In this document: piece by piece, positions 1 to 64,000 of the stretch
Numbering within the stretch: position 1 is the first letter of the stretch
How the letters are laid out: every line of letters begins with the position of its first letter
NCBI GenBank assembly: GCA_938015455.1
Contig: CALLPL010000004.1
Span: forward strand, 1 to 64,000
From: an uncultured Candidatus Altimarinota bacterium
GTDB lineage: Bacteria; Patescibacteriota; Gracilibacteria; BD1-5; UBA6164
Length of the DNA stretch: 64,000 nucleotides
Direction: 5' to 3'
Notes under the pieces: generated by a model
What the model was told of the DNA's origin: nothing
Database searches by the model: none
The model's input: only the letters and a program-made list of their open reading frames with translations
Made by a program: the position numbers and the translations under genes

Positions 1-1
1 C

Positions 2-133
2 TCAGATATTTCTCAAAACCAGTTGAAATATTATGTTTCTCTCATAAACTTACGACCAAGAAAAAGACTTGGCTACAAAACTCCTTATGAGGTCTTCTTT
101 AATAAAAAACTTAATCTGTGCGATTCCTGTTAG
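2..133 (+). pseudogene. IS30-family transposase, C-terminal fragment (cut by window edge)
   Basis: The frame starting at base 2 is open from the window edge and ends in TAG. It reads as the last 43 residues of an IS30-type DDE transposase. The diagnostic piece is R-P-R-K-R-L-G-Y-K-T-P-Y-E-V-F, the conserved tail just after the catalytic Glu region of this family. The N-terminal helix-turn-helix and DDE core lie outside the window, so I cannot tell whether the element is intact. It ends 11 bases from the 3' end of fusA, in convergent orientation. No terminal inverted repeat is visible in the short gap. Confidence 0.8.
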
Positions 134-144
134 AAGCTAAGGGA

Positions 145-2274
145 TTATTCGTCGTCAGGGAGTTTGAATCCTCTCTCTTCACGAATCTTAAGAGCAAGAC
201 TTGATGGAACTTCACTGTAGTGATCAAATTCCATAGCTGAGGTTGCACGTCCTTGTGAAGCCGATCGTAGCTCTGTTGTATACCCAAACATTTCTGAGAG
301 TGGGACATAACAAGTAATAATTTTTGCCATACCTCTGTCACCCATTTCTTCAATTCGTCCTCTCTTTGAGTTAATTTGACCAATAACATCCCCCATGTAC
401 TCCTCTGGAGTATTAATTTCAACCTTCATCACTGGTTCAAGTAGGATAGCTTGAGCTTTTTTACAAGCATCTTGGAAAGCTTTTGAAGCTGCGATTTTAA
501 AAGCAAGTTCAGATGAATCAACATCATGAAATGAACCAAAAGTAAGAGTTGCCTTAATATCTACCATAGGGTATCCAGCAAGGAATCCTCGGGCATATGC
601 CTCTTTGAGCCCCTTATCAACACCTGGGATATATTCTTTAGGAATAACTCATCCAACGATCTTATTTACAAATTTATTCACTTTCTTTGCTCCCTCATCT
701 TCTTCATCAGCTTCAGTATATGGTTCAAATGTCATCACAACATGTCCATATTGTCCACGACCACCCGTTTGTTTTGAGAATTTATGCTCTACATCAGTAG
801 CAATATTTTTAATTGTTTCTCTATACGCAACTTGTGGAGCTCCAACATTACATTCTACTTTAAACTCTCTCTTCATTCGGTCAACAATAATATCAAGATG
901 GAGTTCTCCCATACCTGAAATAATTGTTTGTCCTGTTTCTTCATCTGTTCGTACTCGGAAAGAAGGATCTTCTTCAGCGAGTTTTTGAAGCGCAGTACCC
1001 ATTTTTTCTTGATCAGCTTTTGTCTTTGGTTCTACAGAGATAGATATTACTGGCTCTGGGAATTCCATAGATTCAACGAGGAATTTTTTATTAACGTCAC
1101 ACAGAGTATCACCTGTTTTTGTAGCCTTGAGACCAATAACCGCTCCAATATTTCCAGCTGTTATCTCTGGTATTTCTTCACGAGTGTTTGAGTGCATTTG
1201 TACAAGACGACCAACTCGTTCTTTCTCTCCTGAGGTAGCATTATATACATATGATCCTGATTTTAATGTTCCTGCATATACTCTGACAAATGTTAGCCTC
1301 CCAACAAATGGATCTGTTGCTACTTTAAAGGCAAGAGAAGCAAGAGGAGATGCAGCATCAACCTTTATTTCTTCTGTTTTTTCAGCATCATCAATATCAG
1401 TTACTGTAAGCATACCTTCATTCACCTCAATTGGAGATGGGAGATACGCAACTGCAGCATCTATAACCATTTGAACACCAATATTCTGAAGCGCTGATCC
1501 ACACGTTACAGCGTATAAATCATTGTTACATACTCCTTTTCGAAGTCCTGCTTTAATCTCGTCAACTGAGAGATCTCCATCAGCAAAGTATTTTTCCATA
1601 AGTGCTTCATCTTGCTCTGCTACTTTTTCAATAAGTTCGAGTCTGAGTGCATCAACTTTGTCTTTAATATCAGCTGGAATATCTATTTCTGTGACATTTT
1701 CACCAGAGTCCCCCTCAAAGTGGTATGCTTTCATTTCTATAATATCAACAATACCTTCAAACGTCTCAGCTGCTCCAATAGGATATTGAATAGCTACAAC
1801 CTTATTTCCAGCAAGTCGTTTCTTGATAGAATCAACAGACATATCAAAGTCTCCACCCATTTTATCCATTTTATTTACAAATGCGATACGAGGAACGATA
1901 TATTTATCTGCTTGCTTCCATACCGTTTCTGATTGTGGTTCAACTCCTTGTGATCCATCAAATACAGCAACTCCACCATCAAGTACGCGGAGCGATCTTT
2001 CTACCTCAATAGTAAAATCAACATGGCCTGGAGTATCGATAATATTTATTTGATGCTCTTTCCAAAAACAAGTAGTCGCAGCAGAGGTGATAGTAATACC
2101 TCGTTCTTGTTCTTGTTCCATCCAGTCCATAGTTCCCTCACCATCATGAGTTTCACCAATTTTATGAATTTTTCCTGTATAATATAAAACTCTCTCTGTA
2201 AAAGTAGTTTTTCCAGCATCAATATGGGCAATAATTCCAATATTTCTTACTCGCTGTAATGGAGTAGCACTCAT
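145..2274 (-). CDS. fusA: Elongation factor G
   Basis: A 709-residue translational GTPase that drives ribosomal translocation in the cytoplasm; the length is normal for EF-G. The N-terminus carries the G1 motif A-H-I-D-A-G-K-T (residues 16-23), followed by D-T-P-G-H and N-K-M-D, then the usual EF-G domains with a lysine/acid-rich end. The start is the ATG at 2274. The frame contains exactly one TGA, at bases 649-651 (residue 542). Read as stop, it would remove domains IV-V; read as Gly, the protein is full length. Such sparse UGA use contrasts with most neighbours and fits a highly expressed gene. A plausible promoter lies just upstream, and no tuf, rpsL or rpsG is adjacent. Confidence 0.97.
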
Positions 2275-2289
2275 AGTTTCAATAATAAA

Positions 2290-2318
2290 TAATTAAAAGT
2301 GTTTTTTATATTCGTCAA
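2290..2318 (-). promoter_or_regulatory. Probable promoter of fusA
   Basis: On the minus strand a TTGACG box (2313-2318) lies 17 bases before TAATTA (2290-2295). Transcription would begin roughly 10 bases before the fusA ATG, leaving a very short leader without a Shine-Dalgarno sequence. The assignment rests on box similarity and spacing only. Confidence 0.4.
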
Positions 2319-2402
2319 GTTTCTGCTTACTGCAGGAATACGCTATAATTTGTATTTGTTTTTTGCCTCGAGATTCTATAGGAAAGAGTCTCGAAGTCAA
2401 AT

Positions 2403-3089
2403 CTATATTTCAAGCCCTTCGTCAGACCATTTTTTTTCCAGTTCTGGCATATTCTTTTTTAAAGTTTTTTCAAGCTCAGAAAGTATAAACTCGCTATAAC
2501 TCTTAGATTTTCACTCACTAATATGTATATTAAGTTCTTTGAAGAAAAAAGAGAAAACACTGCTTGTAAAAGTTCGAATTTTTTCATCATACAGTATAAG
2601 TCCCAAAGTTCTTTGTGTTACAATAGAGGAAACCTCAAGACTTGTCACTACTTCCATATCTTCGATCCAACCGTTCACCCTTGCTCTCACTTGAGGAGGG
2701 ATAGCATGATCATTAAACTCAATTGGATTTTGTGTGACCTCATAGTTAAAGATGATATCTGGCTTCCCACTAAACTTTCGTATCTCTTTGCTAATTGGCA
2801 TATATATAAGTGAGAGAACTCAGAGTAAAAAGTTTGTCCCATATCCCGCATCCAAGCATACAAACAGATCATCAAGGAGACTGTCATATTTCTTCTTCAA
2901 AATCATTTCTACCAAAAAACGAGCTAAGAGAAAATCATACCTCTTTGCTTTTTTTTCATCTTTCTTTGTTCGTTTAATTCCTGCTCCAGCCTTTTTTGAA
3001 GATTCTTTATAAGCCTCTGAAATTCCTTCAGATGCCTGATTTCCTCATCACTCTGATGATTCTACGGGAGAAAAATCCTCTATGCTCAT
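2403..3089 (-). CDS. Conserved-looking hypothetical protein (228 aa)
   Basis: An open frame of 228 residues when TGA is Gly, ending in TAG. I do not recognise the family. The first ~50 residues are polar and charged (Ser/Glu, then Lys-rich K-K-D-E-K-K-A-K). A more hydrophobic folded part follows, including L-D-A-G-Y-G-T-N-F-L-L-G near residue 85, and the C-terminus is a Lys/Glu helix. No signal peptide is visible. The start is the ATG at 3089, because an in-frame TAA lies three codons upstream. The gene begins 9 bases after the stop of prmC, so it is probably cotranscribed with prmC and the ABC permease. Its role is unknown. Confidence 0.75.
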
Positions 3090-3098
3090 CTCTACTAT

Positions 3099-3959
3099 TT
3101 AAAAGCCCCAAATATGTATTACACGGGATATTTTAGCACTATCACGGAAATATTCAAATAAAAGTCAAAGCTCTCCCAAAAAAACTCCAGATACTTCTTC
3201 TTGATCAAAGCCAATTTCTATAAACAAGTTGATACTTCCAATCTTATGAATTTCCTTTATCTGAAAACACTGCTTAATAAGCTGCTCATATAGCTCAAAG
3301 CCCGTTTTCGGGCCTCCATAGAGAGCTGAATCTGGCTCGTACGCTATAACATCTGCTCACATATTGGCATGATCCGCATCCTTGATATATGGGAGATTAG
3401 CTGTAACACAAAGATTCTTTCATCTGAGACCTTCATCGTGATATACTCATTCTAAGAGATCACTTCTCATGAGGGAAATATCTACTTGATGAGTTTCTAT
3501 ATTCTTTTGAGCAACAATGAGGGCATCTTCAGAAATTTCGAGCCCATAAGATTTGGAAAACACGAGTGGGTACATCTCTAAGATAATACTCGTAGCAATA
3601 CAGGTGCTCCCTGTTCAAACATCAATATACACTGTATTTTTTATATCCTTATCCTCATTCATAATTCGAAGAGCTTCACTCACTAAAAGCTCTGTTTCAG
3701 TGCGGGGGATCAATACTCTCTCATCTACGTAAAAATCTCGAGAATAAAAATTTACCTTTTGTGTTGTATATGCTTCAGGGACTCCTGATTGAAATTTATA
3801 AAACGCTTGTTGTACCTCATAAATATACCTGCTTGATATATCTCCAAGGGTAAAGAGTGTTTCTCTTGGGATATCTAATATTCGACATAAGACTCCTTCA
3901 ATTTGAGCTGGAGCGAGTCACGCATTTATTCACATATCAAAATATTCTTGTTTTCTCAT
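3099..3959 (-). CDS. prmC: Release factor glutamine methyltransferase
   Basis: A 286-residue class I SAM methyltransferase that methylates the GGQ glutamine of release factors. Visible features: an N-terminal helical domain; the D-E-R-V-L-I-P-R-T-E-T-E segment; the SAM loop D-V-G-T-G-S at residue 113, whose first Gly is a TGA; and an N-L-P-Y catalytic motif at residues 188-191, where most PrmC proteins have N-P-P-Y. In a cell where UGA is a sense codon, RF1 is the expected substrate and RF2 should be dispensable; that is inference. The ATG overlaps the stop of the upstream permease (TAATG), which suggests translational coupling. Confidence 0.93.
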
Positions 3960-4720
3960 TATTCTTCGAAAGTCTTTTTTTGAAATATTTGTACCGTAAA
4001 AAACAGAAGTACCATAATATATATCATAGCATGTACGCTGTTAAAGAGAAAATAATTTAAAGCAAAATCCTGGAAACTCCCAATGACATCTTTAATATTC
4101 ATTGCCTGGAGTGGTGGAAATATTATCTGGAATACTTTAATAGCCATAAGTCATGCACCGTCTTGAAGCTTTGAAAATATATCTATGAGAAGACTAAAGC
4201 TATGGGATATCAGGTATACCATCAGGCTCACCATAATCGTCATCATATTTCCCATAAATGTTGAAAAGAAAAATACGATCGCAAGTAAGATCTCAAGCTT
4301 TAGGAATGTAAAAAACAAAGCCCACAGAATAAGTCCTGATATGTCTATCCCCTGGAAGAGAAGTACTCATAAATACAGTATTGCCTGAAAAAATACAATC
4401 AAAGCAATGGTTCCTGAAAATCCAAAAAATTTCCCCAAAATAAAGTCTTGTCTCTTAATTGGTTTACTCAATATTAAGAAAATTGTTTTCCCTTCTACTT
4501 CTTTAAACAAGAGCTGACTCCCAACAAAGAGTACTCCAATCAATCCAAATATCTCTATCATCCCGAGGCCAAAATCTACAATAACTTTCTCAGACTCACC
4601 AATCGTGAGTTTTCAAAGTGCAAGAGAAAATATAATAAACACACAAGCAAAAAAGAGAATCAGATACAAAAATCTGTTTCTTACAATTTCCTTAAAGGTG
4701 TTTTTAGCAATGTTCAGCAT
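3959..4720 (-). CDS. ABC-2 type transporter permease
   Basis: A 253-residue integral membrane protein with about six hydrophobic spans. It begins with a short basic stretch (N-T-F-K-E-I-V-R-N-R) before the first span, typical of ABC-2 permeases. The G-S-Q-L-L-F-K-E-V-E-G-K-T segment followed by L-S-K-P-I-K-R is the cytoplasmic loop found in this superfamily, in relatives of NatB and GldF. No ATPase subunit is adjacent, so the partner and substrate are unknown. Its TAA overlaps the ATG of prmC. It is the first gene of a probable permease-prmC-hypothetical unit read on the minus strand. Confidence 0.8.
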
Positions 4721-5021
4721 AGATGGGATTTATTAGAGTTCTTATGAATCAACTCTCACTTGAATTCTCTCCCTCTTCAAGGGAAAGAGGCTACAGTTAT
4801 AAAGTGAAGCCCCTTGCTCTTACCAAGAGTAAGGATTCAGGAAAGAGTTATGTCTTGTATTTCCAAGCAGTCTAGCAAGTTTCTCCCAGATTTCAAGCTT
4901 TACAAGGTTTATTTTTATTTGACTAATATATATATATGGTGTAAAATATTTATAGCCCTCACGTGAGTGAGTTTGTTAAAAACAAATCTCATCCAATGAA
5001 GGGTGAGGAAAGGATGATATT
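4721..5021. other. Intergenic region between divergent genes
   Basis: About 300 bases without a gene. It holds a short hairpin-like segment near 4765-4795 (C-C-C-T-C-T-T paired with A-A-G-G-G-A-A-A-G-A-G-G), a clear plus-strand promoter at 4919-4947, and a 10-base palindrome (CTCACGTGAG) near 4960 in the leader of the next gene. I see no open frame of substance or RNA gene in it. Confidence 0.6.
4919..4947 (+). promoter_or_regulatory. Promoter of the 62-residue membrane protein gene
   Basis: TTGACT (4919-4924), a 17-base spacer and TAAAAT (4942-4947) match a housekeeping sigma-70 promoter closely. The transcript would have a leader of about 70 bases containing the CTCACGTGAG palindrome and a purine-rich GGTGAGGAAAGGA stretch before the ATG at 5022. 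Confidence 0.65.
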
Positions 5022-5210
5022 ATGTCAGGTCCAACATTTTTTGGATTAATACTTCTACTCGGTTTGATTGGATACGTAATCGGTGTCATAGTGAGAGCCG
5101 CAATGAAAGAAATAGGCTCATATCGGTTCACTTATATGCCTATTGAGATATTAAGTATGCTGATAGGAGTATTAGTCGCCAGTTTTCTGGCAATAATATT
5201 CTCCTCCTAA
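5022..5210 (+). CDS. Small two-span membrane protein (62 aa)
   Basis: A 62-residue protein with two hydrophobic segments (residues ~6-27 and ~40-60) separated by a short loop with R-A-A-M-K-E. The layout resembles small inner-membrane proteins of the YrzE/DUF-type kind, but I cannot name a family. It contains no TGA codon. A good promoter lies 75 bases upstream, a purine-rich stretch precedes the ATG, and a terminator follows directly, so it is a stand-alone gene. Confidence 0.7.
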   Translation: MSGPTFFGLILLLGLIGYVIGVIVRAAMKEIGSYRFTYMPIEILSMLIGVLVASFLAIIFSS

Positions 5211-5221
5211 ATCTTTTTTCT

Positions 5222-5256
5222 TTTGGGCCCTTCGGGACCCAAAGGATTCTTTTTTT
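5222..5256 (+). terminator. Intrinsic terminator after the 62-residue membrane protein gene
   Basis: A 9-bp stem with one mismatch (TTTGGGCCC / GGACCCAAA) closes a TTCG loop and is followed by ATTC and seven T. The T-run lies on the plus strand only, so it serves the upstream small gene; fmt, read from the other side, ends against it. Confidence 0.85.
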
Positions 5257-6223
5257 ATTGAAAGCAATATTCTAAAACCTCTCTATTCCCATTCACAAAA
5301 CTCATAGCATCCATAGATTTCTTCCCTTCAAGCTTTACTCTTAAAATCTCTAGAATCTCTCAATCGCTACAAACTATCCCATAGTGATTTTTTGCAAGCT
5401 TAGTGAATTTACCTGACTGTAGTTCCGCTTCATATTCAAGTTCTCAAATAAAAGGCCTTACTTCTTCTAAAACTAACCTCTTCCCCTCATATCAAGTATA
5501 TATCCCTGGCCAAGGAGTATAAGCCCTGTAAGTGTTATATATCTCCTGAGCGGATTGTTTCTGAAAACGTACTTCTCCATCCTCACGAGATATCTTTCCA
5601 CAGTACGTTGCTTCTCCATTATTTTGAGGAGCTCACTCTAGTTCTCAACTCTGTACTTTTTTGAGCGTGTCTACGAGTAAACTCGGTCAGATATCAGTAA
5701 ACTTCTGAAAAATATCCAGAGAGCTGTCATCAGGATCTATAGAGACTTTTTGAATTTGGAGAATATCTCCCTCATCCATTCACTCAGACATATACATAGT
5801 TGTGAGCCCTGTTTCTCTATCTCCAGCTTTTACAGAAGCTTGAACTGGGCTTGCTCAGCGATACTGTGGCAAGATACTTCCATGAAGATTGATACAGCCA
5901 TATTTTGGGATATCTAGGATCTCCTTAGGTATGATCTTTCCGTAGGCTACTACGACAATGAAATCAAGATCATGTTTCTTGAGGTTTTCTTGTAGCCCTA
6001 TCTCTCCTTGTAGGAGAGAATTAAGAGAGTTTGGCTGCATTACCTCTATTCAGGCATCAAGGGCAAATTGTTTCACTGGAGTTGGAAAAAGTTCTTTTTT
6101 TCGTCATACAGGTTTATCTGGTTGAGACACAACGAGAGCAGTATCTATTTCAGAATACTCTAAAATTCATGAAAGGATATTTCACGCAAACTCAGGAGTA
6201 CCAAAAAATGCTATCTTAATCAT
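5255..6223 (-). CDS. fmt: Methionyl-tRNA formyltransferase
   Basis: A 322-residue enzyme that formylates initiator Met-tRNA using 10-formyl-THF. It shows F-F-G-T-P-E-F at the N-terminus, the I-N-L-H-G-S-I-L-P segment with the catalytic Asn and His, and E-G-M-D-E-G-D-I-L with the catalytic Asp. The C-terminal anticodon-arm domain is complete, with Y-R-A-Y-T-P-W-P-G. Length is normal. The start is the ATG at 6223, inside the last 13 bases of the upstream membrane-protein gene, which suggests coupling. Several TGA codons are read as Gly. glyA, which feeds one-carbon units, is 3 kb away on the same strand. Confidence 0.96.
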
Positions 6224-6690
6224 GCTATATTTCAAATACTTAAAATAATCTCTAAAATCTTACTCTTATTACTATCTATTGCTAACTTTATTTTAGGTAC
6301 AAAATCAAACTCATACGATACTATTCATAATGCTGAAAGCCCTACCATAACTCCGCTTTCTTCAATGCTTCATTGTGTTTTAGACTGAGCAAGATAATTT
6401 GCACCTCAAGAGAGCGTAGCGAGAAATCATCCGACAGCTAACTTCTTCAAGCTTTCACTCAACTCTCAGGGAAACTTGTCTACAGTTATATCATAAAGAT
6501 GCATACATCATAAAGACATTGCAAAAGTATGGGCACATTGTATAGATCAGGCCAAGGCAATAATTTGGGTATCAGCTCATTGGTTTAGATGCCTTTCCAT
6601 TGCAACTATAACTCATAATCCAGCTCAGGCAAGGGCAGATTCGGCAAGTTTCCTCTTCGGGGTTTTGTAAGAACTGGCCTGTGAGTTCAT
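6211..6690 (-). CDS. Small membrane protein of unknown function (159 aa)
   Basis: The frame stays open only if its many TGA codons are Gly (more than ten in 160 codons), giving a Gly/Ala-rich protein with four or five weakly hydrophobic segments. It starts M-N-S-Q-A-S-S-Y-K-T-P-K-R-K. The family is not recognised. The ATG at 6690 follows an in-frame TAA and sits 2 bases after the stop of the WecA-like gene, while its own end overlaps the fmt start by 13 bases. It is therefore one member of a tightly coupled glycosyltransferase-membrane protein-fmt string. Confidence 0.75.
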
Positions 6691-6692
6691 AG

Positions 6693-7757
6693 CTACTTTT
6701 TAAACGATATCTTCTTCACTCTTTCTCAAATGTATGAGAGAAATATGACAAAAAGCGCAATAATAACAAATACTATGATTTTTCCTGTTCTATCTAGGAA
6801 TAGTGCTGTAACTCCAAAGAAAAAACTTAGTGAAAAAACAAGAACCAGGATTTGATCTCTTGAAAAACCTATATCTTGAAGCCTATGGTGTAAATGAGTA
6901 AAATCCCCTCCCATAGGGTTCTTTCATTTCCAGATTCTGCGAGCAATTACGTATACTGCGTCAACAGCGTATATACCAAATACTGCAAGTACTGTTGCAA
7001 TCTTTCACCCAGATATTATAGCAAGAGTTGCGAGCATAAATCAGAGAAACATCGTTCCAGAATCTCACATAAGTATCTTTTCACGGTAATCAAAGTATAC
7101 AAAAGGGAGTAAAACTCATACAAGTATAATGCTCATCTGCATAATAAATTCAGCATTTTCTCGTCAGCCTAGGTAGCTATCTGTCAAATAAAGCTTTACT
7201 CAAAGTAAAAAAATAACAAAGAAACAAATCATGGAAAGCCCTGAGGTGTTCCCCTGAATTCCATCGGACCAGTTCAGTGCGTTAAATACAAAAACATACC
7301 AAATAATCGTAAATATGAGGGGGATAATAAAAACTTCTTTCATATCAAAGAGCATAAATGACCAGGTTTCAAGGTTGATGACTCCTCAGAATATATTACT
7401 CACATATCCTATCTTGATAGAGGTTATCCCGATAACAGCTCCAATAATGATCTGTAGTAATAATCGAGTCTTAGCGCTTAAAGATAGCATATCATCTGCA
7501 AAGCTCATAAGGGTTATTGCTGCTCAAAATATCCAAATAAGAAACAGTTTATAGCTGTAATCTACAAAGAAAAAACTTAAGACAAAGAAACTCAAAAAAA
7601 ATATTACTCACATACTATAAGGGATTGGGGATCTCTTTTTTCAGTATTTTTTTGGATTGTCGAGTATGTCGAACTTTGTAAATACCCTTGAAAACAAAGT
7701 TATCAAGAGGTATGAAAGACAGAGTGAAGCAAGAAATGTAACGAAGTATGTCAACAT
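6693..7757 (-). CDS. Polyprenyl-phosphate sugar-1-phosphate transferase, WecA/TagO/MraY family
   Basis: A 354-residue multispan membrane enzyme that would load a sugar-1-phosphate onto undecaprenyl phosphate, starting a cell-surface glycan. Family marks in order: D-N-P-K-K near residue 35, N-A-L-N-W-S-D-G-I-Q-G mid-protein (the N-x-x-N-x-x-D-G Mg-site motif), M-G-D-S-G-T and, near the C-terminus, G-D-F-T-H-L-H-H-R-L. The last motif fits the WecA/TagO/RgpG branch better than MraY. The ATG at 7757 begins the first transmembrane segment. It is flanked by small membrane proteins that may belong to the same surface-glycan function; that link is inferred. Confidence 0.87.
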
Positions 7758-7766
7758 GTCGAGATA

Positions 7767-8459
7767 TTAGAGATATTTTTTAAAACTTCAAGTATATACA
7801 AGCAGAACCGTAAGGGGCATCAAAAAGTAACTTATGGTTACCCCATAAATACTCCCTTGCATATATTCTAGGTATATTCAGTATCCTGAGCCTAACACTA
7901 GAAAACTCAGTCAAAAAAATCATTGAAAGTACCGAATCCTAGGATAAGTATCTTTCATAACTAAACAACCCGTAAATAATGTAATTCAAAGCGTTTGTAG
8001 TATGAGTTGTCCTGTAAGAGTTGGTTCAAATATGAAATATGCTCATCCGAATATAACAATATTTCATATTATCAGCGTAATATTATTAATCCAAGTAGTA
8101 TCTTTTTGATAATGATAGAGGGTGATATTTTTGTATACTCATAAGAGAAATCCAATGCTCCCAAGTAAATACTGTCATTGCCAATTAAAGAAAAAGTGGT
8201 ATAAGAACAAAAGGGTAAAAATAATATTTCATATGAGTTGAAATATAGAAGCCATTTTATATTCATCCTCTCCCATTAACTGAATCATCATCATGATACA
8301 AAGGTCCGCAACAAAATATACTAAAAACACCAAAGATACTTCTATGATACTTCCTGAGTCTGTCGTATATATAAAGAATAACGCTATTAAAAAAACAGCA
8401 AATACCCATCCATTTTTTCTAGAAAATTTTAAAAATTCCTCTGTGAGTTTTTGAAACAT
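7767..8459 (-). CDS. Multispan membrane protein (230 aa), unknown
   Basis: An open frame of 231 codons with TGA = Gly, ending in TAA 10 bases before the WecA-like start. After a short amphipathic N-terminus (M-F-Q-K-L-T-E-E-F-L-K-F) there are about seven hydrophobic spans with short polar loops. I see no catalytic motif and cannot assign a family. Position suggests cotranscription with the glycosyltransferase; flippase, polymerase and accessory roles are all possible, none supported directly. Confidence 0.75.
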
Positions 8460-8464
8460 ACGGT

Positions 8465-8560
8465 CTACTTTGAATTATTGTCATGATGACCTATGCTCAT
8501 AGTTTTTTCAAACTGTAGCTTTTCACACTTTTTCGTATCAAAATTTGAAAGTATCTTCAT
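8465..8560 (-). CDS. Possible 31-residue small protein or gene remnant
   Basis: ATG at 8560 to TAG at 8465, 9 bases downstream of the PH-domain gene and 5 bases before the next. Its N-terminus M-K-I-L-S-N-F-D-T-K closely echoes the start of the upstream PH-domain protein (M-R-I-F-S-N-F-D-T-E), then the similarity stops. It could be a genuine small protein or the leftover 5' end of a duplicated PH-domain gene. It holds no TGA. Confidence 0.4.
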   Translation of the reverse strand: MKILSNFDTKKCEKLQFEKTMSIGHHDNNSK

Positions 8561-8568
8561 AAGTTTTT

Positions 8569-9135
8569 TTATTTAAAGCAGCAGTCTGAAATTTTTGCTT
8601 TTACTTGAAATGGATTATCAACATAGGTAAGTCCCGTCACCCAAGGAGCTTCATCGTCAGCACCAAGGTGGGCATTATCAGAGAGATCTGCAATAATATC
8701 TACATATCCATAACAAAAAATATTCCCAAATATTCCAGACCGGCTTATCTGGATTGCTTTGATTCTTCCTGCTGGTATTTCCTTCATTTGATTATGTAAA
8801 ATTCACTTTTGTTTATAGGTAATAATTCCTTTCGGGCTAACTATCGTAAAATCAAAGAGGTATTTGAGGAGTTTGTGAACAATACGGAACCAAACCATCA
8901 AAAACCATACTGAAATAAGTGCAAAGTAAATAGAAGTAAGTGCTTGAATATAATTTAGAAATACAATCATCGAAATAAGAATTGTAAAATAGCCAAGAAA
9001 ATGCCCTATAACCTTGAAATAGAGATAAAAACGAGATCTATGAATCACGAACATTTTTCCATCTCATAAACTCTTCTTTTTCTCATCGATAAGACGTTTT
9101 TGAAACTCTGTATCGAAATTTGAAAATATTCTCAT
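8569..9135 (-). CDS. Membrane-anchored bacterial PH-domain protein (188 aa)
   Basis: Residues 1-30 are charged (S-N-F-D-T-E-F-Q-K-R-L). Two transmembrane segments follow (about 42-65 and 70-90). The soluble C-terminal half is a bPH2-like domain with T-I-V-S-P-K-G-I-I-T-Y-K-Q-K and I-P-A-G-R-I-K-A-I-Q-I-S near residues 95-135, matching the pattern of YdbT/YdbS-type proteins. A single TGA just after that first motif is Gly. A second, unrelated-by-neighbourhood PH-domain protein lies at 39186. Function in the membrane is unknown for the family. Confidence 0.75.
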
Positions 9136-9189
9136 AGCATAGGTCATTAAGAGATATGCTCACTGTGAACTATATTAGGCTGTAGTATA

Positions 9190-9211
9190 TTGATTTTTAG
9201 CTAAAAATCAA
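9190..9211. repeat. 22-base perfect palindrome between glyA and the PH-domain gene
   Basis: TTGATTTTTAG is followed directly by its exact reverse complement. There is no loop and no T-run on either side, so it is not a standard intrinsic terminator. It could be a dimeric protein binding site or a weak processing hairpin. Confidence 0.6.
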
Positions 9212-9215
9212 TGAA

Positions 9216-10448
9216 CTAGGAGTATATTGAAAAATTCTTGCAAAGCTCTAGAACTCTCTTCTTTTGTGCCTCAAGATGAGTCTCGTTATCATGATTCTGA
9301 ATAGCCTCAGAAAAGATATCGGCTATTTCTTTCATCTCTTCTATTCCCATTCCCCTTGTAGTTGCAGCTGGAGTACCAATTCGGATTCCAGATGGGTTCA
9401 TAGGTGGTCTAGTATCATAAGGGACCATATTCTTATTTGCAGAAAGTCCTACAAGTTCGAGAGCACGTTCTGCATCTTTTCCCGTTACCTCATAGCTTGC
9501 AAAAGTATCTACCAGCATCAAGTGATTATCTGTTCCTCCTGAAACGATCTTAAATCATTTTTCTTGAAGGCTAGAGGCAAGAGTTTGAGCATTCTTAATA
9601 ACCTGTATTTGATAGTCTTTAAACTCTGGCTTGAGGGCTTCTCAAAATGCTACAGCCTTTGCTGCAATGAGGTTCTCATGCGGTCATCCTTGGAGTCCTG
9701 GAAATACAGCTCTGTCAATAGCCTTTGCATGCTCTTGCTTACACATAATCATTCCACCTCGTGGTCCTCTGAGAGTTTTATGGGTTGTAGTCGTAACAAC
9801 GTCGCAGTACGGAGTAGGATTTTCTATAACTCCTGCAGCTATGAGTCCAGCTATATGAGCTATATCTGCCATAAGAATTGCTCCACATTTATCAGCTATC
9901 TCTCGAAATCTCTTCCAATCTAGGCTTCGTGAATACGCAGAAAATCCTGCAATAATCATTGCTGGTTTTGTCTGTATAGCTAACTCTTCAAGTGCATCCA
10001 TATCCATTTCTTCTGTATCTTTATCAAGAAAGTATGGGATAATTTCATAGAGAATACCTGAAAAATTCATAGGATGCCCATGAGAGAGATGCCCTCATTG
10101 ATCAAGTGAAAATCAAAGTACCTTGTCTCCTGGTTTTAAAAGTCCCATATATACAGCCATGTTTGCTGGACTTCCAGAGAGAGGTTGTACGTTCACATGT
10201 TCAGCTCCAAAGAGCTCCTTTGCTCTACTTATCGCAAGGTTCTCTACCTCATCGATAATATGGCAACCACCATAGTATCTTCTTCCTGGGTACCCTTCCG
10301 AATATTTATTAGTGAGGATACTCCCGTTTGCCTCTAATACATCTTTTGAAACATAATTTTCTGAGGCAATGAGCTCGATTTCTTCATCTTGTCTTCGAGT
10401 TTCACGGGCAATCATATCTGCAAGTATGGGGTCATTATTTTGTAACAT
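9216..10448 (-). CDS. glyA: Serine hydroxymethyltransferase
   Basis: A 410-residue PLP enzyme converting serine and THF to glycine and methylene-THF; length is exactly that of the family. Visible: I-E-L-I-A-S-E-N near the N-terminus, [15 protein letters not shown], and the PLP lysine in [10 protein letters not shown] (K224). At least three TGA codons are read as Gly, and without them the gene would appear as three fragments. The ATG at 10448 is preceded by an AT-rich leader; the ctpA terminator lies about 30 bases upstream, so glyA likely has its own promoter. It supplies one-carbon units to fmt nearby, and glycine for a code with a fifth Gly codon. Confidence 0.97.
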
Positions 10449-10469
10449 AATTATTGATAGTAAAAATAT

Positions 10470-10516
10470 AAATAAAAATCCTCTATCTCTCTAGAAAAAA
10501 TCCTAAAGAGATAGAG
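10470..10516 (-). terminator. Intrinsic terminator downstream of ctpA
   Basis: CTCTATCTCT (10481-10490) pairs with AGAGATAGAG (10507-10516) in a 10-bp stem. On the minus strand it is followed by GGATTTTTATTTATATTTTT. It separates ctpA from glyA. Confidence 0.75.
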
Positions 10517-10634
10517 AACGTGTGAATCATTATTGTCCGAGGAGAACGAGCTTTGTAGTAAGTTTATAATTCATGGTCTATCGTTTCAAAATGTATTATA
10601 CTTTCACTATAGGAAGCTTTAGAAAAATCACAAA

Positions 10635-11921
10635 TTACTCTTCTCATTTTTCATTGACGCTTTCATTATTTTCAGGGAGTTCTGAGCTTCGTGTTTCCTC
10701 ATATGCCTCAACTGTGAGGCCGATAGTTTGTTTTTCTAGGTAGATATTCAATATCTTTTTAGCTTCTTCAAGCTGTCTATCATACTCATTTTCATAGTCT
10801 TCCTCTAAGAAATCTATTCGTATATCAGCCTGTATCCCTTCATCATCTATATTTATCCCATTAGGAGTAAACCATTTAGCAACTGTAAGCTTGAGCATAC
10901 TCCCACTGTTAAGATCAAAGGGCTGCTGAACCGAACCTTTCCCATATGTTTTTTCTCCAACTAAAACTGCTTTGTCGTATTCTCTAAGGGTTCAGGCCGT
11001 TATTTCTGAAGCACTTGCTGAATAAGCATTTATCAGAACTACGATCTTTTTATCGAAAATATCCCCATCATTTACACTTTTATATTTTTGATTAAAGACT
11101 GTATCCTGATAACGGGTCTCAACAAGATCCTTTCAAGAAGGAATAAATTCTGATAATATCTGAACAGCTGTTTGCAGATATCATCCTCCATTATCCCTCA
11201 CATCGATAATAAGGCCTTTTGCTCAGGATTTTTTCACATTTTCTATAGCTTTTCTAAACTCCTGTGCTGTAGTTTCCCCATATTGGTTGATAGCAATATA
11301 GGCAAGCTCGCTGTCATCAAAGTATTCTTCTTCTACGGATGGGATATCTATTTCTGCTCTTTCTACACTTATCTCTATAGGTCTTCTTTCTCCCACTCTT
11401 AAAATTTCTAACTTCACTGTACTGCCTGCTGGTCATTTTATTTTCTCTACTGCATCATATAAACCTAGATCTACTATATCCTCATCATTTGTTTTTGTAA
11501 TAATATCTCATGGTTTCACTCAGAATTTTTTTGCTGGTGATCCCTTTAACACTCTTTCTACCTCTATTCCTAAAGAGACTTTCTCGACCACTGCTCATAT
11601 TCCCTCAAAACTTCCATTAAGCAGTTCATCAAACTTCTCGTACACTTCGGGGGTCATAAACTCTGAGTGTCTATCCCCGAGAGCTTCTACCATTCATTCT
11701 ATAGCACCATAGACAAGTTCTTGTTTTTCGATAGTATCGTCTCTAAAGTATTCCTCTCCTATAATATTGTATACATCCCAAAACTCTCTCATATCTAATG
11801 GGGTTTTATCTCCTACTCTTGAAGTTTTTCACAAGTTACTAGAAAATTTTTCGGCTCCATACCAGACACAAAGACCTCATAGTAAAAAAGATGTCAAAAA
11901 GACGATAAAAATATTTTTCAT
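10635..11921 (-). CDS. ctpA: Carboxy-terminal processing protease, S41 family
   Basis: A 428-residue exported serine protease. An N-terminal signal/anchor segment (M-K-N-I-F-I-V-F-L-T-S-F-L-L) is followed by a helical region, a PDZ domain around residues 110-190 (G-I-G-A-V-V, then G-D-I-I-T-K), and the S41 fold. The nucleophile motif S-A-S-A-S-E is at residues 301-306 and the general-base lysine in T-Y-G-K-G at K328. The C-terminal S-x-L-K-L-T-V-A-K-W-F-T-P-N-G is intact, followed by an acidic tail. It should act outside the membrane on envelope proteins. The gene diverges from 12258 across a 336-base AT-rich gap. Confidence 0.93.
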
Positions 11922-12257
11922 AAGTATAATTAAAGAGAAACTTTTTTGTAAGTTTCTTAAAAAAGTTAAATAGATTTTTTACATGTTTCACTATAGCTTT
12001 TTCGAAGTAAAAGCAAGTCAAAGAGTTTTCTAAACTTATGTAAATAAAATGTGTGAAAACTCTTAATAAAACTCTTTAAATTCACAAAACCTTCACTCTA
12101 CTATATCTAAAAATGTAAAAAAGTTTCTATCAAAATATGTGAATTTAAAGCAAAAAACTTTTTTACATCAGACATTATTACTACTACTATATTATATATT
12201 TGTAAATTATATTAATATATGCTAATCTATATGTGAATAACTCTAATATAAAAACCT
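11922..12257. other. AT-rich divergent intergenic region
   Basis: 336 bases with no gene. It contains several related blocks: AAACTTTTTT / AAAAAAGTT segments and two copies of a TGTGAA/TTCACA pair around 12040-12150. A plus-strand promoter sits at the right end. It must hold the promoters of both ctpA and the 12258 gene. I checked it as a possible replication origin: there is no cluster of DnaA boxes and no dnaA or dnaN nearby. Confidence 0.5.
12200..12228 (+). promoter_or_regulatory. Probable promoter of the 12258 operon
   Basis: TTGTAA (12200-12205), a 17-base spacer, and TAATCT (12223-12228). Predicted start is about 22 bases before the ATG at 12258. The leader is AT-rich without a Shine-Dalgarno sequence. 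Confidence 0.5.
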
Positions 12258-12569
12258 ATGTTATTTACATTTCTGAAAAAACAAAAAAACAATAAACATC
12301 AAAGAAAACTTATTGAAACAATGATTGTTTCTCTGAATATTTCGCAAGGCCAAAAAGATTTATATCTTTCTGCCCTTGATGTACTCTCCGTTGAAGAGTC
12401 TGAAACGCTTTACAATAATCTTGTAAAGTTTGTTGAAAAGATAGAAATGAAAGAGATAGCTGAAATTAAAAAAGAAAGCTTTTCCTCTATTGCAGGAATG
12501 AGAAAAAAAGAAGCCGAGGAAAAACTCGAAGAAATGAACGGGTTTTCATTTTTACTTCATAATTTATAG
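12258..12569 (+). CDS. Small charged coiled-coil protein (103 aa)
   Basis: A 103-residue cytoplasmic protein without TGA codons. It is largely helical, with a Lys-rich N-terminus (F-L-K-K-Q-K-N-N-K) and a Glu/Lys heptad-like C-terminal half (E-K-I-E-M-K-E-I-A-E-I-K-K-E). The family is not recognised. It opens a plus-strand run of unknown genes; the next gene starts 3 bases after its TAG, so the two are probably coupled. Confidence 0.65.
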   Translation: MLFTFLKKQKNNKHQRKLIETMIVSLNISQGQKDLYLSALDVLSVEESETLYNNLVKFVEKIEMKEIAEIKKESFSSIAGMRKKEAEEKLEEMNGFSFLLHNL

Positions 12570-12572
12570 ATT

Positions 12573-12809
12573 ATGCCATTCGAAAATATAGATGTACCAG
12601 AACAAAGTACAGAAATAATTGGAAAAGGAGCTGAAGAAGCTATGAATGCTCTTTTGGTTCGTGAAGACTTGGTTCTTGCAGAAGCTCAAGATATAGTTGA
12701 CGGTGGATTACAAACTTTAGAATTTACTCATAGAAACGAACATGAATGCTGTGATTTTATTAATACTTGATTTCCAGATCTTCAAGAGTTACAACTTCTT
12801 ACAAAATAA
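12573..12809 (+). CDS. Small acidic protein (78 aa), unknown
   Basis: ATG at 12573 to TAA at 12809, with a single TGA (12771) read as Gly; read as stop, the protein would lose its last 12 residues. It is acidic and mostly helical, ending F-P-D-L-Q-E-L-Q-L-L-T-K. No domain is recognised. It lies 3 bases after the previous gene and 11 bases before the next, apparently in one operon. Confidence 0.65.
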
Positions 12810-12820
12810 GTAGTTTTAAA

Positions 12821-14182
12821 ATGCAAAAATATAAAGTCGTAGCATCAAAGTCGCAGAAAAAATATACCATGATCATTTCTGCAAACTCGGATCAAGAAGC
12901 CCGAGAAAGAATACACAAAGAGTGATATTCAATTTTATCGAGCCAAATAGCAAAAGATACAGATGTTGTAGGACAAAAATTCTTATTTCAAGTAGAATCA
13001 GGAGGAAAAATAAAAAATGGAGTTATTATTGGAAAAGATATTTATAAAGTATACATAAAGCTGAGAGATGAATTAGGATATAATATAATATGTCTCTATC
13101 CCGAAGGAGATGAAGCTCATAATAATGCTGAAAAAAAACAGAAAATATTAAGGCAGCTAGAAAAATGATACATGCTTCAAAAGCAGCAAGATGAAATAGT
13201 GGAGAAAAAACAAAAAAAGGAAAATACCTTTTATCTTAAGAAAGAACTCGATGAGGTTTCTGTATTAATCCATTCTGTAATAGAAAAGCTAGAAAGACTT
13301 ATAAGTGAATCATGAAAATATAATGTTGATAAAGTAAGGCTCGTAAAGCTACAACAACTCTATAATAAACTCATTCAGATTAAAGGGTCTACGAACCTTT
13401 CAAAACTAAGAGAAATAGGAGAATTGGCTCTGATTAAAATTTGAGAGATAGAGCTTCAAAGTATAGAACAAGATAAAAATGAGGAATCTTCATTTCTTCT
13501 TCAGGAAACTAATGATCTTTTAAAAAAGATATGATCAGATCAGCATTTTATTAGAAAAGATAAAGATATAAAGCTGATGATTTGAAACTTTTTTCAAGAC
13601 TTGAAAAAGTCTCTTTCCTTATGAGAATTAAAGAAGTCTGCTTTTCAGAGAAAAGAAAAAGAACTTATAGATACTCAATCTTATGGTTTTTTAAAAACAG
13701 TTCTTCTGCTAGAAAAATATAAAGATAAATTAAAAGAAAATACAAAGGATATACGAAAAAACGTAGTACTTTTTTTAAATCCTTTTAGTAATTCAGAGAA
13801 AAAAGCAAAACTTTTACTTACAAGAAAAGTCTTAAAGCAGAATATTTCTATTCTTAAAGCAAAGAAAACGTGATCTTTGAGTTCTTATACAGGGGTGAAA
13901 AAATGATATCACAAGCTTACAGAAAATATATTTAATAATATTAAGTACTTTAGAAAAGTACTTCTTTTTGGGATTGTGTTTTATAGTTTACTCTTTCTAA
14001 TCTCATGAGTATTTGTGAATTTTAATATAGGACTTCTTCTTTTTAACACCCAGGCTCTTTCACTTTTTCTTATATTCTTTTTTCTATTTTTCCTTTTTAC
14101 TTTTTCAAGGAATATTTTTCTTACTCTTCTAAGTATTGTATTTTTCTCGTTTCTCTTTATATTTTCTAGGATCAATTTTTAG
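12821..14182 (+). CDS. Coiled-coil membrane protein with a PilC/GspF-like N-terminus (453 aa)
   Basis: Residues ~1-45 (Y-K-V-V-A-S, then A-N-S-D-Q-E-A-R-E-R-I-H-K-E-G-Y-S-I-L) resemble the short N-terminal module of GspF/PilC proteins and related trafficking proteins. A long Lys/Glu-rich coiled-coil region follows (residues ~100-350), and the C-terminus has two or three hydrophobic spans (from about residue 380) with a basic, Phe-rich end. It is neither a full GspF nor any family I can name. TGA codons are read as Gly throughout. It sits third in a run of unknown genes, followed by another membrane protein. Confidence 0.7.
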
Positions 14183-14202
14183 TTTTTCTTGTCTTCATAT
14201 TT

Positions 14203-15456
14203 ATGAAGTTTCTTCTCTTTTTTCTAGGACTAAGCTTTTTTTTTATATTTTTTCTTTTTTCCTGACTCGAAGGGAGAGAAGGGATATTCCAAAATCTTTT
14301 TTTTGAGGCTCAATTATATGTTCTCCTTTCTGTTATTTGTATACTAAGCCTTGTAAGAATACCGAAAAAGTTAGATGATTCAGACAAAGAGCGAAAAAGT
14401 ATTTTTTCAAAGTATAGTTTTTCAAAAACCGACTTTATTGACTACACCAAACTCTTTTTTGGGCAATATATTTACTATATTGGGACTTTTTTATTTTATG
14501 TATCACTTTTTCTTGTTCTTCAAGCTTTGATGTGAGAAATAGATATTCCAACGATTTTTCTTTGTTTTAATATTTTAGTACTCACTCTTTATTTTTTCGA
14601 ACATAAATTTCAATTATTTCAGGATCTTATACGTATTAATACCTTAGTAGTTTCACTTTATTACATTATTCGGAATGCTGAGTATCTTTTATCTTCTAGT
14701 TGAGTTTTTAGCTTTATCGATATTGTGAATATGTTATTTGTTTTCCTGCTCTTTTATCTCTTTATATACTCATCAAAACTAAAACCTTATCTCTTGCTAC
14801 TTACAAGTTACGCTTTTCTATTTACTCTCCTATTATGAGTAGTTGTCTATAAGAGCTTATTCTGAGATGCTTTGTGAGGTATTTGTCTTCTGAGCTTTTC
14901 TTTTTGAGTAGCGTGTCTTCTTTTCACTAAAAATATTGCTTGATACCTCTCTGTAAGCTTATGACAGATTCGAATTTGGGGGTTACTTTGTCTATATACC
15001 TTTAGCAGCTTAAGTCCACTATATATTTTTAAGGAAGACTTTATTGCTTTACTATTTATAGTACTGACAGGGACTAGCTGTTATCTTTTATTTATTTTTC
15101 ATGAGAGATTTCAAAACTATGTCTCACTCTTTTTTTCCAGTTACTCACTAAGTATGACAGCCTTATGAACATATGGCTTTCTCGTTATACAGAGGTATGA
15201 ATCATACTATATGTTTATTTTCTGCTTTTTACTCTCTTGACTCTTTCTTATTTGAGATAAATGTAGTAAAAACCCTCATGTATATGACAAGTATTTTTTC
15301 AGGAGTTTTTCTATAATCGTCAATCTTATTTGAGTTATTTGTTTCTTCTTTTTTATTGAAGTTTCTATACTCAAACTAGCTCTCTTGCTATTTGGTGAGT
15401 GTCTATATTTTTTTTATAGCTACTATAGCCTTCGTAATAATAAAACTCTATGGTAA
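14203..15456 (+). CDS. Polytopic membrane protein (417 aa), unknown
   Basis: About eleven to twelve hydrophobic spans start right at the N-terminus (M-K-F-L-L-F-F-L-G-L-S-F-F), with one large cytoplasmic loop near residues 60-100 rich in Lys, Ser and Asp. The loop pattern is like a transporter or polymerase, but no motif identifies it. The frame uses many TGA codons. Its TAA lies inside the start region of pepA, whose ATG is 4 bases upstream of the stop codon, so translation is likely coupled. Confidence 0.7.
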
Positions 15457-16850
15457 AATACTACTCTGATGATAAAAAGTGAACATATATAAACACAGTA
15501 TGTTTTTTAGAAAACATATCAGAAATACCACTTCTTGACTTTTTAAACCTCTCCCCAGAAATACTTTCTCATATAAGAAAAGCATTAGAAAAAAATGAAT
15601 CTTCATTATGCGAATTCTTTCTTTGATTAAAAAATTGTGAGAAACTTTTTATCTTTATTTCCAAAGAAAAAAGCTATGAAGCAAAAACGCTTTTTCTAGG
15701 GAAGCATTTCCCCAAACTACCAGATGAACTTTCTCTCTTAGCACAAGAAATAGATCAAAAAAAGCTTCTTCTAGAAGTATGCCAACTCTCACGTTATGAA
15801 TTTCAGGATTATAAGCACAAAAAGAAACACAGAAAAACAGAGCTGCTCTGCTCTACGGATGAAAGAAAAACTCTTCAAGAGCTTCAGAAAACTATAGAGA
15901 ATATCTACCTTGCTCGCGATCTTGGTCAAACTCCTGCAGCAGATCTTACCCCAGAGTCTTTTGCTGATATTGTAAAAAAGACAAAATTTACAAATACAAA
16001 AGTTAAAGTTCTAAAATACAAAGATATTCAAAAACAATGACTTTGACTCATAGAGTGAGTTTGAAAAGGGAGTATCAATAAACCTTGTATGGTAATACTT
16101 GAACATATAACAGACAAAAAACTTCCAGTGCAATGAATAGTCTGAAAGGGAGTGACCTTTGATACCTGAGGAAATCAACTCAAGCCAGAGAATTATATGT
16201 ATGATATGAAGGCTGATATGGGCTGAGCTGCTGTTACCTTTGCGCTTATGAAAGAGTTAGATAGAAAAAAGATAAAGAAAAATATTGTTGCTTGCCTCTG
16301 TTTAGCTGAAAATGTAGTATCAAGCAATGCCTATAAACCTTCAGATATTCTGACCAGCTATACAGGCAAAACCGTAGAGATAGTACATACTGATGCCGAG
16401 TGAAGGTTAGTTCTTGCAGATGGGATTAGTTACCTAGGTAAAAAATATAAAACAAAAAAGATGATGACTATAGCAACACTTACATGAGCTGTAATGGTCG
16501 CTTTAGGGTTTCGCTATGCAGGAATTATGTGAGATGACGAGGAGATGATAGAGAGTCTGTTAGAGTACTCTAAAGATCATACGGAAAAATACATACGACT
16601 CCCACTTGACGATCACTTCATGGAAAAGACGAAATCAGATATTGCTGATTACAAAAATCTAGACAGGACAGTTCATGCTTGATCTTCGATGTGATGAGCT
16701 TTTCTCAAAAACTTCCTAGAAAATAAAGAAGATTTCATTCATATAGATATTGCAGGAGCATATATTAACGAAGCAGATCCTTATGGAAAGATGCCAAAAT
16801 GAATGACGTGATTTTGAGTAGAAAGTCTCTGAGATATTATGTCAGCCTAG
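15450..16850 (+). CDS. pepA: Leucyl aminopeptidase, M17 family
   Basis: A 466-residue two-metal aminopeptidase that clips N-terminal residues from peptides in the cytoplasm. The catalytic half is complete: G-K-G-V-T-F-D-T-G-G with metal-ligand K233, the family signature T-D-A-E-G-R-L-V-L-A-D with D315 and E317, and the C-terminal D-I-A-G segment. Several invariant glycines here are TGA (for example in G-K-G-V-T-F-D-T-G-G and D-A-E-G-R). The N-terminal domain is divergent. The start ATG overlaps the end of the previous gene. Confidence 0.95.
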
Positions 16851-16856
16851 TGTATC

Positions 16857-17540
16857 ATGAGAATACTCTCACTCATTTCAGAACTATTCTCAGAAAAAAA
16901 GTGTTTTAGTTGTAGAAAACTGGGACACTTTTTTTGTCCAAAATGCCTTGATGATATAGAATTTTATAAACCATACTGTTACCTCTGTAAAAAACCATCA
17001 GACCAGTTCTACACTCATAAAGATTGTATTCCTCATTTTCCTCTTAGGCAAGTTATCGTTCTTACTCGTTATAGACATCCAGGAATTAAGAAACTCCTCA
17101 GGCATGCAAAATACTATGGAAAATACCAATGATATAAGGATCTTACCAAATGATGAAAGAATTTCTTTCAGGATAATGTAATAAGTAAAAATTCTATTTT
17201 TACTCCAATCCCTACTCCTCTAATGAGGAGATGGAAACGAGGATATAATCAAACACAAAAGATTGCAGAATACCTCTCAGATATAGTCGACATACCTGTC
17301 AATAACAGGGCTCTAAAACGCTGAATCTATAGTAAGCAGCAAAGTCACCTCTCCCAGTCAGAGCGAAAGAAAAATCTAGAAGGGAGTTTTCATGTAATAA
17401 AGAATAGTCTTTCAAAAGACACGACCATCTATCTCATTGATGACATCGTTTCCACCTGATCAACTCTTCTTGAAGCCACGAAGATCCTCAAAAAATGATG
17501 ATTTACGGATATTCGGGCAATCGTATTAGCGAGTGATTAG
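16857..17540 (+). CDS. comF: ComF-family phosphoribosyltransferase
   Basis: A 227-residue protein with an N-terminal four-Cys zinc-finger-like region (C-F-S-C, C-P-K-C, C-Y-L-C) followed by a phosphoribosyltransferase fold. It carries R-R-W-K-R-G-Y-N-Q in the middle and the PRPP loop I-D-D-I-V-S-T-G-S-T near residue 197; the loop Gly is a TGA. ComF is needed for DNA uptake in naturally competent bacteria, so with pilB/pilC in this window it hints at DNA import. It begins 6 bases after pepA. No comEA or comEC is in the window. Confidence 0.9.
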
Positions 17541-17569
17541 TTGATATTTGTATAGAAATATACTATACT
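17541..17569 (+). promoter_or_regulatory. Promoter of the 17596 gene
   Basis: TTGATA (17541-17546), a 17-base spacer, TATACT (17564-17569). The -35 box starts at the base after the comF stop codon. The leader is about 20 bases, pyrimidine-rich, without a Shine-Dalgarno sequence. Confidence 0.7.
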
Positions 17570-17595
17570 ATCTAAGAATATCTCTATTTCTTTTT

Positions 17596-18375
17596 ATGCA
17601 GGCAGAAACACTAAATATAGAGCACCCTTTCCCTTCACTATTTGACTATGCATGACCAGTCAGATGAGATGTATGATGTATATTAGACTGAGTAGATTGT
17701 CAGTTCTCTTTTACGTCGGCTAAGGATTTAGGTGATGGGCTCTTTAGTACTCAAGTAGATGTATGTCAAGCTTGAAAAGCAGAAGTAGATTCATATGAAA
17801 TTAGATTTTATATGAACCCTAAGGGTTCTGAAATAGAGGTAAGATGAATAGTAAACGATGAAGGTGAACCTACTACTTTGGAAGTGGATAAGATAAAAGA
17901 TACACTTTCTTATATTACAGCTACAACTCAATGGAGGTATTTGCTTCAAGGTATATCGATAGAACAAACTGAAACGGAGACTTGATCTGAAAGTGACAGT
18001 GTAAGTTGAAATTTATGAACAGTAGACTTTAGATGATGACAAGCATTAGAGATTAGTATAAATACTACAAGAGAACAAAAGATTTGACCCAAACAAGCAA
18101 TATTACATATAAATATTGGAAATTCTATATGGAGAATTCATTGCGGGTATGATTTCACTAGATCCAGATCTAATTTTTTTGATGGAGCAGAAGTTCTAGA
18201 CACAGTGATTTCGAATAGTCGTTTTACTATAACTGATACATATCAACTGCCCACCTTAATTAGTGGAAAAAAGAAAGCAAAAAGTCAAGATTTATTACCA
18301 CCAATATCTATATTTCTATATGAAGAATTACCAAAATACATACAGGCTAAGTTAAGAGAGGAAAATAAATCTTAA
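17596..18375 (+). CDS. Hypothetical protein (259 aa), unknown
   Basis: A single-gene unit between a good promoter and a terminator. The protein is soluble-looking and mostly beta by composition. The N-terminal ~100 residues are Gly-rich with D-G-L-F-S-T-Q-V-D-V, and a low-complexity Thr/Glu/Ser/Gly patch lies around residues 130-150. An I-H-I-N-I-G-N-S segment and a Lys-rich C-terminus follow. I see no signal peptide or membrane span and cannot name the family. Many of its glycines are TGA. Confidence 0.7.
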
Positions 18376-18379
18376 TATC

Positions 18380-18437
18380 TTGCATAAACTCATATCTGAA
18401 TACAATGAAACCTTAGTTTTAAATTCTAAGGTTTTTT
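18380..18437 (+). terminator. Terminator hairpin directly abutting the uvrA start, with a possible overlapping promoter
   Basis: AAACCTTAG (18408-18416) pairs with CTAAGGTTT (18426-18434) around a 9-base loop, and the T-run ends 1 base before the uvrA ATG at 18439. It should terminate the upstream gene. A TTGCAT box (18380-18385) and TACAAT (18401-18406), with a short 15-base spacer, lie just before it, so uvrA transcription may start inside the hairpin and be almost leaderless. The same arrangement occurs at queA. Confidence 0.75.
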
Positions 18438-18438
18438 C

Positions 18439-21279
18439 ATGTCAAAGTTTCTGGAGGTCAAGGGTGCGCGAACGCATAATCTGAAGAATATTGATGTGAA
18501 AATTCCTAAAAATACACTTACAGTCATCACGGGACTTTCAGGTTCTGGAAAATCTTCATTAGCGTTCGCTACTATTTATTCTATTGGTCAACAGAAATAC
18601 TTAGAGAGTCTATCGAGCTATGCGCGAATGTTTGTCGGAAATAACCAGGATGAAGCCCTATACGATGAAATACTTGGCCTCTCTCCAACAATATCTATTG
18701 ACCAAAAAACAACGAATAGAAACCCGAGGAGTACGGTAGGGACTATTACCGAGATATATGATTATTATAAACTTTTGTATCTCAATATCTGAGAAAGAAA
18801 GTGTGTTAATTGCTGAGAATGAATTAGAAAAGACTCACTGAAAGATATAATATGACATATCTCCAGTTTTGAGATAGGAACAAAGTTCTTTCTCTCAAGC
18901 CCTGTTATGAAGGAGAGTAAATGACCTACAAGTGAAAAAATAAAAAAAGAAGTTCTTGATGCAGGATTTATTCGATTTCTAATAAATGACGAATTGTATG
19001 ATGTGAACACTGATTTTGACCTCCCAAAGTGAAAAATACAAGTTTCTATAGTCGTTGATAGACTAGTAGTAAAAGATTTTGCAGATAAAGAATCTTCAGA
19101 TACAAAACGCTTAAAAGATAGTATAGATATTGCCTATAAAACAGGGAAAGGGCATATGTCCGTTCATATTGTGCAAGAAAAAAAGACTCAGAAACAAGAT
19201 TTCTCTCAGGTTTTTGTTTGTTCACATTGTGGACATATCCCAGAAAAGTTGAGTATATCATCTTTTAGTTTTAATTCCCACCACTGAGCCTGTCCTGAGT
19301 GTCATGGTCTTGGAGAAAAAATGGTATTCCTTGAAGAAACTATCGTGAATCCTCGTCTTTCCCTTTCTGAGTGAGCGATACTCGCTCCAGGATTTGGGAA
19401 TTATTTTTTTGCACTTATAGAAGAAGTTGCAAAAAAACATAAAGTTAGAACAAATATTTCATATAGTGAGCTAAATGAAAAAGAGAGAAATATAGTCATG
19501 TATGGTACTTGAACAGATACTTATAGTGTAAATTTTGTAAACGAACAATGACGAAAAAATACCTATAATTCAAAATTTGAGGGAGCAATTAATACCCTCA
19601 TGCGGCGCTACTATGATGGTGGAGTAGAACATGGACACTATGACGACTATATAACAAATATTGAGTGCCCTGATTGTAATGGTTATAGATTGGCTTCGGA
19701 GCCTTTGAGTGTTTTTCTTTGAGGAATACATATTTGAGAACTTACAAATATGAATATTGTTGAAGCTCAAAGCTTTGTGAAGAATCTCTCACTTTCTCCT
19801 GAGCAGGAAAAAATATCTGAAAAGGTAATGAAAAATATTTGTGAAAGATTAGAGTTTCTTGAAGGAGTAGGACTTTCGTATATTACTCTTTCCAGGCGAG
19901 CGAATACTCTTTCGTGATGAGAGGCTCAACGAATTCGTCTCGCAACTCAGATAGGTGTTAAGCTTGAGGGGATTATTTATGTACTTGATGAGCCTTCGAT
20001 AGGTCTTCACCCAAGAGATAATGACATGCTAATTAAAAATCTTAAAAAACTACGTGATGTTGGGAATACACTCATCGTTGTTGAGCATGATGAAGATATT
20101 ATGCGAGAAAGTGACCACATTATAGACATAGGACCTGGAGCTTGAATCCATGGAGGACAAGTTGTAGCTGAGGGAACATTTGAAAAGCTTTGTCGTGATA
20201 AAAACTCTGTTACCTGACCATATTTGAGTGGAAGGAAAACGGTAGTATTAGAAACTAAAAAACGCAGTAAAGAAAAGTATCTTACAGTTCATGGAGCAAA
20301 ACATCATAATTTAAAAAATATTACTGTAGATATACCTGTTTGAAATTTGACAGTAATAACCTGAGTTTCAGGTTCTGGTAAGTCAAGCCTTATAAATGAT
20401 ATACTTGCAAGTTACTTAGCAAATACTCTTAATAGGGCAAGTCGACCAGTTTGAGTACATGAAAAGATAACATGAGTAGAATATTTTGATAAGGTTCTTG
20501 CTATTGATCAATCTCCTATCGGGAAGACTCCTCGCTCAAATCCAGCAACTTATACCTGAGTTTTCACATTTATAAGAGAAGTATTTGCTCAAAGTTATGA
20601 TGCAAAACTTCGATGATATGCTCCTGGGCGCTTTTCTTTTAATACCCGTGATGGACGATGTCCAGAATGTGATGGTGATGGAGTAAAAAAGATTGAAATG
20701 CACTTCCTCCCACCTGTATATACGACTTGCGAAGCGTGCGAATGAAAGAGATTTAATCCTGAAACTTTAGAAATAAAGTATAAGTGAAAAACTGTTGCAG
20801 ACATACTTGCTATGACTGTCGATGAAGCTTGAGAGTTTTTCCATGCACATCCACGAATCATGAAGATTCTTGATATACTCATAAAGGTGTGATTAGGATA
20901 TATTGGACTTGGACAATCATCGACAACCCTTTCTTGATGAGAAGCTCAGCGTATTAAGCTTGGCTCTGAACTCTCAAAGAGATCTACCTCTAAAACGATC
21001 TATGTTCTAGACGAACCAACAACGGGTCTTCACTTTCAAGATATTGAAAAACTTCTTCACATTCTTCACTCACTTGTTGATAAATGAAATACCGTGGTAG
21101 TTATCGAACATAATATGAATATTATTCTCAATGCTGATCATATTATAGACATCTGACCAGAATGATGAGATAAATGAGGAACACTTATGGCTACAGGAGA
21201 TATAGCAAGTGTGAAGAAATGTAAAAAAAGCTTTACTGGACAAGCAATTCTCAAATACGAAAAGAATTTTAAAAAGTAG
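18439..21279 (+). CDS. uvrA: Excinuclease ABC subunit A
   Basis: A 946-residue UvrA, the damage-recognition ATPase of nucleotide excision repair. Two ABC modules are present: P-loop G-L-S-G-S-G-K-S at residues 32-39, a second G-V-S-G-S-G-K-S whose first Gly is TGA, and two L-S-G-G-E-A-Q-R signatures (residues 491-498 and 831-838) in which both glycines are encoded TGA-TGA. Zinc-binding C-x-x-C pairs are present in both halves (C-S-H-C ... C-P-E-C; C-P-E-C ... C-E-A-C). Length is normal. It is followed by murB after 2 bases. mfd, its partner in transcription-coupled repair, is also in the window. Confidence 0.98.
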
Positions 21280-21281
21280 AG

Positions 21282-22166
21282 ATGAAATACCTAGAAAAAA
21301 ATAAAAACATAACGGAATTCTCAAATTTTCGTACACCAGCTAGAGCGAAATACTTTTTTGAAGTATCTTCGAGAAGTGACATCGAGAAGGTGTATCAAAT
21401 ATGCGCTTGGGCGAAGTCAGAAGGTGTTTCCATACTGTTTATAAGTGGAGGCACGAACATGCTTTTTGCTTTTGAGGAATATGATGGAGTGGTAATTAGA
21501 AATGTACTTGTATGATGGAATTATGATAGTGAGACACATATATTAGAAACATGTTCTGCTGAGAGCATATGGGAGATAGCAGAAGATTTAGAAAAAAAAC
21601 ATAATCAGGACTTGTGGCATAGATTTATATGACTTCCAGGAAGTATTGCAGGTGCAGTATATGGAAATGCTTGATGCTTTGGACTTGAGACAGAGAATAA
21701 CTTCGTATCATGTGAGGTATTGAACTTAGAAACAGGAGCCATAGAAATAATTTTAAAAGAGAACATGTGGTTTTCTTACAGAAGCTCAAGGCTGAAGGAG
21801 GAAAAAAAATACTTTATTATATCTGCATGCTTTGATCTTTCGGAAAAAGTAGAGAAATACCATTCAGATGTTGATAATATAGACTTTCGCGAGAATAAAC
21901 AACCAAATGGCATGAGCTGTGGGAGTTTTTTTAAAAATCCTAGTAGAGAACAATCGGCTTGATACTTGATCGAACAAGTATGACTTAAGGGCTATAAGAT
22001 TGGAGGAGCATACTTTTCTGAAAAACATGCAAATTTTTTGATGCATGATGGACAAGGAGTTTTTGGTGATATGATTGATCTTATAAAACTAGCGCAAAGT
22101 AAAGTGAGAGTCAAATTTAATATTGAACTTGAGAACGAAGTACAAATAATTACTAATAAAAAATAA
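21282..22166 (+). CDS. murB: UDP-N-acetylenolpyruvoylglucosamine reductase
   Basis: A 294-residue FAD enzyme making UDP-MurNAc for peptidoglycan. It shows the FAD-binding I-S-G-G-T-N-M-L (usually G-G-S-N), [15 protein letters not shown], the Y-R-S-S active-site patch, G-S-F-F-K-N-P with the catalytic Ser, G-Y-K-I-G-G-A and a C-terminal L-E-N-E-V with the catalytic Glu. The start is 2 bases after uvrA. Its TAA overlaps the next ATG (TAATG). Its presence indicates that the cell completes at least part of peptidoglycan synthesis. Confidence 0.95.
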
Positions 22167-22879
22167 TGAGTGAAACAATGCGTCTTCAAAAATATATGAG
22201 TCAAGCAGGTATATGTTCTCGAAGAAAAGCTGAAGAATATATAGAAAAAGGGCAAGTTTTCATTAATGGAGAAAAAGCACAAATAGGTCAATCTGTAGAT
22301 CCTGATAATGACAGTGTAACACTCTGAAAGTGAGCAGAACTCTCTCAGCAAAAATATGTCTACTATAAATACAATAAGCCACGTGGGATTGAAACAACCT
22401 GTGCTCAAAAATGAGGAGAATCTATTATAGATGTTATTGATATCAGAGAGAGGGTGTTTCCTGTTGGGAGATTAGATAAAGAAACAACCGGTTTAATCCT
22501 TCTCACGAACGATGGACGAATGACAAACTACCTCACGCATCCACGCTATGAGCATGAGAAACAATATATAGTAGAAACTTTTGGTTCTATTAGTGATGAG
22601 CAGCTTACTCAGATGGCAAGCTGAGTCGAAGTACTTTGAAGGAAAACAAAAGAGAGTGAGGTTGAAAGAAAGGCTGCAGGAAAGTTTTCTATCATACTTA
22701 CAGAGTGAAGAAATAGACAAATTAGACGCATGGTTGAATCTGTTGGGAGTAAAATAAAAAAACTAAAGCGTATAAGAATTGAAAATATCACTATTGATGG
22801 ACTGAGAGAGTGAGAATACAAAAACCTCTCTTCTGGAGAAAAGCAGGAGCTTTTTAAGATACTAGAGCTTGATCTCTAA
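22166..22879 (+). CDS. Pseudouridine synthase, RsuA/RluB/RluE/RluF family
   Basis: A 237-residue enzyme. An N-terminal S4 RNA-binding domain ([18 protein letters not shown]) is followed by the catalytic domain with the nucleophile Asp in [10 protein letters not shown], then L-L-T-N-D-G, and the C-terminal G-R-N-R-Q-I-R-R-M. The target is probably a 23S or 16S rRNA uridine; the exact subfamily cannot be fixed by eye, though L-D-K-E-T-T-G-L resembles RluB/RluE/RluF. It is coupled to murB by TAATG and ends 2 bases from the convergent gene. Confidence 0.9.
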
Positions 22880-22881
22880 TT

Positions 22882-23565
22882 TTATTTCGAAGCCCCTTTA
22901 ATAATAAGAATTTCTTTTCGGAGGTTTAGGGCAATATTTTTAAAATAGATTTGCATCTCTGCTTCTGAGTTAAATTTCAGATTTTTGAATGCCTTTATCT
23001 TATTATTTTCAACTCGAATCCTATCAAGACTTTTGATGATAAGCTTTTCAGACTCTGTGAGATTGTTTTTTTGTGAGAGAATAGCTGTGATTTTTGTTGT
23101 TAGATCATCAAGGATATTTGATATTCTTTTGCCAACTCAAATATATTCTTGCTGCACGGTTTGAATTTTTAGCTCGTGTATCTTCTGCCTTTCAGTGAGA
23201 TATACTTTTACGCGACTATTGAGTATTTTTATATCAGCAACAATACTGAGCATAACTCCTTCTACAGTTCCTGGATTTACTTGCTTATTCTGTATCATTT
23301 CAAGGGCAACAAGCATGTCGTCAAGAATGATATTAGTATCTCGCATCATTGGAGTAGTTCATCTGGTATGAATTTTATAGACATTATTGATGTCTTCTTT
23401 ATATTTGAGAACATAGTTTTGTAAGAGTTTTGCCTCTGATTTATGCTGTTTTGATACATCGAAGTAATTTGAACTTATGGAAAGACTCTCACTATATTTT
23501 AAGGCAAAAACAGAATTTGCACTCAGTATGAATACAGATATGATGATGAATAGAAGTTTTTTCAT
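22882..23565 (-). CDS. Exported helical protein (227 aa), unknown
   Basis: It begins with a clear signal peptide (M-K-K-L-L-F-I-I-I-S-V-F-I-L-S-A-N-S-V-F-A, cleavage after about residue 21). The mature part is almost entirely helical and charged, with repeated Lys/Ile/Glu patterns and no Cys, suggesting a secreted or envelope coiled-coil protein. There are few TGA codons. It is convergent with the pseudouridine synthase (2-base gap) and divergent from dinG (90 bases). The family is not recognised. Confidence 0.7.
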
Positions 23566-23655
23566 AAAAAAGAATCATATTAATAGATGCTATTATAGAA
23601 TTCTTGAGTGCATTGCAAAATGTTTTATGTGATTTGTTTTATATTTTCAAATACT

Positions 23656-26283
23656 ATGTTTATCGTTCTTGATCTTGAAACTACAGGACTATCCCCGAGA
23701 GAGGATACTATTATTGAATGTGCTTTTATAAAGATTAATAGAGAAACTTTTCGAGAGGAGTCTAGATTTACGACGTATATAAATCCAGAGAGAGAGATCC
23801 CCGGACTTATATCACAAATAACAAACATTTTTCATAAGGATGTTGAAGATGCCCCAATATTTGAACAGGTACTTGATGAAATTCAGGATTTCATAGAATG
23901 ATTCCCACTCATCTGACATAATGTGTCTTTTGATATTCGTTTTTTGGAGTCTCACGGAGTAGACTGTTCTAAAAATCCTCCCATTGATACTTTTTTTCTC
24001 GCAAATTTTTTATGCTATAAGTTAAAGTCCCTGAATCTGGGATACTTATGTGAATCTTTTGATATAAAGCTAGATAATGCTCACAGGGCTATTGATGATG
24101 CTCTTGCAACCGTTCTTGTCTTTCAAAAACTTATAGAAAAACTACAATCGTTTGAGGCTAAATTTAAAGAAGTCTTTTATTACTACTTTTCTCTCTGCCA
24201 AGATACAGGGGTCCGTATCTTAAGAGATGAGTATTTGAAGAAATGAAAGAAGCTTTTATGAGAAGAAGATATAGTAGGAAGCTATATTCTAGGATTAAAG
24301 AAGAACTATTCCTCAGTGGAGAAGATGTCTCATACCAAAGATGCGATTGATATACAGAGTTTTCTAGATGAGATTGATGATTTTGAAGTTCGTGATAGTC
24401 AAAAGCAGATGCTTTCCAAGGTCGATGAAACCTTTCAAAAGTGAAAAAGGATACTTATAGAGGCTCCAACGGGGATATGAAAGACTTTTGCTTATCTATT
24501 GCCTGCTTTAAAGTATTCTCTACGTTTTAACGAAGCAGTTCATATTTCTACGAGTACAAAAGCTCTTCAAGATCAAATTTACTATAAAGATCTCACATTT
24601 CTCAGAGAAGTTTTCCCTCATGTATTTTCTTTTACAAAATTAAAGTGAAAACGGAATTACCTCTGAGTATCATCATTTCTAAGTTTTTTGGAATCTGCTG
24701 AAATACAAAGCCCAGCAAGAATAGGGTTTATATTAAAAATATATTTGTGGAGTTTAGAGAGTGATTTCGGTGAACTTGACGAATTAGATTATTACGGTGA
24801 AGAGTGGAGTTATCTTTCAGATATAAATGCTTGAGACGCGTATGTCTTTGATGCAGGAAATATATACAAAGAGTCAGAGTTTGCTTTCCGTGCAAGAAAG
24901 AGAGCGAAGCAGGCAAATATTGTGGTTACGAATAACCATATTCTTTTTCAGGATATGTCATCCGAGTGAAGTCTTCTGTGAGGGGTGAAAAATCTAGTTT
25001 TAGACGAAGCGCATTCACTCGAAGATATAGTTACAAACTCTCTTAAGAAAACTTTTTCCTTTCAGATTTTACAAAAAACTTTTCAAAAAATAGAAAAGAA
25101 AATATGAAAGTATAAAATATCAGACAGTGATATACTCACAAAAAAGCAACATATTCTCTTTGATTGTGCAGAACTTTTCTCTGTATTTGAAGGGGCAGTT
25201 TTTGAAAAGTTTTCACTTGATGCAAAATATAAAAGCCTTTCTTTGAAAGACATGTTTTTTGAGGATAGGCCAGAAGTTCAGATACTTGATCAGAAGATTA
25301 TTCTTGGACTAAAAGGCCTTCAGCAAGATATTGCAAACTTAGGGGATGATGTTGCTTTACTTTTTTCTAGAGAATTGCAGGAGATTAACTTTATGATAGA
25401 GTTTCTTTGAAATATAGGTTGAAGTAGGGATTGTGACAAGTATATCTATTATCTCAGCCATGATAATGACCGAGGGACACAGATTCATTATACATTACTT
25501 AGGCCTTGATCATTTTTGGATGAATATCTATGGTCAAGGCTTGAGAGTGTTGTTCTTACAAGCGCAACTCTTCAGATGGGAGGAAGTTTTTGATATATAC
25601 AGAAAATGTTGCAAGTAGAAGAATTTGAGACTCTCACACTTGACTCAGATTTTGATTATAAAAAACAAGCGCTCGTATTTATTCCTCAAGATCTTGGAAG
25701 CGTAAAACATAATTTACCTCAGGTATTAAAGTTTCTAGAGGCTTTCTTTTTTATTGTCAGGGGGCAAACTCTTGTTCTCTTCACAGCATTTTCTGTTATC
25801 AGAGAGGTCTTTAGTACACTTAAGATTCGTTTACAGCAAGACGATATTCACCTTCTCGCACAGTCTATAAGTGGGAGTAAAAATAAGCAAATTGACTTCT
25901 TTAAGGCACATTCAGAAAACTCTATTCTCTTGTGAACGGATACTTTTTGGGAAGGAATAGATATCCCAGGAAGAGATCTAAGATATTTAGTGATTCATAA
26001 GATCCCATTTAGTGTCCCATCGGATCCTATATTTACTGCTCGATCATCTTTGTTTCAAGATAGTTTTGCTGATTATGCAATACCAAAATCTATTCTAAAA
26101 CTCAAACAAGGTTTTGGAAGGCTTGTGCGAAGTAAGGATGATACTGGTATTATAGTATTTTTAGATGATAGAATTAACACTACTATTTGGGGAAAAAAGT
26201 TCTTCGAGGCTTTTCCTAAGGACATAAAAGTACGCTACTGATCGACACAAAAACTTATAGAGCTTTTACAGGGAAATACATAA
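23656..26283 (+). CDS. dinG: DnaQ-like exonuclease fused to DinG-type DNA helicase
   Basis: An 875-residue two-domain protein. Residues 1-165 are a DEDD 3'-5' exonuclease: F-I-V-L-D-L-E-T-T-G-L at the start, G-H-N-V-S-F-D-I-R-F-L, and H-R-A-I-D-D-A. The rest is an XPD/DinG superfamily 2 helicase with P-loop A-P-T-G-I-G-K-T (residues 270-277, second Gly = TGA), D-E-A-H at 450-453, T-S-A-T-L-Q and a late Q-G-F-G-R-L-V-R. The four-Cys iron-sulphur cluster of XPD is not evident, as in Firmicutes DinG. I chose the ATG at 23656, which starts the exonuclease motif; the in-frame ATG at 23620 would only add an unrelated leader. Confidence 0.9.
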
Positions 26284-26373
26284 AGAAAATTTTTCTCCCA
26301 ATGTAAAGAGCTTTTTATGGATTATTTATAGTCTTTGTGCTATCATAGGTATGTTATAACTCATATATTATCT

Positions 26374-27237
26374 ATGGCAGGCAACAAAGATAACTCTTCA
26401 CCACAAGAGGACTTCAATACACAGAATATTTTTGATGAATTTACGGAGTCCCAGGATATTGGAGATGAAGTAAAAAAAGTTGAAGCGTTAGCGGAAAAAG
26501 ATGTTTACTATTATCTTAAAAAACTTTCAAGATTTTTCTTAGTATGTAACACCTTACTATTTTTAGGTGTTATTTTCTCAGTTATATATGTGTATATCCA
26601 AGATTCAGAAGATAAGAGAGAGTATAGTCTTCTCTCTCCTATTTGTTCTTTATTCCTATGAAAGTGAGAAATTTGAGGAGGCAGCTGTTATGGTGTCGCG
26701 TGAGTCTTACAAGAATACAGAGAAAAAGTTGATAGTGAATCAAGCATTCAGGCAGAAAAAATTCTTCCTCTTTTATGAGAAGTATATGCACTTGAAAACT
26801 TTAATTTTTCTAAAAGAGCATCCTTCCTATTACAGAAGACAGAGGAGCGCTTAATGACTATAGAAATCCTTTCAGCATTTGATGAATTAAAGACAAAGTT
26901 TGCTCCAAGGGATAAATCAGAAATAAGCTGTTATAACGTTTCTATTTCAAGTGTTAATAATATGCTTGTAAGTTGTGATATATATTCATCTGACTGGGAT
27001 AGTAGCATAGCTAATTTAGAAGATGGGAGCATATCTTCTAATTCTTGATGAGGAACTTCTATTTCACGAGCAAGTAGCTTCATTGACTTTCTAGAAAACT
27101 ACTCAGAGTCTCCATTTAATATTCTTGATAAACCATGAATTCTTACAGTTGAAAATGTTCAGAATTGACCTTATACAAGAAAAACAACTATACAACTCCA
27201 GCTCCAATACAGTAGACTCTCAGATTTACCACTTTAA
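26374..27237 (+). CDS. Single-span membrane protein of the pilus block (287 aa)
   Basis: The N-terminal ~55 residues are acidic and cytoplasmic, followed by one transmembrane segment (residues ~58-82, L-S-R-F-F-L-V-C-N-T-L-L-F-L-G-V-I). The ~200-residue outer part begins with a Gly-rich stretch containing several TGA codons. Position directly before the PilO-like gene and pilB suggests a type IV pilus alignment or assembly component, perhaps a PilN-like partner, but I see no sequence motif to prove it. The ATG at 26374 is preferred over an upstream one at 26335 that would add a His/Tyr-rich leader. Confidence 0.6.
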
Positions 27238-27245
27238 AAGCCACC

Positions 27246-28493
27246 ATGAAGCTCACAAAACGAATGAAAAGCTCATTGATTCAAGTAACGATTACTCATG
27301 CCTTTTTACTGTGTACTTTTATATGAGTGATTTTGCTGTTTTCGGTCCCTCGAATAAATGCTATAGAGGAGCAGAAAGAAGAGCTTGTTGAAAAGTACGA
27401 ACATTTAAAGAGAATCCAATGAGAATGACTTTCTTATGGTGATCTTAAAACAGAGTCATCCAAAGCAGGTGGACAAGACAATTATACTAAAATATTATTA
27501 GGAAAAGTAGATAAAGAGTTTTATAATAGTCATTTTCTTAATACCTGAGGAAAGAGTTATTCGGATTTCCTAGAAGATATAGAAGCAGAAATCCTAACTA
27601 CTAAAAATGGAGAAGAGTATAAGCAGAGAGAAGATATATTTAATAAAATTTTACCGTACTATACTTCTAATGAAGGCTTAAGTGGTGACTGACTTACGGA
27701 CTTCCACTTTGTTAACTATGTAGAAAAGTTACTGTATACTTTTAACCTACAATCGGAGTGAGACATATGAGTTGGAAAAATTGAAAGAGTTAACAAGGAT
27801 GAAATCAAGGAATCTCTCCTTGAGGAAGATATCTATAAAATTCCACTAAACTTTAGAATAACGTGACGAAAATGAGATACGTTTGAGTTTTTACACTTTT
27901 TAGAGAATGTAGGATCAATAATTATAGAAGATGAGAAGACAAAGGTTTACGAGGATGACTTTATTAAGAGAATATTCCAATGAGACGAAGCAAAGGAGGG
28001 ATATAATATATACACTCGTCAAATAGTTGATATTGAATCTTTGACATTTTGAGAGTACCCAGATTCATCCTCTATTAAGAATGAACAAGACTTTATAGAT
28101 CGAATGAAATGAGAACAATCACGTGAAAAAGTAGAATTAGGTATTTTGGTAAACTTTTATGTTGCGGGTCTTCCTTGATACAAAATGGAGTGATATGTTA
28201 CTGACTTTCTACTAACTTATGACGCTCTTTTAAAAGAAATACTCTCAACTCAAAATAAATACAAGGCGCAAGTTTATGATCTCTCAGAAGGAAGACAAAT
28301 ACAGGCTGTATCTACTTTAGAATCCCTCATTCGTTCACTAAATTCTCTTGATGAAGACATATTAGACATACGAAAAGAACTGGCTAAGCGCGAAAATATA
28401 GAGGAACTCTACGATGATGTAGTTTGATACAATAAACAGTTGATGCAAATAGAAAAGAAATACATGCAACAAAAAGACTTACTAATAAAATAA
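27246..28493 (+). CDS. PilO-like type IV pilus assembly membrane protein (415 aa)
   Basis: A short basic N-terminus (M-K-L-T-K-R-M-K-S-S), one transmembrane segment (residues ~13-36), then a coiled coil (E-E-Q-K-E-E-L-V-E-K-Y-E-H-L) and two alpha/beta halves. The stretch I-P-L-N-F-R-I-T-G followed by F-E-F-L-H-F-L-E-N-V has the look of PilO's ferredoxin-like domain. A second coiled coil closes the protein (residues ~370-415). PilO links the inner-membrane pilus motor to the outer parts. The protein is about twice as long as a typical PilO. It sits 8 bases before pilB. Confidence 0.65.
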
Positions 28494-28500
28494 TTATTCT

Positions 28501-29769
28501 ATGGATTACTCAAGCAGTCTCGAAGAGCTAAAAAATCTCGTATATAAAGGTGATAATATCCAAAAGATATGTGATACTATTATTTTGACAGCCGTATTAG
28601 GAGATGCTTCAGATATTCATGTAGAGCCTCTTAGTTCATATGTAAGACTTCGATATCGTATTGATGGTGAAATGAGAGAGGTTCTTGAATATCAATCATT
28701 CCTTCATACATGAGTTATTGCTCGTTTTAAAATTCTTTCTGAACTTAAGATTGATGAATCACGTATTCCTCAAGATGGACGAATAAGTCAAACAATCGAT
28801 GCAAGGCCTCTTGATCTGAGAGTTTCAACTCTTCCTACGGTTCATGGTGAGAAGATAGTTATGCGTATAGTAGATAAGAGTAAAAAAATCCCAAAACTTG
28901 ACCAACTTGGAATTGAGTGAAAGAATCTAAATCTTCTTAAAAAAGCTATAGCGCTTCCAAATGGTGTTATTTTGACGAGTTGACCAACATGATCATGAAA
29001 ATCAACAACGCTCTATTCTATTTTAACTATATTAAACAATTCTAGTATTAATATAATGACGCTTGAAGATCCTGTCGAGAATCAAGTGGACGGTATTAGT
29101 CAGAGTCAAGTAAAGCCAGGGATTGGTTATTCTTTTGCAAATGGACTACGTACGGCACTCAGGCAAGACCCTGATATTATCATGGTATGAGAAATGCGAG
29201 ACAAAGAGACAGTTGATATTGCTATCGAAGCATCTCTTACAGGTCATTTAGTTTTGTCTACGATACATACAAATAATGCTTCTGAAACAATCACAAGAAT
29301 ACTCAATATGTGAGTTCAACCGTTTTTGATACCGGCATCACTGAATATTATTATTGCCCAAAGACTTGTAAAAAAATTATGTCCACATTGTAAGCAAAAG
29401 CTCGGGCTCAATGATATAGATAAAGAAACATTGAAGGATATAAAACATTCTCTTTCGATCACCCCAAAAGATGAGTTAAGTTCGAGGGTAGGAGTGGATA
29501 TCTTGAAAGCTCCAGTATTCTATAAACCTAAAGGGTGTGATAAGTGTGAAGAAAACGGATACAAGTGAAGAGTTGGTTTATATGAAATGTTAGAAATTAC
29601 CCCAGGTGTTAAAGAGATGGTTTTAAGAGGTGATTCAGCATATAATATTAATAAGCAAGCAATCATAGATGGTATGATATCATTAGAACAAGATGGTATA
29701 ATTAAAGCACTACAATGACATACTAGTCTGGAAGAAGTTTATAGGGTTTCTAAGTCTCAGAATCAGTAA
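28501..29769 (+). CDS. pilB: Type IV pilus extension ATPase, PilB/GspE family (short form)
   Basis: A 422-residue secretion ATPase. It contains H-V-E-P and R-Y-R-I-D-G-E-M of the N2 domain, P-loop S-G-P-T-G-S-G-K-S at residues 160-168 with all three glycines encoded TGA, the Asp box L-E-D-P-V-E, the His box and Walker B ([14 protein letters not shown]), and a C-x-x-C ... C-x-x-C zinc site (C-P-H-C; C-D-K-C). It lacks the N1 (MshEN) domain of ~550-residue homologues. It powers pilin polymerisation at the inner membrane with PilC, the next gene. Confidence 0.95.
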
Positions 29770-29787
29770 TTTTTTATTAAAATTTTT

Positions 29788-30960
29788 ATGGAAGATATAA
29801 TTATATTACAAGAGGAAGAGGGGCAAAAAAAGTCTCTTGATGAGAAGATCTTAAGTTCTAACAGTACTCAGGATACAGGATCGTTTATGGACCGCATTAA
29901 CTCCTTATTTCAGGGCTTCTTAAAGATAAAAACAAAAGAGAAGCTTGTTTTCTATAGGCTTATGGCAACCATGCTCAATGCGGGAATGTCAATTATTAAA
30001 TGAATAAGTGTCATTGAAAAACAAGAAAAGAATCCTCGTTTTAAAAACATACTTTCTGATATGCTGCTTTGACTTAAGCAGTGAAAGAACCTTTCTGAAT
30101 GTATGGATGAATATCCTTGAGCTTTTTCTCAGGCTGAAATATGAGTTATTCGTTCATGAGAAAAAACTTGAAAACTTAATGAAGTTATGCTCTCGCTTGC
30201 TGACCAAGTTGAAAAAGTTGCATCTGTTTCAGGAAAACTTAAATCAGCACTACTCTATCCAGCAATGATTATGTTGGTTGTATTCGGGGTTGTGTTTATT
30301 ATGATGACGGTTGTTGTGCCAAGACTCCTTGATATATTTGAAGATAAATCGTCACTCCCAGCGTCGACGAATGCTCTTATCTTTTTATCAAATGTTTTTG
30401 TAAATTATTGGTATGTTATGATAACAATAGTCGTTTTTGTTTATTTTTGAATAACATATTGGAGGAAAACACCAAATTGAAAATATAATTATGATAAATT
30501 CCTCCTTCACATACCCGTTCTCTGAACGGTAGTTCAAAAAGTAGTTCTTTCTAAATTTTCACGTGTTTTTTCTGGGCTTATGCTGTCAGGGGTTTCAATA
30601 GTAGAATCACTAAAGATAGTTGCAGATGCTGTATGAAATGAGGTATATAGGCAAAGGATACTTCTTTTGCTTGAAGATGTACGACAATGAATGAAGATGT
30701 GAGAGTCCTTAGAGTGAGATAAACTCTTCCCTGATATTATGGTGCAGATGATTCAAGTATGAGAAAAATCTGCAAAGCTAGACTCAACAATCATTAAAGT
30801 AGCTGACTTTTATGATGAACAAGTTGATAATATGGCCACAACTATCAATAAACTTCTCGAACCATTCATAATAGTATTCCTTGCGGTTGTTGTTGGCTTT
30901 ATAGCTATTGCTATCATGCAACCAATCATGAATCTTGCAGATACAGTAGCAAATAGCTAG
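29788..30960 (+). CDS. pilC: Type IV pilus inner-membrane platform protein, PilC/GspF family
   Basis: A 390-residue protein with two GspF domains, each with the motif of a helical bundle (F-Y-R-L-M-A-T-M-L-N-A-G-M-S; F-S-R-V-F-S-G-L-M-L-S-G-V-S) and three long hydrophobic spans (about residues 150-180, 205-235 and 355-380). The final P-I-M-N-L-A is typical of the family. It starts 18 bases after pilB and ends before a strong terminator, so it is the last gene of the block. No pilin, PilT or PilM gene is in the window. Confidence 0.94.
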
Positions 30961-30985
30961 GATACAATTCGATGAGTTTAGGTCT

Positions 30986-31020
30986 AAAAAACTTCTATTT
31001 TTAAAAAATAGAAGTTTTTT
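30986..31020 (+). terminator. Intrinsic terminator of the pilus block
   Basis: AAAAAACTTCTATTTTT is followed after one base by its exact complement AAAAATAGAAGTTTTTT. The stem is AT-rich with a CTTC/GAAG core, and the closing T-run doubles as part of the stem. It could also work on the minus strand, where nothing nearby needs it. Confidence 0.85.
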
Positions 31021-31107
31021 ACTGTGAAGAATAAGTGAAAACAAGCCGTCACTGGTTGATTTACTTAGCGAAAGCTATACTATTTGACACGTTAGTTATT
31101 TGGTCAT

Positions 31108-31136
31108 TAACATGATCTGAATTTAAATAGTATATT
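31108..31136 (+). promoter_or_regulatory. Candidate promoter of the S-layer gene
   Basis: TTAACA (31108-31113), a 17-base spacer, TATATT (31131-31136). An alternative -35, TTGACA, lies at 31084-31089 but has no good -10 at the right distance. Transcription from here would give a leader of about 180 bases carrying the 22-bp hairpin. Confidence 0.4.
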
Positions 31137-31188
31137 ATGTTAATATATTAATTTTAAGTTTTAAAAACCTTTGTAAGTTTTTGTTTAG

Positions 31189-31244
31189 CACAACTAGGGG
31201 AGAAAGTATTTTATAGTTTTAGAATATTTTCTCCCCTAGTTGTG
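31189..31244 (+). promoter_or_regulatory. 22-bp stem-loop in the S-layer mRNA leader
   Basis: The arm 31189-31210 (CACAACTAGGGGAGAAAG...) pairs with 31223-31244 (...TTCTCCCCTAGTTGTG) with one G-U pair, around a 12-base loop. No T-run follows, so it is not a terminator. It lies about 75 bases before the ATG of an abundant surface protein. A 5' stabilising hairpin or a protein or RNA control site is the likely role. A degenerate copy of its first bases (CAACTTAGGG) follows at about 31251. Confidence 0.75.
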
Positions 31245-31320
31245 CGCATACAACTTAGGGTTAAGGCTTTAACCGTTCAATGTGAGTGAATTGTGTTTAT
31301 TTTTGTAACTCGTATACACT

Positions 31321-34300
31321 ATGAGTACTTTTGTTCAAAAAGTTACTTCTGCTGTTGCTGGTCTCGCTATTGCATTTTCAGTAGTAAGCCCAATAGCTGG
31401 AGTATCGGCTGCGTACAGTTCAGTACAAGCAGCTGACAAGCTTGCGACTCTTGATGTTATCGTTGATCAATCAGCAAATCCTGCTGATTATAGACTCGGT
31501 GATAATCTTCCAAGAAAAGAAGCTACAAAGGTTATGATGAACCTTTCTACTGATATAGATGTTGTTGACAACTGTACAGGAGAATTCTCAGACCTAACAA
31601 GCGCAGATTGGGCTTGTAAATATGCTGAAACAGCTCTTGCTAATGGCATGGTTGCTGCAAACGCAAACTTTCGACCTGACGACCTCGTGTCAAAGATCGA
31701 AGCTCTAAAGATGGTTTTCCAAGGAAGAGGTCTTGAGAGAAATAATGATGCAGATTGGAGAATGGGATATGTTTCTGCTGCAGTTGAAATGGGTGTAGCT
31801 CCTGCTGCATTTACTGACTACGATGCTGCTGCATCTAGAGGTGAAATGTTTATATGGGCTGTAAACGCTATTGATGCTGGTGAAGTTGCTGATCCTAGTG
31901 ATCTCCTATGTGAGATTCTTGGAACATGTGATCCAGTAGTAGTTGAACCTACTGATCCAGTAGTAGTTACTCCACCTGTTACAACAGGAGGTACTGCTAT
32001 GATTTCACTTTCACCACAAAGTCCATCAAATGGTCTTGCTGCAGTTAACACTCCACGTGTTGCTATGCTTACATTTGATGTAACTGCTGGTTCAAGTGAT
32101 GTTACTCTTGAACAAGTAACACTTTACCATGTTGGACTTGGAGATAGACAAAATGTAGATAATGTAACAGTTTATGACTCTAGAAATGCTTCTGTTTCTA
32201 AAACAAAGAATTTCAACCAAAATGATCTCGATATTTCTTTTGATAGAGATATTGTTGTTCAAGCTGGTACTACTGAGACTTATACTATTGCTGCTACTCT
32301 TACAGATAATGGAGCAACAAATACTACATACCAAATAGAACTTGGATCACTTGAAGCAAGTGCTGCAGTTTCTGGAAGTGGTATTGTAGGAGCTGCTCTT
32401 ACACCAACAAACGTTTCTAATTCAGGTCTTCTTAAAGTAGAAGATGACACTGCTTCTGATACTGTTGAAATTGGTGATAGAGTCACTCTGGCTGGTTTTT
32501 CTATAGAAGAAAAAAATGATAATGAAGACGTTCTTATTAGAACTATTACACTTTTTCAAATTGGATCAGTTGATAGTGAATATATTGAAGATCTTGTTCT
32601 CAAAGCAGATGGTGTAGAAATAGCTACTGGTCTTATGGTTGATAACGATGATGAACTAGTTATGAATATAGACTATGTTCTTGCTGCTGATGATAAAGTT
32701 GATTTCGAACTTACAGGTGTAATATCTGGAGATGTAAATGAAACAGTTCATTTTGCATTTGAAGGTATTGATGATATCTATGCTACTGGTATGTCTACTG
32801 GATTTAACATTGGTTTCGATGGGACAAATGCACCTGGTGATTCTAGTGTTGATGTAGCAAGTGTTGAAACTATCGAAGGAGCTGAAATTGATGCTGTGTT
32901 TGATAGATCAGATGTTGATGAGACTAAGGTTGATGTTGATGATGTACTTGTTGGTACACTTGAACTTACAGCTAACTCAAATGACTATGAAGTAACAGAG
33001 ATTCAAGTAACAGTTAGTGGTACTGCCGGTACTGCTGCTATAGATGATATGTATCTTGATGGTTCATCATTTGATAGTGTTTCTGGAAACGTTTATACAT
33101 TCGAAGATATCGTTCTTTCTCAAGGAGTAACGGAAGTTCTTCCTCTTGAATTCGATGTAAAAGATGATATTTTACTTAACGGAACAAATGTTATATTTGA
33201 TGTACAAATTACAGAGATTGATGATGATGAAAATAACATCACATATACTCTTACAAGTACACCAGATATAGGAGATATAATATCTTCTAACGCATTTGAT
33301 CAACAATCAATTGATATTGAGACAGCTTCATTTGAGCTTACTCAAACTCAAGTTAATGATAGAGAAGTTGTTCTTGCTAATGGTATAGAAACGGTTCTTT
33401 ATAAGGCAAAAATCTCAGTCGGAGACTCAGATACTATATCTGTTGAAGACTTTGATCTTACTCTTAATGCAGGATCTACTCTTTCTGTAGACCTTGATGA
33501 TGTTATCGATTCAGCTACTCTTAACATAGGAGGTACAACCTTTGATGGAGATGAGGATTCTGATTCTATTGACTTCACATCTATTAACTATGATATTGCT
33601 GCTGGTACTGATAATGTTGAACTTCTTGTAACAGCTGTACTTAAAGATGATGATTCTATTGGTGTATCTGAAACTCTTATTATGGAGCTTCTTGCTGCTA
33701 ATATTGAACTTGAAGATTCTGATGGAGAAGATGTTGTAGGAGCTAGTAAGGTTATTACTACTGGTTCACAAAACACTACTACTACTCTTAGAGAAGAAGG
33801 TACATTTGAAATCAAAGTTATCAACGAAGTTGATACTGATGATAATCTTGAAAATACAGTTCTCGCTGGAGAATCAGGTGTAGTCATCGCTGAACTTGAA
33901 CTCGAAGCAGAATACGAAGACATGGATGTAGAAGAATTATTCTTTACAGTTGCTGGAGGAGATTTCTCTAATACATTCGATGACGCTATGATTATGAATG
34001 GTTCAGCTGTTATCGCTGATGGAGCTGTAATCACTTTTGATGGGACTAATACTCGAATCAGATTTGATGACTTCACTGTTGCTGACGCTGATGATCAAAT
34101 GGACGCAGAACTTGTTGTTAATCTTAACAACATTACTGGAACAGGAGATGCTACTTCGGCTACTGCTGGTGTAAGTACTGTTACTGTTTCTGCTGCTGAT
34201 GTCGATGTTGAAGGAGCTGATTCTAACAATACAATTGTTGCTGATACTACTGGTACAGTAGCAAGTGAAGCTGTTTCAGTTGTTCCTACACTTCTTGTAT

Positions 34301-34725
34301 TCTCTGTAGTAGAAAATCTTTCTAATGGTCAAGCTAAGGTAAAAGTTACTGCTGACTCAGGAGCTAATACAGTTGGTACATCTAGTGAAACTCCAGAAGT
34401 AGTGCTTAACTCACTTACTTTCACTGACCTAGCAGGTTCTGCTGGAGGGTATATCGTCTATAAAGATGGTGAAGCTTCAGTACAAGGTTCTCTTGCTGCA
34501 GGTACAGGTGCAAAACCAGTTGCATTTGGTGCTGTTGATGTTCAATTTGATACATCTAACACATATATTATAGTTCCAGCTGCTACGGTAGATGAAACTT
34601 ACTCTCTTGTACTTAGTGGTCTTGTTGCTAACTATGATGTAGTTGATTCTACTTCAACAGTTATCTCAGCTGGTCTTACTACGACACTAGAAAGTGATAT
34701 ATCACTTGGTTCTAAAACTTACTAA
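31321..34725 (+). CDS. S-layer-type surface protein with N-terminal SLH-like region
   Basis: 1134 residues. A signal peptide (residues 1-30, ending S-P-I-A-G-V-S-A) is followed by three SLH-like repeats (residues ~55-195) with L-P-R-K-E-A-T-K-V, V-S-K-I-E-A-L-K-M and A-S-R-G-E-M-F-I-W. A Pro/Val/Thr linker (residues ~200-222) leads into about 900 residues of Thr/Asp/Val/Ser-rich beta sandwiches with many D-D and E-D pairs, suggestive of calcium binding. Cys and Lys are rare. It should coat the cell, anchored by the SLH part. No TGA occurs in any of its 1135 codons, unlike nearly every neighbour. Strong terminator downstream. Confidence 0.82.
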   Translation: MSTFVQKVTSAVAGLAIAFSVVSPIAGVSAAYSSVQAADKLATLDVIVDQSANPADYRLGDNLPRKEATKVMMNLSTDIDVVDNCTGEFSDLTSADWACKYAETALANGMVAANANFRPDDLVSKIEALKMVFQGRGLERNNDADWRMGYVSAAVEMGVAPAAFTDYDAAASRGEMFIWAVNAIDAGEVADPSDLLCEILGTCDPVVVEPTDPVVVTPPVTTGGTAMISLSPQSPSNGLAAVNTPRVAMLTFDVTAGSSDVTLEQVTLYHVGLGDRQNVDNVTVYDSRNASVSKTKNFNQNDLDISFDRDIVVQAGTTETYTIAATLTDNGATNTTYQIELGSLEASAAVSGSGIVGAALTPTNVSNSGLLKVEDDTASDTVEIGDRVTLAGFSIEEKNDNEDVLIRTITLFQIGSVDSEYIEDLVLKADGVEIATGLMVDNDDELVMNIDYVLAADDKVDFELTGVISGDVNETVHFAFEGIDDIYATGMSTGFNIGFDGTNAPGDSSVDVASVETIEGAEIDAVFDRSDVDETKVDVDDVLVGTLELTANSNDYEVTEIQVTVSGTAGTAAIDDMYLDGSSFDSVSGNVYTFEDIVLSQGVTEVLPLEFDVKDDILLNGTNVIFDVQITEIDDDENNITYTLTSTPDIGDIISSNAFDQQSIDIETASFELTQTQVNDREVVLANGIETVLYKAKISVGDSDTISVEDFDLTLNAGSTLSVDLDDVIDSATLNIGGTTFDGDEDSDSIDFTSINYDIAAGTDNVELLVTAVLKDDDSIGVSETLIMELLAANIELEDSDGEDVVGASKVITTGSQNTTTTLREEGTFEIKVINEVDTDDNLENTVLAGESGVVIAELELEAEYEDMDVEELFFTVAGGDFSNTFDDAMIMNGSAVIADGAVITFDGTNTRIRFDDFTVADADDQMDAELVVNLNNITGTGDATSATAGVSTVTVSAADVDVEGADSNNTIVADTTGTVASEAVSVVPTLLVFSVVENLSNGQAKVKVTADSGANTVGTSSETPEVVLNSLTFTDLAGSAGGYIVYKDGEASVQGSLAAGTGAKPVAFGAVDVQFDTSNTYIIVPAATVDETYSLVLSGLVANYDVVDSTSTVISAGLTTTLESDISLGSKTY

Positions 34726-34765
34726 TCATTCACTCTTCTTTTGAAGATGATAACTAGGTAAATTT

Positions 34766-34801
34766 AAAAACACCCTTACATTTCTGTAAGGGTGTTTTTT
34801 T
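34766..34801 (+). terminator. Strong terminator after the S-layer gene
   Basis: A perfect 15-bp stem AAAAACACCCTTACA / TGTAAGGGTGTTTTT with a TTTC loop and a T-run. The A-run on the left means it may also serve the minus-strand FKBP gene that converges on it. Confidence 0.92.
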
Positions 34802-34868
34802 GTGTCTAAATTTTAAGTATAAAAAAAGTAGGGAAGACTTACCTTCCCTACTACAAAAATACGAAATC

Positions 34869-35444
34869 TTATTCTTCTATTACTTCTATGATTTCAAGTT
34901 CTCCAAATTGTGTTGGGAGCTTTTCTCATACTTCAAGTTTAATTCCTGCGTTCACAAAGCTTGCAAGATCCTTTTTAGGGACTGTCTCTGGTCTAGAAAG
35001 TCCATAAGCTTCTTCTGGTGGGAGTACAAGAGTTTTCTTATCTCATAGCTTCATCCCAACCACTCCTGAATCAAATCATGCTATCATTCCACCTGCACCA
35101 ACAGTAAAGGGAAGAGTTTCACCTCTATCAAGAGAGCTATCAAACTTCTCTCCATTCTCTAGGGTTCCCGTATAGTGAACCTCTATATCATCACCAGCTT
35201 CAACGGTATCTTCAACAGTTCATGAACCAGACTTTGTTATTTTCATCATTTCTATATCAAAGTTGAGGGTTTTCCCTGCGAGAGGATGAGGGTTTGTCTC
35301 GAGCACTATACTTCCTGTAAGTTCTTCTGCCATAATTCCTGTGGGGTTAGTTTCTAAAGTCGTTTCCTCAGTTTTTGCCTCCTGTGAACAGGATCAAAGT
35401 AGTCCAAGTATCACAAGAGCTGTGATAACATATATTCTTTTCAT
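34869..35444 (-). CDS. FKBP-type peptidyl-prolyl isomerase lipoprotein
   Basis: 191 residues. It opens with a lipoprotein signal ([18 protein letters not shown]); the lipobox Gly is a TGA and the lipidated Cys is residue 19. After an acidic linker comes an FKBP domain (residues ~65-190): [27 protein letters not shown] and L-P-P-E-E-A-Y-G. It would be a surface-anchored folding helper and may assist the secreted proteins encoded here. It starts 19 bases after the end of mfd. Confidence 0.92.
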
Positions 35445-35463
35445 AGCTATATAAGTTAGTAAA

Positions 35464-38400
35464 TTATGCCTTGCGTTTGAGTCGTATCTTCTTCGAATTT
35501 CGAGGAGAAATACTTCCACTTAGCATGGTCGTCAGGTATTTTATAAATTTTTCATCATTTTCAAAACCTTTTGCTGGACTTCGGAGTTTTGTAATATTTA
35601 CTACTTGGAATATAACTTCTTTATCTAGTTTTAAAAATGTCTTTAATTCGCTAAGTGTAATATTTGGATTAAATTCAAGTTGGTAGTTTGTGCCAATTTT
35701 TTTTATTGCTACTATCTGGTAGTTCTGAGAAAGAATCTGGCACTCAAGTAAAAGAAAAAGATTTTCTATACTCTCAGGTATCTTTGTAGCTAAATCAACA
35801 CTTAAAAATAAGCTATTTTTGAGATACTCAAGATCCTCGAAGTTTTCTATAAGTTCTAATTCACGGTAAAATTGTAGTTTATCAGTTTCAGTGAGAAAGT
35901 ATGTATCAGGAATACTTGCTGAGATCATGAGGTCTATTTGTGTCTGGGGCTTTTTTTTCTTCACTTTTTCTTCACTATTCTTTAAATCTTCTATTTTTTC
36001 TTCGAGCATTTTTAAAAAGAGAGACACTCAAATCTCTTTACTTTGTCCACTCTGTCTCACTCAAAGTATGTCTCCTCCTCAGCGAATTTCGAGATCCTTC
36101 ATTGCGAGTTCAAATCAAGCTCAGAGGTAACTATAGTCTACTATTGTCTGTATTCGTTTTGCTGCTTCTGAGTCGAGTTGTTCTTTCCGGTAGAGGAGAT
36201 AACAATACCCCTGGGCACGTGACCTTCACACTCGACCTCTGAGCTGATGAATTTGTGATATTCAAAAACTCTGGCATTCATTAATAAATATAGTATTTAC
36301 ATTTGAGAAATCTATACCATTTTCTATTACCGTAGTTGAGAGGAGTATATCATACTCCTTATTCTTAAAGGCCAGGATTCTCTCTTCAAGTTCTTCTCCT
36401 GGGAGTTGACCATGTGTTATAATAATTTTTTTTGTTGGGAAGAGGTTTTGAATTTGTTTTTTATATACTTCTATATTTCCAACACGGTTATGGACAAAAA
36501 ATATTTGTCATCATCTCATAAATTCAGTATTTCCTGCGTCTTGAATTATTTTTTCATTGAATGGTGTCACAAAAGTTTTGATACTTTTTCTTCACTCAGG
36601 AGGAATTTTGAGAAGCGATATATCTCTTACTCACGCAAGAGCAAGATTGAGACTTCGAGGAATAGGAGTAGCGCTTAGAGAGAGAATATCTATATCAGAT
36701 TTCATATTCTTTATTTTCTCTTTATCTACGACTCAAAATTTATGTTCTTCATCAACGATCATGAGACCAAGCCTTTTACAGACTGTTTTTTCTGAAAGTA
36801 TTCTATGAGTTCCTATTACCATATCTACAGAGCCATCTTGTAGTCATTTTAAAACTAGTGTTGCCGTTCTTTGACTTTGTAAACGAGAGAGTATTCATAT
36901 ATTTATATTGAGATCCTTAAAACGTTCGAGCGCTTTATTGTAGTGCTCATGAGTTAATACAACAAGTGGAGAAAGAAAAAGGACCTGTTTCTTATTAAGT
37001 AGAGCGAGATAAGCCGCATTAAAAGCTATCTCAGTTTTTCCAAAACCAACATCTCATACTATGAGTCTATCCATATTTTTGTCACTGAGCATATCTCAAA
37101 AAATATCTTCGATAGCAGCAGCTTGATCATGTGTATATGTGTATGGAAATGATGACTGAAAGAGGGAGGTTTCATCCGAAAATTGTAGTAGTTTCTTTCA
37201 TGGACGAAGTTTTCTCTCGGCAAAGTTTTTCAAAAGACTCTCAGCTATTTCTCTAATATCTTCATGGATTTTTTTCATCTTTTTCTCCCAGACTTTTCCA
37301 GAAAGAGGAGTGAGAGGAGGATTTTCTGATCCTACATATTTGCTAACTCTTACTACTTCTGTTATTGGGACGAAGAGTTTATCGTTTTCTTTGTATGCTA
37401 TTTCTAGATATTCTTTTTCTATTTTTCAAAGTTCTTTTTTAATAATCCCTTGAAAGAGTCCAATTCCATGATCAATATGGACTATATGATCTCATTTCTT
37501 TATCTTTAGTAGGAGATCAACATCAGCTGAGAGTTTTTTTCTTGTTCGTTTCTTAATAAATATTTTTGAAATGAGATCATCACAAATATATGTCTTGCTC
37601 ATGAGCTTATCTGAGTATGAAAAACTCGAAAGTAGGTGTGTTGTTATATTTGTTACCTTAATGTGTCCAAAGTTATTATGAGAAAGAAACTCTCACAGCA
37701 TCTTTCCATGACGAGTATATATACATACTTGCTTCTTTCGGTCTGAAAGAAGGTCGCGGAATTTCTCTAGATTTTCACAGTATACATTCTTAATTCACAC
37801 ATTTACAATTTCTCTAGTGTGAGAGCTACTATTTCCTAATACATCAAAACTAGAAGCCGCATAATCACTAGAAAAGAATCCTTCATAGAGTGGATGAAAC
37901 TCGAGTGAATCAAGAACACAAAAAATATCCTGTTTTTTTATATGTTCTATAAGCGTGGGAGTATTTGAAGTCTCTTCAAATATTTTTTTAAGTGAAAAGA
38001 ATTTTATTTCTTCGAGCTTTGAATGAGTTCACTCACTAATTGACTCTACTTCGTCTCCCCAGAAGCTGAGAGTAGTAATGTCTCATTGTGGAGAGTAGAC
38101 CTTAATTGTATCTCCCTTTCTAGAATAACTTGAAGGTTTTTCATATTCATTAAATTCATATCAAAGATCCTGGAGTTCTCGAACGAATGTATCTATAGAA
38201 ATAGAATCTCACGTACTAATCTGGAGTTCTTTTTCATAAGATTGTATATCTATTCCTTTCTCTATATCGTCAACACTGATACAGTATATATTTCCTGCTT
38301 CTTTTATGCTATGGAGATCATGGTAGCTTTGCAAGGTAATAAAAGCAGGTCAAAGATCTTTGGAGAGTTTGAGATATTTCCTAAGAGTTTCTTGGCTTGG

Positions 38401-38544
38401 AGTAATGAGTAATATGCTTTGTTTTTCTAAACTTGCGCGTAAAAGTAGGAATTTTGAAAAAAAATCCCCTGAGTAAGTATAGCTTATTCCTGCTTGTAGT
38501 GCTTTCAAGTACGTGTTTCTATTTTTAGTGGAGTGATTATACAA
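35464..38544 (-). CDS. mfd: Transcription-repair coupling factor
   Basis: A 1026-residue SF2 translocase that removes stalled RNA polymerase and recruits UvrA. In order: a divergent N-terminal UvrB-like half; the RNA-polymerase-interacting CarD-like domain ([14 protein letters not shown], about residue 345-360); helicase motifs G-D-V-G-F-G-K-T-E (K503), [12 protein letters not shown]; a TRG-like Q-L-R-G-R-V-G-R-S; and the C-terminal TRCF domain. It is about 120 residues shorter than E. coli Mfd, mostly from the N-terminus. The likely start is TTG at 38544, because a TAA lies two codons upstream and no in-frame ATG is close. Confidence 0.95.
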
Positions 38545-38607
38545 AATTTATTCTTTACATCAATTTTCTTCATGATAATATAGCGTATATATCTAAATAT
38601 TTAAAAC

Positions 38608-39174
38608 ATGTATTTATTTTTTGACTGAGTTTCTTCGAAATGATATATCTGACTCTTTGATAACGAGAAAAAAATAATATGCTCGGAGTCTTTTGAGGTA
38701 CAGTGAAATGAGAGTACAAAGATAATTCCTCTCATAGATATTTTTTTAAAAAAGAATAATACTTTATACAAAGATATAGAAAATATTGCTGTAGTAATTG
38801 GCCCTGGGAGCTTTACCTGAATTCGCGCTATTAGCCTAATTGTGAATACTCTGAGTTATACACATTCACATATGAGACTTACAGGGATAAGCTTTTTTGA
38901 TCTTTATAATGACTTTCCTATAGTAAAATCTAGCTCAAAAAGAGATCTGTTTGTAAAATATTCAGATTCTGCTACAATAGAGATAGTCAAAAATGAAGAC
39001 TTTTTCATTTGAGAATGAAAAAGTCTAGTTTATTGAGATGTTGATATAAGCAAGCTAACATGAAAATTAGAACTTTTTAATGAACCAGATTATAATAATA
39101 TCTTTAAAAACTTAGAGTTGCAAGAGAATAAAATAGTAGCCCCGCTCTATATAAAAAAACCAAACATTTCTTAA
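38608..39174 (+). CDS. tsaB: tRNA t6A biosynthesis protein TsaB
   Basis: A 188-residue ASKHA-fold protein that partners TsaD in making threonylcarbamoyl-adenosine at position 37 of ANN-decoding tRNAs. The N-terminus (Y-L-F-F-D-G-V-S-S-K-G-Y-I-G-L) and G-P-G-S-F-T-G-I-R-A near residue 70 are characteristic. The C-terminal half is short and divergent. Several conserved glycines are TGA. It diverges from mfd across 63 bases and is followed after 11 bases by the PH-domain gene. Confidence 0.85.
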
Positions 39175-39185
39175 ATATCTATAAT

Positions 39186-39719
39186 ATGCCTCTCCAGTTA
39201 CAAAATCTTAGATCAGGTGAAAAAGTTGATAGTGTTATCAGGCGACACTGGATTGTATTTGCTATGATTGGAGTGTATGCATTAGGAGGGGTATTTCTCT
39301 CAGCTGTTTTACTCGCTACAATGGGCAACAACTCTGTTACTTGGCTTGGCCTTGTGGTGTTTTGGATGTATTACTCAATGTTTCTCTATATTAGTTGGCT
39401 CAATCATGAACTTGATCTTTTTGTGATTACGAATAACAGAGTCATCTGTATTGAACAAAAATCTTTTCTCAATAGATCTGTTGGTGAATGTACTCTAGAT
39501 AAAATACAAGAGGTAAGTATTGAAACAAAGGGCTTCTTTGCCAATATACTTGATTATGGAACCGTAACCCTTAAAACGGCAGGTTCAACCTCTAATTTTG
39601 ATATGACATTCTCTCCAAAACCTATGGAGAGCTCTCGTTATATTAATAATATCGTTGATAGGTATAGAGATGATCATAGTTTTTCAAGCCAGAAATGAGT
39701 GAATAATGATGATGTGTAA
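39186..39719 (+). CDS. Membrane-anchored bacterial PH-domain protein (177 aa)
   Basis: Two transmembrane segments (residues ~24-48 and ~55-75) precede a bPH2 domain: L-F-V-I-T-N-N-R-V-I, then V-G-E-C-T-L-D-K-I-Q-E-V and F-A-N-I-L-D-Y-G-T-V-T-L. This is the classic YdbS/YdbT pattern. The only TGA is near the end (39696); read as Gly it extends the protein by seven residues to the TAA at 39717-39719. That stop is back to back with the stop of the convergent queA, with no base between them. Confidence 0.85.
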
Positions 39720-40748
39720 CTACTTGATCCACATAGCGTCACCAAAAGAAAAGAAACGATATTCTGAGTCTATCGCATGCTGGTAAGCTTTTTTAATATT
39801 TTCTGACCCAGCAAAACTTGAGACCAGCATCACAAGTGTCGATTTTGGGAGATGAAAGTTGGTGATGATACTGTCCACAAATTTCCACTGATAGCCTGGA
39901 TAGATAAAGATTTCTGTATCAAGACTTCCCTGTCATAGTTGTCATCTATTGTTGCTAAAACTCTCGAGTGTTCGAACCGAGGTTGTACCTACTGCGATGA
40001 TCCTCTTTCCTTCAACTTTATACTGATTTAATCTTTTCGAAGTCTCAGGATTTATTTCGGCATACTCACTATGCATATGGTGATCCTTGATATCATCTAC
40101 CTCGACATTGGCAAAGGTTCCAAGTCCAACATGCAGAAGTACCTTTTCTATCTTCACTCATTTTTCTTCAAGCATTTCTATGAGCTTAGGAGTGAAGTGA
40201 AGACCGGCAGTTGGAGCTGCAACACTTCAGGCTTTTTCTACTTCATTATATACTGTTTGGTATCTTTCGTCAGGTGCTTTCGAGTCTTTGATGTAGGGAG
40301 GGAGAGGAGTTTCTCCTATCATGTCTACGATGTCTAGAAACTCTTTTCAGTTTTTTGAAAACTCTACAACACGTCACTTTTCAGAGGTTGATATTATTTT
40401 CGCCGTAAGTTCTTCATGAAGTTTTACGTGAACTCAAGGCTTGAGTTTTTTCCCTGGATATACAAGACAGTCCCAAGTATTTTCCGTGAGCTTCTTGTGA
40501 AGAAATACTTCACATTCCTTTTCACTATCCTCTATAGTACCTTTTAGCCTTGCCTTAATTACATGTGTCGAGTTCACTACCAGTACATCGTTGTCTCAAA
40601 GATGTTCCACTATATCATGAAAGACAGCATCTTGTATCCCTCAAGTATCTTTATCGAGCATAAGGAGCCGAGCACTGTCCCGAGGTTCAGCAGGAGTCTG
40701 AGCTATACGTTCTTGAGGGAGATGATAGTCAAATTCTGAGAGTTGCAT
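39720..40748 (-). CDS. queA: tRNA preQ1-to-epoxyqueuosine ribosyltransferase-isomerase QueA
   Basis: A 342-residue enzyme transferring the ribosyl part of SAM to preQ1 in tRNA. Family marks: [11 protein letters not shown] at the N-terminus, [17 protein letters not shown] mid-protein, [16 protein letters not shown] and the C-terminal [16 protein letters not shown]. Full length. The ATG follows directly after the T-run of a terminator hairpin, as at uvrA. No other queuosine gene is in the window, so preQ1-tRNA may be supplied by salvage. Confidence 0.95.
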
Positions 40749-40751
40749 AAA

Positions 40752-40780
40752 AAATACCTAAGAAATAATCTTAGGTATTT
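40752..40780 (-). terminator. Terminator of giant gene A, abutting the queA start
   Basis: AAATACCTAAGA (40752-40763) pairs with TCTTAGGTATTT (40769-40780), a perfect 12-bp stem with a 5-base loop. On the minus strand the T-run runs straight into the queA ATG. A TAAAAT box overlaps the start of the stem and a TTGTCT lies 15 bases further up, echoing the uvrA arrangement. Confidence 0.85.
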
Positions 40781-40806
40781 TATTGGAAATAAGAGAAAGA
40801 CAAGTC

Positions 40807-43383
40807 TTACTGTTTATAGATGTCATTTATATCTCATATCTCTGTGAGAAAGAGAATATTATTGTTTCCAAGATTAGTAATAGGAAATCATCGTATTCCT
40901 TTATTTCCTATTATAGGTGGATCGATTTCACCACTTGTCAATTTTCTGATGATATCCTGTCATATGATTTGTTCGTTGTGGGCCTTTGTAAGTTCAAGTA
41001 TTTCATCAATAGGCCTTTTGTCAGTCTTGTCTCATTCACCAAATACTATTTTGTCATCTATAAAACTTTGCTTGGTATAGTCGACACCATCAATAATTCA
41101 GGTTCCATTTCATAGTAAGCTTTTTCAGAAATCTCCTAATGAATCCCAAAAGTCTTTAGATTGGGTAGCGTTATTAAATTTTGAAATAAGATCTAGCTCT
41201 CAAACTCTCATCCCATATATTTTTCCTTCCATTACAAAAAATGGGGTATCTCCAGGATAAGTCAATGCTATAATTTCTTTTCACTCAGGAGTTGAGTATT
41301 TCTTTATATATTTTTGATGTTTTTTAAGTACTTCTATTACTTTTTCAATATCTCAACTTTCTCGAGCTTCTTTAGCCTCTCTGTCAAAGTTTCAAAACTC
41401 TGGGTTGGTGTACCAATTTACAGCTCAGGTTACAGCTCCAAATATCATACCTGCCCAACCAAGTTTTTTGAGGATTCATCATGGTATGGAGATAGTTCAT
41501 TTTTTAATACCATTTTTTATAAACTTACCTCATACATACTTTAATCCAAAACCTCATACAAATGACTTAATCGCGACATCACCAAGATCAGCTCCCGTTA
41601 CTCCTCATGAGTATCCAAGGACTGAGAGATGATTTCACAAGTAGGTTGCAAAGATAACACTTGCCATTTTTTCTCCGTAGATCTTGAGTACACCCATTTC
41701 ATCCTCTGAAAGTATATCAGAATTATTATCATCTGTAAGAACCTCAAGAAGATAGTTTCCGAGGTAACGTCTTGACTCATAAGCGCTCTGTGTTCATCCA
41801 TTTGCGAGAATGCCTGATATAGAGAATAATAATACAGGAAGACTTAATACATTTATTGTATTAAGGTCTGAGTTTCCAGATAGTATTGAAAATATAGCGA
41901 GGGCTTCATTTGTTTTTATCTTCTCCTTAGCTTCCTCTCTTTGTTCTGGAGAGAGTTTGAGTTTAGGGTGGTCAAAGAAATTTCCAGTCTTAAGCTCATT
42001 TTTGAATTTTATGAATTTCTCTAAACTTTCTATATCTTCAGGATCTACTTCTATTCATAGATTTTCTGTAACATTATCTCTAAATTTTTGATCATTAGAC
42101 GGGTTCATATACTCGTCTTTTGTCACAGATGTTCCTATTTTTCATATTGCGACAGCAAGAGTTTTTGATACTACTCAATAGTTTTCAACCTCATCAAATC
42201 ATTCTATTCCTCCAAACATGAACCCACTAACATCGCTTGATACTTCTCATAAGCCTTTTGCAGCTGGTACTCGTAGCGCTGATAAGCTTGATAGGTAGAG
42301 GATTGATATTTCTTGAAATTTTAATTCTTTCCAATTAAACCCTTCTTCCTGAGACTGTTGGTATATTTCTTTGAGTCGACCTTCTCCTAAAGCTTGTGTT
42401 TTTCAAAAGTGCCGCGCGAGACGTGTATTGATCTTCCCAGAAGGTTTGATGATGTTTCAAAGAGAGGACTTCGTAAGTCCAACTTTTAAGAGTAGTTGTG
42501 TTTTATCAGACTGATATTCCTCTAAAAGCGATGCTGCGTATTCTTCTTTTCATTCTGTATCTTTTAGAAGTGGGGCTGTATTGTTTCAGAGAGCTACAAT
42601 ATCATTATATGTTAACTCATCAATATTTCCGAGTATTTGTTCGCTGGCTTTTACTTCAAATTCTCCATGATCTCAGTTTAGTGCATATATGAGTTTTGCT
42701 CCAGTTCTATACATGATAAAAGTTTCTGTTCATTCTACCTCAGGAGATTTATCTCCTCCTTCTTCTTCCTTCTCTTCGTTATCAGGAGCCTCTTCTTTAG
42801 GAGTTTCCTCTTCCTTGGGTTTTACTGGTTTTACAACTTCTTTTTCCTCTTTCTCTCCTTCATCTTTAGCCGCTACAGCAGGAACTTTTGCCTTGATCCC
42901 TAGAATATTTCAAAACCAGCTTCCTTCCAGTTCACTCTTTAACCATGATACAGGATTTATATTTTCAGATAAAAATGCAACTCCTGTTGCTCCAATTCAA
43001 AAACTAGCAGCAATCTTTGCTATTACCGAGTCAGTAATGGCTTTTATCTTTCAAAAAATACTTCATCGAACAGCCTCTGTTGCAGTACTCTTTGCAGTAT
43101 CTACTGCATCACCTGCAGCTTTTTCTATCGTTGTAGCTGCAGCCGTAGCAAGATCTTTGGGGTTTGTGTTTGAGAGAGCTTCTATAAAAGCTTTATACCT
43201 CTCTTCAAAGTTTTCCTCTGTCTTTTCAGTAACAGCTTTAAGCTTCATAAGCTTTATATCTATAGCAGCTTTAGCTTTAAGTGCCTCCATTTTCTCCTTG
43301 TAGTCTGATGACTCAAGTCGTTGCTCTACTTTTTCATGTTCATCTTCCCTGAAAAAATGACTCATAACCTCTTTATGTCCCAT
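40807..43383 (-). CDS. Giant-operon protein A (858 aa), unknown
   Basis: An open frame of 859 codons when TGA is Gly; I found no in-frame TAA or TAG on scanning every codon. It has a charged helical N-terminus (H-F-F-R-E-D-E-H-E-K-V-E, residues 10-70), an Ala/Gly-rich hydrophobic patch near residue 140, and a Pro/Glu/Lys linker (residues ~185-225, V-K-P-V-K-P-K-E-E-E-T-P). A long mixed region follows, with Gly-rich hydrophobic segments around residues 380 and 570-660 (G-A-V-T-G-A-V-N-W-Y). There is no signal peptide. It has its own promoter and terminator, and follows gene B after a terminator. I do not recognise the family. Confidence 0.8.
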
Positions 43384-43407
43384 AGTATCTTTTATAAATA
43401 ATATTCT

Positions 43408-43435
43408 CTTATATTCTAGCATATGTTTCTGTAAA
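43408..43435 (-). promoter_or_regulatory. Probable promoter of gene A
   Basis: On the minus strand TTTACA (43430-43435), a 16-base spacer and TATAAG (43408-43413). It starts just past the gene B terminator and gives a leader of about 20 bases ending GATACT before the ATG. Confidence 0.55.
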
Positions 43436-43440
43436 TAACA

Positions 43441-43470
43441 AAAAACCCAGTGATTCATCACTGGGTTTTT
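43441..43470 (-). terminator. Terminator of gene B
   Basis: A perfect inverted repeat AAAAACCCAGTGAT / ATCACTGGGTTTTT separated by two bases, ending in T5 followed by TGTT on the minus strand. It isolates gene B from gene A. Confidence 0.88.
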
Positions 43471-43482
43471 GATAAAGAGTTT

Positions 43483-43950
43483 TTATGCGGCTTTATTACC
43501 TTTTCAAAATAGAGATTTTGCGGCTTCAGGAGCCCATCTATATGTAGATCAAGGATCTTCTTTTACTCACTTAGCAACGTTAAACAGTTGCCGTGTTCAA
43601 TACATTCAGAGTCAAACTGCTGCTGCAGTTCCTACAGCTGGCGCAGCAATTATACCAGTTGCTGTAAGTATTCCAGCTCAAACACCATAGTTAAGAGCTC
43701 CTTTTTCAGCTACTCCCCATAGTCATCTCTCAGCAAATTCACCAGTAGCATTCCATGCAGAAGCTCCAGCAGCTATTGCTGGCGCTATAGGTCATGCTAG
43801 GAGAGGAGTAGCACTAGAGGCTCCAGTACTTATAATATCTGCAACGTTTGTTGCTGCGTTTGATACAGTATTTACAACCGCTCAATCAGCTAGGTAATTC
43901 GCACCTACCAGAGCCGTTGTTCAGAATAGAGCACTTTTTAGAGTAGACAT
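43483..43950 (-). CDS. Giant-operon protein B, small Gly/Ala-rich membrane protein (155 aa)
   Basis: A 155-residue protein, very rich in Ala, Gly, Val and Thr, with two or three weakly hydrophobic spans (for example P-I-A-P-A-I-A-A-G-A and I-I-A-A-P-A-V-G-T-A-A-A-V-G-L-G). Its last ~30 residues are polar with P-G-S-T-Y-R-W-A-P. About eleven of its glycines are TGA. Of the seven cluster genes it has the best promoter and one of the best terminators, so it is probably made in quantity. The composition suggests a self-associating membrane protein, but the function is unknown. Confidence 0.75.
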
Positions 43951-43981
43951 AGGTTTCCTAAAAGTAAGAATTAATAAAAAT

Positions 43982-44009
43982 ATTTTATATTAAATAATAT
44001 ATTTGTCAA
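43982..44009 (-). promoter_or_regulatory. Promoter of gene B
   Basis: Minus strand: a consensus TTGACA (44004-44009), a 16-base spacer and TAAAAT (43982-43987). The predicted start is about 25 bases before the gene B ATG. The site lies in the 79-base gap after gene C. Confidence 0.7.
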
Positions 44010-44029
44010 ATAAAAAGTATAATTTTATT

Positions 44030-46192
44030 CTATTGAGCATCTCTTAAGGCTCTGAGTGTATTTGATTCTAGTTCAACGAATTCATAAAACTCAGGGAGAG
44101 AGTACCTATTTCTTCCATAGAGTCTTGTCTCTATCTCCCATGACCGTAAAACTTCACTTCACATTCATAGCGCTAAATCTCACCCAGCAAATGCCATTCA
44201 TTGTCAGAACTTTCAGAGTTTTTCAGCCATTTTTACGGATCACATTCATGTAAGTGCTCCTAGTGCAGCATCACTTCCGACGTCAAGAATCAAATCATCG
44301 TAGTTATCATACCCTTTTGGGTATAGGATTTCAGATATTCAGGCCATAGAGGCACCAGCTATTCCAGCTACAATAACAGGGCTTAGAGCAATTCCTGCAG
44401 CAGTAGCTGCTGCTCAGATAACTATAAATGCTCCAAATGCAGATGCAAACATTAGTCCCATCTTTCCTATTTCTTGAGCGATATTTATAGTACTATCAGC
44501 GAAATCCCAGAAACCTATTCCTTGTATATCCATGTAGAGCTCAAATATGTCACTATCTACTCCTGTGAGATTAAAATCTTCTGCTGATTTTGTATGAAAC
44601 CATCCATCATCGAAATTTTCTTCAAAACTTTGTACTAACACTTGTTGTCAATCCTGTATAGCATTAAGAAATACCTCCCCGAGTTCATTACTATCTACCT
44701 TTGACTTTTTACTATTGAGTGAATCATGTACTCGCAAGAGAATAGCAATTTTCATCTTTTGTTCAATATCGAGATCATGATAGTTAGTTTTAGAATTTAC
44801 AGTATCCATAATATCTGCAAAACCCATGTCTCTGAGAAATACCTCTCCATCATTTGTATCTCACATTCACACTGCATGCTTCTCGATACTTCCAGAAACT
44901 AAGCCTAGTACATCTATAGGGTCAAGATTTCACATCTTTGGATCCTCAACCTTGAAATTTGAATCAGGATCAGTTTGTATTTTGGAAATAATCCCGTTTT
45001 CTCTATGACACACATAGAGCAGAGCATCTTGCGCAGCTTCGGGGTCTCTATATCTATCATCAATTCTATTGTTATGGTACCAAGACTTTCCTGCTCCAGG
45101 ATCTACTTGTTGGGTAATAAATCTACCTGGCCTTCCTGTAACAATCTTTGAATACTCTAGAAAATATTTATCTTCGACAGTATTTTTCTTAAAGGTATCA
45201 AGTACTACAGTATGAACCTTGTGTTTCCACGCTCTATATGAGCGTTCTACTTCAGTAGATTGGTACTGGTTTCTGTCGAGTTTATAATGAGTATCTGCCA
45301 TATACTGGAGAGCTTCTTCCGGAGACATAGCTTCTATCATCAGATCAAGTACCTGAAATACTTTCGACTCACTCATGTTTGTAACGACTGATTCATCTTC
45401 AGGTGTTTTAGGGTTATCTTTTTTGCCTGTTTCACTTTCTTTAAACAGGGCAGCTCCTCACTCATAGTTTTCACTCAGACCCATTATAAAGTCGATATAC
45501 CGTTTTGAATAATCTCATAAACGTTTTTTGTCTTCGACTATCCTATCTTTAGGAAATGCGTTACTTTTAAGATCTTCCTGAGCTTTTTCTATCACGCTTT
45601 GAGCAATCCCCTGTAAGTATACAAGGTCCATCCCTCACGCAGGGATATCTTTAAGATCTTTCCAAGGTGATATAGACAAGTTTCTTGGTGAAAAGGTATC
45701 ATCTTCATCAAGAGTTCCATTCCACAGCACTCAAGTATTGTTTCTAAATATCTCTTCCATAGCATTGAGGACAATCTGTAGATCAGCGAGCTTGGCACTT
45801 ATCTCTCTTACAGCTTCTTGTTCTTGTTTATACGCAAGTTTCGAAAGATCTTCACGACTGAGACTGACTTTACATACACTTACTTCATTGCTATCGAATT
45901 TTATCTCTATAATTGTAGTGGTTTCAACTCCATAAGTATCCAAATGATGAGTAATCAGATGTCAGGCAATTACCTCGAATCATAGAAATGCCTCTTTTGA
46001 GAGTCCAAGTTCTCAGTAAATAGTTTCTGATACCGCATCGATTTTATTTTTTGGGAGTGCCTTTTTGGAGTAGAGAGCCATAGCTATATTGTTTTTTATA
46101 GTTCGCTCTGAGCTTCAGGTTACTACAGTAACAAAATCCTTCGAAGTCGAAAGATTTTGTTGTTCAGTAGTATTAACTTTCTCTATTCACAT
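44030..46192 (-). CDS. Giant-operon protein C (720 aa), unknown
   Basis: A 721-codon open frame with TGA = Gly; the second codon is itself TGA. The N-terminal ~480 residues look cytoplasmic, alpha/beta and charged (V-E-T-T-T-I-I-E-I-K-F-D; Y-R-A-W-K-H-K-V-H-T-V-V-L). Around residues 590-640 there is a long hydrophobic Ala/Gly stretch (M-F-A-S-A-F-G-A-F-I-V-I-G-A-A-A-T-A-A-G) that could span the membrane twice, followed by a Trp- and Arg-containing tail. No family is recognised. It starts 2 bases after gene D, so it is almost certainly cotranslated with it. Confidence 0.78.
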
Positions 46193-46194
46193 TT

Positions 46195-49100
46195 TTAACT
46201 AATTATTCTTCATAATCTATCAAATCTTGCATTCTTTCTTATAAATGTTATGAGATCATCAGTCCCTTTACTTGCAGCTGCTTTGAGGTCACTTGCTATA
46301 TTCTCTCTAATCCTTAGTTTCGATTCAACATAATTTGCAATCTCTTCATTAGACTTAATCTCATATCAAGATTTTTGTAACTGTGATTCTAAATCAGAGA
46401 GAGAAGTGATTGAACTATTAGTAGCATCGATTTGTTTAAAAAGTGAATTTTTAAGTTCAAACTCGTTCACTGTTTCAATCTTATCTCCAGAGATTTCATG
46501 ATAGTAAAATATTCTTGATACGAGATCTTCAGCTTCTTGATGAAGGGTTCGAGGTTTTACAGAAACAGTATCATTTGTAGGGGGAGGAGTTCGTTTTACA
46601 GCAGCATCTATAGTAAAGTTCCTTGTGCTTCATTTTTGTATAGTATTGCTTTTTCAGTAGTCCATAAAATCACCCCATAGGACATCTGCACTTGTGCTAT
46701 TTGGATCAATTCATTTTTCAACTGCGTAATTCTGAAAACCAGGATTTGAAGCTAATTGTTTTTTAAAGCCAATCTCACGAGTAGCAAGCTTGTATTCTAA
46801 CTCTATACTAGAGAGAGTTTTGAGATCACCTGTTACTCATTTTAAATCACTAATTCTTTCTCTAGTTGACTTTAAATTATCCTCAAAAGAGGTAAGTTTT
46901 GTTTGATCAGTAACATCTACTTCACTTGGTCTAACTCCTTTTAGGCGTGTATCCAGTACCGTTTTTTGCATCTCTAAGTCTTCTCTACTCCTGATTAGAG
47001 CCAATAGTTCATTTCACTTATCAAATGGTTGAGCAAAGCTGTTCCAAGCATTTACAGCATCCTTGAATTTAGACTCAGGAGTAAAGAATACTTCTGTACT
47101 GTTTCTTATGTATGATTCAGGACTATATATATCAACTGCTTCAGCGCTCCTTAGAACAGTCTTTTTTGCAGCTTGTGATAGGGCACTATCATCATCGTAA
47201 AGTGTAAAATCTAGTGTTTTTGCTTGAGCTATAGTTATATCTCCAGCAATTATTCCTCGTAGTGCATTTTCAAACTGCACAAGGGCTATTTTTGTATCAG
47301 GCTCGAATGCTCTGTTTCTTACAGCGTCAATAGCACCTTTTTTTGATCTATCAAGTTTTATTGCTGTATCATAAAAGTCTTTTGCTTTTCCATCTAGCTT
47401 CCTTCAATCTACTGCAACATAGTCGCTATAAAAATTTCAAAGCTCATGCTGTAGTTTAGCATGTTTTTGCATTATATCTTTATAGTATCAACTTGAGTCA
47501 TCCTTAAGCTCTGTTTGTAGTTCTCAACTTGCCTCAAAGAAATCTTTGTATCTTTTTTGTAGCTTTTCAAAATCCTCAACCCTTCTTTGTTCGTCCCCTA
47601 ATCATTCAATACGAATTATCTCTCATCGAATATTTCATAAGAGTTTAGATCTCAGTTCTTTAGTTATTTTACTTTTTGATTCATAATCTGTATTAGCTGT
47701 ATCAAATTCTACTTCGCTTGCATAAGGTCTTTTTGCTACGTCATATTTTTTTCAGGTGAGAATCTGTGTAACTATATGATGAAAATGACCTTGTGTATAA
47801 TCAATAGTAGTTTTTCATTTTTGAACCTTTATGTCTTTGTAAAGTTTCTCTAATTCAGCTCCAAGATCTTCTCTTGCTAGTGAGTCATCTAACATAAGAG
47901 CGATCTCTCGTTCATGGTTAAAGAGCCGCACGAAGTCATCAGATCCACTTACTCTTGCTTCTGGGATAGAATATCTTTTGTCGTAAAGATCTTCTCATTT
48001 ATTTTTTGCATCGTTAATTTCTACATCAGTATATTTTTGAGCTTTTCTAGCAAAGGCATATGTTCATCATTGAATATTTCGAACCATAGTATCAAACTCT
48101 GCCTGAGTAACTATCCAATTATCATTCTGAGTTTCTCTAAGAAGCTTATTAAAGTCTTTTTTATGAGGTCAATTACTTGCGTGGATCTCTTTTCACAATA
48201 ATTTGATAATTTTAAACTTAGGAAGTTTTCAATCAGCAATACGCATGATTTCTTGAGTAATTTCGTCTGGATTAGTATGAACACGTCATTCGATAATGTC
48301 TCCTAAGAATTCTTTTATGAGTTTGTTTCTTGTTCTTTCGTCGGTGTTACTAAGTGTTCCATCAAGATCGATGGTAGCTTCAACATATTTGAAAAAATCA
48401 GTCTTGTCTAATTTTTCAAGTTGTGACAATCAGAATCATTTTGTGTTATCTTCAGGTAAACCTTCATAAAGCTTTCATATTGCGCTTCGACCATCAGCAA
48501 AAGCCTTATTAACTTGTTCTACTATTGGTCATTTAATATTACTGTTTAGGTCAAAGACTTGTCACGCTCTTCATGGATATTCTAGTCCTTCATCAATTGC
48601 TTTGAGCCTCAACCAAAAGGTCTTACTATTACTATATTGTCTTCACCATTCTAGTCATAGGATTCTATTCCCTCTAAGTCTATTTAATTGTTCAAGTCTA
48701 TGAGGATCATCTTGGTATTTTTTTTCAAAAAAACTAAGAGAGAGTTGCTTTGTCCGAATATCTTCTTGTCAATCATTTGCTGAACTTAATCCATCAAATA
48801 TTGATACCTGCAGTTTTGCTGATAGAGGGTCATCATACATCTCTTTAGCATGCTTTAATATTTTAAATAACCTATGCCTCCAAAAGAAGACCTTTCAAAA
48901 TCAAGAAAGTGGCTTTTCACTCGTGAGAAAACCATTGGGATTAGGATCCTTATCTTTACCTCAAAAGTTAATAGCAATAACATCCTTAACATTTCTTTTA
49001 ACCGATTCGATAGGACCATAGATTACTCTAGCATGGGCATATATTAATGCTCATGTATATGCTCACGCTGCTATTGTACTAAAGATTCAAAGAATCCAGT

Positions 49101-50055
49101 GTGCATCCCATCAAGACATGAAAATATCGTCAATGGGAGATATTAATACTCCTTCAAAGTCAACAATAGATCATATAAATGCAGCAAATGAGAAGTCAGC
49201 TTTATCAAGCTTTTGTAGTACCAGTTTCATTTTGTAAACAAATTGGAGAGCTCACTTCTTAGTTTCAAATAGCAGGGGTTTGTGTCCACCTATCTGTACA
49301 GTTACAGTATCATTTTCTCACGCTTTTTCGACATCTGATAAAATGCCATCTAGATAATCGTCGATAACCTCTATGTCTAGACCATTCTCATATAAGGGAG
49401 AGTTTTTCTTGAACTCTTTAATAAACTTTTTTAACTCTTCACTTTCATCTGAGGTAAAAAGGGTATCTTTATCAATCCTCGCAAAGAGGCTTGAGAAAAA
49501 ACTATCCCAATCATCCTTGTCTATATTAGGAGAATCTATTTGAATCTCTTGCGCGAGCCCAAGGATCTCATCACTATCCATGTCATTGGTAGCCATGAAA
49601 AGATCTTCGATATCTTTGAACAGATCCCAAGATTCGTCTCACATAAGCCTTGCTGGGATTATTCTCTCAGCAGCTTTTTTCGCATCCTTACTGATACCAT
49701 CAGCATCAGTGACATAGTTTCTGTAGATTCATTCTGCCCTGTTTGTATATGCTTCAAGCTCATAAGGAACTCTCATATCTGAGTCAGAAATACCGTGCAT
49801 AAACCCGAATATTAACTCCATTTGCTCTCTATCATGTGAGCTGACTCAATTTAAATCGAGAGAGTCTATTTTTCCTATAACTTCTCTTACATGAGGATAT
49901 GAACTAAATCATCCGAGTCTTTTTAAGATTTCTTCTTTTGTTTTCCCCTCTGATGTCGATGCTCCTACACTAGTCGTAGGAGTACTAGAAACACTCGGAA
50001 TACTCGTAACAGGAGGAGTGTATGATTCGAAAAATGTACCACTTATATCTGCCAT
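46195..50055 (-). CDS. Giant-operon protein D (1286 aa), unknown
   Basis: 1287 codons without TAA or TAG; I checked the TGA-rich stretch 47281-49317 codon by codon. It starts with a Ser/Thr/Pro-rich flexible region (residues 10-40) and an acidic helical part with repeated D-S-D/D-K-D. One or two membrane segments lie around residues 275-335 (F-S-F-A-A-F-I-G-S-I-V and I-L-G-I-F-S-T-I-A-A-W-A-Y-T-W-A-L-I-Y). About 900 residues of charged helical sequence follow, with coiled-coil character near the end. The overall plan is a membrane anchor with a very long stalk. The family is not recognised. Confidence 0.78.
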
Positions 50056-50065
50056 ATTTTTTGTA

Positions 50066-53000
50066 TTACGCTCTATTTAAACTATATAAATAGTCTATAA
50101 AATTAACTCAATGCTTCTTTGCCCATTGCATTCAGATTACTCCCCAGTTTTCTTCTAATACCAGTATTAATGCTCCTCTTGATCATTTTAATTCATTTAG
50201 GAGTTTCAGTTGTTCTTTATCACTAGGGTTAGTTTTTAACATCTTTTCTTGAACTTTAATCTCAGCATTTATTACACTTAATATTTCACCCATTTTTGTA
50301 TCTGGATTTTGTATGAGAGCCCACAGTGTATTTGTGGGAATTTTCTGAGCATCCATTGTCTTGACAAGCTTTTCTAAAGGGGGCATTATACCTTGAGGAG
50401 CTTCTCACATACTTATATTAAATATTTCTTTTCCTTTTACTTCCGCGACTGTATCTTTGAAGGTATCTTCCCCTCTCTCAATACCATCAAGCTCTTCGTA
50501 CATAGAGAGTACCTCGTCTAGTTCATCATTAGACCCAGCAGTTCGTGCCTGGTCGCTGAGTCTTGCTATATAGGTACTTACATGATTGTTGAGATTTAAT
50601 TGAGCTCTGTCTTTTTCTCTTCCACTTGGGAGAGATGCGATAGTATCTTTTTGTATAGTAGTTACACTTAAGACAAAGGCTTTTGTTGTAGTAGCTGTTA
50701 GTATGCCAGTAGGAATAGGAGCGGTTTTTAGCTCTAAAGAACTGGTATTTATACTTTTAGCTATAGTAGCACCTCGCTCATTGAGTTCTGTCTCAATTCG
50801 ATCAAGATCGGTCTTGATATCACTACTGTAGAGTTTTGTAGGAACCCCAATTCTAGCTAGGGATCCTTGTATATCAGCGAGCAGGTCTGAGTATTCTTTA
50901 TCTTGTCAGTTAATAGTTATTCCTGAATCGTAGATAAATTTACGTGCTTTCATCATATTTCCCTCTACCAAGAGTTCTGCTCTGAGAGAAGAGTATTCTT
51001 GACTTAAGACCCCGAGTCGTTCCGCTGATGAATTAGTAGGAAAGGCTAGGTCTGCCGTGAGCCTCCCAAGACGTGAACTTGCTCCTCTTGAGACTTCGAG
51101 AGCGTATGCCTCAACGTTTACCTTGTATGCTCCTACAACATCCTCAAGCACTTTTTTAGCAGCTCAACGTATATCACCCGCTGATACAATACTATTGAGC
51201 TCTTCTATAGGAGAGGTATTTTGACGAAGGATTTCATAATATCATTCTGCATTTGCTTGAGGTTCTTTAAGTACCGCTATATCTGCAGCGAGTTCCTCGA
51301 CACGTTTTTCGTATCTCTCAGGATCAGCAACGATACTCGCTCTGAGCGACTTCTTTGCTCTGGTTTCTATCTTAGCTCTGAGAGCAGGACTTTGTTCTCT
51401 AAGAGCAAGACTCGCTAAAAGTATAGTTTGTCTTTCGTTGAGTTCAGAGAGTTCTTCTTTTATTCTTTTGGCAAGTTCAGGATCTGTACTATGTTTTGCG
51501 AGGAGAGCTTCTCATTCGACTATCATTCTATCTACTTCATCAGGAGTAATTCGTTCTATTTTTCAAAGGAGAGAAATAGGGACTCCAGTGAGCCACGCGA
51601 TACCATCACTTACACCGTTATATACCTCTGAGAGAGTCTCAGTTGCAAAGGTATTCGTAATACCATCTGCCTTATCATTCCAAACATTTACTGCAGCAGC
51701 AGCAGTTACCTTTGTTTTAACAGTTTCATATTCTGCGATGATTGCTCAGATAATCGCTACATCAGGAGTCCCTGCTAAATCTGTATCAGCACGTATTGCC
51801 TTGAGATCTGCTATGACTCTATCAAGATCCTGTTTGTCTGCATTTTGATAATTAAAAATATTTGGGAGTGTCACAGCGATGGCTGTTTCAACTCTTTCAT
51901 GAGTTCATTTCCCAGCTTTTTCATTATACCGAGAGAGTCTTTCAACATTATCTCTGATACTTTTGTTAAAAGCGGTTTCTCATATTACGTATGGATCTAC
52001 TACTTTCTTAGTAACATCATATCTTCATTCTGAGAGAACATCTCCTACTGTTTTATCTCCTGGTTTCCTTGCCTTGAGAAGGAATTTTATATAGTCCAGC
52101 ATCTCACTTTCACTTATTCATTCTGCAAGAGCTGCGGCCTTTACATCGGCAGGGAACACTTTATCAATATTATCCTTATTTGCTTCTAAATCTGTAGCAA
52201 GCATTGAGGTAAATCATGGATGTCAGGCTGAAAGAGAAAATATAGTCTCGAGTTCTTCTACTAAGAAGGTATCTTTTCATTCACCATTATTATGCTTGGC
52301 ATGCTCTCTATATATTATAGCATATCCATATTTAAACTGATCTTCTACTCCGGAGATTTTTCTCCACCACTGCTCGATTTCACCTGGAGTACTTGTTGTT
52401 CCAGACGTAGCACGGTTTGGTGAATAACTTGTTCCTCATTTCATTTGAGCCTCTAACCATTTATCACCTCCATATTCTGCCATAATATTTTTGAGAGGTC
52501 CTTTCAGAACTGCAGCGAGGAGTATGGCATAAGATGGATATTTAAGCCATTTTGGGACACTAAAGAATATTGAAGCAAGACCAAACACCATAGCAACAGG
52601 GAGTATCCCACTACCTACTATTTTATCGAGGATCTTCCCATTTGCAAGATCAGCCATAACGTCTCACTTTGGATTTCCTTGAGAGTCGTAGTAGCCTTCT
52701 TGTATTTCTCTAAGACCTACAACCGTAAGAGCTCTCTGCTCTATACTTGGATCAAGGCTATCTTTGTTCGTTATTTTTGCTTTAAGAATCTCAAGTCGTT
52801 GAAGCTGTACATGATTCCCTCTTTTTATATGATCTTGAATTTTTGGGTCACTATTTGCAGATTGTAATTTTTGTATCTGCGTGTCGACTTGTGATACAAA
52901 TACTGTTCGGTTATCTTGCTTATTTCCAGCATACCCTGATGTATCGGAAAGCATATCATTATACACCCATTCTCTTTTTGTTTTAGGATTTACAAGTTTG

Positions 53001-53977
53001 AACTCAGCCACCGTAGAGTCAAATATAGCAACTATGTGTCCAGCCTGATTTTTGTTATCAAGTTTTATTCAGTGAGAGAGAGTCCCTATGAGTGCTGCTA
53101 TTTGCATATCACTTTGACTTAGATCATAGCTCGTACATGCTGATCAATCATTATTTTTTAATGTCCATCTGTTTGAGGATGGATCATGATATATGAGAAT
53201 ACCTTCTTGTTGAAGTTTTTTTGTAAGGACGATGAGAACTATATTTCTTCGTTCTTGATCTACAGCATTATCTCCAAGTGATGTAAGTTCTGTTACAAGC
53301 TCTTTAGTAGTTTTACTTTTAAGTTTCGTAGTTTCACTCACTTGTTTTTTCACAGCATTATCTACTATTACTATAGGAAGCATACTTTCGTTTATTTCCA
53401 TACCAGTATAGCTTTTGAGAACAGCAAAGTTTTCAGGTGATGGTTTACCGTCAGTTACTACTTTTTGGCCACTAAGCCTCCCGAGCATTCTTTGAAATTC
53501 TTTAGGGTGGTGAGAAATATAACTCAAAGTAGCCATATAGGTTGTATCTCATGCAATACCATTAACAGGATTTACTTCATTTGGAGCATGGTCTTCATCA
53601 ACAAGAGCTTGTTGAAGTTTTTTGATAGCACTTGAAAACTTAGGATTATCTATTCTTGGGTATGTATTTGAGGCAATAGGTGTTGCAACTACTAGAGGTG
53701 CTGTAGCGAGAGGAGTGAGAGTTCCTGCCAGTACACCTCGCGCGTTTTTAAATTCGTGAAACTGGTTAAGTTTATCTTGAGCCCATGGTTCATATATGAA
53801 ACTATTTAGATGCCCTTCAAAAGCTGAAATACTCGCTTGTACTTCTACAGGAGCATTTTTCCACTCTCCATTTGGATACTTATCCTCCATTATAGAAATG
53901 AATTCTTGTGCTGTATCCGGATTAATATTGCTTCCAGGATTAGTGATCTCTTTAAGACGATTTATATGATTTGACAT
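50066..53977 (-). CDS. Giant-operon protein E (1303 aa), unknown
   Basis: 1304 codons without TAA or TAG on a full scan of the TGA-interrupted parts. The N-terminal ~450 residues are soluble-looking. A hydrophobic segment lies around residue 445-480 (G-S-G-I-L-P-V-A-M-V-F-G-L-A-S-I-F-F, then Y-P-S-Y-A-I-L-L-A-A-V-L). The remaining ~800 residues are mostly helical and charged with long heptad-like stretches. Like D, it reads as a membrane-tethered filamentous protein. It has its own promoter, and D follows 10 bases after its stop. The family is not recognised. Confidence 0.78.
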
Positions 53978-53990
53978 AGTATCTGAGTAA

Positions 53991-54018
53991 AATATATATT
54001 TATACCTTTAAAGTGTAA
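53991..54018 (-). promoter_or_regulatory. Probable promoter of the E-D-C unit
   Basis: Minus strand: TTACAC (54013-54018), a 16-base spacer, TATATT (53991-53996), immediately downstream of the gene F terminator. The leader is very short and ends AGATACT before the gene E ATG. Confidence 0.45.
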
Positions 54019-54023
54019 CATAT

Positions 54024-54059
54024 AAAAAATCCAGTGACAAAATATGCAACTGGACTTTT
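54024..54059 (-). terminator. Terminator of the G-F unit
   Basis: Minus strand: AAAGTCCAGT pairs with ACTGGATTTT (one G-U) around a 13-base loop and is followed by further T. It separates gene F from gene E. Confidence 0.75.
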
Positions 54060-54081
54060 AGTATTTTTATGATGACTCTAT

Positions 54082-56112
54082 TTATGCTTTCGAAATAGTA
54101 TATTTTCAACTAGTGACCCCTCAATCTTCAGTGGGAATATCTGATACAACTGACTCATTATCTATTAGTTTAATGAGGAGATTAGCAACATCTTTTTTGG
54201 GGAGTGAAATTTTTTCTTTTTGTTCACCCCAAATCCTTACTTTTGCTTTCACTCATAAGGTTAAATTTTGAGATGATATTTCAGCTGTATCGAGAGTTAT
54301 TTTCTCAATAGTGGCACGATCATGAGTAACTCAAGAAAAGCTTATATTATAAGGAACTTCTCCAAGAAAAAATTGTCAGTTCTTGTAATCAAGAGAAGTA
54401 GGAGTTGGTATACCTAGATCATTGCATGCATCTTGTTCTTCATACGCAAGTATCACGGGGAACTTTGTTGCTTCTAGTAGAGCTTCACGAATCTCGATAT
54501 TTCTATATGCTGTAAACTGTTCTCTGAATGCATTCCTCTCTGCCTCAGTCATAACAGGTGTTTCATGACTTTGCTCTGCTTGAGTAGTCCTGTCTGTTTT
54601 TGTATTAGGAGTATCTTTTGCCTTAAGAGTTGTGGATTCTACATAGGGTATAGCATCACTTCTCTCTACTGTAGTAGGAACTACATCGTAGCCTCAAACT
54701 TCAGAAGCTCCTTCATCAGTTTTTGTTTCATTATTACTAGCTGTAGCCTCTGCAGTATCTCAAGCAGCTGTTACTGCTAGGGTACTTGCTCATCACGAAT
54801 ATGCTGTTAAACTTTTTTTAAGTTCTGCTTTTTTTCTTTTAAGTTCTGCTTGCTTGACTTCTTGTTTTTTCTTTGGAAGAGAGTTTAGCTTCTCTATCAT
54901 TCATTTTCACTCATTTTTAAAATCTTCTTTTGTGAAAATAGTTCCCTTTTCATCTGAGAGGAGCGAATAAAAGCCCTTTACTTTTAGATTATCTGTATCT
55001 CAACTGAGGAGATTTTTCCAGAAGCTTTCATGGGTGAAATCAATTTTTTGACTATTCAGGTAGTCAAAGAATGGATCAAGTTTTTTAAAATCAAAGTTCG
55101 TAAAAAATCAGTCAGGAATCATTCCAGATACAGAATTTCCAGTTGTAGAGCTGAGTTCTGAGAGCTGCGCGAGGGAATCTCCTCTTTTTTTACTATTTAC
55201 ATCGATAAATCATTCAAGGAGATCACCAAGTCAGAGCATAGAGAGGAGTATTCCTAGCCAAGGATTTTCCTTTGCGTACTCTCCTAGTTTCTTCCCAAAG
55301 TCATCTCAAGCAAATTTTCGTATCATTCCTCATATAGAAGCATCCATATCCTTAATTCTTTCCGCATATTTTTCAGTTTTTTTCCGAGTTTCATTATAAT
55401 ACGCTTCGTGATTTGTATTGAGGAGTCTGAGTTTTTCAGGATCATTCTCTCCCCTGTATATAGCATCAATGATACTCGCATTTGTAAAATCAATGTCTTT
55501 TTTCCCAGTTGGAGTTACTGAGTTATATACCTTATTTGTTCTCACAGTAAAGTCTTCGATCTCTTGGAGCATTTCACTAATAAGAGTTTCTCCAGAACTT
55601 TCTTCTACTTCTTTTCAATCGGATCATAGGCTGACTACATGCATTACTCACTCTGCTGCGAGGGTTCATACATCGTCTATATGCTTGATCCATCTCCTCC
55701 ATACAGGGAGCATCATCGTGTTACGAATCTCAGGTGGGAGGTTCGGGGCTTTCTCATTTACTATCCCTTCAAATTGCTCCTGGAAGAATGCCATAGACTT
55801 TCACGTTGCGATATAACTTCCATATTCCTCTTTGAGACTTGCGAAGTTTTTCCCGTTTGGGAGTACTTCTACACTTTCTTGAGAAAATAAAGTATTCTGC
55901 GCTTTGATCAATATAGCTTGGTCTTCTCATTCATGGTTCGAAATAGCATCACTCAGTACTTGTCGAAGAGGATCCTCTATAAGATCTTGCTGCTGTTCAG
56001 CTGGAAGAGCCTTTATCTTATCTGCAAGTTCTCAAATGATTTGTGCCTCATTAGAGCCTTCAATTCCCCCTTCGATAACAGCGCTAAGGGATGCTTTTAT
56101 TTCGTTTGACAT
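54082..56112 (-). CDS. Giant-operon protein F (676 aa), unknown
   Basis: 677 codons with TGA = Gly. It is largely helical and soluble-looking, opening M-S-N-E-I-K-A-S-L-S-A-V-I-E-G-G. A single mildly hydrophobic segment lies near residue 300 (P-W-L-G-I-L-L-S-M-L-G-L-G-D-L-L). A Lys/Glu coiled coil follows (K-K-K-Q-E-V-K-Q-A-E-L-K-R-K-K-A-E-L-K-K), then a Thr/Ser/Glu-rich low-complexity linker (residues ~440-520) and a C-terminal beta-like domain of ~130 residues. It begins 22 bases after gene G, so the two form one transcription unit. The family is not recognised. Confidence 0.78.
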
Positions 56113-56134
56113 AATATATTTGTATTAATATTTT

Positions 56135-58990
56135 TTATTTTAATTTTCCTAAGGCCTCCTCATATGCTCTTTTTGTTTGAGGATTACGGTTTAGCATACT
56201 TTTAACAACACCTTCATTTAAGGTAATCCCCTTACTATTTTGTACTACTATATTTCCAGCAGGATCTCTACTTATAGTAAAGCTTTTTCCTGAAGCTGAA
56301 GTAAATGGAACTTCAGTTCGTGTTGATATAGTTTCAATTCTTTGCGGTCTTGTTGTTCTCATATCTTCTATTCTTGGTTGATTTTCTTGCGTGATACGAC
56401 GCTGAGGTTGAGTTGTTTTAACTCATGAACTTTTTCCAAGAGGGGGGAGAACTTGTCATATAAGTACTCATGGGTTTTCTCAGGTTGTTTTAGTCCTGGT
56501 TCCTATAACTCAACTAGCTTGAGCACGAAGTGGTCATTGCTGTGAAGCTAATTGCTCAGCAGTAACGGTTCTTGTTTCAATAGTTGTTCTTGCTTCTGCC
56601 TTAGGAACGTTTCTACCGATAGAAATTGGTTCAACTTTAATTGTATTTATTGGTCAAGTAGGAGTAACTCATATACTCCCATCCTTTGTTCTAGATAACT
56701 TGATTCTATCTACAGCCTTCCCAGCTCACTTGAGAGCAGCCACCATTATAAGTGCTTGCACAAACTCTTCCCAAGTGTAGTTCTCGATATCTCTATCTGT
56801 ATCTCCAAATTGAATTTCTATTTCTTGACTTACTCAAACGAGAGCTGCGGCTTGAACAGTTATGGATCAAATTCACTTGAGTCATCGAGTAAATTTATTT
56901 ATATTCATTTTATCCCCTATCCTTGTGCTTCATAGTTTTCATAGAACTGGTCTGAGTACTCAGAGTGCTCCGAAAAATGCTACAGATTTACGTATTTCAT
57001 GAATATCCCCTGAGCCTTCGAAAAATCCTGATGTAAATACATCATCCTTTCGTAACATATTATGAAACGGATTACTTGCCTCATAAAATGCGAGCCCTCA
57101 TATTGATGACTTTCCTCACCAAGCTCAAACAGTTCATACTCATCGAACGAATTTATTTGATGAGTCTGTAATTTTTCCAGCACCAAGTGCTCTAGCTCCT
57201 ACAGAAACTCACTTGATTAAAGCGCTTGCAGCAACAGCCCCAACTCCAAGAGGGAGTAAGCTTGTTACTGCTATAAGACTCAGATCAATTGCAGCATCAA
57301 TATTTTCATCAGCCATATCGATCCAATCCCAGGTACTTGATTCAGCAAGCCCACTCATATCAGCGTAGAGTCATTGGAGGTTATCCGTTCATCCTCTATC
57401 ATCTTCCTTTGCTACAAGTCTATAAACAAAACTGTCTTTCATATATGCTTCAAGAGCAATTTGAATTTGTGTATCTGCTACTTCTGAGAGTACTAATTCA
57501 GGTTTTCCTGCTGCTTTAAGTTTTTTATTTGCTGCGTCTACTTGCTCAGCGAGGAGATCATAGTTTTCAACCTTCATAATCTTTCTCCGTATTTTACTAA
57601 AAGATGTTGAAAGTTCAGTTACTATATCATTAAGTTCTGCGGGATTAAACTCTTTTGGTAGAGCCTTGTTTATAAGCTGTTTTATCTCATCCTTTTTACC
57701 ATTTTTGATCAGTTCTACAAAATCAGCACTTTGCAGTAAATCTTGCACTCCTTCATAGTATGGTTTTTGAATAAGTCTATCAGTAACAAAGCCTTTTATA
57801 AGCTGACTATCACCATTTTGAGACCAGCCAGTCCTTGTGAGATTATACATTTGGATAAGCTTTTCTTCTTCGGCCATGCTAGGATTATTAGTAAGAAGAT
57901 CAGATACAGTATGAATATTATCCAAAATATCATTTCCATAAACATCAGGGTTACTAGCTCCTAGATAAGCATCCTGTCTTTTATCATATTTCGCCATTTC
58001 CGCAAATATGCTTTCTACTTCTGCTTTTCCATCATTTCAAGGAGTATTAATTGCAATAATTAATTTAGCTGTGAGTTCTTCTATAGTCTTCATTGATTCT
58101 CTCATCTCTTCATCTCCACTTCTAAAGGATTTAAAATACAGTCCTTCAACAGTTTTTTCAGCCTTAAGTTTCCAAATTGCGATGTACTCTGAGAGACCAG
58201 GGTAGGCTTTTTCTATACTCTTTATTTTTTGTACTTCAGAGATTCTTTCTTCTCCATCTTCATGGGCTAACCAGATCACTCAATCTCTCAGTATGTAAGT
58301 AGTTTCATCTGGATTTTCTTCAGAAGCTTCATAGCTAGGTTTTGCTACATCAGGTTCTTTTCATTCATCAGGGAGAGTCTCATTTTGGTATGGTTCATCT
58401 GTGAGTGGTGTATCCCCATAGTTTGGAGGAGAATCATCATATGGGAGCTCTCCTGTTTCAGGTTTTACTAAGGCTTCAGGAGCTTTTTCAGCATCATCTG
58501 GGGCAATTACTTCTGGCTTATAACTAGGAGTAACGCTACCTGGAGATGCTTCATAAGATGGCTCTTGTTCGGTAGTAATTATAGGAGCTTCAAGTTTAGG
58601 AGCCCTTACATAATCTGCTGCGACATACCCAGTACTTCCATCCGGAAGTGATACGTGAATATAGAGTTTTCCATTTTCAGCAATAAGGTGATCATTTCAA
58701 TCTGTATTAATAACTCGAAGTTCTCTGTCATCTTCTATTCTTTTCCCTGTATCTGTATCATTAAAGGTATTAACTACAGCAGCAGTTCTCACTATTAATC
58801 TTCCCGCATCTCATGAATCAAAAGTATGAACAGTAACAGTATCTACTTTTGAAAAGATCTCTCTCTCTAGTAAGGCAATATCAGTTCTTGATGCATTTAG
58901 TACAGGAGAGTTATCTATATGGTCCTGTATAGATGCCTCATCTGTTACTTCTGATCTAAAGTCAGGAGTATTTTTTAGGGACATAAACAT
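56135..58990 (-). CDS. Giant-operon protein G (951 aa) with an SH3-like region
   Basis: 952 codons with TGA = Gly. Residues ~50-140 look like a bacterial SH3 (SH3b) domain: G-R-L-I-V-R-T-A-A-V-V-N, then R-E-L-R-V-I-N, and D-G-S-T-G-Y-V-A-A-D-Y-V-R at the end. Such domains usually bind peptidoglycan or peptides. A Pro/Glu/Tyr-rich linker with repeated P-S-Y-E-A-S and P-S-Y-K-P motifs follows (residues ~145-235), then a helical part. A hydrophobic Ala/Gly-rich segment near residue 560 (L-I-A-V-T-S-L-L-P-L-G-V-G-A-V-A-A-S-A-L) and further Gly-rich membrane-like stretches precede a basic tail. First gene of the cluster. Start ATG at 58990, or two codons later. Confidence 0.78.
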
Positions 58991-59158
58991 TCTTTAAAAA
59001 TTAAATTCCTTAATACTCTAACACATATTTCCCTGTATTGACAAAATATTTCCCTTGACAAAGCAGGCTTTTAGAACGTATGAAACTCGCGATTTCTGAG
59101 TTTGCAAAAATATGGAAAAACTATACACTATGGACCTAAAATAACTCCAGATTAATAC
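58991..59158. other. Divergent intergenic region between gene G and ftsX
   Basis: 168 bases. TTGACA boxes at 59038 and 59055 lie on the plus strand, the second followed after 18 bases by TATGAA; a TATACACTAT segment lies near 59128. On the minus strand TTGTCA (59039-59044) with TAGAGT 18 bases further could drive gene G. All of these are weak calls. No coding frame is present. Confidence 0.4.
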
Positions 59159-60061
59159 ATGCTCCCAAGACTCTTTAAATACGCGACAAAAAACATTCTC
59201 AGGAATAGTTTTTTAAGTGCTTCATCAGTTCTAATACTCACACTATTGATGTTTTTCATAAATATCCTTATTGTGATGCATGATGTGAGTTTTCGCTTAA
59301 TAGAGTGAATTAATGAGAAGCTTACTATTTCTCTCTATCTTGATGAGGAATATGATAGAAATTCAGTAGAGGTTATTGATCTCCAGTCAGATATCGATAC
59401 AGCAATCCCAGGGATAGAGGTTACCTACAAGACCAAAGACGAAGTTCTGGAAGAAATTAGAGAGCGTGATCCAGAACTTGTGAGAATACTTGAAAGACAA
59501 AACCCCCTTCCTGAAACTATTACTATAGAGGATATTCCTCTGAAACAGTACGGAGTTCTGAATAAAATTATTGAGAATAAGCTCTTTGTTCTCTCTGATT
59601 CAGAGGAGTTTGGGGAAGAATACTTTTCTACCTATTCTCGTCAGTTTGAGCGTATTAATAAAGTAATTTCTGTTCTTGATATGCTGCAGATAGGGCTTTA
59701 TATTGTTATTGTTACTTTTGTTGTTTCTATTGCGATTATTGTATATTCGATTATCGGGAATTTTATATACTATTACAGAGACGAGATATATATAACGAGA
59801 CTTGTATGAGGGAGTAAAGTCTTTATCTATGGACCATTTTCACTTCAAGGAATGATGTATGTTGCTCTTGCATTCATATTTTCGACAATATTTTTTATTC
59901 TCTTCCTGCAAAATATTCAGATAGTATTCGAACTTGGAGATATAAATGAAGTTTATACGGGAGATCTTCCATTTGTTCTCATGATAGAAGCGTTGGTGTT
60001 CCTCTTTATTGGGTGACTTAGTTGATTCCTCTCATCACGAAGATATATACGAAAAAAATAA
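59159..60061 (+). CDS. ftsX: Cell division protein FtsX
   Basis: A 300-residue membrane protein with the FtsX layout: a basic cytoplasmic start (M-L-P-R-L-F-K-Y-A-T-K-N-I-L-R-N), the first span (residues ~20-42), an extracellular domain of ~125 residues containing R-Q-N-P-L-P-E-T (the family's conserved N-P-L-P), then three more spans (about 170-195, 225-248 and 270-288). FtsX normally works with the FtsE ATPase to activate peptidoglycan hydrolases at the septum. No ftsE is adjacent, which is unusual. It starts a plus-strand operon and is 7 bases from the next gene. Confidence 0.88.
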
Positions 60062-60068
60062 CTAAACT

Positions 60069-62456
60069 ATGATATTTAGATCACATTGACTACTTGGTCA
60101 AAATGCCCGTAATTTGCAGTATATTAAAGGGGAGAGTTTTCAAATTGCAAAGAAATTGGCTGATTCAAAACTTACAACTAAAAAGTTTCTTGCAAGTCAT
60201 AAGGTTGCAGTTCCAGAGACACTTTGAATAATAAAAAGCCATTGAGAGGTCAGCATAGACAAGATTAAGGCCTATGCTCCTCCATTTGTTATAAAGCCAA
60301 ATAACGGCTATGGTTGAAAAGGGATTTTAGTTATAGATTCACTCAGCGCAGAGGGGAGATTTATCACTAACTCATGAGAATCTTTTTCTCCTCAAGAACT
60401 TTCAGAGCATTTTGTCTATATACTTGATGGGTTTTTTTCACTCTCTGGTGGGAGAGATAAAGTTATTATTGAAAAGAAGGTTGTCCTCACAAAAGAGATA
60501 GAACTCCTTGGGAAATATGGACTTCCAGATGTGCGAATTGTAGCATACAATATGGTTCCAGTGATGGCCATGATACGTATTCCAACAGAAGAATCAGACG
60601 GAAAAGCAAATATCCATGTTGGTGCCTGTGCTGCCGGAATAGATATTGGTACATGAGGTTTGACCTATATTTCACACCATGGAAAGATAGTAAAATCAAT
60701 TCCTGGGATATGAGATGTCCGGGGAATTATCATCCCTGAGTGGGATAAGATTCTTTCTCTTGCTGTTCAGGTTCAACAAGTTTCTTGAATCAAGTTTCTT
60801 GGCTGCGACGTTGTACTCGATGAAAATGACGGACCTCTCTTGCTTGAGATAAATGTTCGACCTGGACTTGAGATACAAAATGTAAATTTAGCACCCCTGA
60901 GAGCGCGTCTTAATAAAGTAGAGTGAGTGGATATTTCTTCGGTAGAAAAAGGAGTTCGTCTATGAAGAGATCTCTTTTCATGAGATATAGAAGAAAGAAT
61001 AAAGAGCTTGTCTTGAAAAAAAGTAGCAGGGTCACAAGAGTACTTAAAAGTTATTTACGAAGAAAAAACCTATAACTATATTGCAGATATCAGGATATCT
61101 GTACTCGAGAGTTTTATTGACCGCGAGTTTGCAGCAAATATTTTAAAGATAGATGTAGAGAGTAAGAGCAGTATTCGTTTAGATTCTGAAATACTTGGAA
61201 TAAAGAGACCTCTGAGGTTTGTGCTGAGCGACTTAGAGGGAGAAAAAATCCGACTTTGAAAACAAGCACTTAAGGGCTTTTTAATTGATCCTTATAAATA
61301 TAAAAAATGAGAAACTCCTTTTCTTCCGGAATCTACATGAAAGAAACAAAAAAATACTGCAATTACTAAAACGCATGAGTCTCAACTTATCGCTCTTGAT
61401 AAGGCAATAATGAAGGTTGATAAAAAACTGCTCATCCTCAAATACCTTACTCCCAGTAACATTGTTGAACAAAAACAGATATTTGTAGAAAAATCAGGGG
61501 ATTATGTTCCAAGCTTTGAGTATAAGAATATTGAACTAGATTTAGACGATCTATATGCTGAGATTAGAGCAATCGAAATACCAGATATTCCCCTCTCTGA
61601 AATTTATCTTACAAAACAACAGGAAGTTAGTGACAAAATACGCTTTCTAAAAGCATTCAGAGATCAAGATGCTTCGGATATGACCCTGTATAGTAAAAAA
61701 ATCTTTGGAGAAGTTGTAGACGATAACTTCGCAAAAGCGAAAGAAATAATCTCTACTCGTGATAGTGTTATCGAGGAAGAAGAAATTCTGAGTTATGAAG
61801 ATATCAAGGATTACATGAAAAAATTTAATCATATATATAATATTAAGGTAAAGATAGTAGAAGCTGATAGTACTGCTCGTTTTACTATGAAGGGTGATAC
61901 TCTGATGTTCCGAAGATGAGCAACTGTATGAAAACGAGAGATGCGATCAATTATTGCTCATGAAATAGAAGGTCACTATTTACGAAAGGTAAATGGTCGA
62001 AAGTCAGAGTTTTCTATTCTGGCCCGCTGAACTGCAAAATACATAGAGACAGATGAGTGACTTGCAATATATAACCAAAACAGGTTTGTAAGTGAGAGTG
62101 ATAGGAAATATTACTCTATCTTTGAGAGATACTATTTTGTACAATATGCTCTTAAGCATTCCTATAAAAGACTTATAAAGCACTTGGCTGAGTTTTATGA
62201 TAATGATTATGAGAGAGTATTTACTTTTATGCTCAGACTGAAGCGTGGTTTCGAAGATCCCTCAAAGGAGGGAGTATTTATGAAGGATGTTGTCTATGTA
62301 AATGGCTTTTATTCTGTGACCGACTACTTAGACAAGGGAGGTTCTCTCAAAGACCTCTACATCTGAAAGGTCCATCTCGACGATCTTGCTCTTATCTCAT
62401 GAGATACTTCTTTCACAAAACATAAAAAAGATGTGGTGATACCTTTTTCTGCGTAA
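60069..62456 (+). CDS. Fusion of RimK-related ATP-grasp ligase and DUF1704 (QEGLA / MATCAP-like) metallopeptidase
   Basis: A 795-residue protein. Residues ~1-310 form an ATP-grasp of the alpha-L-glutamate-ligase-related type: N-L-Q-Y-I-K-G, the P-F-V-I-K-P-N-N-G-Y-G-G-K-G nucleotide loop, and L-L-E-I-N-V-R-P-G-L-E-I-Q with the metal ligands. After a linker, residues ~440-795 match DUF1704: H-E-I-E-G-H-Y-L-R-K-V-N-G with the zinc histidines (residues 631-636), then E-T-D-E-G-L-A-I-Y (E663), the 'QEGLA' motif. This motif pattern is that of the family to which vertebrate tubulin-tyrosine carboxypeptidase MATCAP belongs. In other bacteria the two activities are usually neighbouring genes. Substrate unknown; amino-acid ligation and removal on the same target is a reasonable guess. 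Confidence 0.85.
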
Positions 62457-62478
62457 AATATACTTTTAAAATATTTGT

Positions 62479-63897
62479 ATGAATCATAAATTGATAATTG
62501 CTCTCGATAATCTCTCTCCCTGAGAAGCAAAAGAAAGAGTTCAAGATATACTTTCTAAGAATGCAGAATATAAGGGTAGAATAATCTTTAAGATACATGA
62601 TATAGTTGCACTTATATGATTTGAGGGGATATCTGAGTTATTTCAGGATATAGACTGTAGGTTTATGCTTGATCCAAAATGGAATGATATTCCAAATACA
62701 CTTAAGAATTATATTACTCAGCTTCATAGGTCGTGACTCTGAGAAAAAATAGAATATATCACACTTCATGTGAGTTGAGGAAGTGAGATGCTCAGAGTTG
62801 CTCAAGCTACAAAAGATGAATTCCTTCCTAATGCGAAACTCTTAGCTATCACAGCTATGACTTCTCTTGATGATAACGATACCTCGCAAATCTTTGATGA
62901 CACAGCAAAGCATTCAGTACTCAAGCTTACGAAAATAGCTCTTGATGCTGGAATTGAGTGAATTGTTTGTTCGACACATGAAGCTCAGGCTCTCAGAGAA
63001 GTATATGGAAATGATTTTGATCTCATAACTCCTTGAGTTCGTTTTGCTTGAGGTGATCATTGAGATCAAAAAAGAGTCATGACTCCATCGCGAGCAATAC
63101 AGCAAGGGGCTACAAATATTGTAATGGGAAGGCCAATTTTACAGTCAGATGATGTGTGAGAAGCTGTGGCAAGATTTTTTAGAGAAATAGAGGAGGTAGA
63201 ATATTTAACAGAGAATAAGTATGGTTTTGAGAAGATGCTTTATGTATGAGATTGGAAAGAAGTACTTTCTTATATTGGAGCATTCTACTTTCGTCCAAAC
63301 TGAGGAAAATATTGTCGATTTACCTCCAAGGTTATTTCAAATGCATATATAAATATATGAGCGATAGAGAGAAGTTATAGTGTTATTGATAGAGCCACAG
63401 CAGAACTTACTACTCAGGTGCGTGAGAGAGGCATCAAGGCCGATATAGTTGTGTGAGCCCAAATGGGAAGCGTCAGAATATCTCTTGCACTTGCAAAGAA
63501 ACTCTGAATAGATCAATCAATATATACAGAAAAGACAGATAATGATAATAATAACATGGATCTAAAGCGTCACGCAGTAGACTTAACATGACTTAAAATA
63601 ATTTTATCTGAAGATATTGTGAGTCGTGGAACAACGATTGCAAAAATGAGAGAGGTGCTAGAGAACCTATGATGAGAGGTTGTTGCGATTGCATGTGTAG
63701 GGAATAGATACGAACAAGACGAGCAGGATGGGATCCCTATTATTAGCTGCTTTATACCCCCAAAATTTGAACTGTATTGGGATGACGCTACCCCAGAGGA
63801 TCAAAGAAAGGATTTTCCAAGGGTTCCAGATGGAGCTATGATATCAGAAAAACCAAAGAACGATTGGGGGGAGTTAGTTGCAAGTATGAGAGACTAA
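62479..63897 (+). CDS. pyrFE: Bifunctional OMP decarboxylase - orotate phosphoribosyltransferase (PyrF-PyrE fusion)
   Basis: 472 residues covering the last two steps of UMP synthesis. The N-terminal ~235 residues are OMP decarboxylase: I-A-L-D-N near the start, the catalytic D-P-K-W-N-D-I (D65, K67, D70; usually D-x-K-x-x-D-I), L-H-V-S-G-G, and the phosphate loop T-P-G-V-R-F-A-G-G-D-H-G-D-Q. The C-terminal half is OPRTase with the PRPP loop L-S-E-D-I-V-S-R-G-T-T (E378, D379). The order is decarboxylase first, the reverse of animal UMP synthase. Many glycines are TGA. It starts 22 bases after the ATP-grasp fusion. Confidence 0.93.
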
Positions 63898-64000
63898 CAT
63901 CCCATCCGGTCTTTGACCACCTTCCCTTCAAATTGAAGGGAAGGATAAATTAAGGTCTCCCCTTCTGTAGAAGGGGAGATGTCCGCAGGACAGAGGGGAT
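63898..64000. repeat. REP-like inverted-repeat segment at the right edge
   Basis: Two hairpins in tandem: CCTTCCCTTCAA / TTGAAGGGAAGG around 63922-63946, and CTCCCCTTCT / AGAAGGGGAG around 63958-63980, followed by GTCCGCAGGACAGAGGGGAT. The GC-rich composition differs from the genes around it. It looks like the interspersed REP/BIME-type intergenic repeats found in many bacteria and may also end pyrFE transcription. It continues past the window. Confidence 0.55.

What the first reader, a model, noticed from the sequence alone, without database searches (positions are those of the whole stretch)
40807..58990. 18-kb cluster of seven giant or unusual proteins with no recognised function
Genes G, F, E, D, C, B and A run head to tail on the minus strand, encoding 951, 676, 1303, 1286, 720, 155 and 858 residues. 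They share a plan: long charged helical stalks, low-complexity linkers, and Ala/Gly-rich hydrophobic segments; G also has an SH3-like region. They occupy over a quarter of the window in what should be a small genome. A multi-part envelope or host-contact machine is a plausible reading, inferred from composition and context only.
Basis: partly seen in the sequence, partly recalled or inferred. Interest (0 to 1): 0.85.

Follow-up and report, generated by a model that had tools for sequence, protein, structure and literature searches.

The report
Swappable giant-protein cassette in Gracilibacteria
Between two ordinary housekeeping genes, these tiny bacteria that read one stop codon as glycine carry a cassette of giant, unclassified, probably cell-envelope proteins; whole versions of the cassette are swapped between lineages while the surrounding chromosome stays almost unchanged, which suggests an interface with hosts, rivals or viruses.

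Summary
The seven reading frames are real (code 25, one strand; A starts at 43383, 858 aa). None has a significant Pfam, NCBIfam or PHROG match. AlphaFold models of C and of a shared module match no PDB structure.

What is really there is a polymorphic locus at a fixed site. In 16 of 16 genomes (window included) where ftsX and queA were recovered on one stretch, the gap holds several large unclassified proteins. They come as allele types: (F)-E-D-C-B-A, or G plus a ~930-aa protein, or mixtures. Near-identical chromosomes carry different types (flanks 89-98% identical, insides non-orthologous). The C tree rejects the genus as one clade (p-AU 1.7e-11), while the adjacent ftsX tree keeps it whole.

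G and C share a module seen only within this class: an Asp/Gly motif, then an Ala/Gly-rich hydrophobic hairpin. E orthologues carry PG_binding_1, a G orthologue a weak SH3 match, two distant C-like proteins a calpain-like domain. The proteins are extremely Cys-poor and lack signal peptides.

Best reading: a peptidoglycan-associated, membrane-inserting envelope assembly, diversified by cassette exchange. Location and host contact are inferred.

The parts
40807..43383 (-). Gene A, 858 aa; last gene, next to queA; Glu/Lys/Pro-rich linker and two hydrophobic segments
   Evidence: orthologues next to or near queA in G008, G009, G019, G002; start chosen from terminator position
43441..43470 (-). Terminator-like hairpin between B and A
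   Evidence: 13 pairs followed by a T-rich tail; consensus match only
43483..43950 (-). Gene B, 155 aa, 37% Ala+Gly, hydrophobic
   Evidence: small Ala/Gly-rich genes at the same position in relatives; no significant sequence match between the window's B and theirs
44030..46192 (-). Gene C, 720 aa: helical domain about 120-530, then the hairpin module
   Evidence: 17-22 family members; alignment A1; model
44081..44743 (-). Hairpin module of C
   Evidence: Class-wide module profile A8, E 9.4e-34
46195..50055 (-). Gene D, 1286 aa
   Evidence: BLAST 4.4e-24 to G015; profile of the other D proteins 2.3e-14
50066..53977 (-). Gene E, 1303 aa
   Evidence: iterated profile joins nine E proteins
53273..53695 (-). 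E residues 95-235, the region that may correspond to the PG_binding_1 domain of E orthologues
   Evidence: Orthologues: PG_binding_1 E 9.4e-9, 4.4e-6, 1.1e-4, 6.5e-4, 1.6e-3. Window E itself: only a weak endolysin PHROG match, E 0.034, and no Pfam hit
54082..56112 (-). Gene F, 676 aa
   Evidence: orthologues in G008 (4.9e-33), G009 and G011
56135..58990 (-). Gene G, 951 aa, first gene, divergent from ftsX; SH3-like region about residues 90-128, Pro/Glu-rich linker, hairpin module
   Evidence: 17-member family
56507..57544 (-). Hairpin module of G
   Evidence: Profile A8, E 1.5e-52 (the profile contains this sequence); profile comparison with C, E 6.6e-8
39720..40748 (-). queA, conserved flank of the cassette slot
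   Evidence: Pfam PF02547 3.2e-129; 65-71% identity in relatives
59159..60061 (+). ftsX, conserved flank of the cassette slot
   Evidence: Pfam FtsX 1.7e-6; tree of relatives

Best explanation
The seven genes are one allele of a polymorphic cassette locus that sits between ftsX and queA in this family of code-25 bacteria. Its products most likely form an assembly in or on the cell envelope. E (PG_binding_1 in orthologues) and G (SH3-like) would hold it at peptidoglycan. G and C, and perhaps the small protein B, would insert in a membrane through Ala/Gly-rich hairpins. The large, acidic, helical, almost cysteine-free remainder would project outward or pack into a multi-part complex. The exposed parts would be under diversifying selection from hosts or prey, competitors or phages, met by replacing the whole cassette through recombination in the conserved flanks. 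Shown: fixed site, conserved order, allele types, exchange between lineages, shared module, peptidoglycan-binding domain in orthologues, cysteine depletion. Inferred: export without a signal peptide, membrane insertion, assembly into one complex, and the selecting agent.
For: Slot filled in 16 of 16 genomes with both flanks on one stretch. Conserved order F-E-D-C-B-A. Wholesale replacement on near-identical backgrounds: G010/G040 and G011/G029. Genus clade rejected for C, p-AU 1.65e-11, but kept whole by ftsX. PG_binding_1 in E orthologues and inside a 470-aa cassette gene of G002 (coordinates). SH3_3 in a G orthologue, E 0.001. Shared hydrophobic hairpin module. Cysteine 0.84 per 1000 against 10.2 in cytosolic-class proteins of the same genome.
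Against: No signal peptide on any of the seven, so the export route is unknown. PG_binding_1 is not significant in the window's own E. No experimental localisation. The hairpin is only moderately hydrophobic and poorly modelled. The low-cysteine test also picks out some cytosolic proteins, such as a DnaK-like and a TypA-like protein.
Confidence: 0.45

Rival explanations
1. Antagonism cassette: the proteins are effectors released onto or into prey or competitor cells, inserting through the hydrophobic hairpin as pore-formers and carrying variable cargo, with cassette turnover driven by an arms race.
For: Large proteins without signal peptides and with one central hydrophobic segment; calpain-like protease domain at the C-terminus of two distant C-like proteins; one of 64 modules gives a weak match to the SseC translocator family, E 0.0017, and others to a holin (0.008) and a toxin (0.012) family, none significant after 64 trials; rapid turnover.
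Against: No immunity gene, no delivery system and no recognisable toxin domain in the window cluster; several co-conserved giant genes in fixed order look more like a complex; the pre-toxin family PT-TG, where it could be located, lies outside the locus.
Confidence: 0.25
2. Surface receptor or phage-escape locus: the proteins are the cell's own exposed layer and cassettes turn over because phages use them as receptors or are excluded by them.
For: Serotype-like exchange at a fixed site; envelope clues.
Against: No phage linkage was tested; an anti-phage defence library was not searched.
Confidence: 0.12
3. Cytoplasmic scaffold or cytoskeleton-like proteins that happen to evolve fast.
For: No signal peptides; acidic, helical, giant.
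Against: PG_binding_1 and SH3-like domains in orthologues; hydrophobic hairpins; cysteine depletion; cassette exchange is unusual for an intracellular scaffold.
Confidence: 0.1
4. Remnant prophage, plasmid or integrative element.
For: Variable content at one site; AAA-ATPase and PD-(D/E)XK-type genes inside two relatives' cassettes; one weak tape-measure-like match in a relative.
Against: No capsid, portal, terminase or integrase; no boundary repeats; no tRNA in the window; no phage record matches G and no plasmid record matches C; no confirmed viral-contig hit; GC and TGA usage like the neighbours; never seen empty.
Confidence: 0.05

Closest known systems
Serotype-like hypervariable loci (capsule or O-antigen loci between fixed housekeeping genes; own knowledge)
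   Same: Fixed flanks, alternative gene sets in one slot, exchange between lineages on otherwise similar chromosomes.
   Different: Encodes giant helical proteins, not sugar-synthesis or glycosyltransferase genes; no envelope polymer pathway.
Polymorphic toxin systems (contact-dependent, type VI or type VII effectors; own knowledge)
   Same: Large variable proteins without signal peptides, hydrophobic segments, occasional enzymatic C-terminus in distant relatives.
   Different: No conserved trafficking domain, immunity gene or delivery system found; several giant genes in fixed order.
Giant surface proteins of Vampirococcus lugosii (PMC8080830)
   Same: Giant proteins in a related predatory lineage, inferred there to serve attachment.
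   Different: Those carry WD40, PKD, fibronectin and similar domains, none of which was found here; no cassette exchange is described in the passages read.
Hypervariable PTD-repeat gene of a BD1-5 gracilibacterium (PMC6851277)
   Same: Local hypervariation in a code-25 gracilibacterium.
   Different: One repeat-bearing surface gene with synonymous variation; its repeat is absent from all loci fetched here.
Type III translocators (SseC/YopB family)
   Same: Layout only: no signal peptide, helical, central hydrophobic hairpin.
   Different: No significant sequence or fold match; no secretion apparatus in the locus.

Membership tests
Serotype-like polymorphic cassette locus | Same chromosomal flanks in different lineages | tested here: met
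   ftsX and queA border the locus in 16 genomes; exceptions: split or rearranged in G026 and G016
Serotype-like polymorphic cassette locus | Alternative, non-orthologous gene sets on near-identical backgrounds | tested here: met
   G010/G040 and G011/G029
Serotype-like polymorphic cassette locus | Gene tree of the cassette conflicts with that of the flank | tested here: met
   long branches are a caveat
Serotype-like polymorphic cassette locus | Product exposed on the cell surface | not testable with these tools
   Only indirect clues
Capsule or O-antigen synthesis locus | Glycosyltransferase, polymerase or flippase genes | tested here: not met
   No such Pfam or NCBIfam match in the seven proteins
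Polymorphic toxin system | Recognisable toxin domain or pre-toxin domain | tested here: not met
   None in the window; calpain-like domain only in two distant C-like proteins; located PT-TG hits lie outside the locus
Polymorphic toxin system | Adjacent immunity gene | tested here: inconclusive
   No small conserved partner other than B, whose sequence matches nothing
Type III translocator (SseC/YopB family) | Sequence or fold match to the family | tested here: not met
   Best 0.0017 in one of 64 modules; no PDB fold match with E <= 0.001
S-layer protein or Sec-exported adhesin | N-terminal signal peptide | tested here: not met
   No N-terminal hydrophobic stretch in the seven
Prophage or integrative element | Structural, replication or integration genes, or boundary repeats | tested here: not met

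The most novel reading that the evidence does not exclude
A previously undescribed, class-specific cell-envelope machine built from giant hairpin-module proteins, exported without signal peptides, that mediates contact with or killing of host bacteria and whose cassette type sets host range.
Probability: 0.25. Interest if true: 0.88.

Novelty: new variant of a known kind. Interest (0 to 1): 0.62.

Why it matters
How Gracilibacteria-like bacteria recognise and exploit hosts is largely unknown and most are uncultured. A locus with conserved flanks and interchangeable cassettes is a ready marker: cassette type can be read from metagenomes and tested against host identity or phage susceptibility. 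The families and the hairpin module are absent from the libraries searched, so they also define new protein families that account for a large unexplained stretch of very reduced genomes.

Tried and rejected
Library scans of the seven proteins found nothing above cut-off. Scans of genome contigs and viral contigs with C or its profile gave no confirmed hit. AlphaFold of C (pLDDT 59, about 80 for much of residues 120-530) and of the module (64 rows, pLDDT 65) against PDB, and of the module against viral models, gave no E below 0.001 and TM-scores mostly 0.1-0.2. PDB profile searches gave no meaningful match. Prophage or plasmid origin rejected. Pre-toxin domain: a 1e-4 match among pooled relatives could not be attributed to one protein, and a genome search put the PT-TG matches outside the locus. 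The same pooled scans also list neighbours such as RelA/SpoT and ClpB that are not part of the system. 'Relatives lost the cluster' rejected: relatives without a C match still have the slot filled by other types. A link to FtsX function was considered; adjacency is conserved but the cassette is inverted in G011 and G032, so a shared divergent promoter is not a constant feature. PTD-repeat gene: not this locus. Literature searches found no description of the locus (open-licence library only).
Full report
Observation. The seven frames exist as described under code 25 and are far beyond chance: longest open stretch 1313 codons, against at most 244 in 100 shuffles and 215 under table 11. A most likely starts at ATG 43383 (858 aa), because the upstream GTG overlaps a terminator-like hairpin at 43470-43441. 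Gaps between G-F, E-D and D-C are 22, 10 and 2 bases; F-E is 104 and C-B 79. Flanks are housekeeping genes: mfd, tsaB, a PH-domain gene and queA on one side; ftsX, an ATP-grasp/MATCAP fusion and an OMP decarboxylase on the other. GC and TGA-glycine usage match the neighbours. The shared module (below) occurs at two places in this genome, both in this cluster.

No known family. None of the seven reaches a curated cut-off in Pfam or NCBIfam, and PHROG matches are weak. C was found in 20 of 118 genomes searched, the window's own included, at only about 20-30% identity to the window.

Conserved order. Fetching the neighbourhoods showed the same order in several genera: F-E-D-C-B-A in G008 and G011, E-D-C-B-A in G003 and G005, the same order in G009, and parts of it elsewhere. 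Best-pair BLAST E-values for the window's proteins: C 1.6e-53, A 2.7e-51, F 4.9e-33, D 4.4e-24, E 2.0e-9, G 1.6e-8; the profile of the other D proteins finds the window's D at 2.3e-14. B is assigned by position, size and composition only. A whole-length identity near 24% is itself no proof of homology; the E-values and profiles are.

The slot. Locating queA and the MATCAP gene in 48 family genomes and fetching the gaps showed the slot filled even where C is absent. In all 16 genomes with ftsX and queA on one fetched stretch (window, G004, G005, G008, G010, G011, G012, G019, G020, G024, G025, G029, G032, G033, G040, G044), the gap holds at least two large proteins of the new families. Types: I, (G/F)-E-D-C-B-A; II, a G-like protein of about 930-1520 aa plus a different ~930-aa protein ('A2'); and mixtures with further families. 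G011 and G032 carry the cassette inverted. In G020 other genes, mfd among them, lie in the gap too. In G026 and G016 the locus is split or rearranged.

Cassette exchange. G010 and G040 are 93% (ftsX), 90% (queA) and 98% (a neighbouring gene) identical, but share only 23-28% inside, with different genes. G011 and G029 are 89-93% identical at three flanking genes but carry a six-gene and a two-gene cassette. Sister species G005 and G003 (ftsX 90%, MATCAP 86%) have C 45%, E 37%, D 27% and A 49%, while G005's C is 46% identical to that of another genus. The ftsX tree keeps the genus as one clade (100/100); the C tree places G003's C with G008's (98/97) and rejects the genus clade (p-AU 1.65e-11). 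Long branches are a caveat, but the flank comparisons do not depend on the tree. The assemblies are unnamed and mostly fragmented.

Shared module. Profile comparison joins C, G and a third family, E 6.6e-8 to 5.4e-17. Iterated search found about 70 copies in the fetched relatives: a D-I-x-G-x-G-x-x-D-x-x-D-like motif, a hydrophobic Ala/Gly-rich hairpin, then a Gly-rich stretch. A search of 380 genomes drawn across the phylum found it in 12, all of the window's own class. Class-wide tallies: C profile 40 of 353, G profile 65 of 341, A2 profile 41 of 341 genomes. The Asp/Gly motif resembles a calcium-binding loop by eye only; this was not tested.

Location clues. E orthologues carry PG_binding_1 in five genomes, best 9.4e-9. 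A PG_binding_1 match (2.3e-8) also falls inside a 470-aa cassette gene of G002 next to queA. G004's G has SH3_3 at 0.001. Distant C-like proteins of 1479 and 1576 aa end in calpain-like domains, 1.2e-9 and 2e-5. There is no N-terminal signal; each window protein has a hydrophobic segment, though not every orthologue does. Cysteine is 5 in 5974 residues, against 10.2 per 1000 in cytosolic-class and 7.5 in exported-class proteins from a sample of the same genome, so about 61 would be expected at the cytosolic rate; 85 related proteins average 1.17, most flanking genes 3.9-9.7 and FtsX 0.33. This fits an extracytoplasmic location but does not prove it.

Structure. C is helical with moderate confidence for much of residues 120-530 and poor confidence over the hairpin. 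The module model is helical with poor confidence in its hydrophobic part. No fold match is meaningful. These negatives are weak, given shallow alignments.

Conclusion. A polymorphic, exchangeable cassette locus is well supported. That its products form a peptidoglycan-associated, membrane-inserting envelope assembly is the best inference (0.45); a prey- or competitor-directed effector cassette is the main rival (0.25).

Noticed in passing
31321-34725 (+): A 1134-aa protein with a signal-peptide-like start and an SLH match has no TGA-glycine codon at all (85 glycines, nearly all GGT/GGA), while other genes read TGA for up to half or more of their glycines. This looks like a highly expressed S-layer-type protein with its own codon bias.
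   Followed up: partly
60069-62456 (+): An ATP-grasp domain fused to a MATCAP-type (tyrosine carboxypeptidase) domain sits next to ftsX and is kept in most of the family.
   Followed up: partly
L039:10360-11496 and L036:873-2459: In two relatives (G015, G018) the cassette region contains genes that look like mobile-type AAA/DUF4143 or AAA-ATPase_like/PDDEXK_9 proteins (attribution by N-terminal sequence, not by a separate scan).
   Followed up: no
L035:2545-5553: The C homologue of G023 has a long C-terminal extension with Cys and His motifs that look like a papain- or transglutaminase-type fold by eye; no Pfam match supports this.
   Followed up: partly
L151:8412-11684: Another large exported-looking protein of the same genome (1090 aa, signal-peptide-like start) contains no cysteine at all.
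   Followed up: no
59159-60061 (+): ftsX stands without ftsE beside it; the best FtsE match in the genome is a truncated frame at the end of contig C3.
   Followed up: partly

What the first reader, a model, noticed from the sequence alone, without database searches (positions are those of the whole stretch)
60069..62456. Ligase-peptidase fusion: ATP-grasp joined to a DUF1704/MATCAP-like metallopeptidase
One chain combines a RimK-related ATP-grasp with an intact H-E-x-x-x-H ... E-G-L-A peptidase of the DUF1704 family, whose vertebrate relative removes the C-terminal tyrosine from tubulin. In many bacteria the two families are encoded side by side, so fusion implies they act on the same substrate, adding and removing an amino acid. 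The substrate in bacteria is, as far as I know, undefined.
Basis: partly seen in the sequence, partly recalled or inferred. Interest (0 to 1): 0.75.

Follow-up and report, generated by a model that had tools for sequence, protein, structure and literature searches.

The report
Ligase, dead protease, carboxypeptidase in one
A candidate-phylum bacterium encodes one protein that joins an amino-acid-adding enzyme to a tubulin-tail-trimming type of enzyme through a worn-out aspartic protease; it is a conserved, fused form of a known but poorly understood envelope-stress system, so it probably adds and trims an amino-acid tag on one substrate, although the substrate is unknown.

Summary
60069-62456 (+) is one 795-residue frame under code 25. 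Relatives that use the standard code carry the same fusion without a break, so it is not an artefact of the code. Residues 4-290 are a RimK/RloC-type ATP-grasp with intact ATP and Mg2+ residues. Residues 445-780 are a MATCAP (DUF1704) peptidase with HExxxH, EG and the other conserved motifs intact. First, the "linker" (312-412) is a third domain: an RloA/RimB-type retropepsin that has lost its catalytic Asp (R342 here) and its flap segment. D-[TS]-G is kept in 5 of 74 fused proteins but in 41 of 44 unfused ATP-grasp-retropepsin proteins. Second, the fusion is one clade across Gracilibacteria/Peregrinibacteria and co-occurs with an RloB-type 7TM membrane protein (both in 61 of 99 genomes, neither in 33). 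It is therefore a fused, MATCAP-bearing variant of the Rlo (RloA-RloB-RloC) system. Most likely it adds acidic residues to an envelope-related acceptor and trims them with the MATCAP domain, which replaced the decayed retropepsin as eraser. Anatomy, clade and partner are shown; chemistry and substrate are inferred. Ribosomal protein S6 is an unlikely acceptor.

The parts
60069..62456 (+). Fused gene, 795 aa, code 25 (21 TGA read as Gly): ATP-grasp + decayed retropepsin + MATCAP
60078..60938 (+). ATP-grasp domain (residues 4-290), RloC/RimK-like, PF14397/TIGR02291
   Evidence: fold match RimK 5zct Z 17.4, ArgX 3vpb Z 17.7
60807..60854 (+). Mg2+ site of the ATP-grasp: D247 and E260-x-N262, invariant in 29 homologues
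   Evidence: assignment to the Mg2+ site from established ATP-grasp knowledge
61002..61304 (+). Retropepsin-like domain (residues 312-412), RloA/RimB type, flap segment missing
   Evidence: alignment; model pLDDT 92; RloA 9g58 Foldseek E 3e-5, Z 11.8; Lpg0085 2pma Z 12.2
61092..61094 (+). Codon for R342, at the position of the catalytic Asp of the D-T/S-G-A motif
61401..62408 (+). MATCAP (DUF1704/QEGLA) metallopeptidase domain (residues 445-780)
   Evidence: human MATCAP 7z5g Z 24.6
61959..61976 (+). Zinc motif H631-E632-I-E-G-H636
   Evidence: 74 of 74 fused proteins carry HExxxH
62055..62060 (+). Third zinc ligand motif E663-G664 (EGLA); G664 is encoded by TGA
   Evidence: 73 of 74 fused proteins
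59159..60061 (+). FtsX-like permease gene, 8 bp upstream; same neighbour in 21 loci of the code-25 clade
62479..63897 (+). Downstream OMP decarboxylase + phosphoribosyltransferase fusion (pyrimidine synthesis); probably only a positional neighbour
   Evidence: in only 6 relatives

Best explanation
The gene encodes the cytoplasmic enzyme of a fused, MATCAP-bearing variant of the Rlo system. SHOWN: one chain holds (1) an RloC/RimK-type ATP-grasp ligase with an intact active site, (2) an RloA/RimB-type retropepsin domain without catalytic Asp or flap, and (3) a MATCAP metallocarboxypeptidase with an intact active site. The three-domain form is one clade and co-occurs with a RloB-type 7TM membrane protein, usually encoded just upstream and in this genome encoded elsewhere (contig C13). 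INFERRED: the ligase uses ATP to add an amino acid, most likely glutamate, to the C-terminus or a carboxylate of an envelope-related acceptor or a growing oligo-glutamate. The decayed retropepsin stays as a built-in binding or activating subunit, as RimB activates RimK by contact. The MATCAP domain trims the added residues and has taken over the eraser role from the retropepsin. RloB anchors or reads the product at the membrane. The output is probably a reversible, envelope-linked acidic tag.
For: Domains and active sites. Middle domain is a retropepsin: bridging two-domain homologues match both PF05618/RloA models and my middle-domain profile; fold match to RloA and DUF785 at Z about 12. Systematic decay in the fused form: D-[TS]-G in 5/74 fused against 41/44 two-domain and 8/8 free-standing; Asp-to-GRRDL distance 44-62 against 64-109 and 85-95 residues. 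Single fused clade, SH-aLRT 99. All three domains conserved by selection: dN/dS about 0.03-0.08 in the one unsaturated pair. RloB partner: co-occurrence 61/3/2/33 in 99 genomes, Fisher p 2e-20; upstream neighbour in most named loci; present in the window's genome at C13:38162-38752. A same-family genome (G021) lacks the fusion and has an RloB-RloC-RloA operon with DTGA. No PF05618 protein above cut-off and one MATCAP in this genome. Precedent: RimB removes Glu and raises RimK ATPase fourfold (PMC11957791); RloA cleaves polyglutamate and rloB/rloC mutations rescue the rloA1-3 mutant (PMC12239564); MATCAP/TMCP enzymes are deglutamylases (PMC10499314).
Against: No assay, no substrate and no amino-acid specificity can be read from sequence. 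Glutamate is inferred from relatives only. Catalytically dead RimB was not reported to keep its RimK-stimulating effect in what I read, so the activator role is untested. Domain arrangement is uncertain (pTM 0.50). In Pseudomonas RloA works in the periplasm while RloC is cytosolic, so writer and eraser there may not meet on one substrate. In this genome RloB is not in the same operon. Co-occurrence was not corrected for shared ancestry.
Confidence: 0.5

Rival explanations
1. Preparer-and-writer: the MATCAP domain does not erase the tag but first trims the acceptor's C-terminus so that the ATP-grasp can extend it, giving an irreversible maturation like that of RiPP or cofactor pathways.
For: Both active sites are retained in one chain; the system lacks its original retropepsin eraser.
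Against: Characterised MATCAP relatives shorten added glutamate chains (PMC10499314) and MATCAP arrives where a deglutamylating retropepsin decays, which fits an eraser better; no precursor-peptide gene is conserved nearby.
Confidence: 0.2
2. Cell-wall or glycan modification: the ligase adds amino acids to a lipid-linked sugar or peptidoglycan precursor and the metallopeptidase acts as a stem-peptide carboxypeptidase.
For: Pfam names the ligase family sugar-transfer associated; in this genome and G002 the RloB-like gene directly follows a bacterial sugar transferase; FtsX-like gene upstream in the window clade; rloA mutants have cell-shape and wall-antibiotic phenotypes (PMC12239564).
Against: The fused protein has no signal-peptide-like start and is expected in the cytosol; characterised relatives of both intact domains work on protein or poly-Glu tails.
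Confidence: 0.2
3. Ribosomal S6 (RimK-like) glutamylation cycle.
For: RimK fold and RimB-like middle domain.
Against: This genome's S6 ends ...MFVNLDA with no acidic tail; partner gene is a membrane protein absent from the rim locus; ligase belongs to the RloC (TIGR02291) group, not RimK.
Confidence: 0.04
4. Chance fusion of two co-expressed but chemically unrelated enzymes.
For: A fusion alone does not prove a shared substrate; a split form of the fused gene exists (L064).
Against: Conserved through one broad clade with both active sites intact in essentially all members and with a third, non-catalytic domain retained between them.
Confidence: 0.06

Closest known systems
Rlo system of Pseudomonas aeruginosa: RloA secreted retropepsin, RloB inactive transglutaminase-7TM, RloC ATP-grasp (PMC12239564)
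   Same: Same ligase family (TIGR02291/PF14397), middle domain closest in fold to RloA, 7TM_transglut partner co-occurring and often just upstream; a same-family genome (G021) has a separate RloB-RloC-RloA operon
   Different: Ligase, retropepsin and a MATCAP peptidase are one cytosolic chain; retropepsin is decayed; RloB carries a PKD or PKD-like outer part instead of the inactive transglutaminase; in the window's genome RloB is encoded elsewhere. The Rlo paper does not mention DUF1704 or QEGLA
RimB-RimK and the hybrid RimBK (PMC11957791)
   Same: RimK-like ATP-grasp joined to a RimB-like retropepsin; RimB both removes glutamate and activates RimK
   Different: Order reversed (retropepsin after the ligase), retropepsin decayed, MATCAP added, S6 without acidic tail, 7TM partner
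MATCAP/TMCP (KIAA0895L, KIAA0895) tubulin carboxypeptidases (PMC10499314; PDB 7z5g)
   Same: Same fold over 277 residues (Z 24.6), HExxxH, EG and downstream KRG and F-x-K-D motifs
   Different: Bacterial, part of a ligase chain, 22% identity, no tubulin to act on is known
TIGR02421 QEGLA proteins
   Same: E-value 5e-39 over the peptidase domain
   Different: 134 bits against a family cut-off of 339; not an equivalog member

Membership tests
RloC / TIGR02291 ATP-grasp | Profile match over the whole domain | tested here: inconclusive
   236 bits over 284 positions but below the strict cut-off of 314; PF14397 far above its cut-off
RloC / TIGR02291 ATP-grasp | Intact ATP and Mg2+ residues | tested here: met
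   D247, E260, N262 invariant
Rlo system | Presence of RloB-type 7TM_transglut protein (PF14402) in the genome | tested here: met
   L174:2679-4274, 3.8e-20; co-occurrence p 2e-20
Rlo system | RloB with inactive transglutaminase domain (PF14400) | tested here: not met
   Only PF14402 in this genome's protein; PKD domain in relatives
Rlo system | Active, secreted retropepsin RloA | tested here: not met
   Retropepsin fused, in the cytosolic chain, without catalytic Asp; no PF05618 match above cut-off in the genome
RloA/RimB retropepsin (PF05618) | Retropepsin fold | tested here: met
   Z 11.8-12.2 to RloA, RloA2 and Lpg0085
RloA/RimB retropepsin (PF05618) | D-T/S-G-A catalytic motif and flap | tested here: not met
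   ADIRISV; flap segment missing; no Pfam hit for the segment alone
MATCAP (PF08014) | HExxxH plus EG zinc site and MATCAP fold | tested here: met
MATCAP (PF08014) | Carboxypeptidase activity on acidic or tyrosine tails | not testable with these tools
   needs an assay
RimK/S6 glutamylation | S6 with acidic C-terminal acceptor | tested here: not met
   S6 ends MFVNLDA

The most novel reading that the evidence does not exclude
A self-contained writer-eraser of an amino-acid tag in a single bacterial chain, in which a tubulin-code type carboxypeptidase replaced a decayed aspartic protease as eraser and the dead protease became the ligase's built-in regulator, acting with a membrane receptor on the envelope of candidate-phylum bacteria.
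Probability: 0.4. Interest if true: 0.72.

Novelty: new variant of a known kind. Interest (0 to 1): 0.55.

Why it matters
It ties the tubulin detyrosinase/deglutamylase family (MATCAP) to a bacterial ligase-protease-membrane system known only for its effects on osmotic stress, biofilm and antibiotics, and gives one small protein on which writing and erasing can be tested together. It also extends the Rlo system, described as largely proteobacterial for RloB, to the Patescibacteria, and supplies a natural experiment: where MATCAP is fused, the aspartic protease has lost its active site.

Tried and rejected
Read-through or code artefact: rejected, since standard-code relatives carry the same fusion. 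Plain linker between the halves: rejected. Direct Pfam search of the linker gave nothing; it needed bridging homologues and a fold search. S6 as substrate: disfavoured. My regular expression for the ATP-grasp motif was wrongly written and matched almost nothing; the printed sequences there and one search show the motif intact. A first alignment mixed strands and was redone. Literature: no paper found in the held library that describes bacterial DUF1704 function or this fusion; the key earlier comparative paper on amidoligases (Iyer et al. 2009) is not held, so it may already note some of these gene associations. The search for MATCAP in proteobacterial genomes rang in no control either, so it shows no absence.

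Full report
Check of the observation. The frame at 60069-62456 (+) is open for 795 residues under code 25, with 21 in-frame TGA and no TAA or TAG; under table 11 it falls apart. That the fusion is real does not rest on the code: in the same class, genomes whose matches contain no TGA carry the same ~790-residue protein end to end (L023, L025-L030), and seven TGA-coded glycines are invariant glycine across all 29 aligned homologues. Pfam and NCBIfam place an ATP-grasp (PF14397, TIGR02291) at 4-286 and MATCAP (PF08014, TIGR02421) at 444-777. Active-site residues of both are invariant among 29 homologues, and HExxxH is present in all 74 non-redundant fused proteins, with the EG motif recognised in 73. 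The model (pLDDT 85, pTM 0.50) matches human MATCAP at Z 24.6, ArgX at 17.7 and RimK at 17.4.

The missed third domain. Residues 312-412 gave no Pfam hit alone. In other Patescibacteria, proteins of 430-510 residues combine the same ATP-grasp with a domain that matches both PF05618 and my profile of the window's middle region; NCBIfam calls that domain RloA-like. In the alignment the AKIDTGA motif of these proteins corresponds to ADIRISV in the window, so the catalytic Asp is R342, and the flap segment is missing. The isolated domain folds with pLDDT 92 and its best matches are RloA (9g58), RloA2 (9g59) and Lpg0085 (2pma) at Z 11.8-12.2, ahead of Ddi1 and retroviral proteases. The decay is systematic: D-[TS]-G occurs in 5 of 74 fused proteins, 41 of 44 two-domain proteins and 8 of 8 free-standing ones, and the distance from the catalytic position to the GRRDL motif is 44-62, 64-109 and 85-95 residues respectively. 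A few fused proteins (L017, L052, L058, L113) still have the Asp but already lack the flap segment, which suggests the flap went first. The domain is still under selection (dN/dS about 0.03 in the one unsaturated pair, against 0.08 and 0.065 for its neighbours; other pairs are saturated at synonymous sites).

Distribution and history. Among 99 genomes (the window's own and its relatives) 64 have a match. A named scan shows the three-domain form in Gracilibacteria, Peregrinibacteria and Peribacteria and in a few genomes labelled Magasanik-, Uhr- and Parcubacteria, and the two-domain form in Moranii-, Levy-, Collier-, Kaiserbacteria and others. A tree of the ATP-grasp domains puts all fused proteins in one clade (SH-aLRT 99; the two exceptions inside it are a gene split into two frames, L064, and a contig end, L157). 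The simplest reading is one fusion onto an ATP-grasp-retropepsin protein, with some lateral spread.

The partner. Sixty-eight of about 108 loci share one neighbour, in nearly all cases directly upstream, which is a 7TM_transglut (PF14402) protein, often with an outer PKD domain; the proteobacterial one has the inactive transglutaminase of RloB instead. The window's clade has an FtsX-like gene in that position (21 loci), but its RloB-like gene exists elsewhere: G000 C13:38162-38752, 531 aa, directly after a bacterial sugar transferase, the same pair as in G002. Across 99 genomes the two genes are both present in 61, both absent in 33, and discordant in 5, of which several are partial or weak matches (Fisher p 2e-20). 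This is not corrected for ancestry, but matched presence and absence also occurs within genera (g24: three with both, four with neither; g20: one and one). In G021, of the same family, the fused protein is missing and an RloB-RloC-RloA operon with a DTGA motif is present.

Mechanism. Shown: three domains, two intact active sites, one decayed, one clade, one membrane partner. From the literature: RimB removes glutamate from S6, binds RimK, raises its ATPase about fourfold and is needed for its poly-glutamate synthesis (PMC11957791); RloA enzymes cleave polyglutamate and their loss is rescued by rloB or rloC mutations (PMC12239564); loss of an RloB-type protein changes vesicle output in another bacterium (PMC12096838); MATCAP/TMCP enzymes remove C-terminal tyrosine and shorten added glutamate chains (PMC10499314). 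Inferred: the ATP-grasp writes an amino-acid tag, probably glutamate, the MATCAP domain erases it, and the decayed retropepsin remains as the ligase's contact or activation module. This would explain why the retropepsin could decay once a second deglutamylase was attached. The acceptor is unknown; S6 is disfavoured because it lacks an acidic tail here. The genome has no PF05618 match above cut-off and one MATCAP, so the MATCAP domain is the only candidate eraser found.

Novelty. ATP-grasp plus retropepsin in one chain is known (RimBK), as is the Rlo operon. Adding MATCAP, the decay of the retropepsin in the same chain, and the extension of the RloB-linked system to Patescibacteria were not found in the papers available; the 2009 amidoligase survey could not be read. 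I file it as a new variant of a known kind.

Noticed in passing
L177:1872-5483 (genome G021, same family): RloB-RloC-RloA operon in a code-25 Gracilibacteria relative that lacks the fused protein; the RloA has a signal-peptide-like start and DTGA.
   Followed up: partly
L174:1198-4274 (window's own genome, contig C13): RloB-like 7TM protein directly after a bacterial sugar transferase (PF02397); same pair in G002. Suggests a link to glycan priming.
   Followed up: partly
L130, L134, L137, L147, L149, L156, L160 downstream of the two-domain gene: One or two further RimK/TTL-like ATP-grasp genes follow the ATP-grasp-retropepsin gene in many Patescibacteria, in L137 with a MATCAP gene at the end: a multi-ligase operon.
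   Followed up: no
L040:103-2868: 922-residue protein with RloC-like ATP-grasp, intact retropepsin and a second ATP-grasp: another fused layout.
   Followed up: no
L178:7102-8724: Second, divergent MATCAP-like protein (THEVLGH, 540 aa) on the opposite strand next to a fused gene in G012; weak paralogue-like matches also in G003, G004, G005, G008, G019.
   Followed up: no
window 62479-63897: Orotidine-5'-phosphate decarboxylase fused to an orotate phosphoribosyltransferase-like domain, reverse order to the eukaryotic UMP synthase; further genes that look like pyrimidine synthesis follow on the contig.
   Followed up: no
window 54082-58990 (-): Two large adjacent proteins (676 and 951 aa) without any Pfam match.
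   Followed up: no
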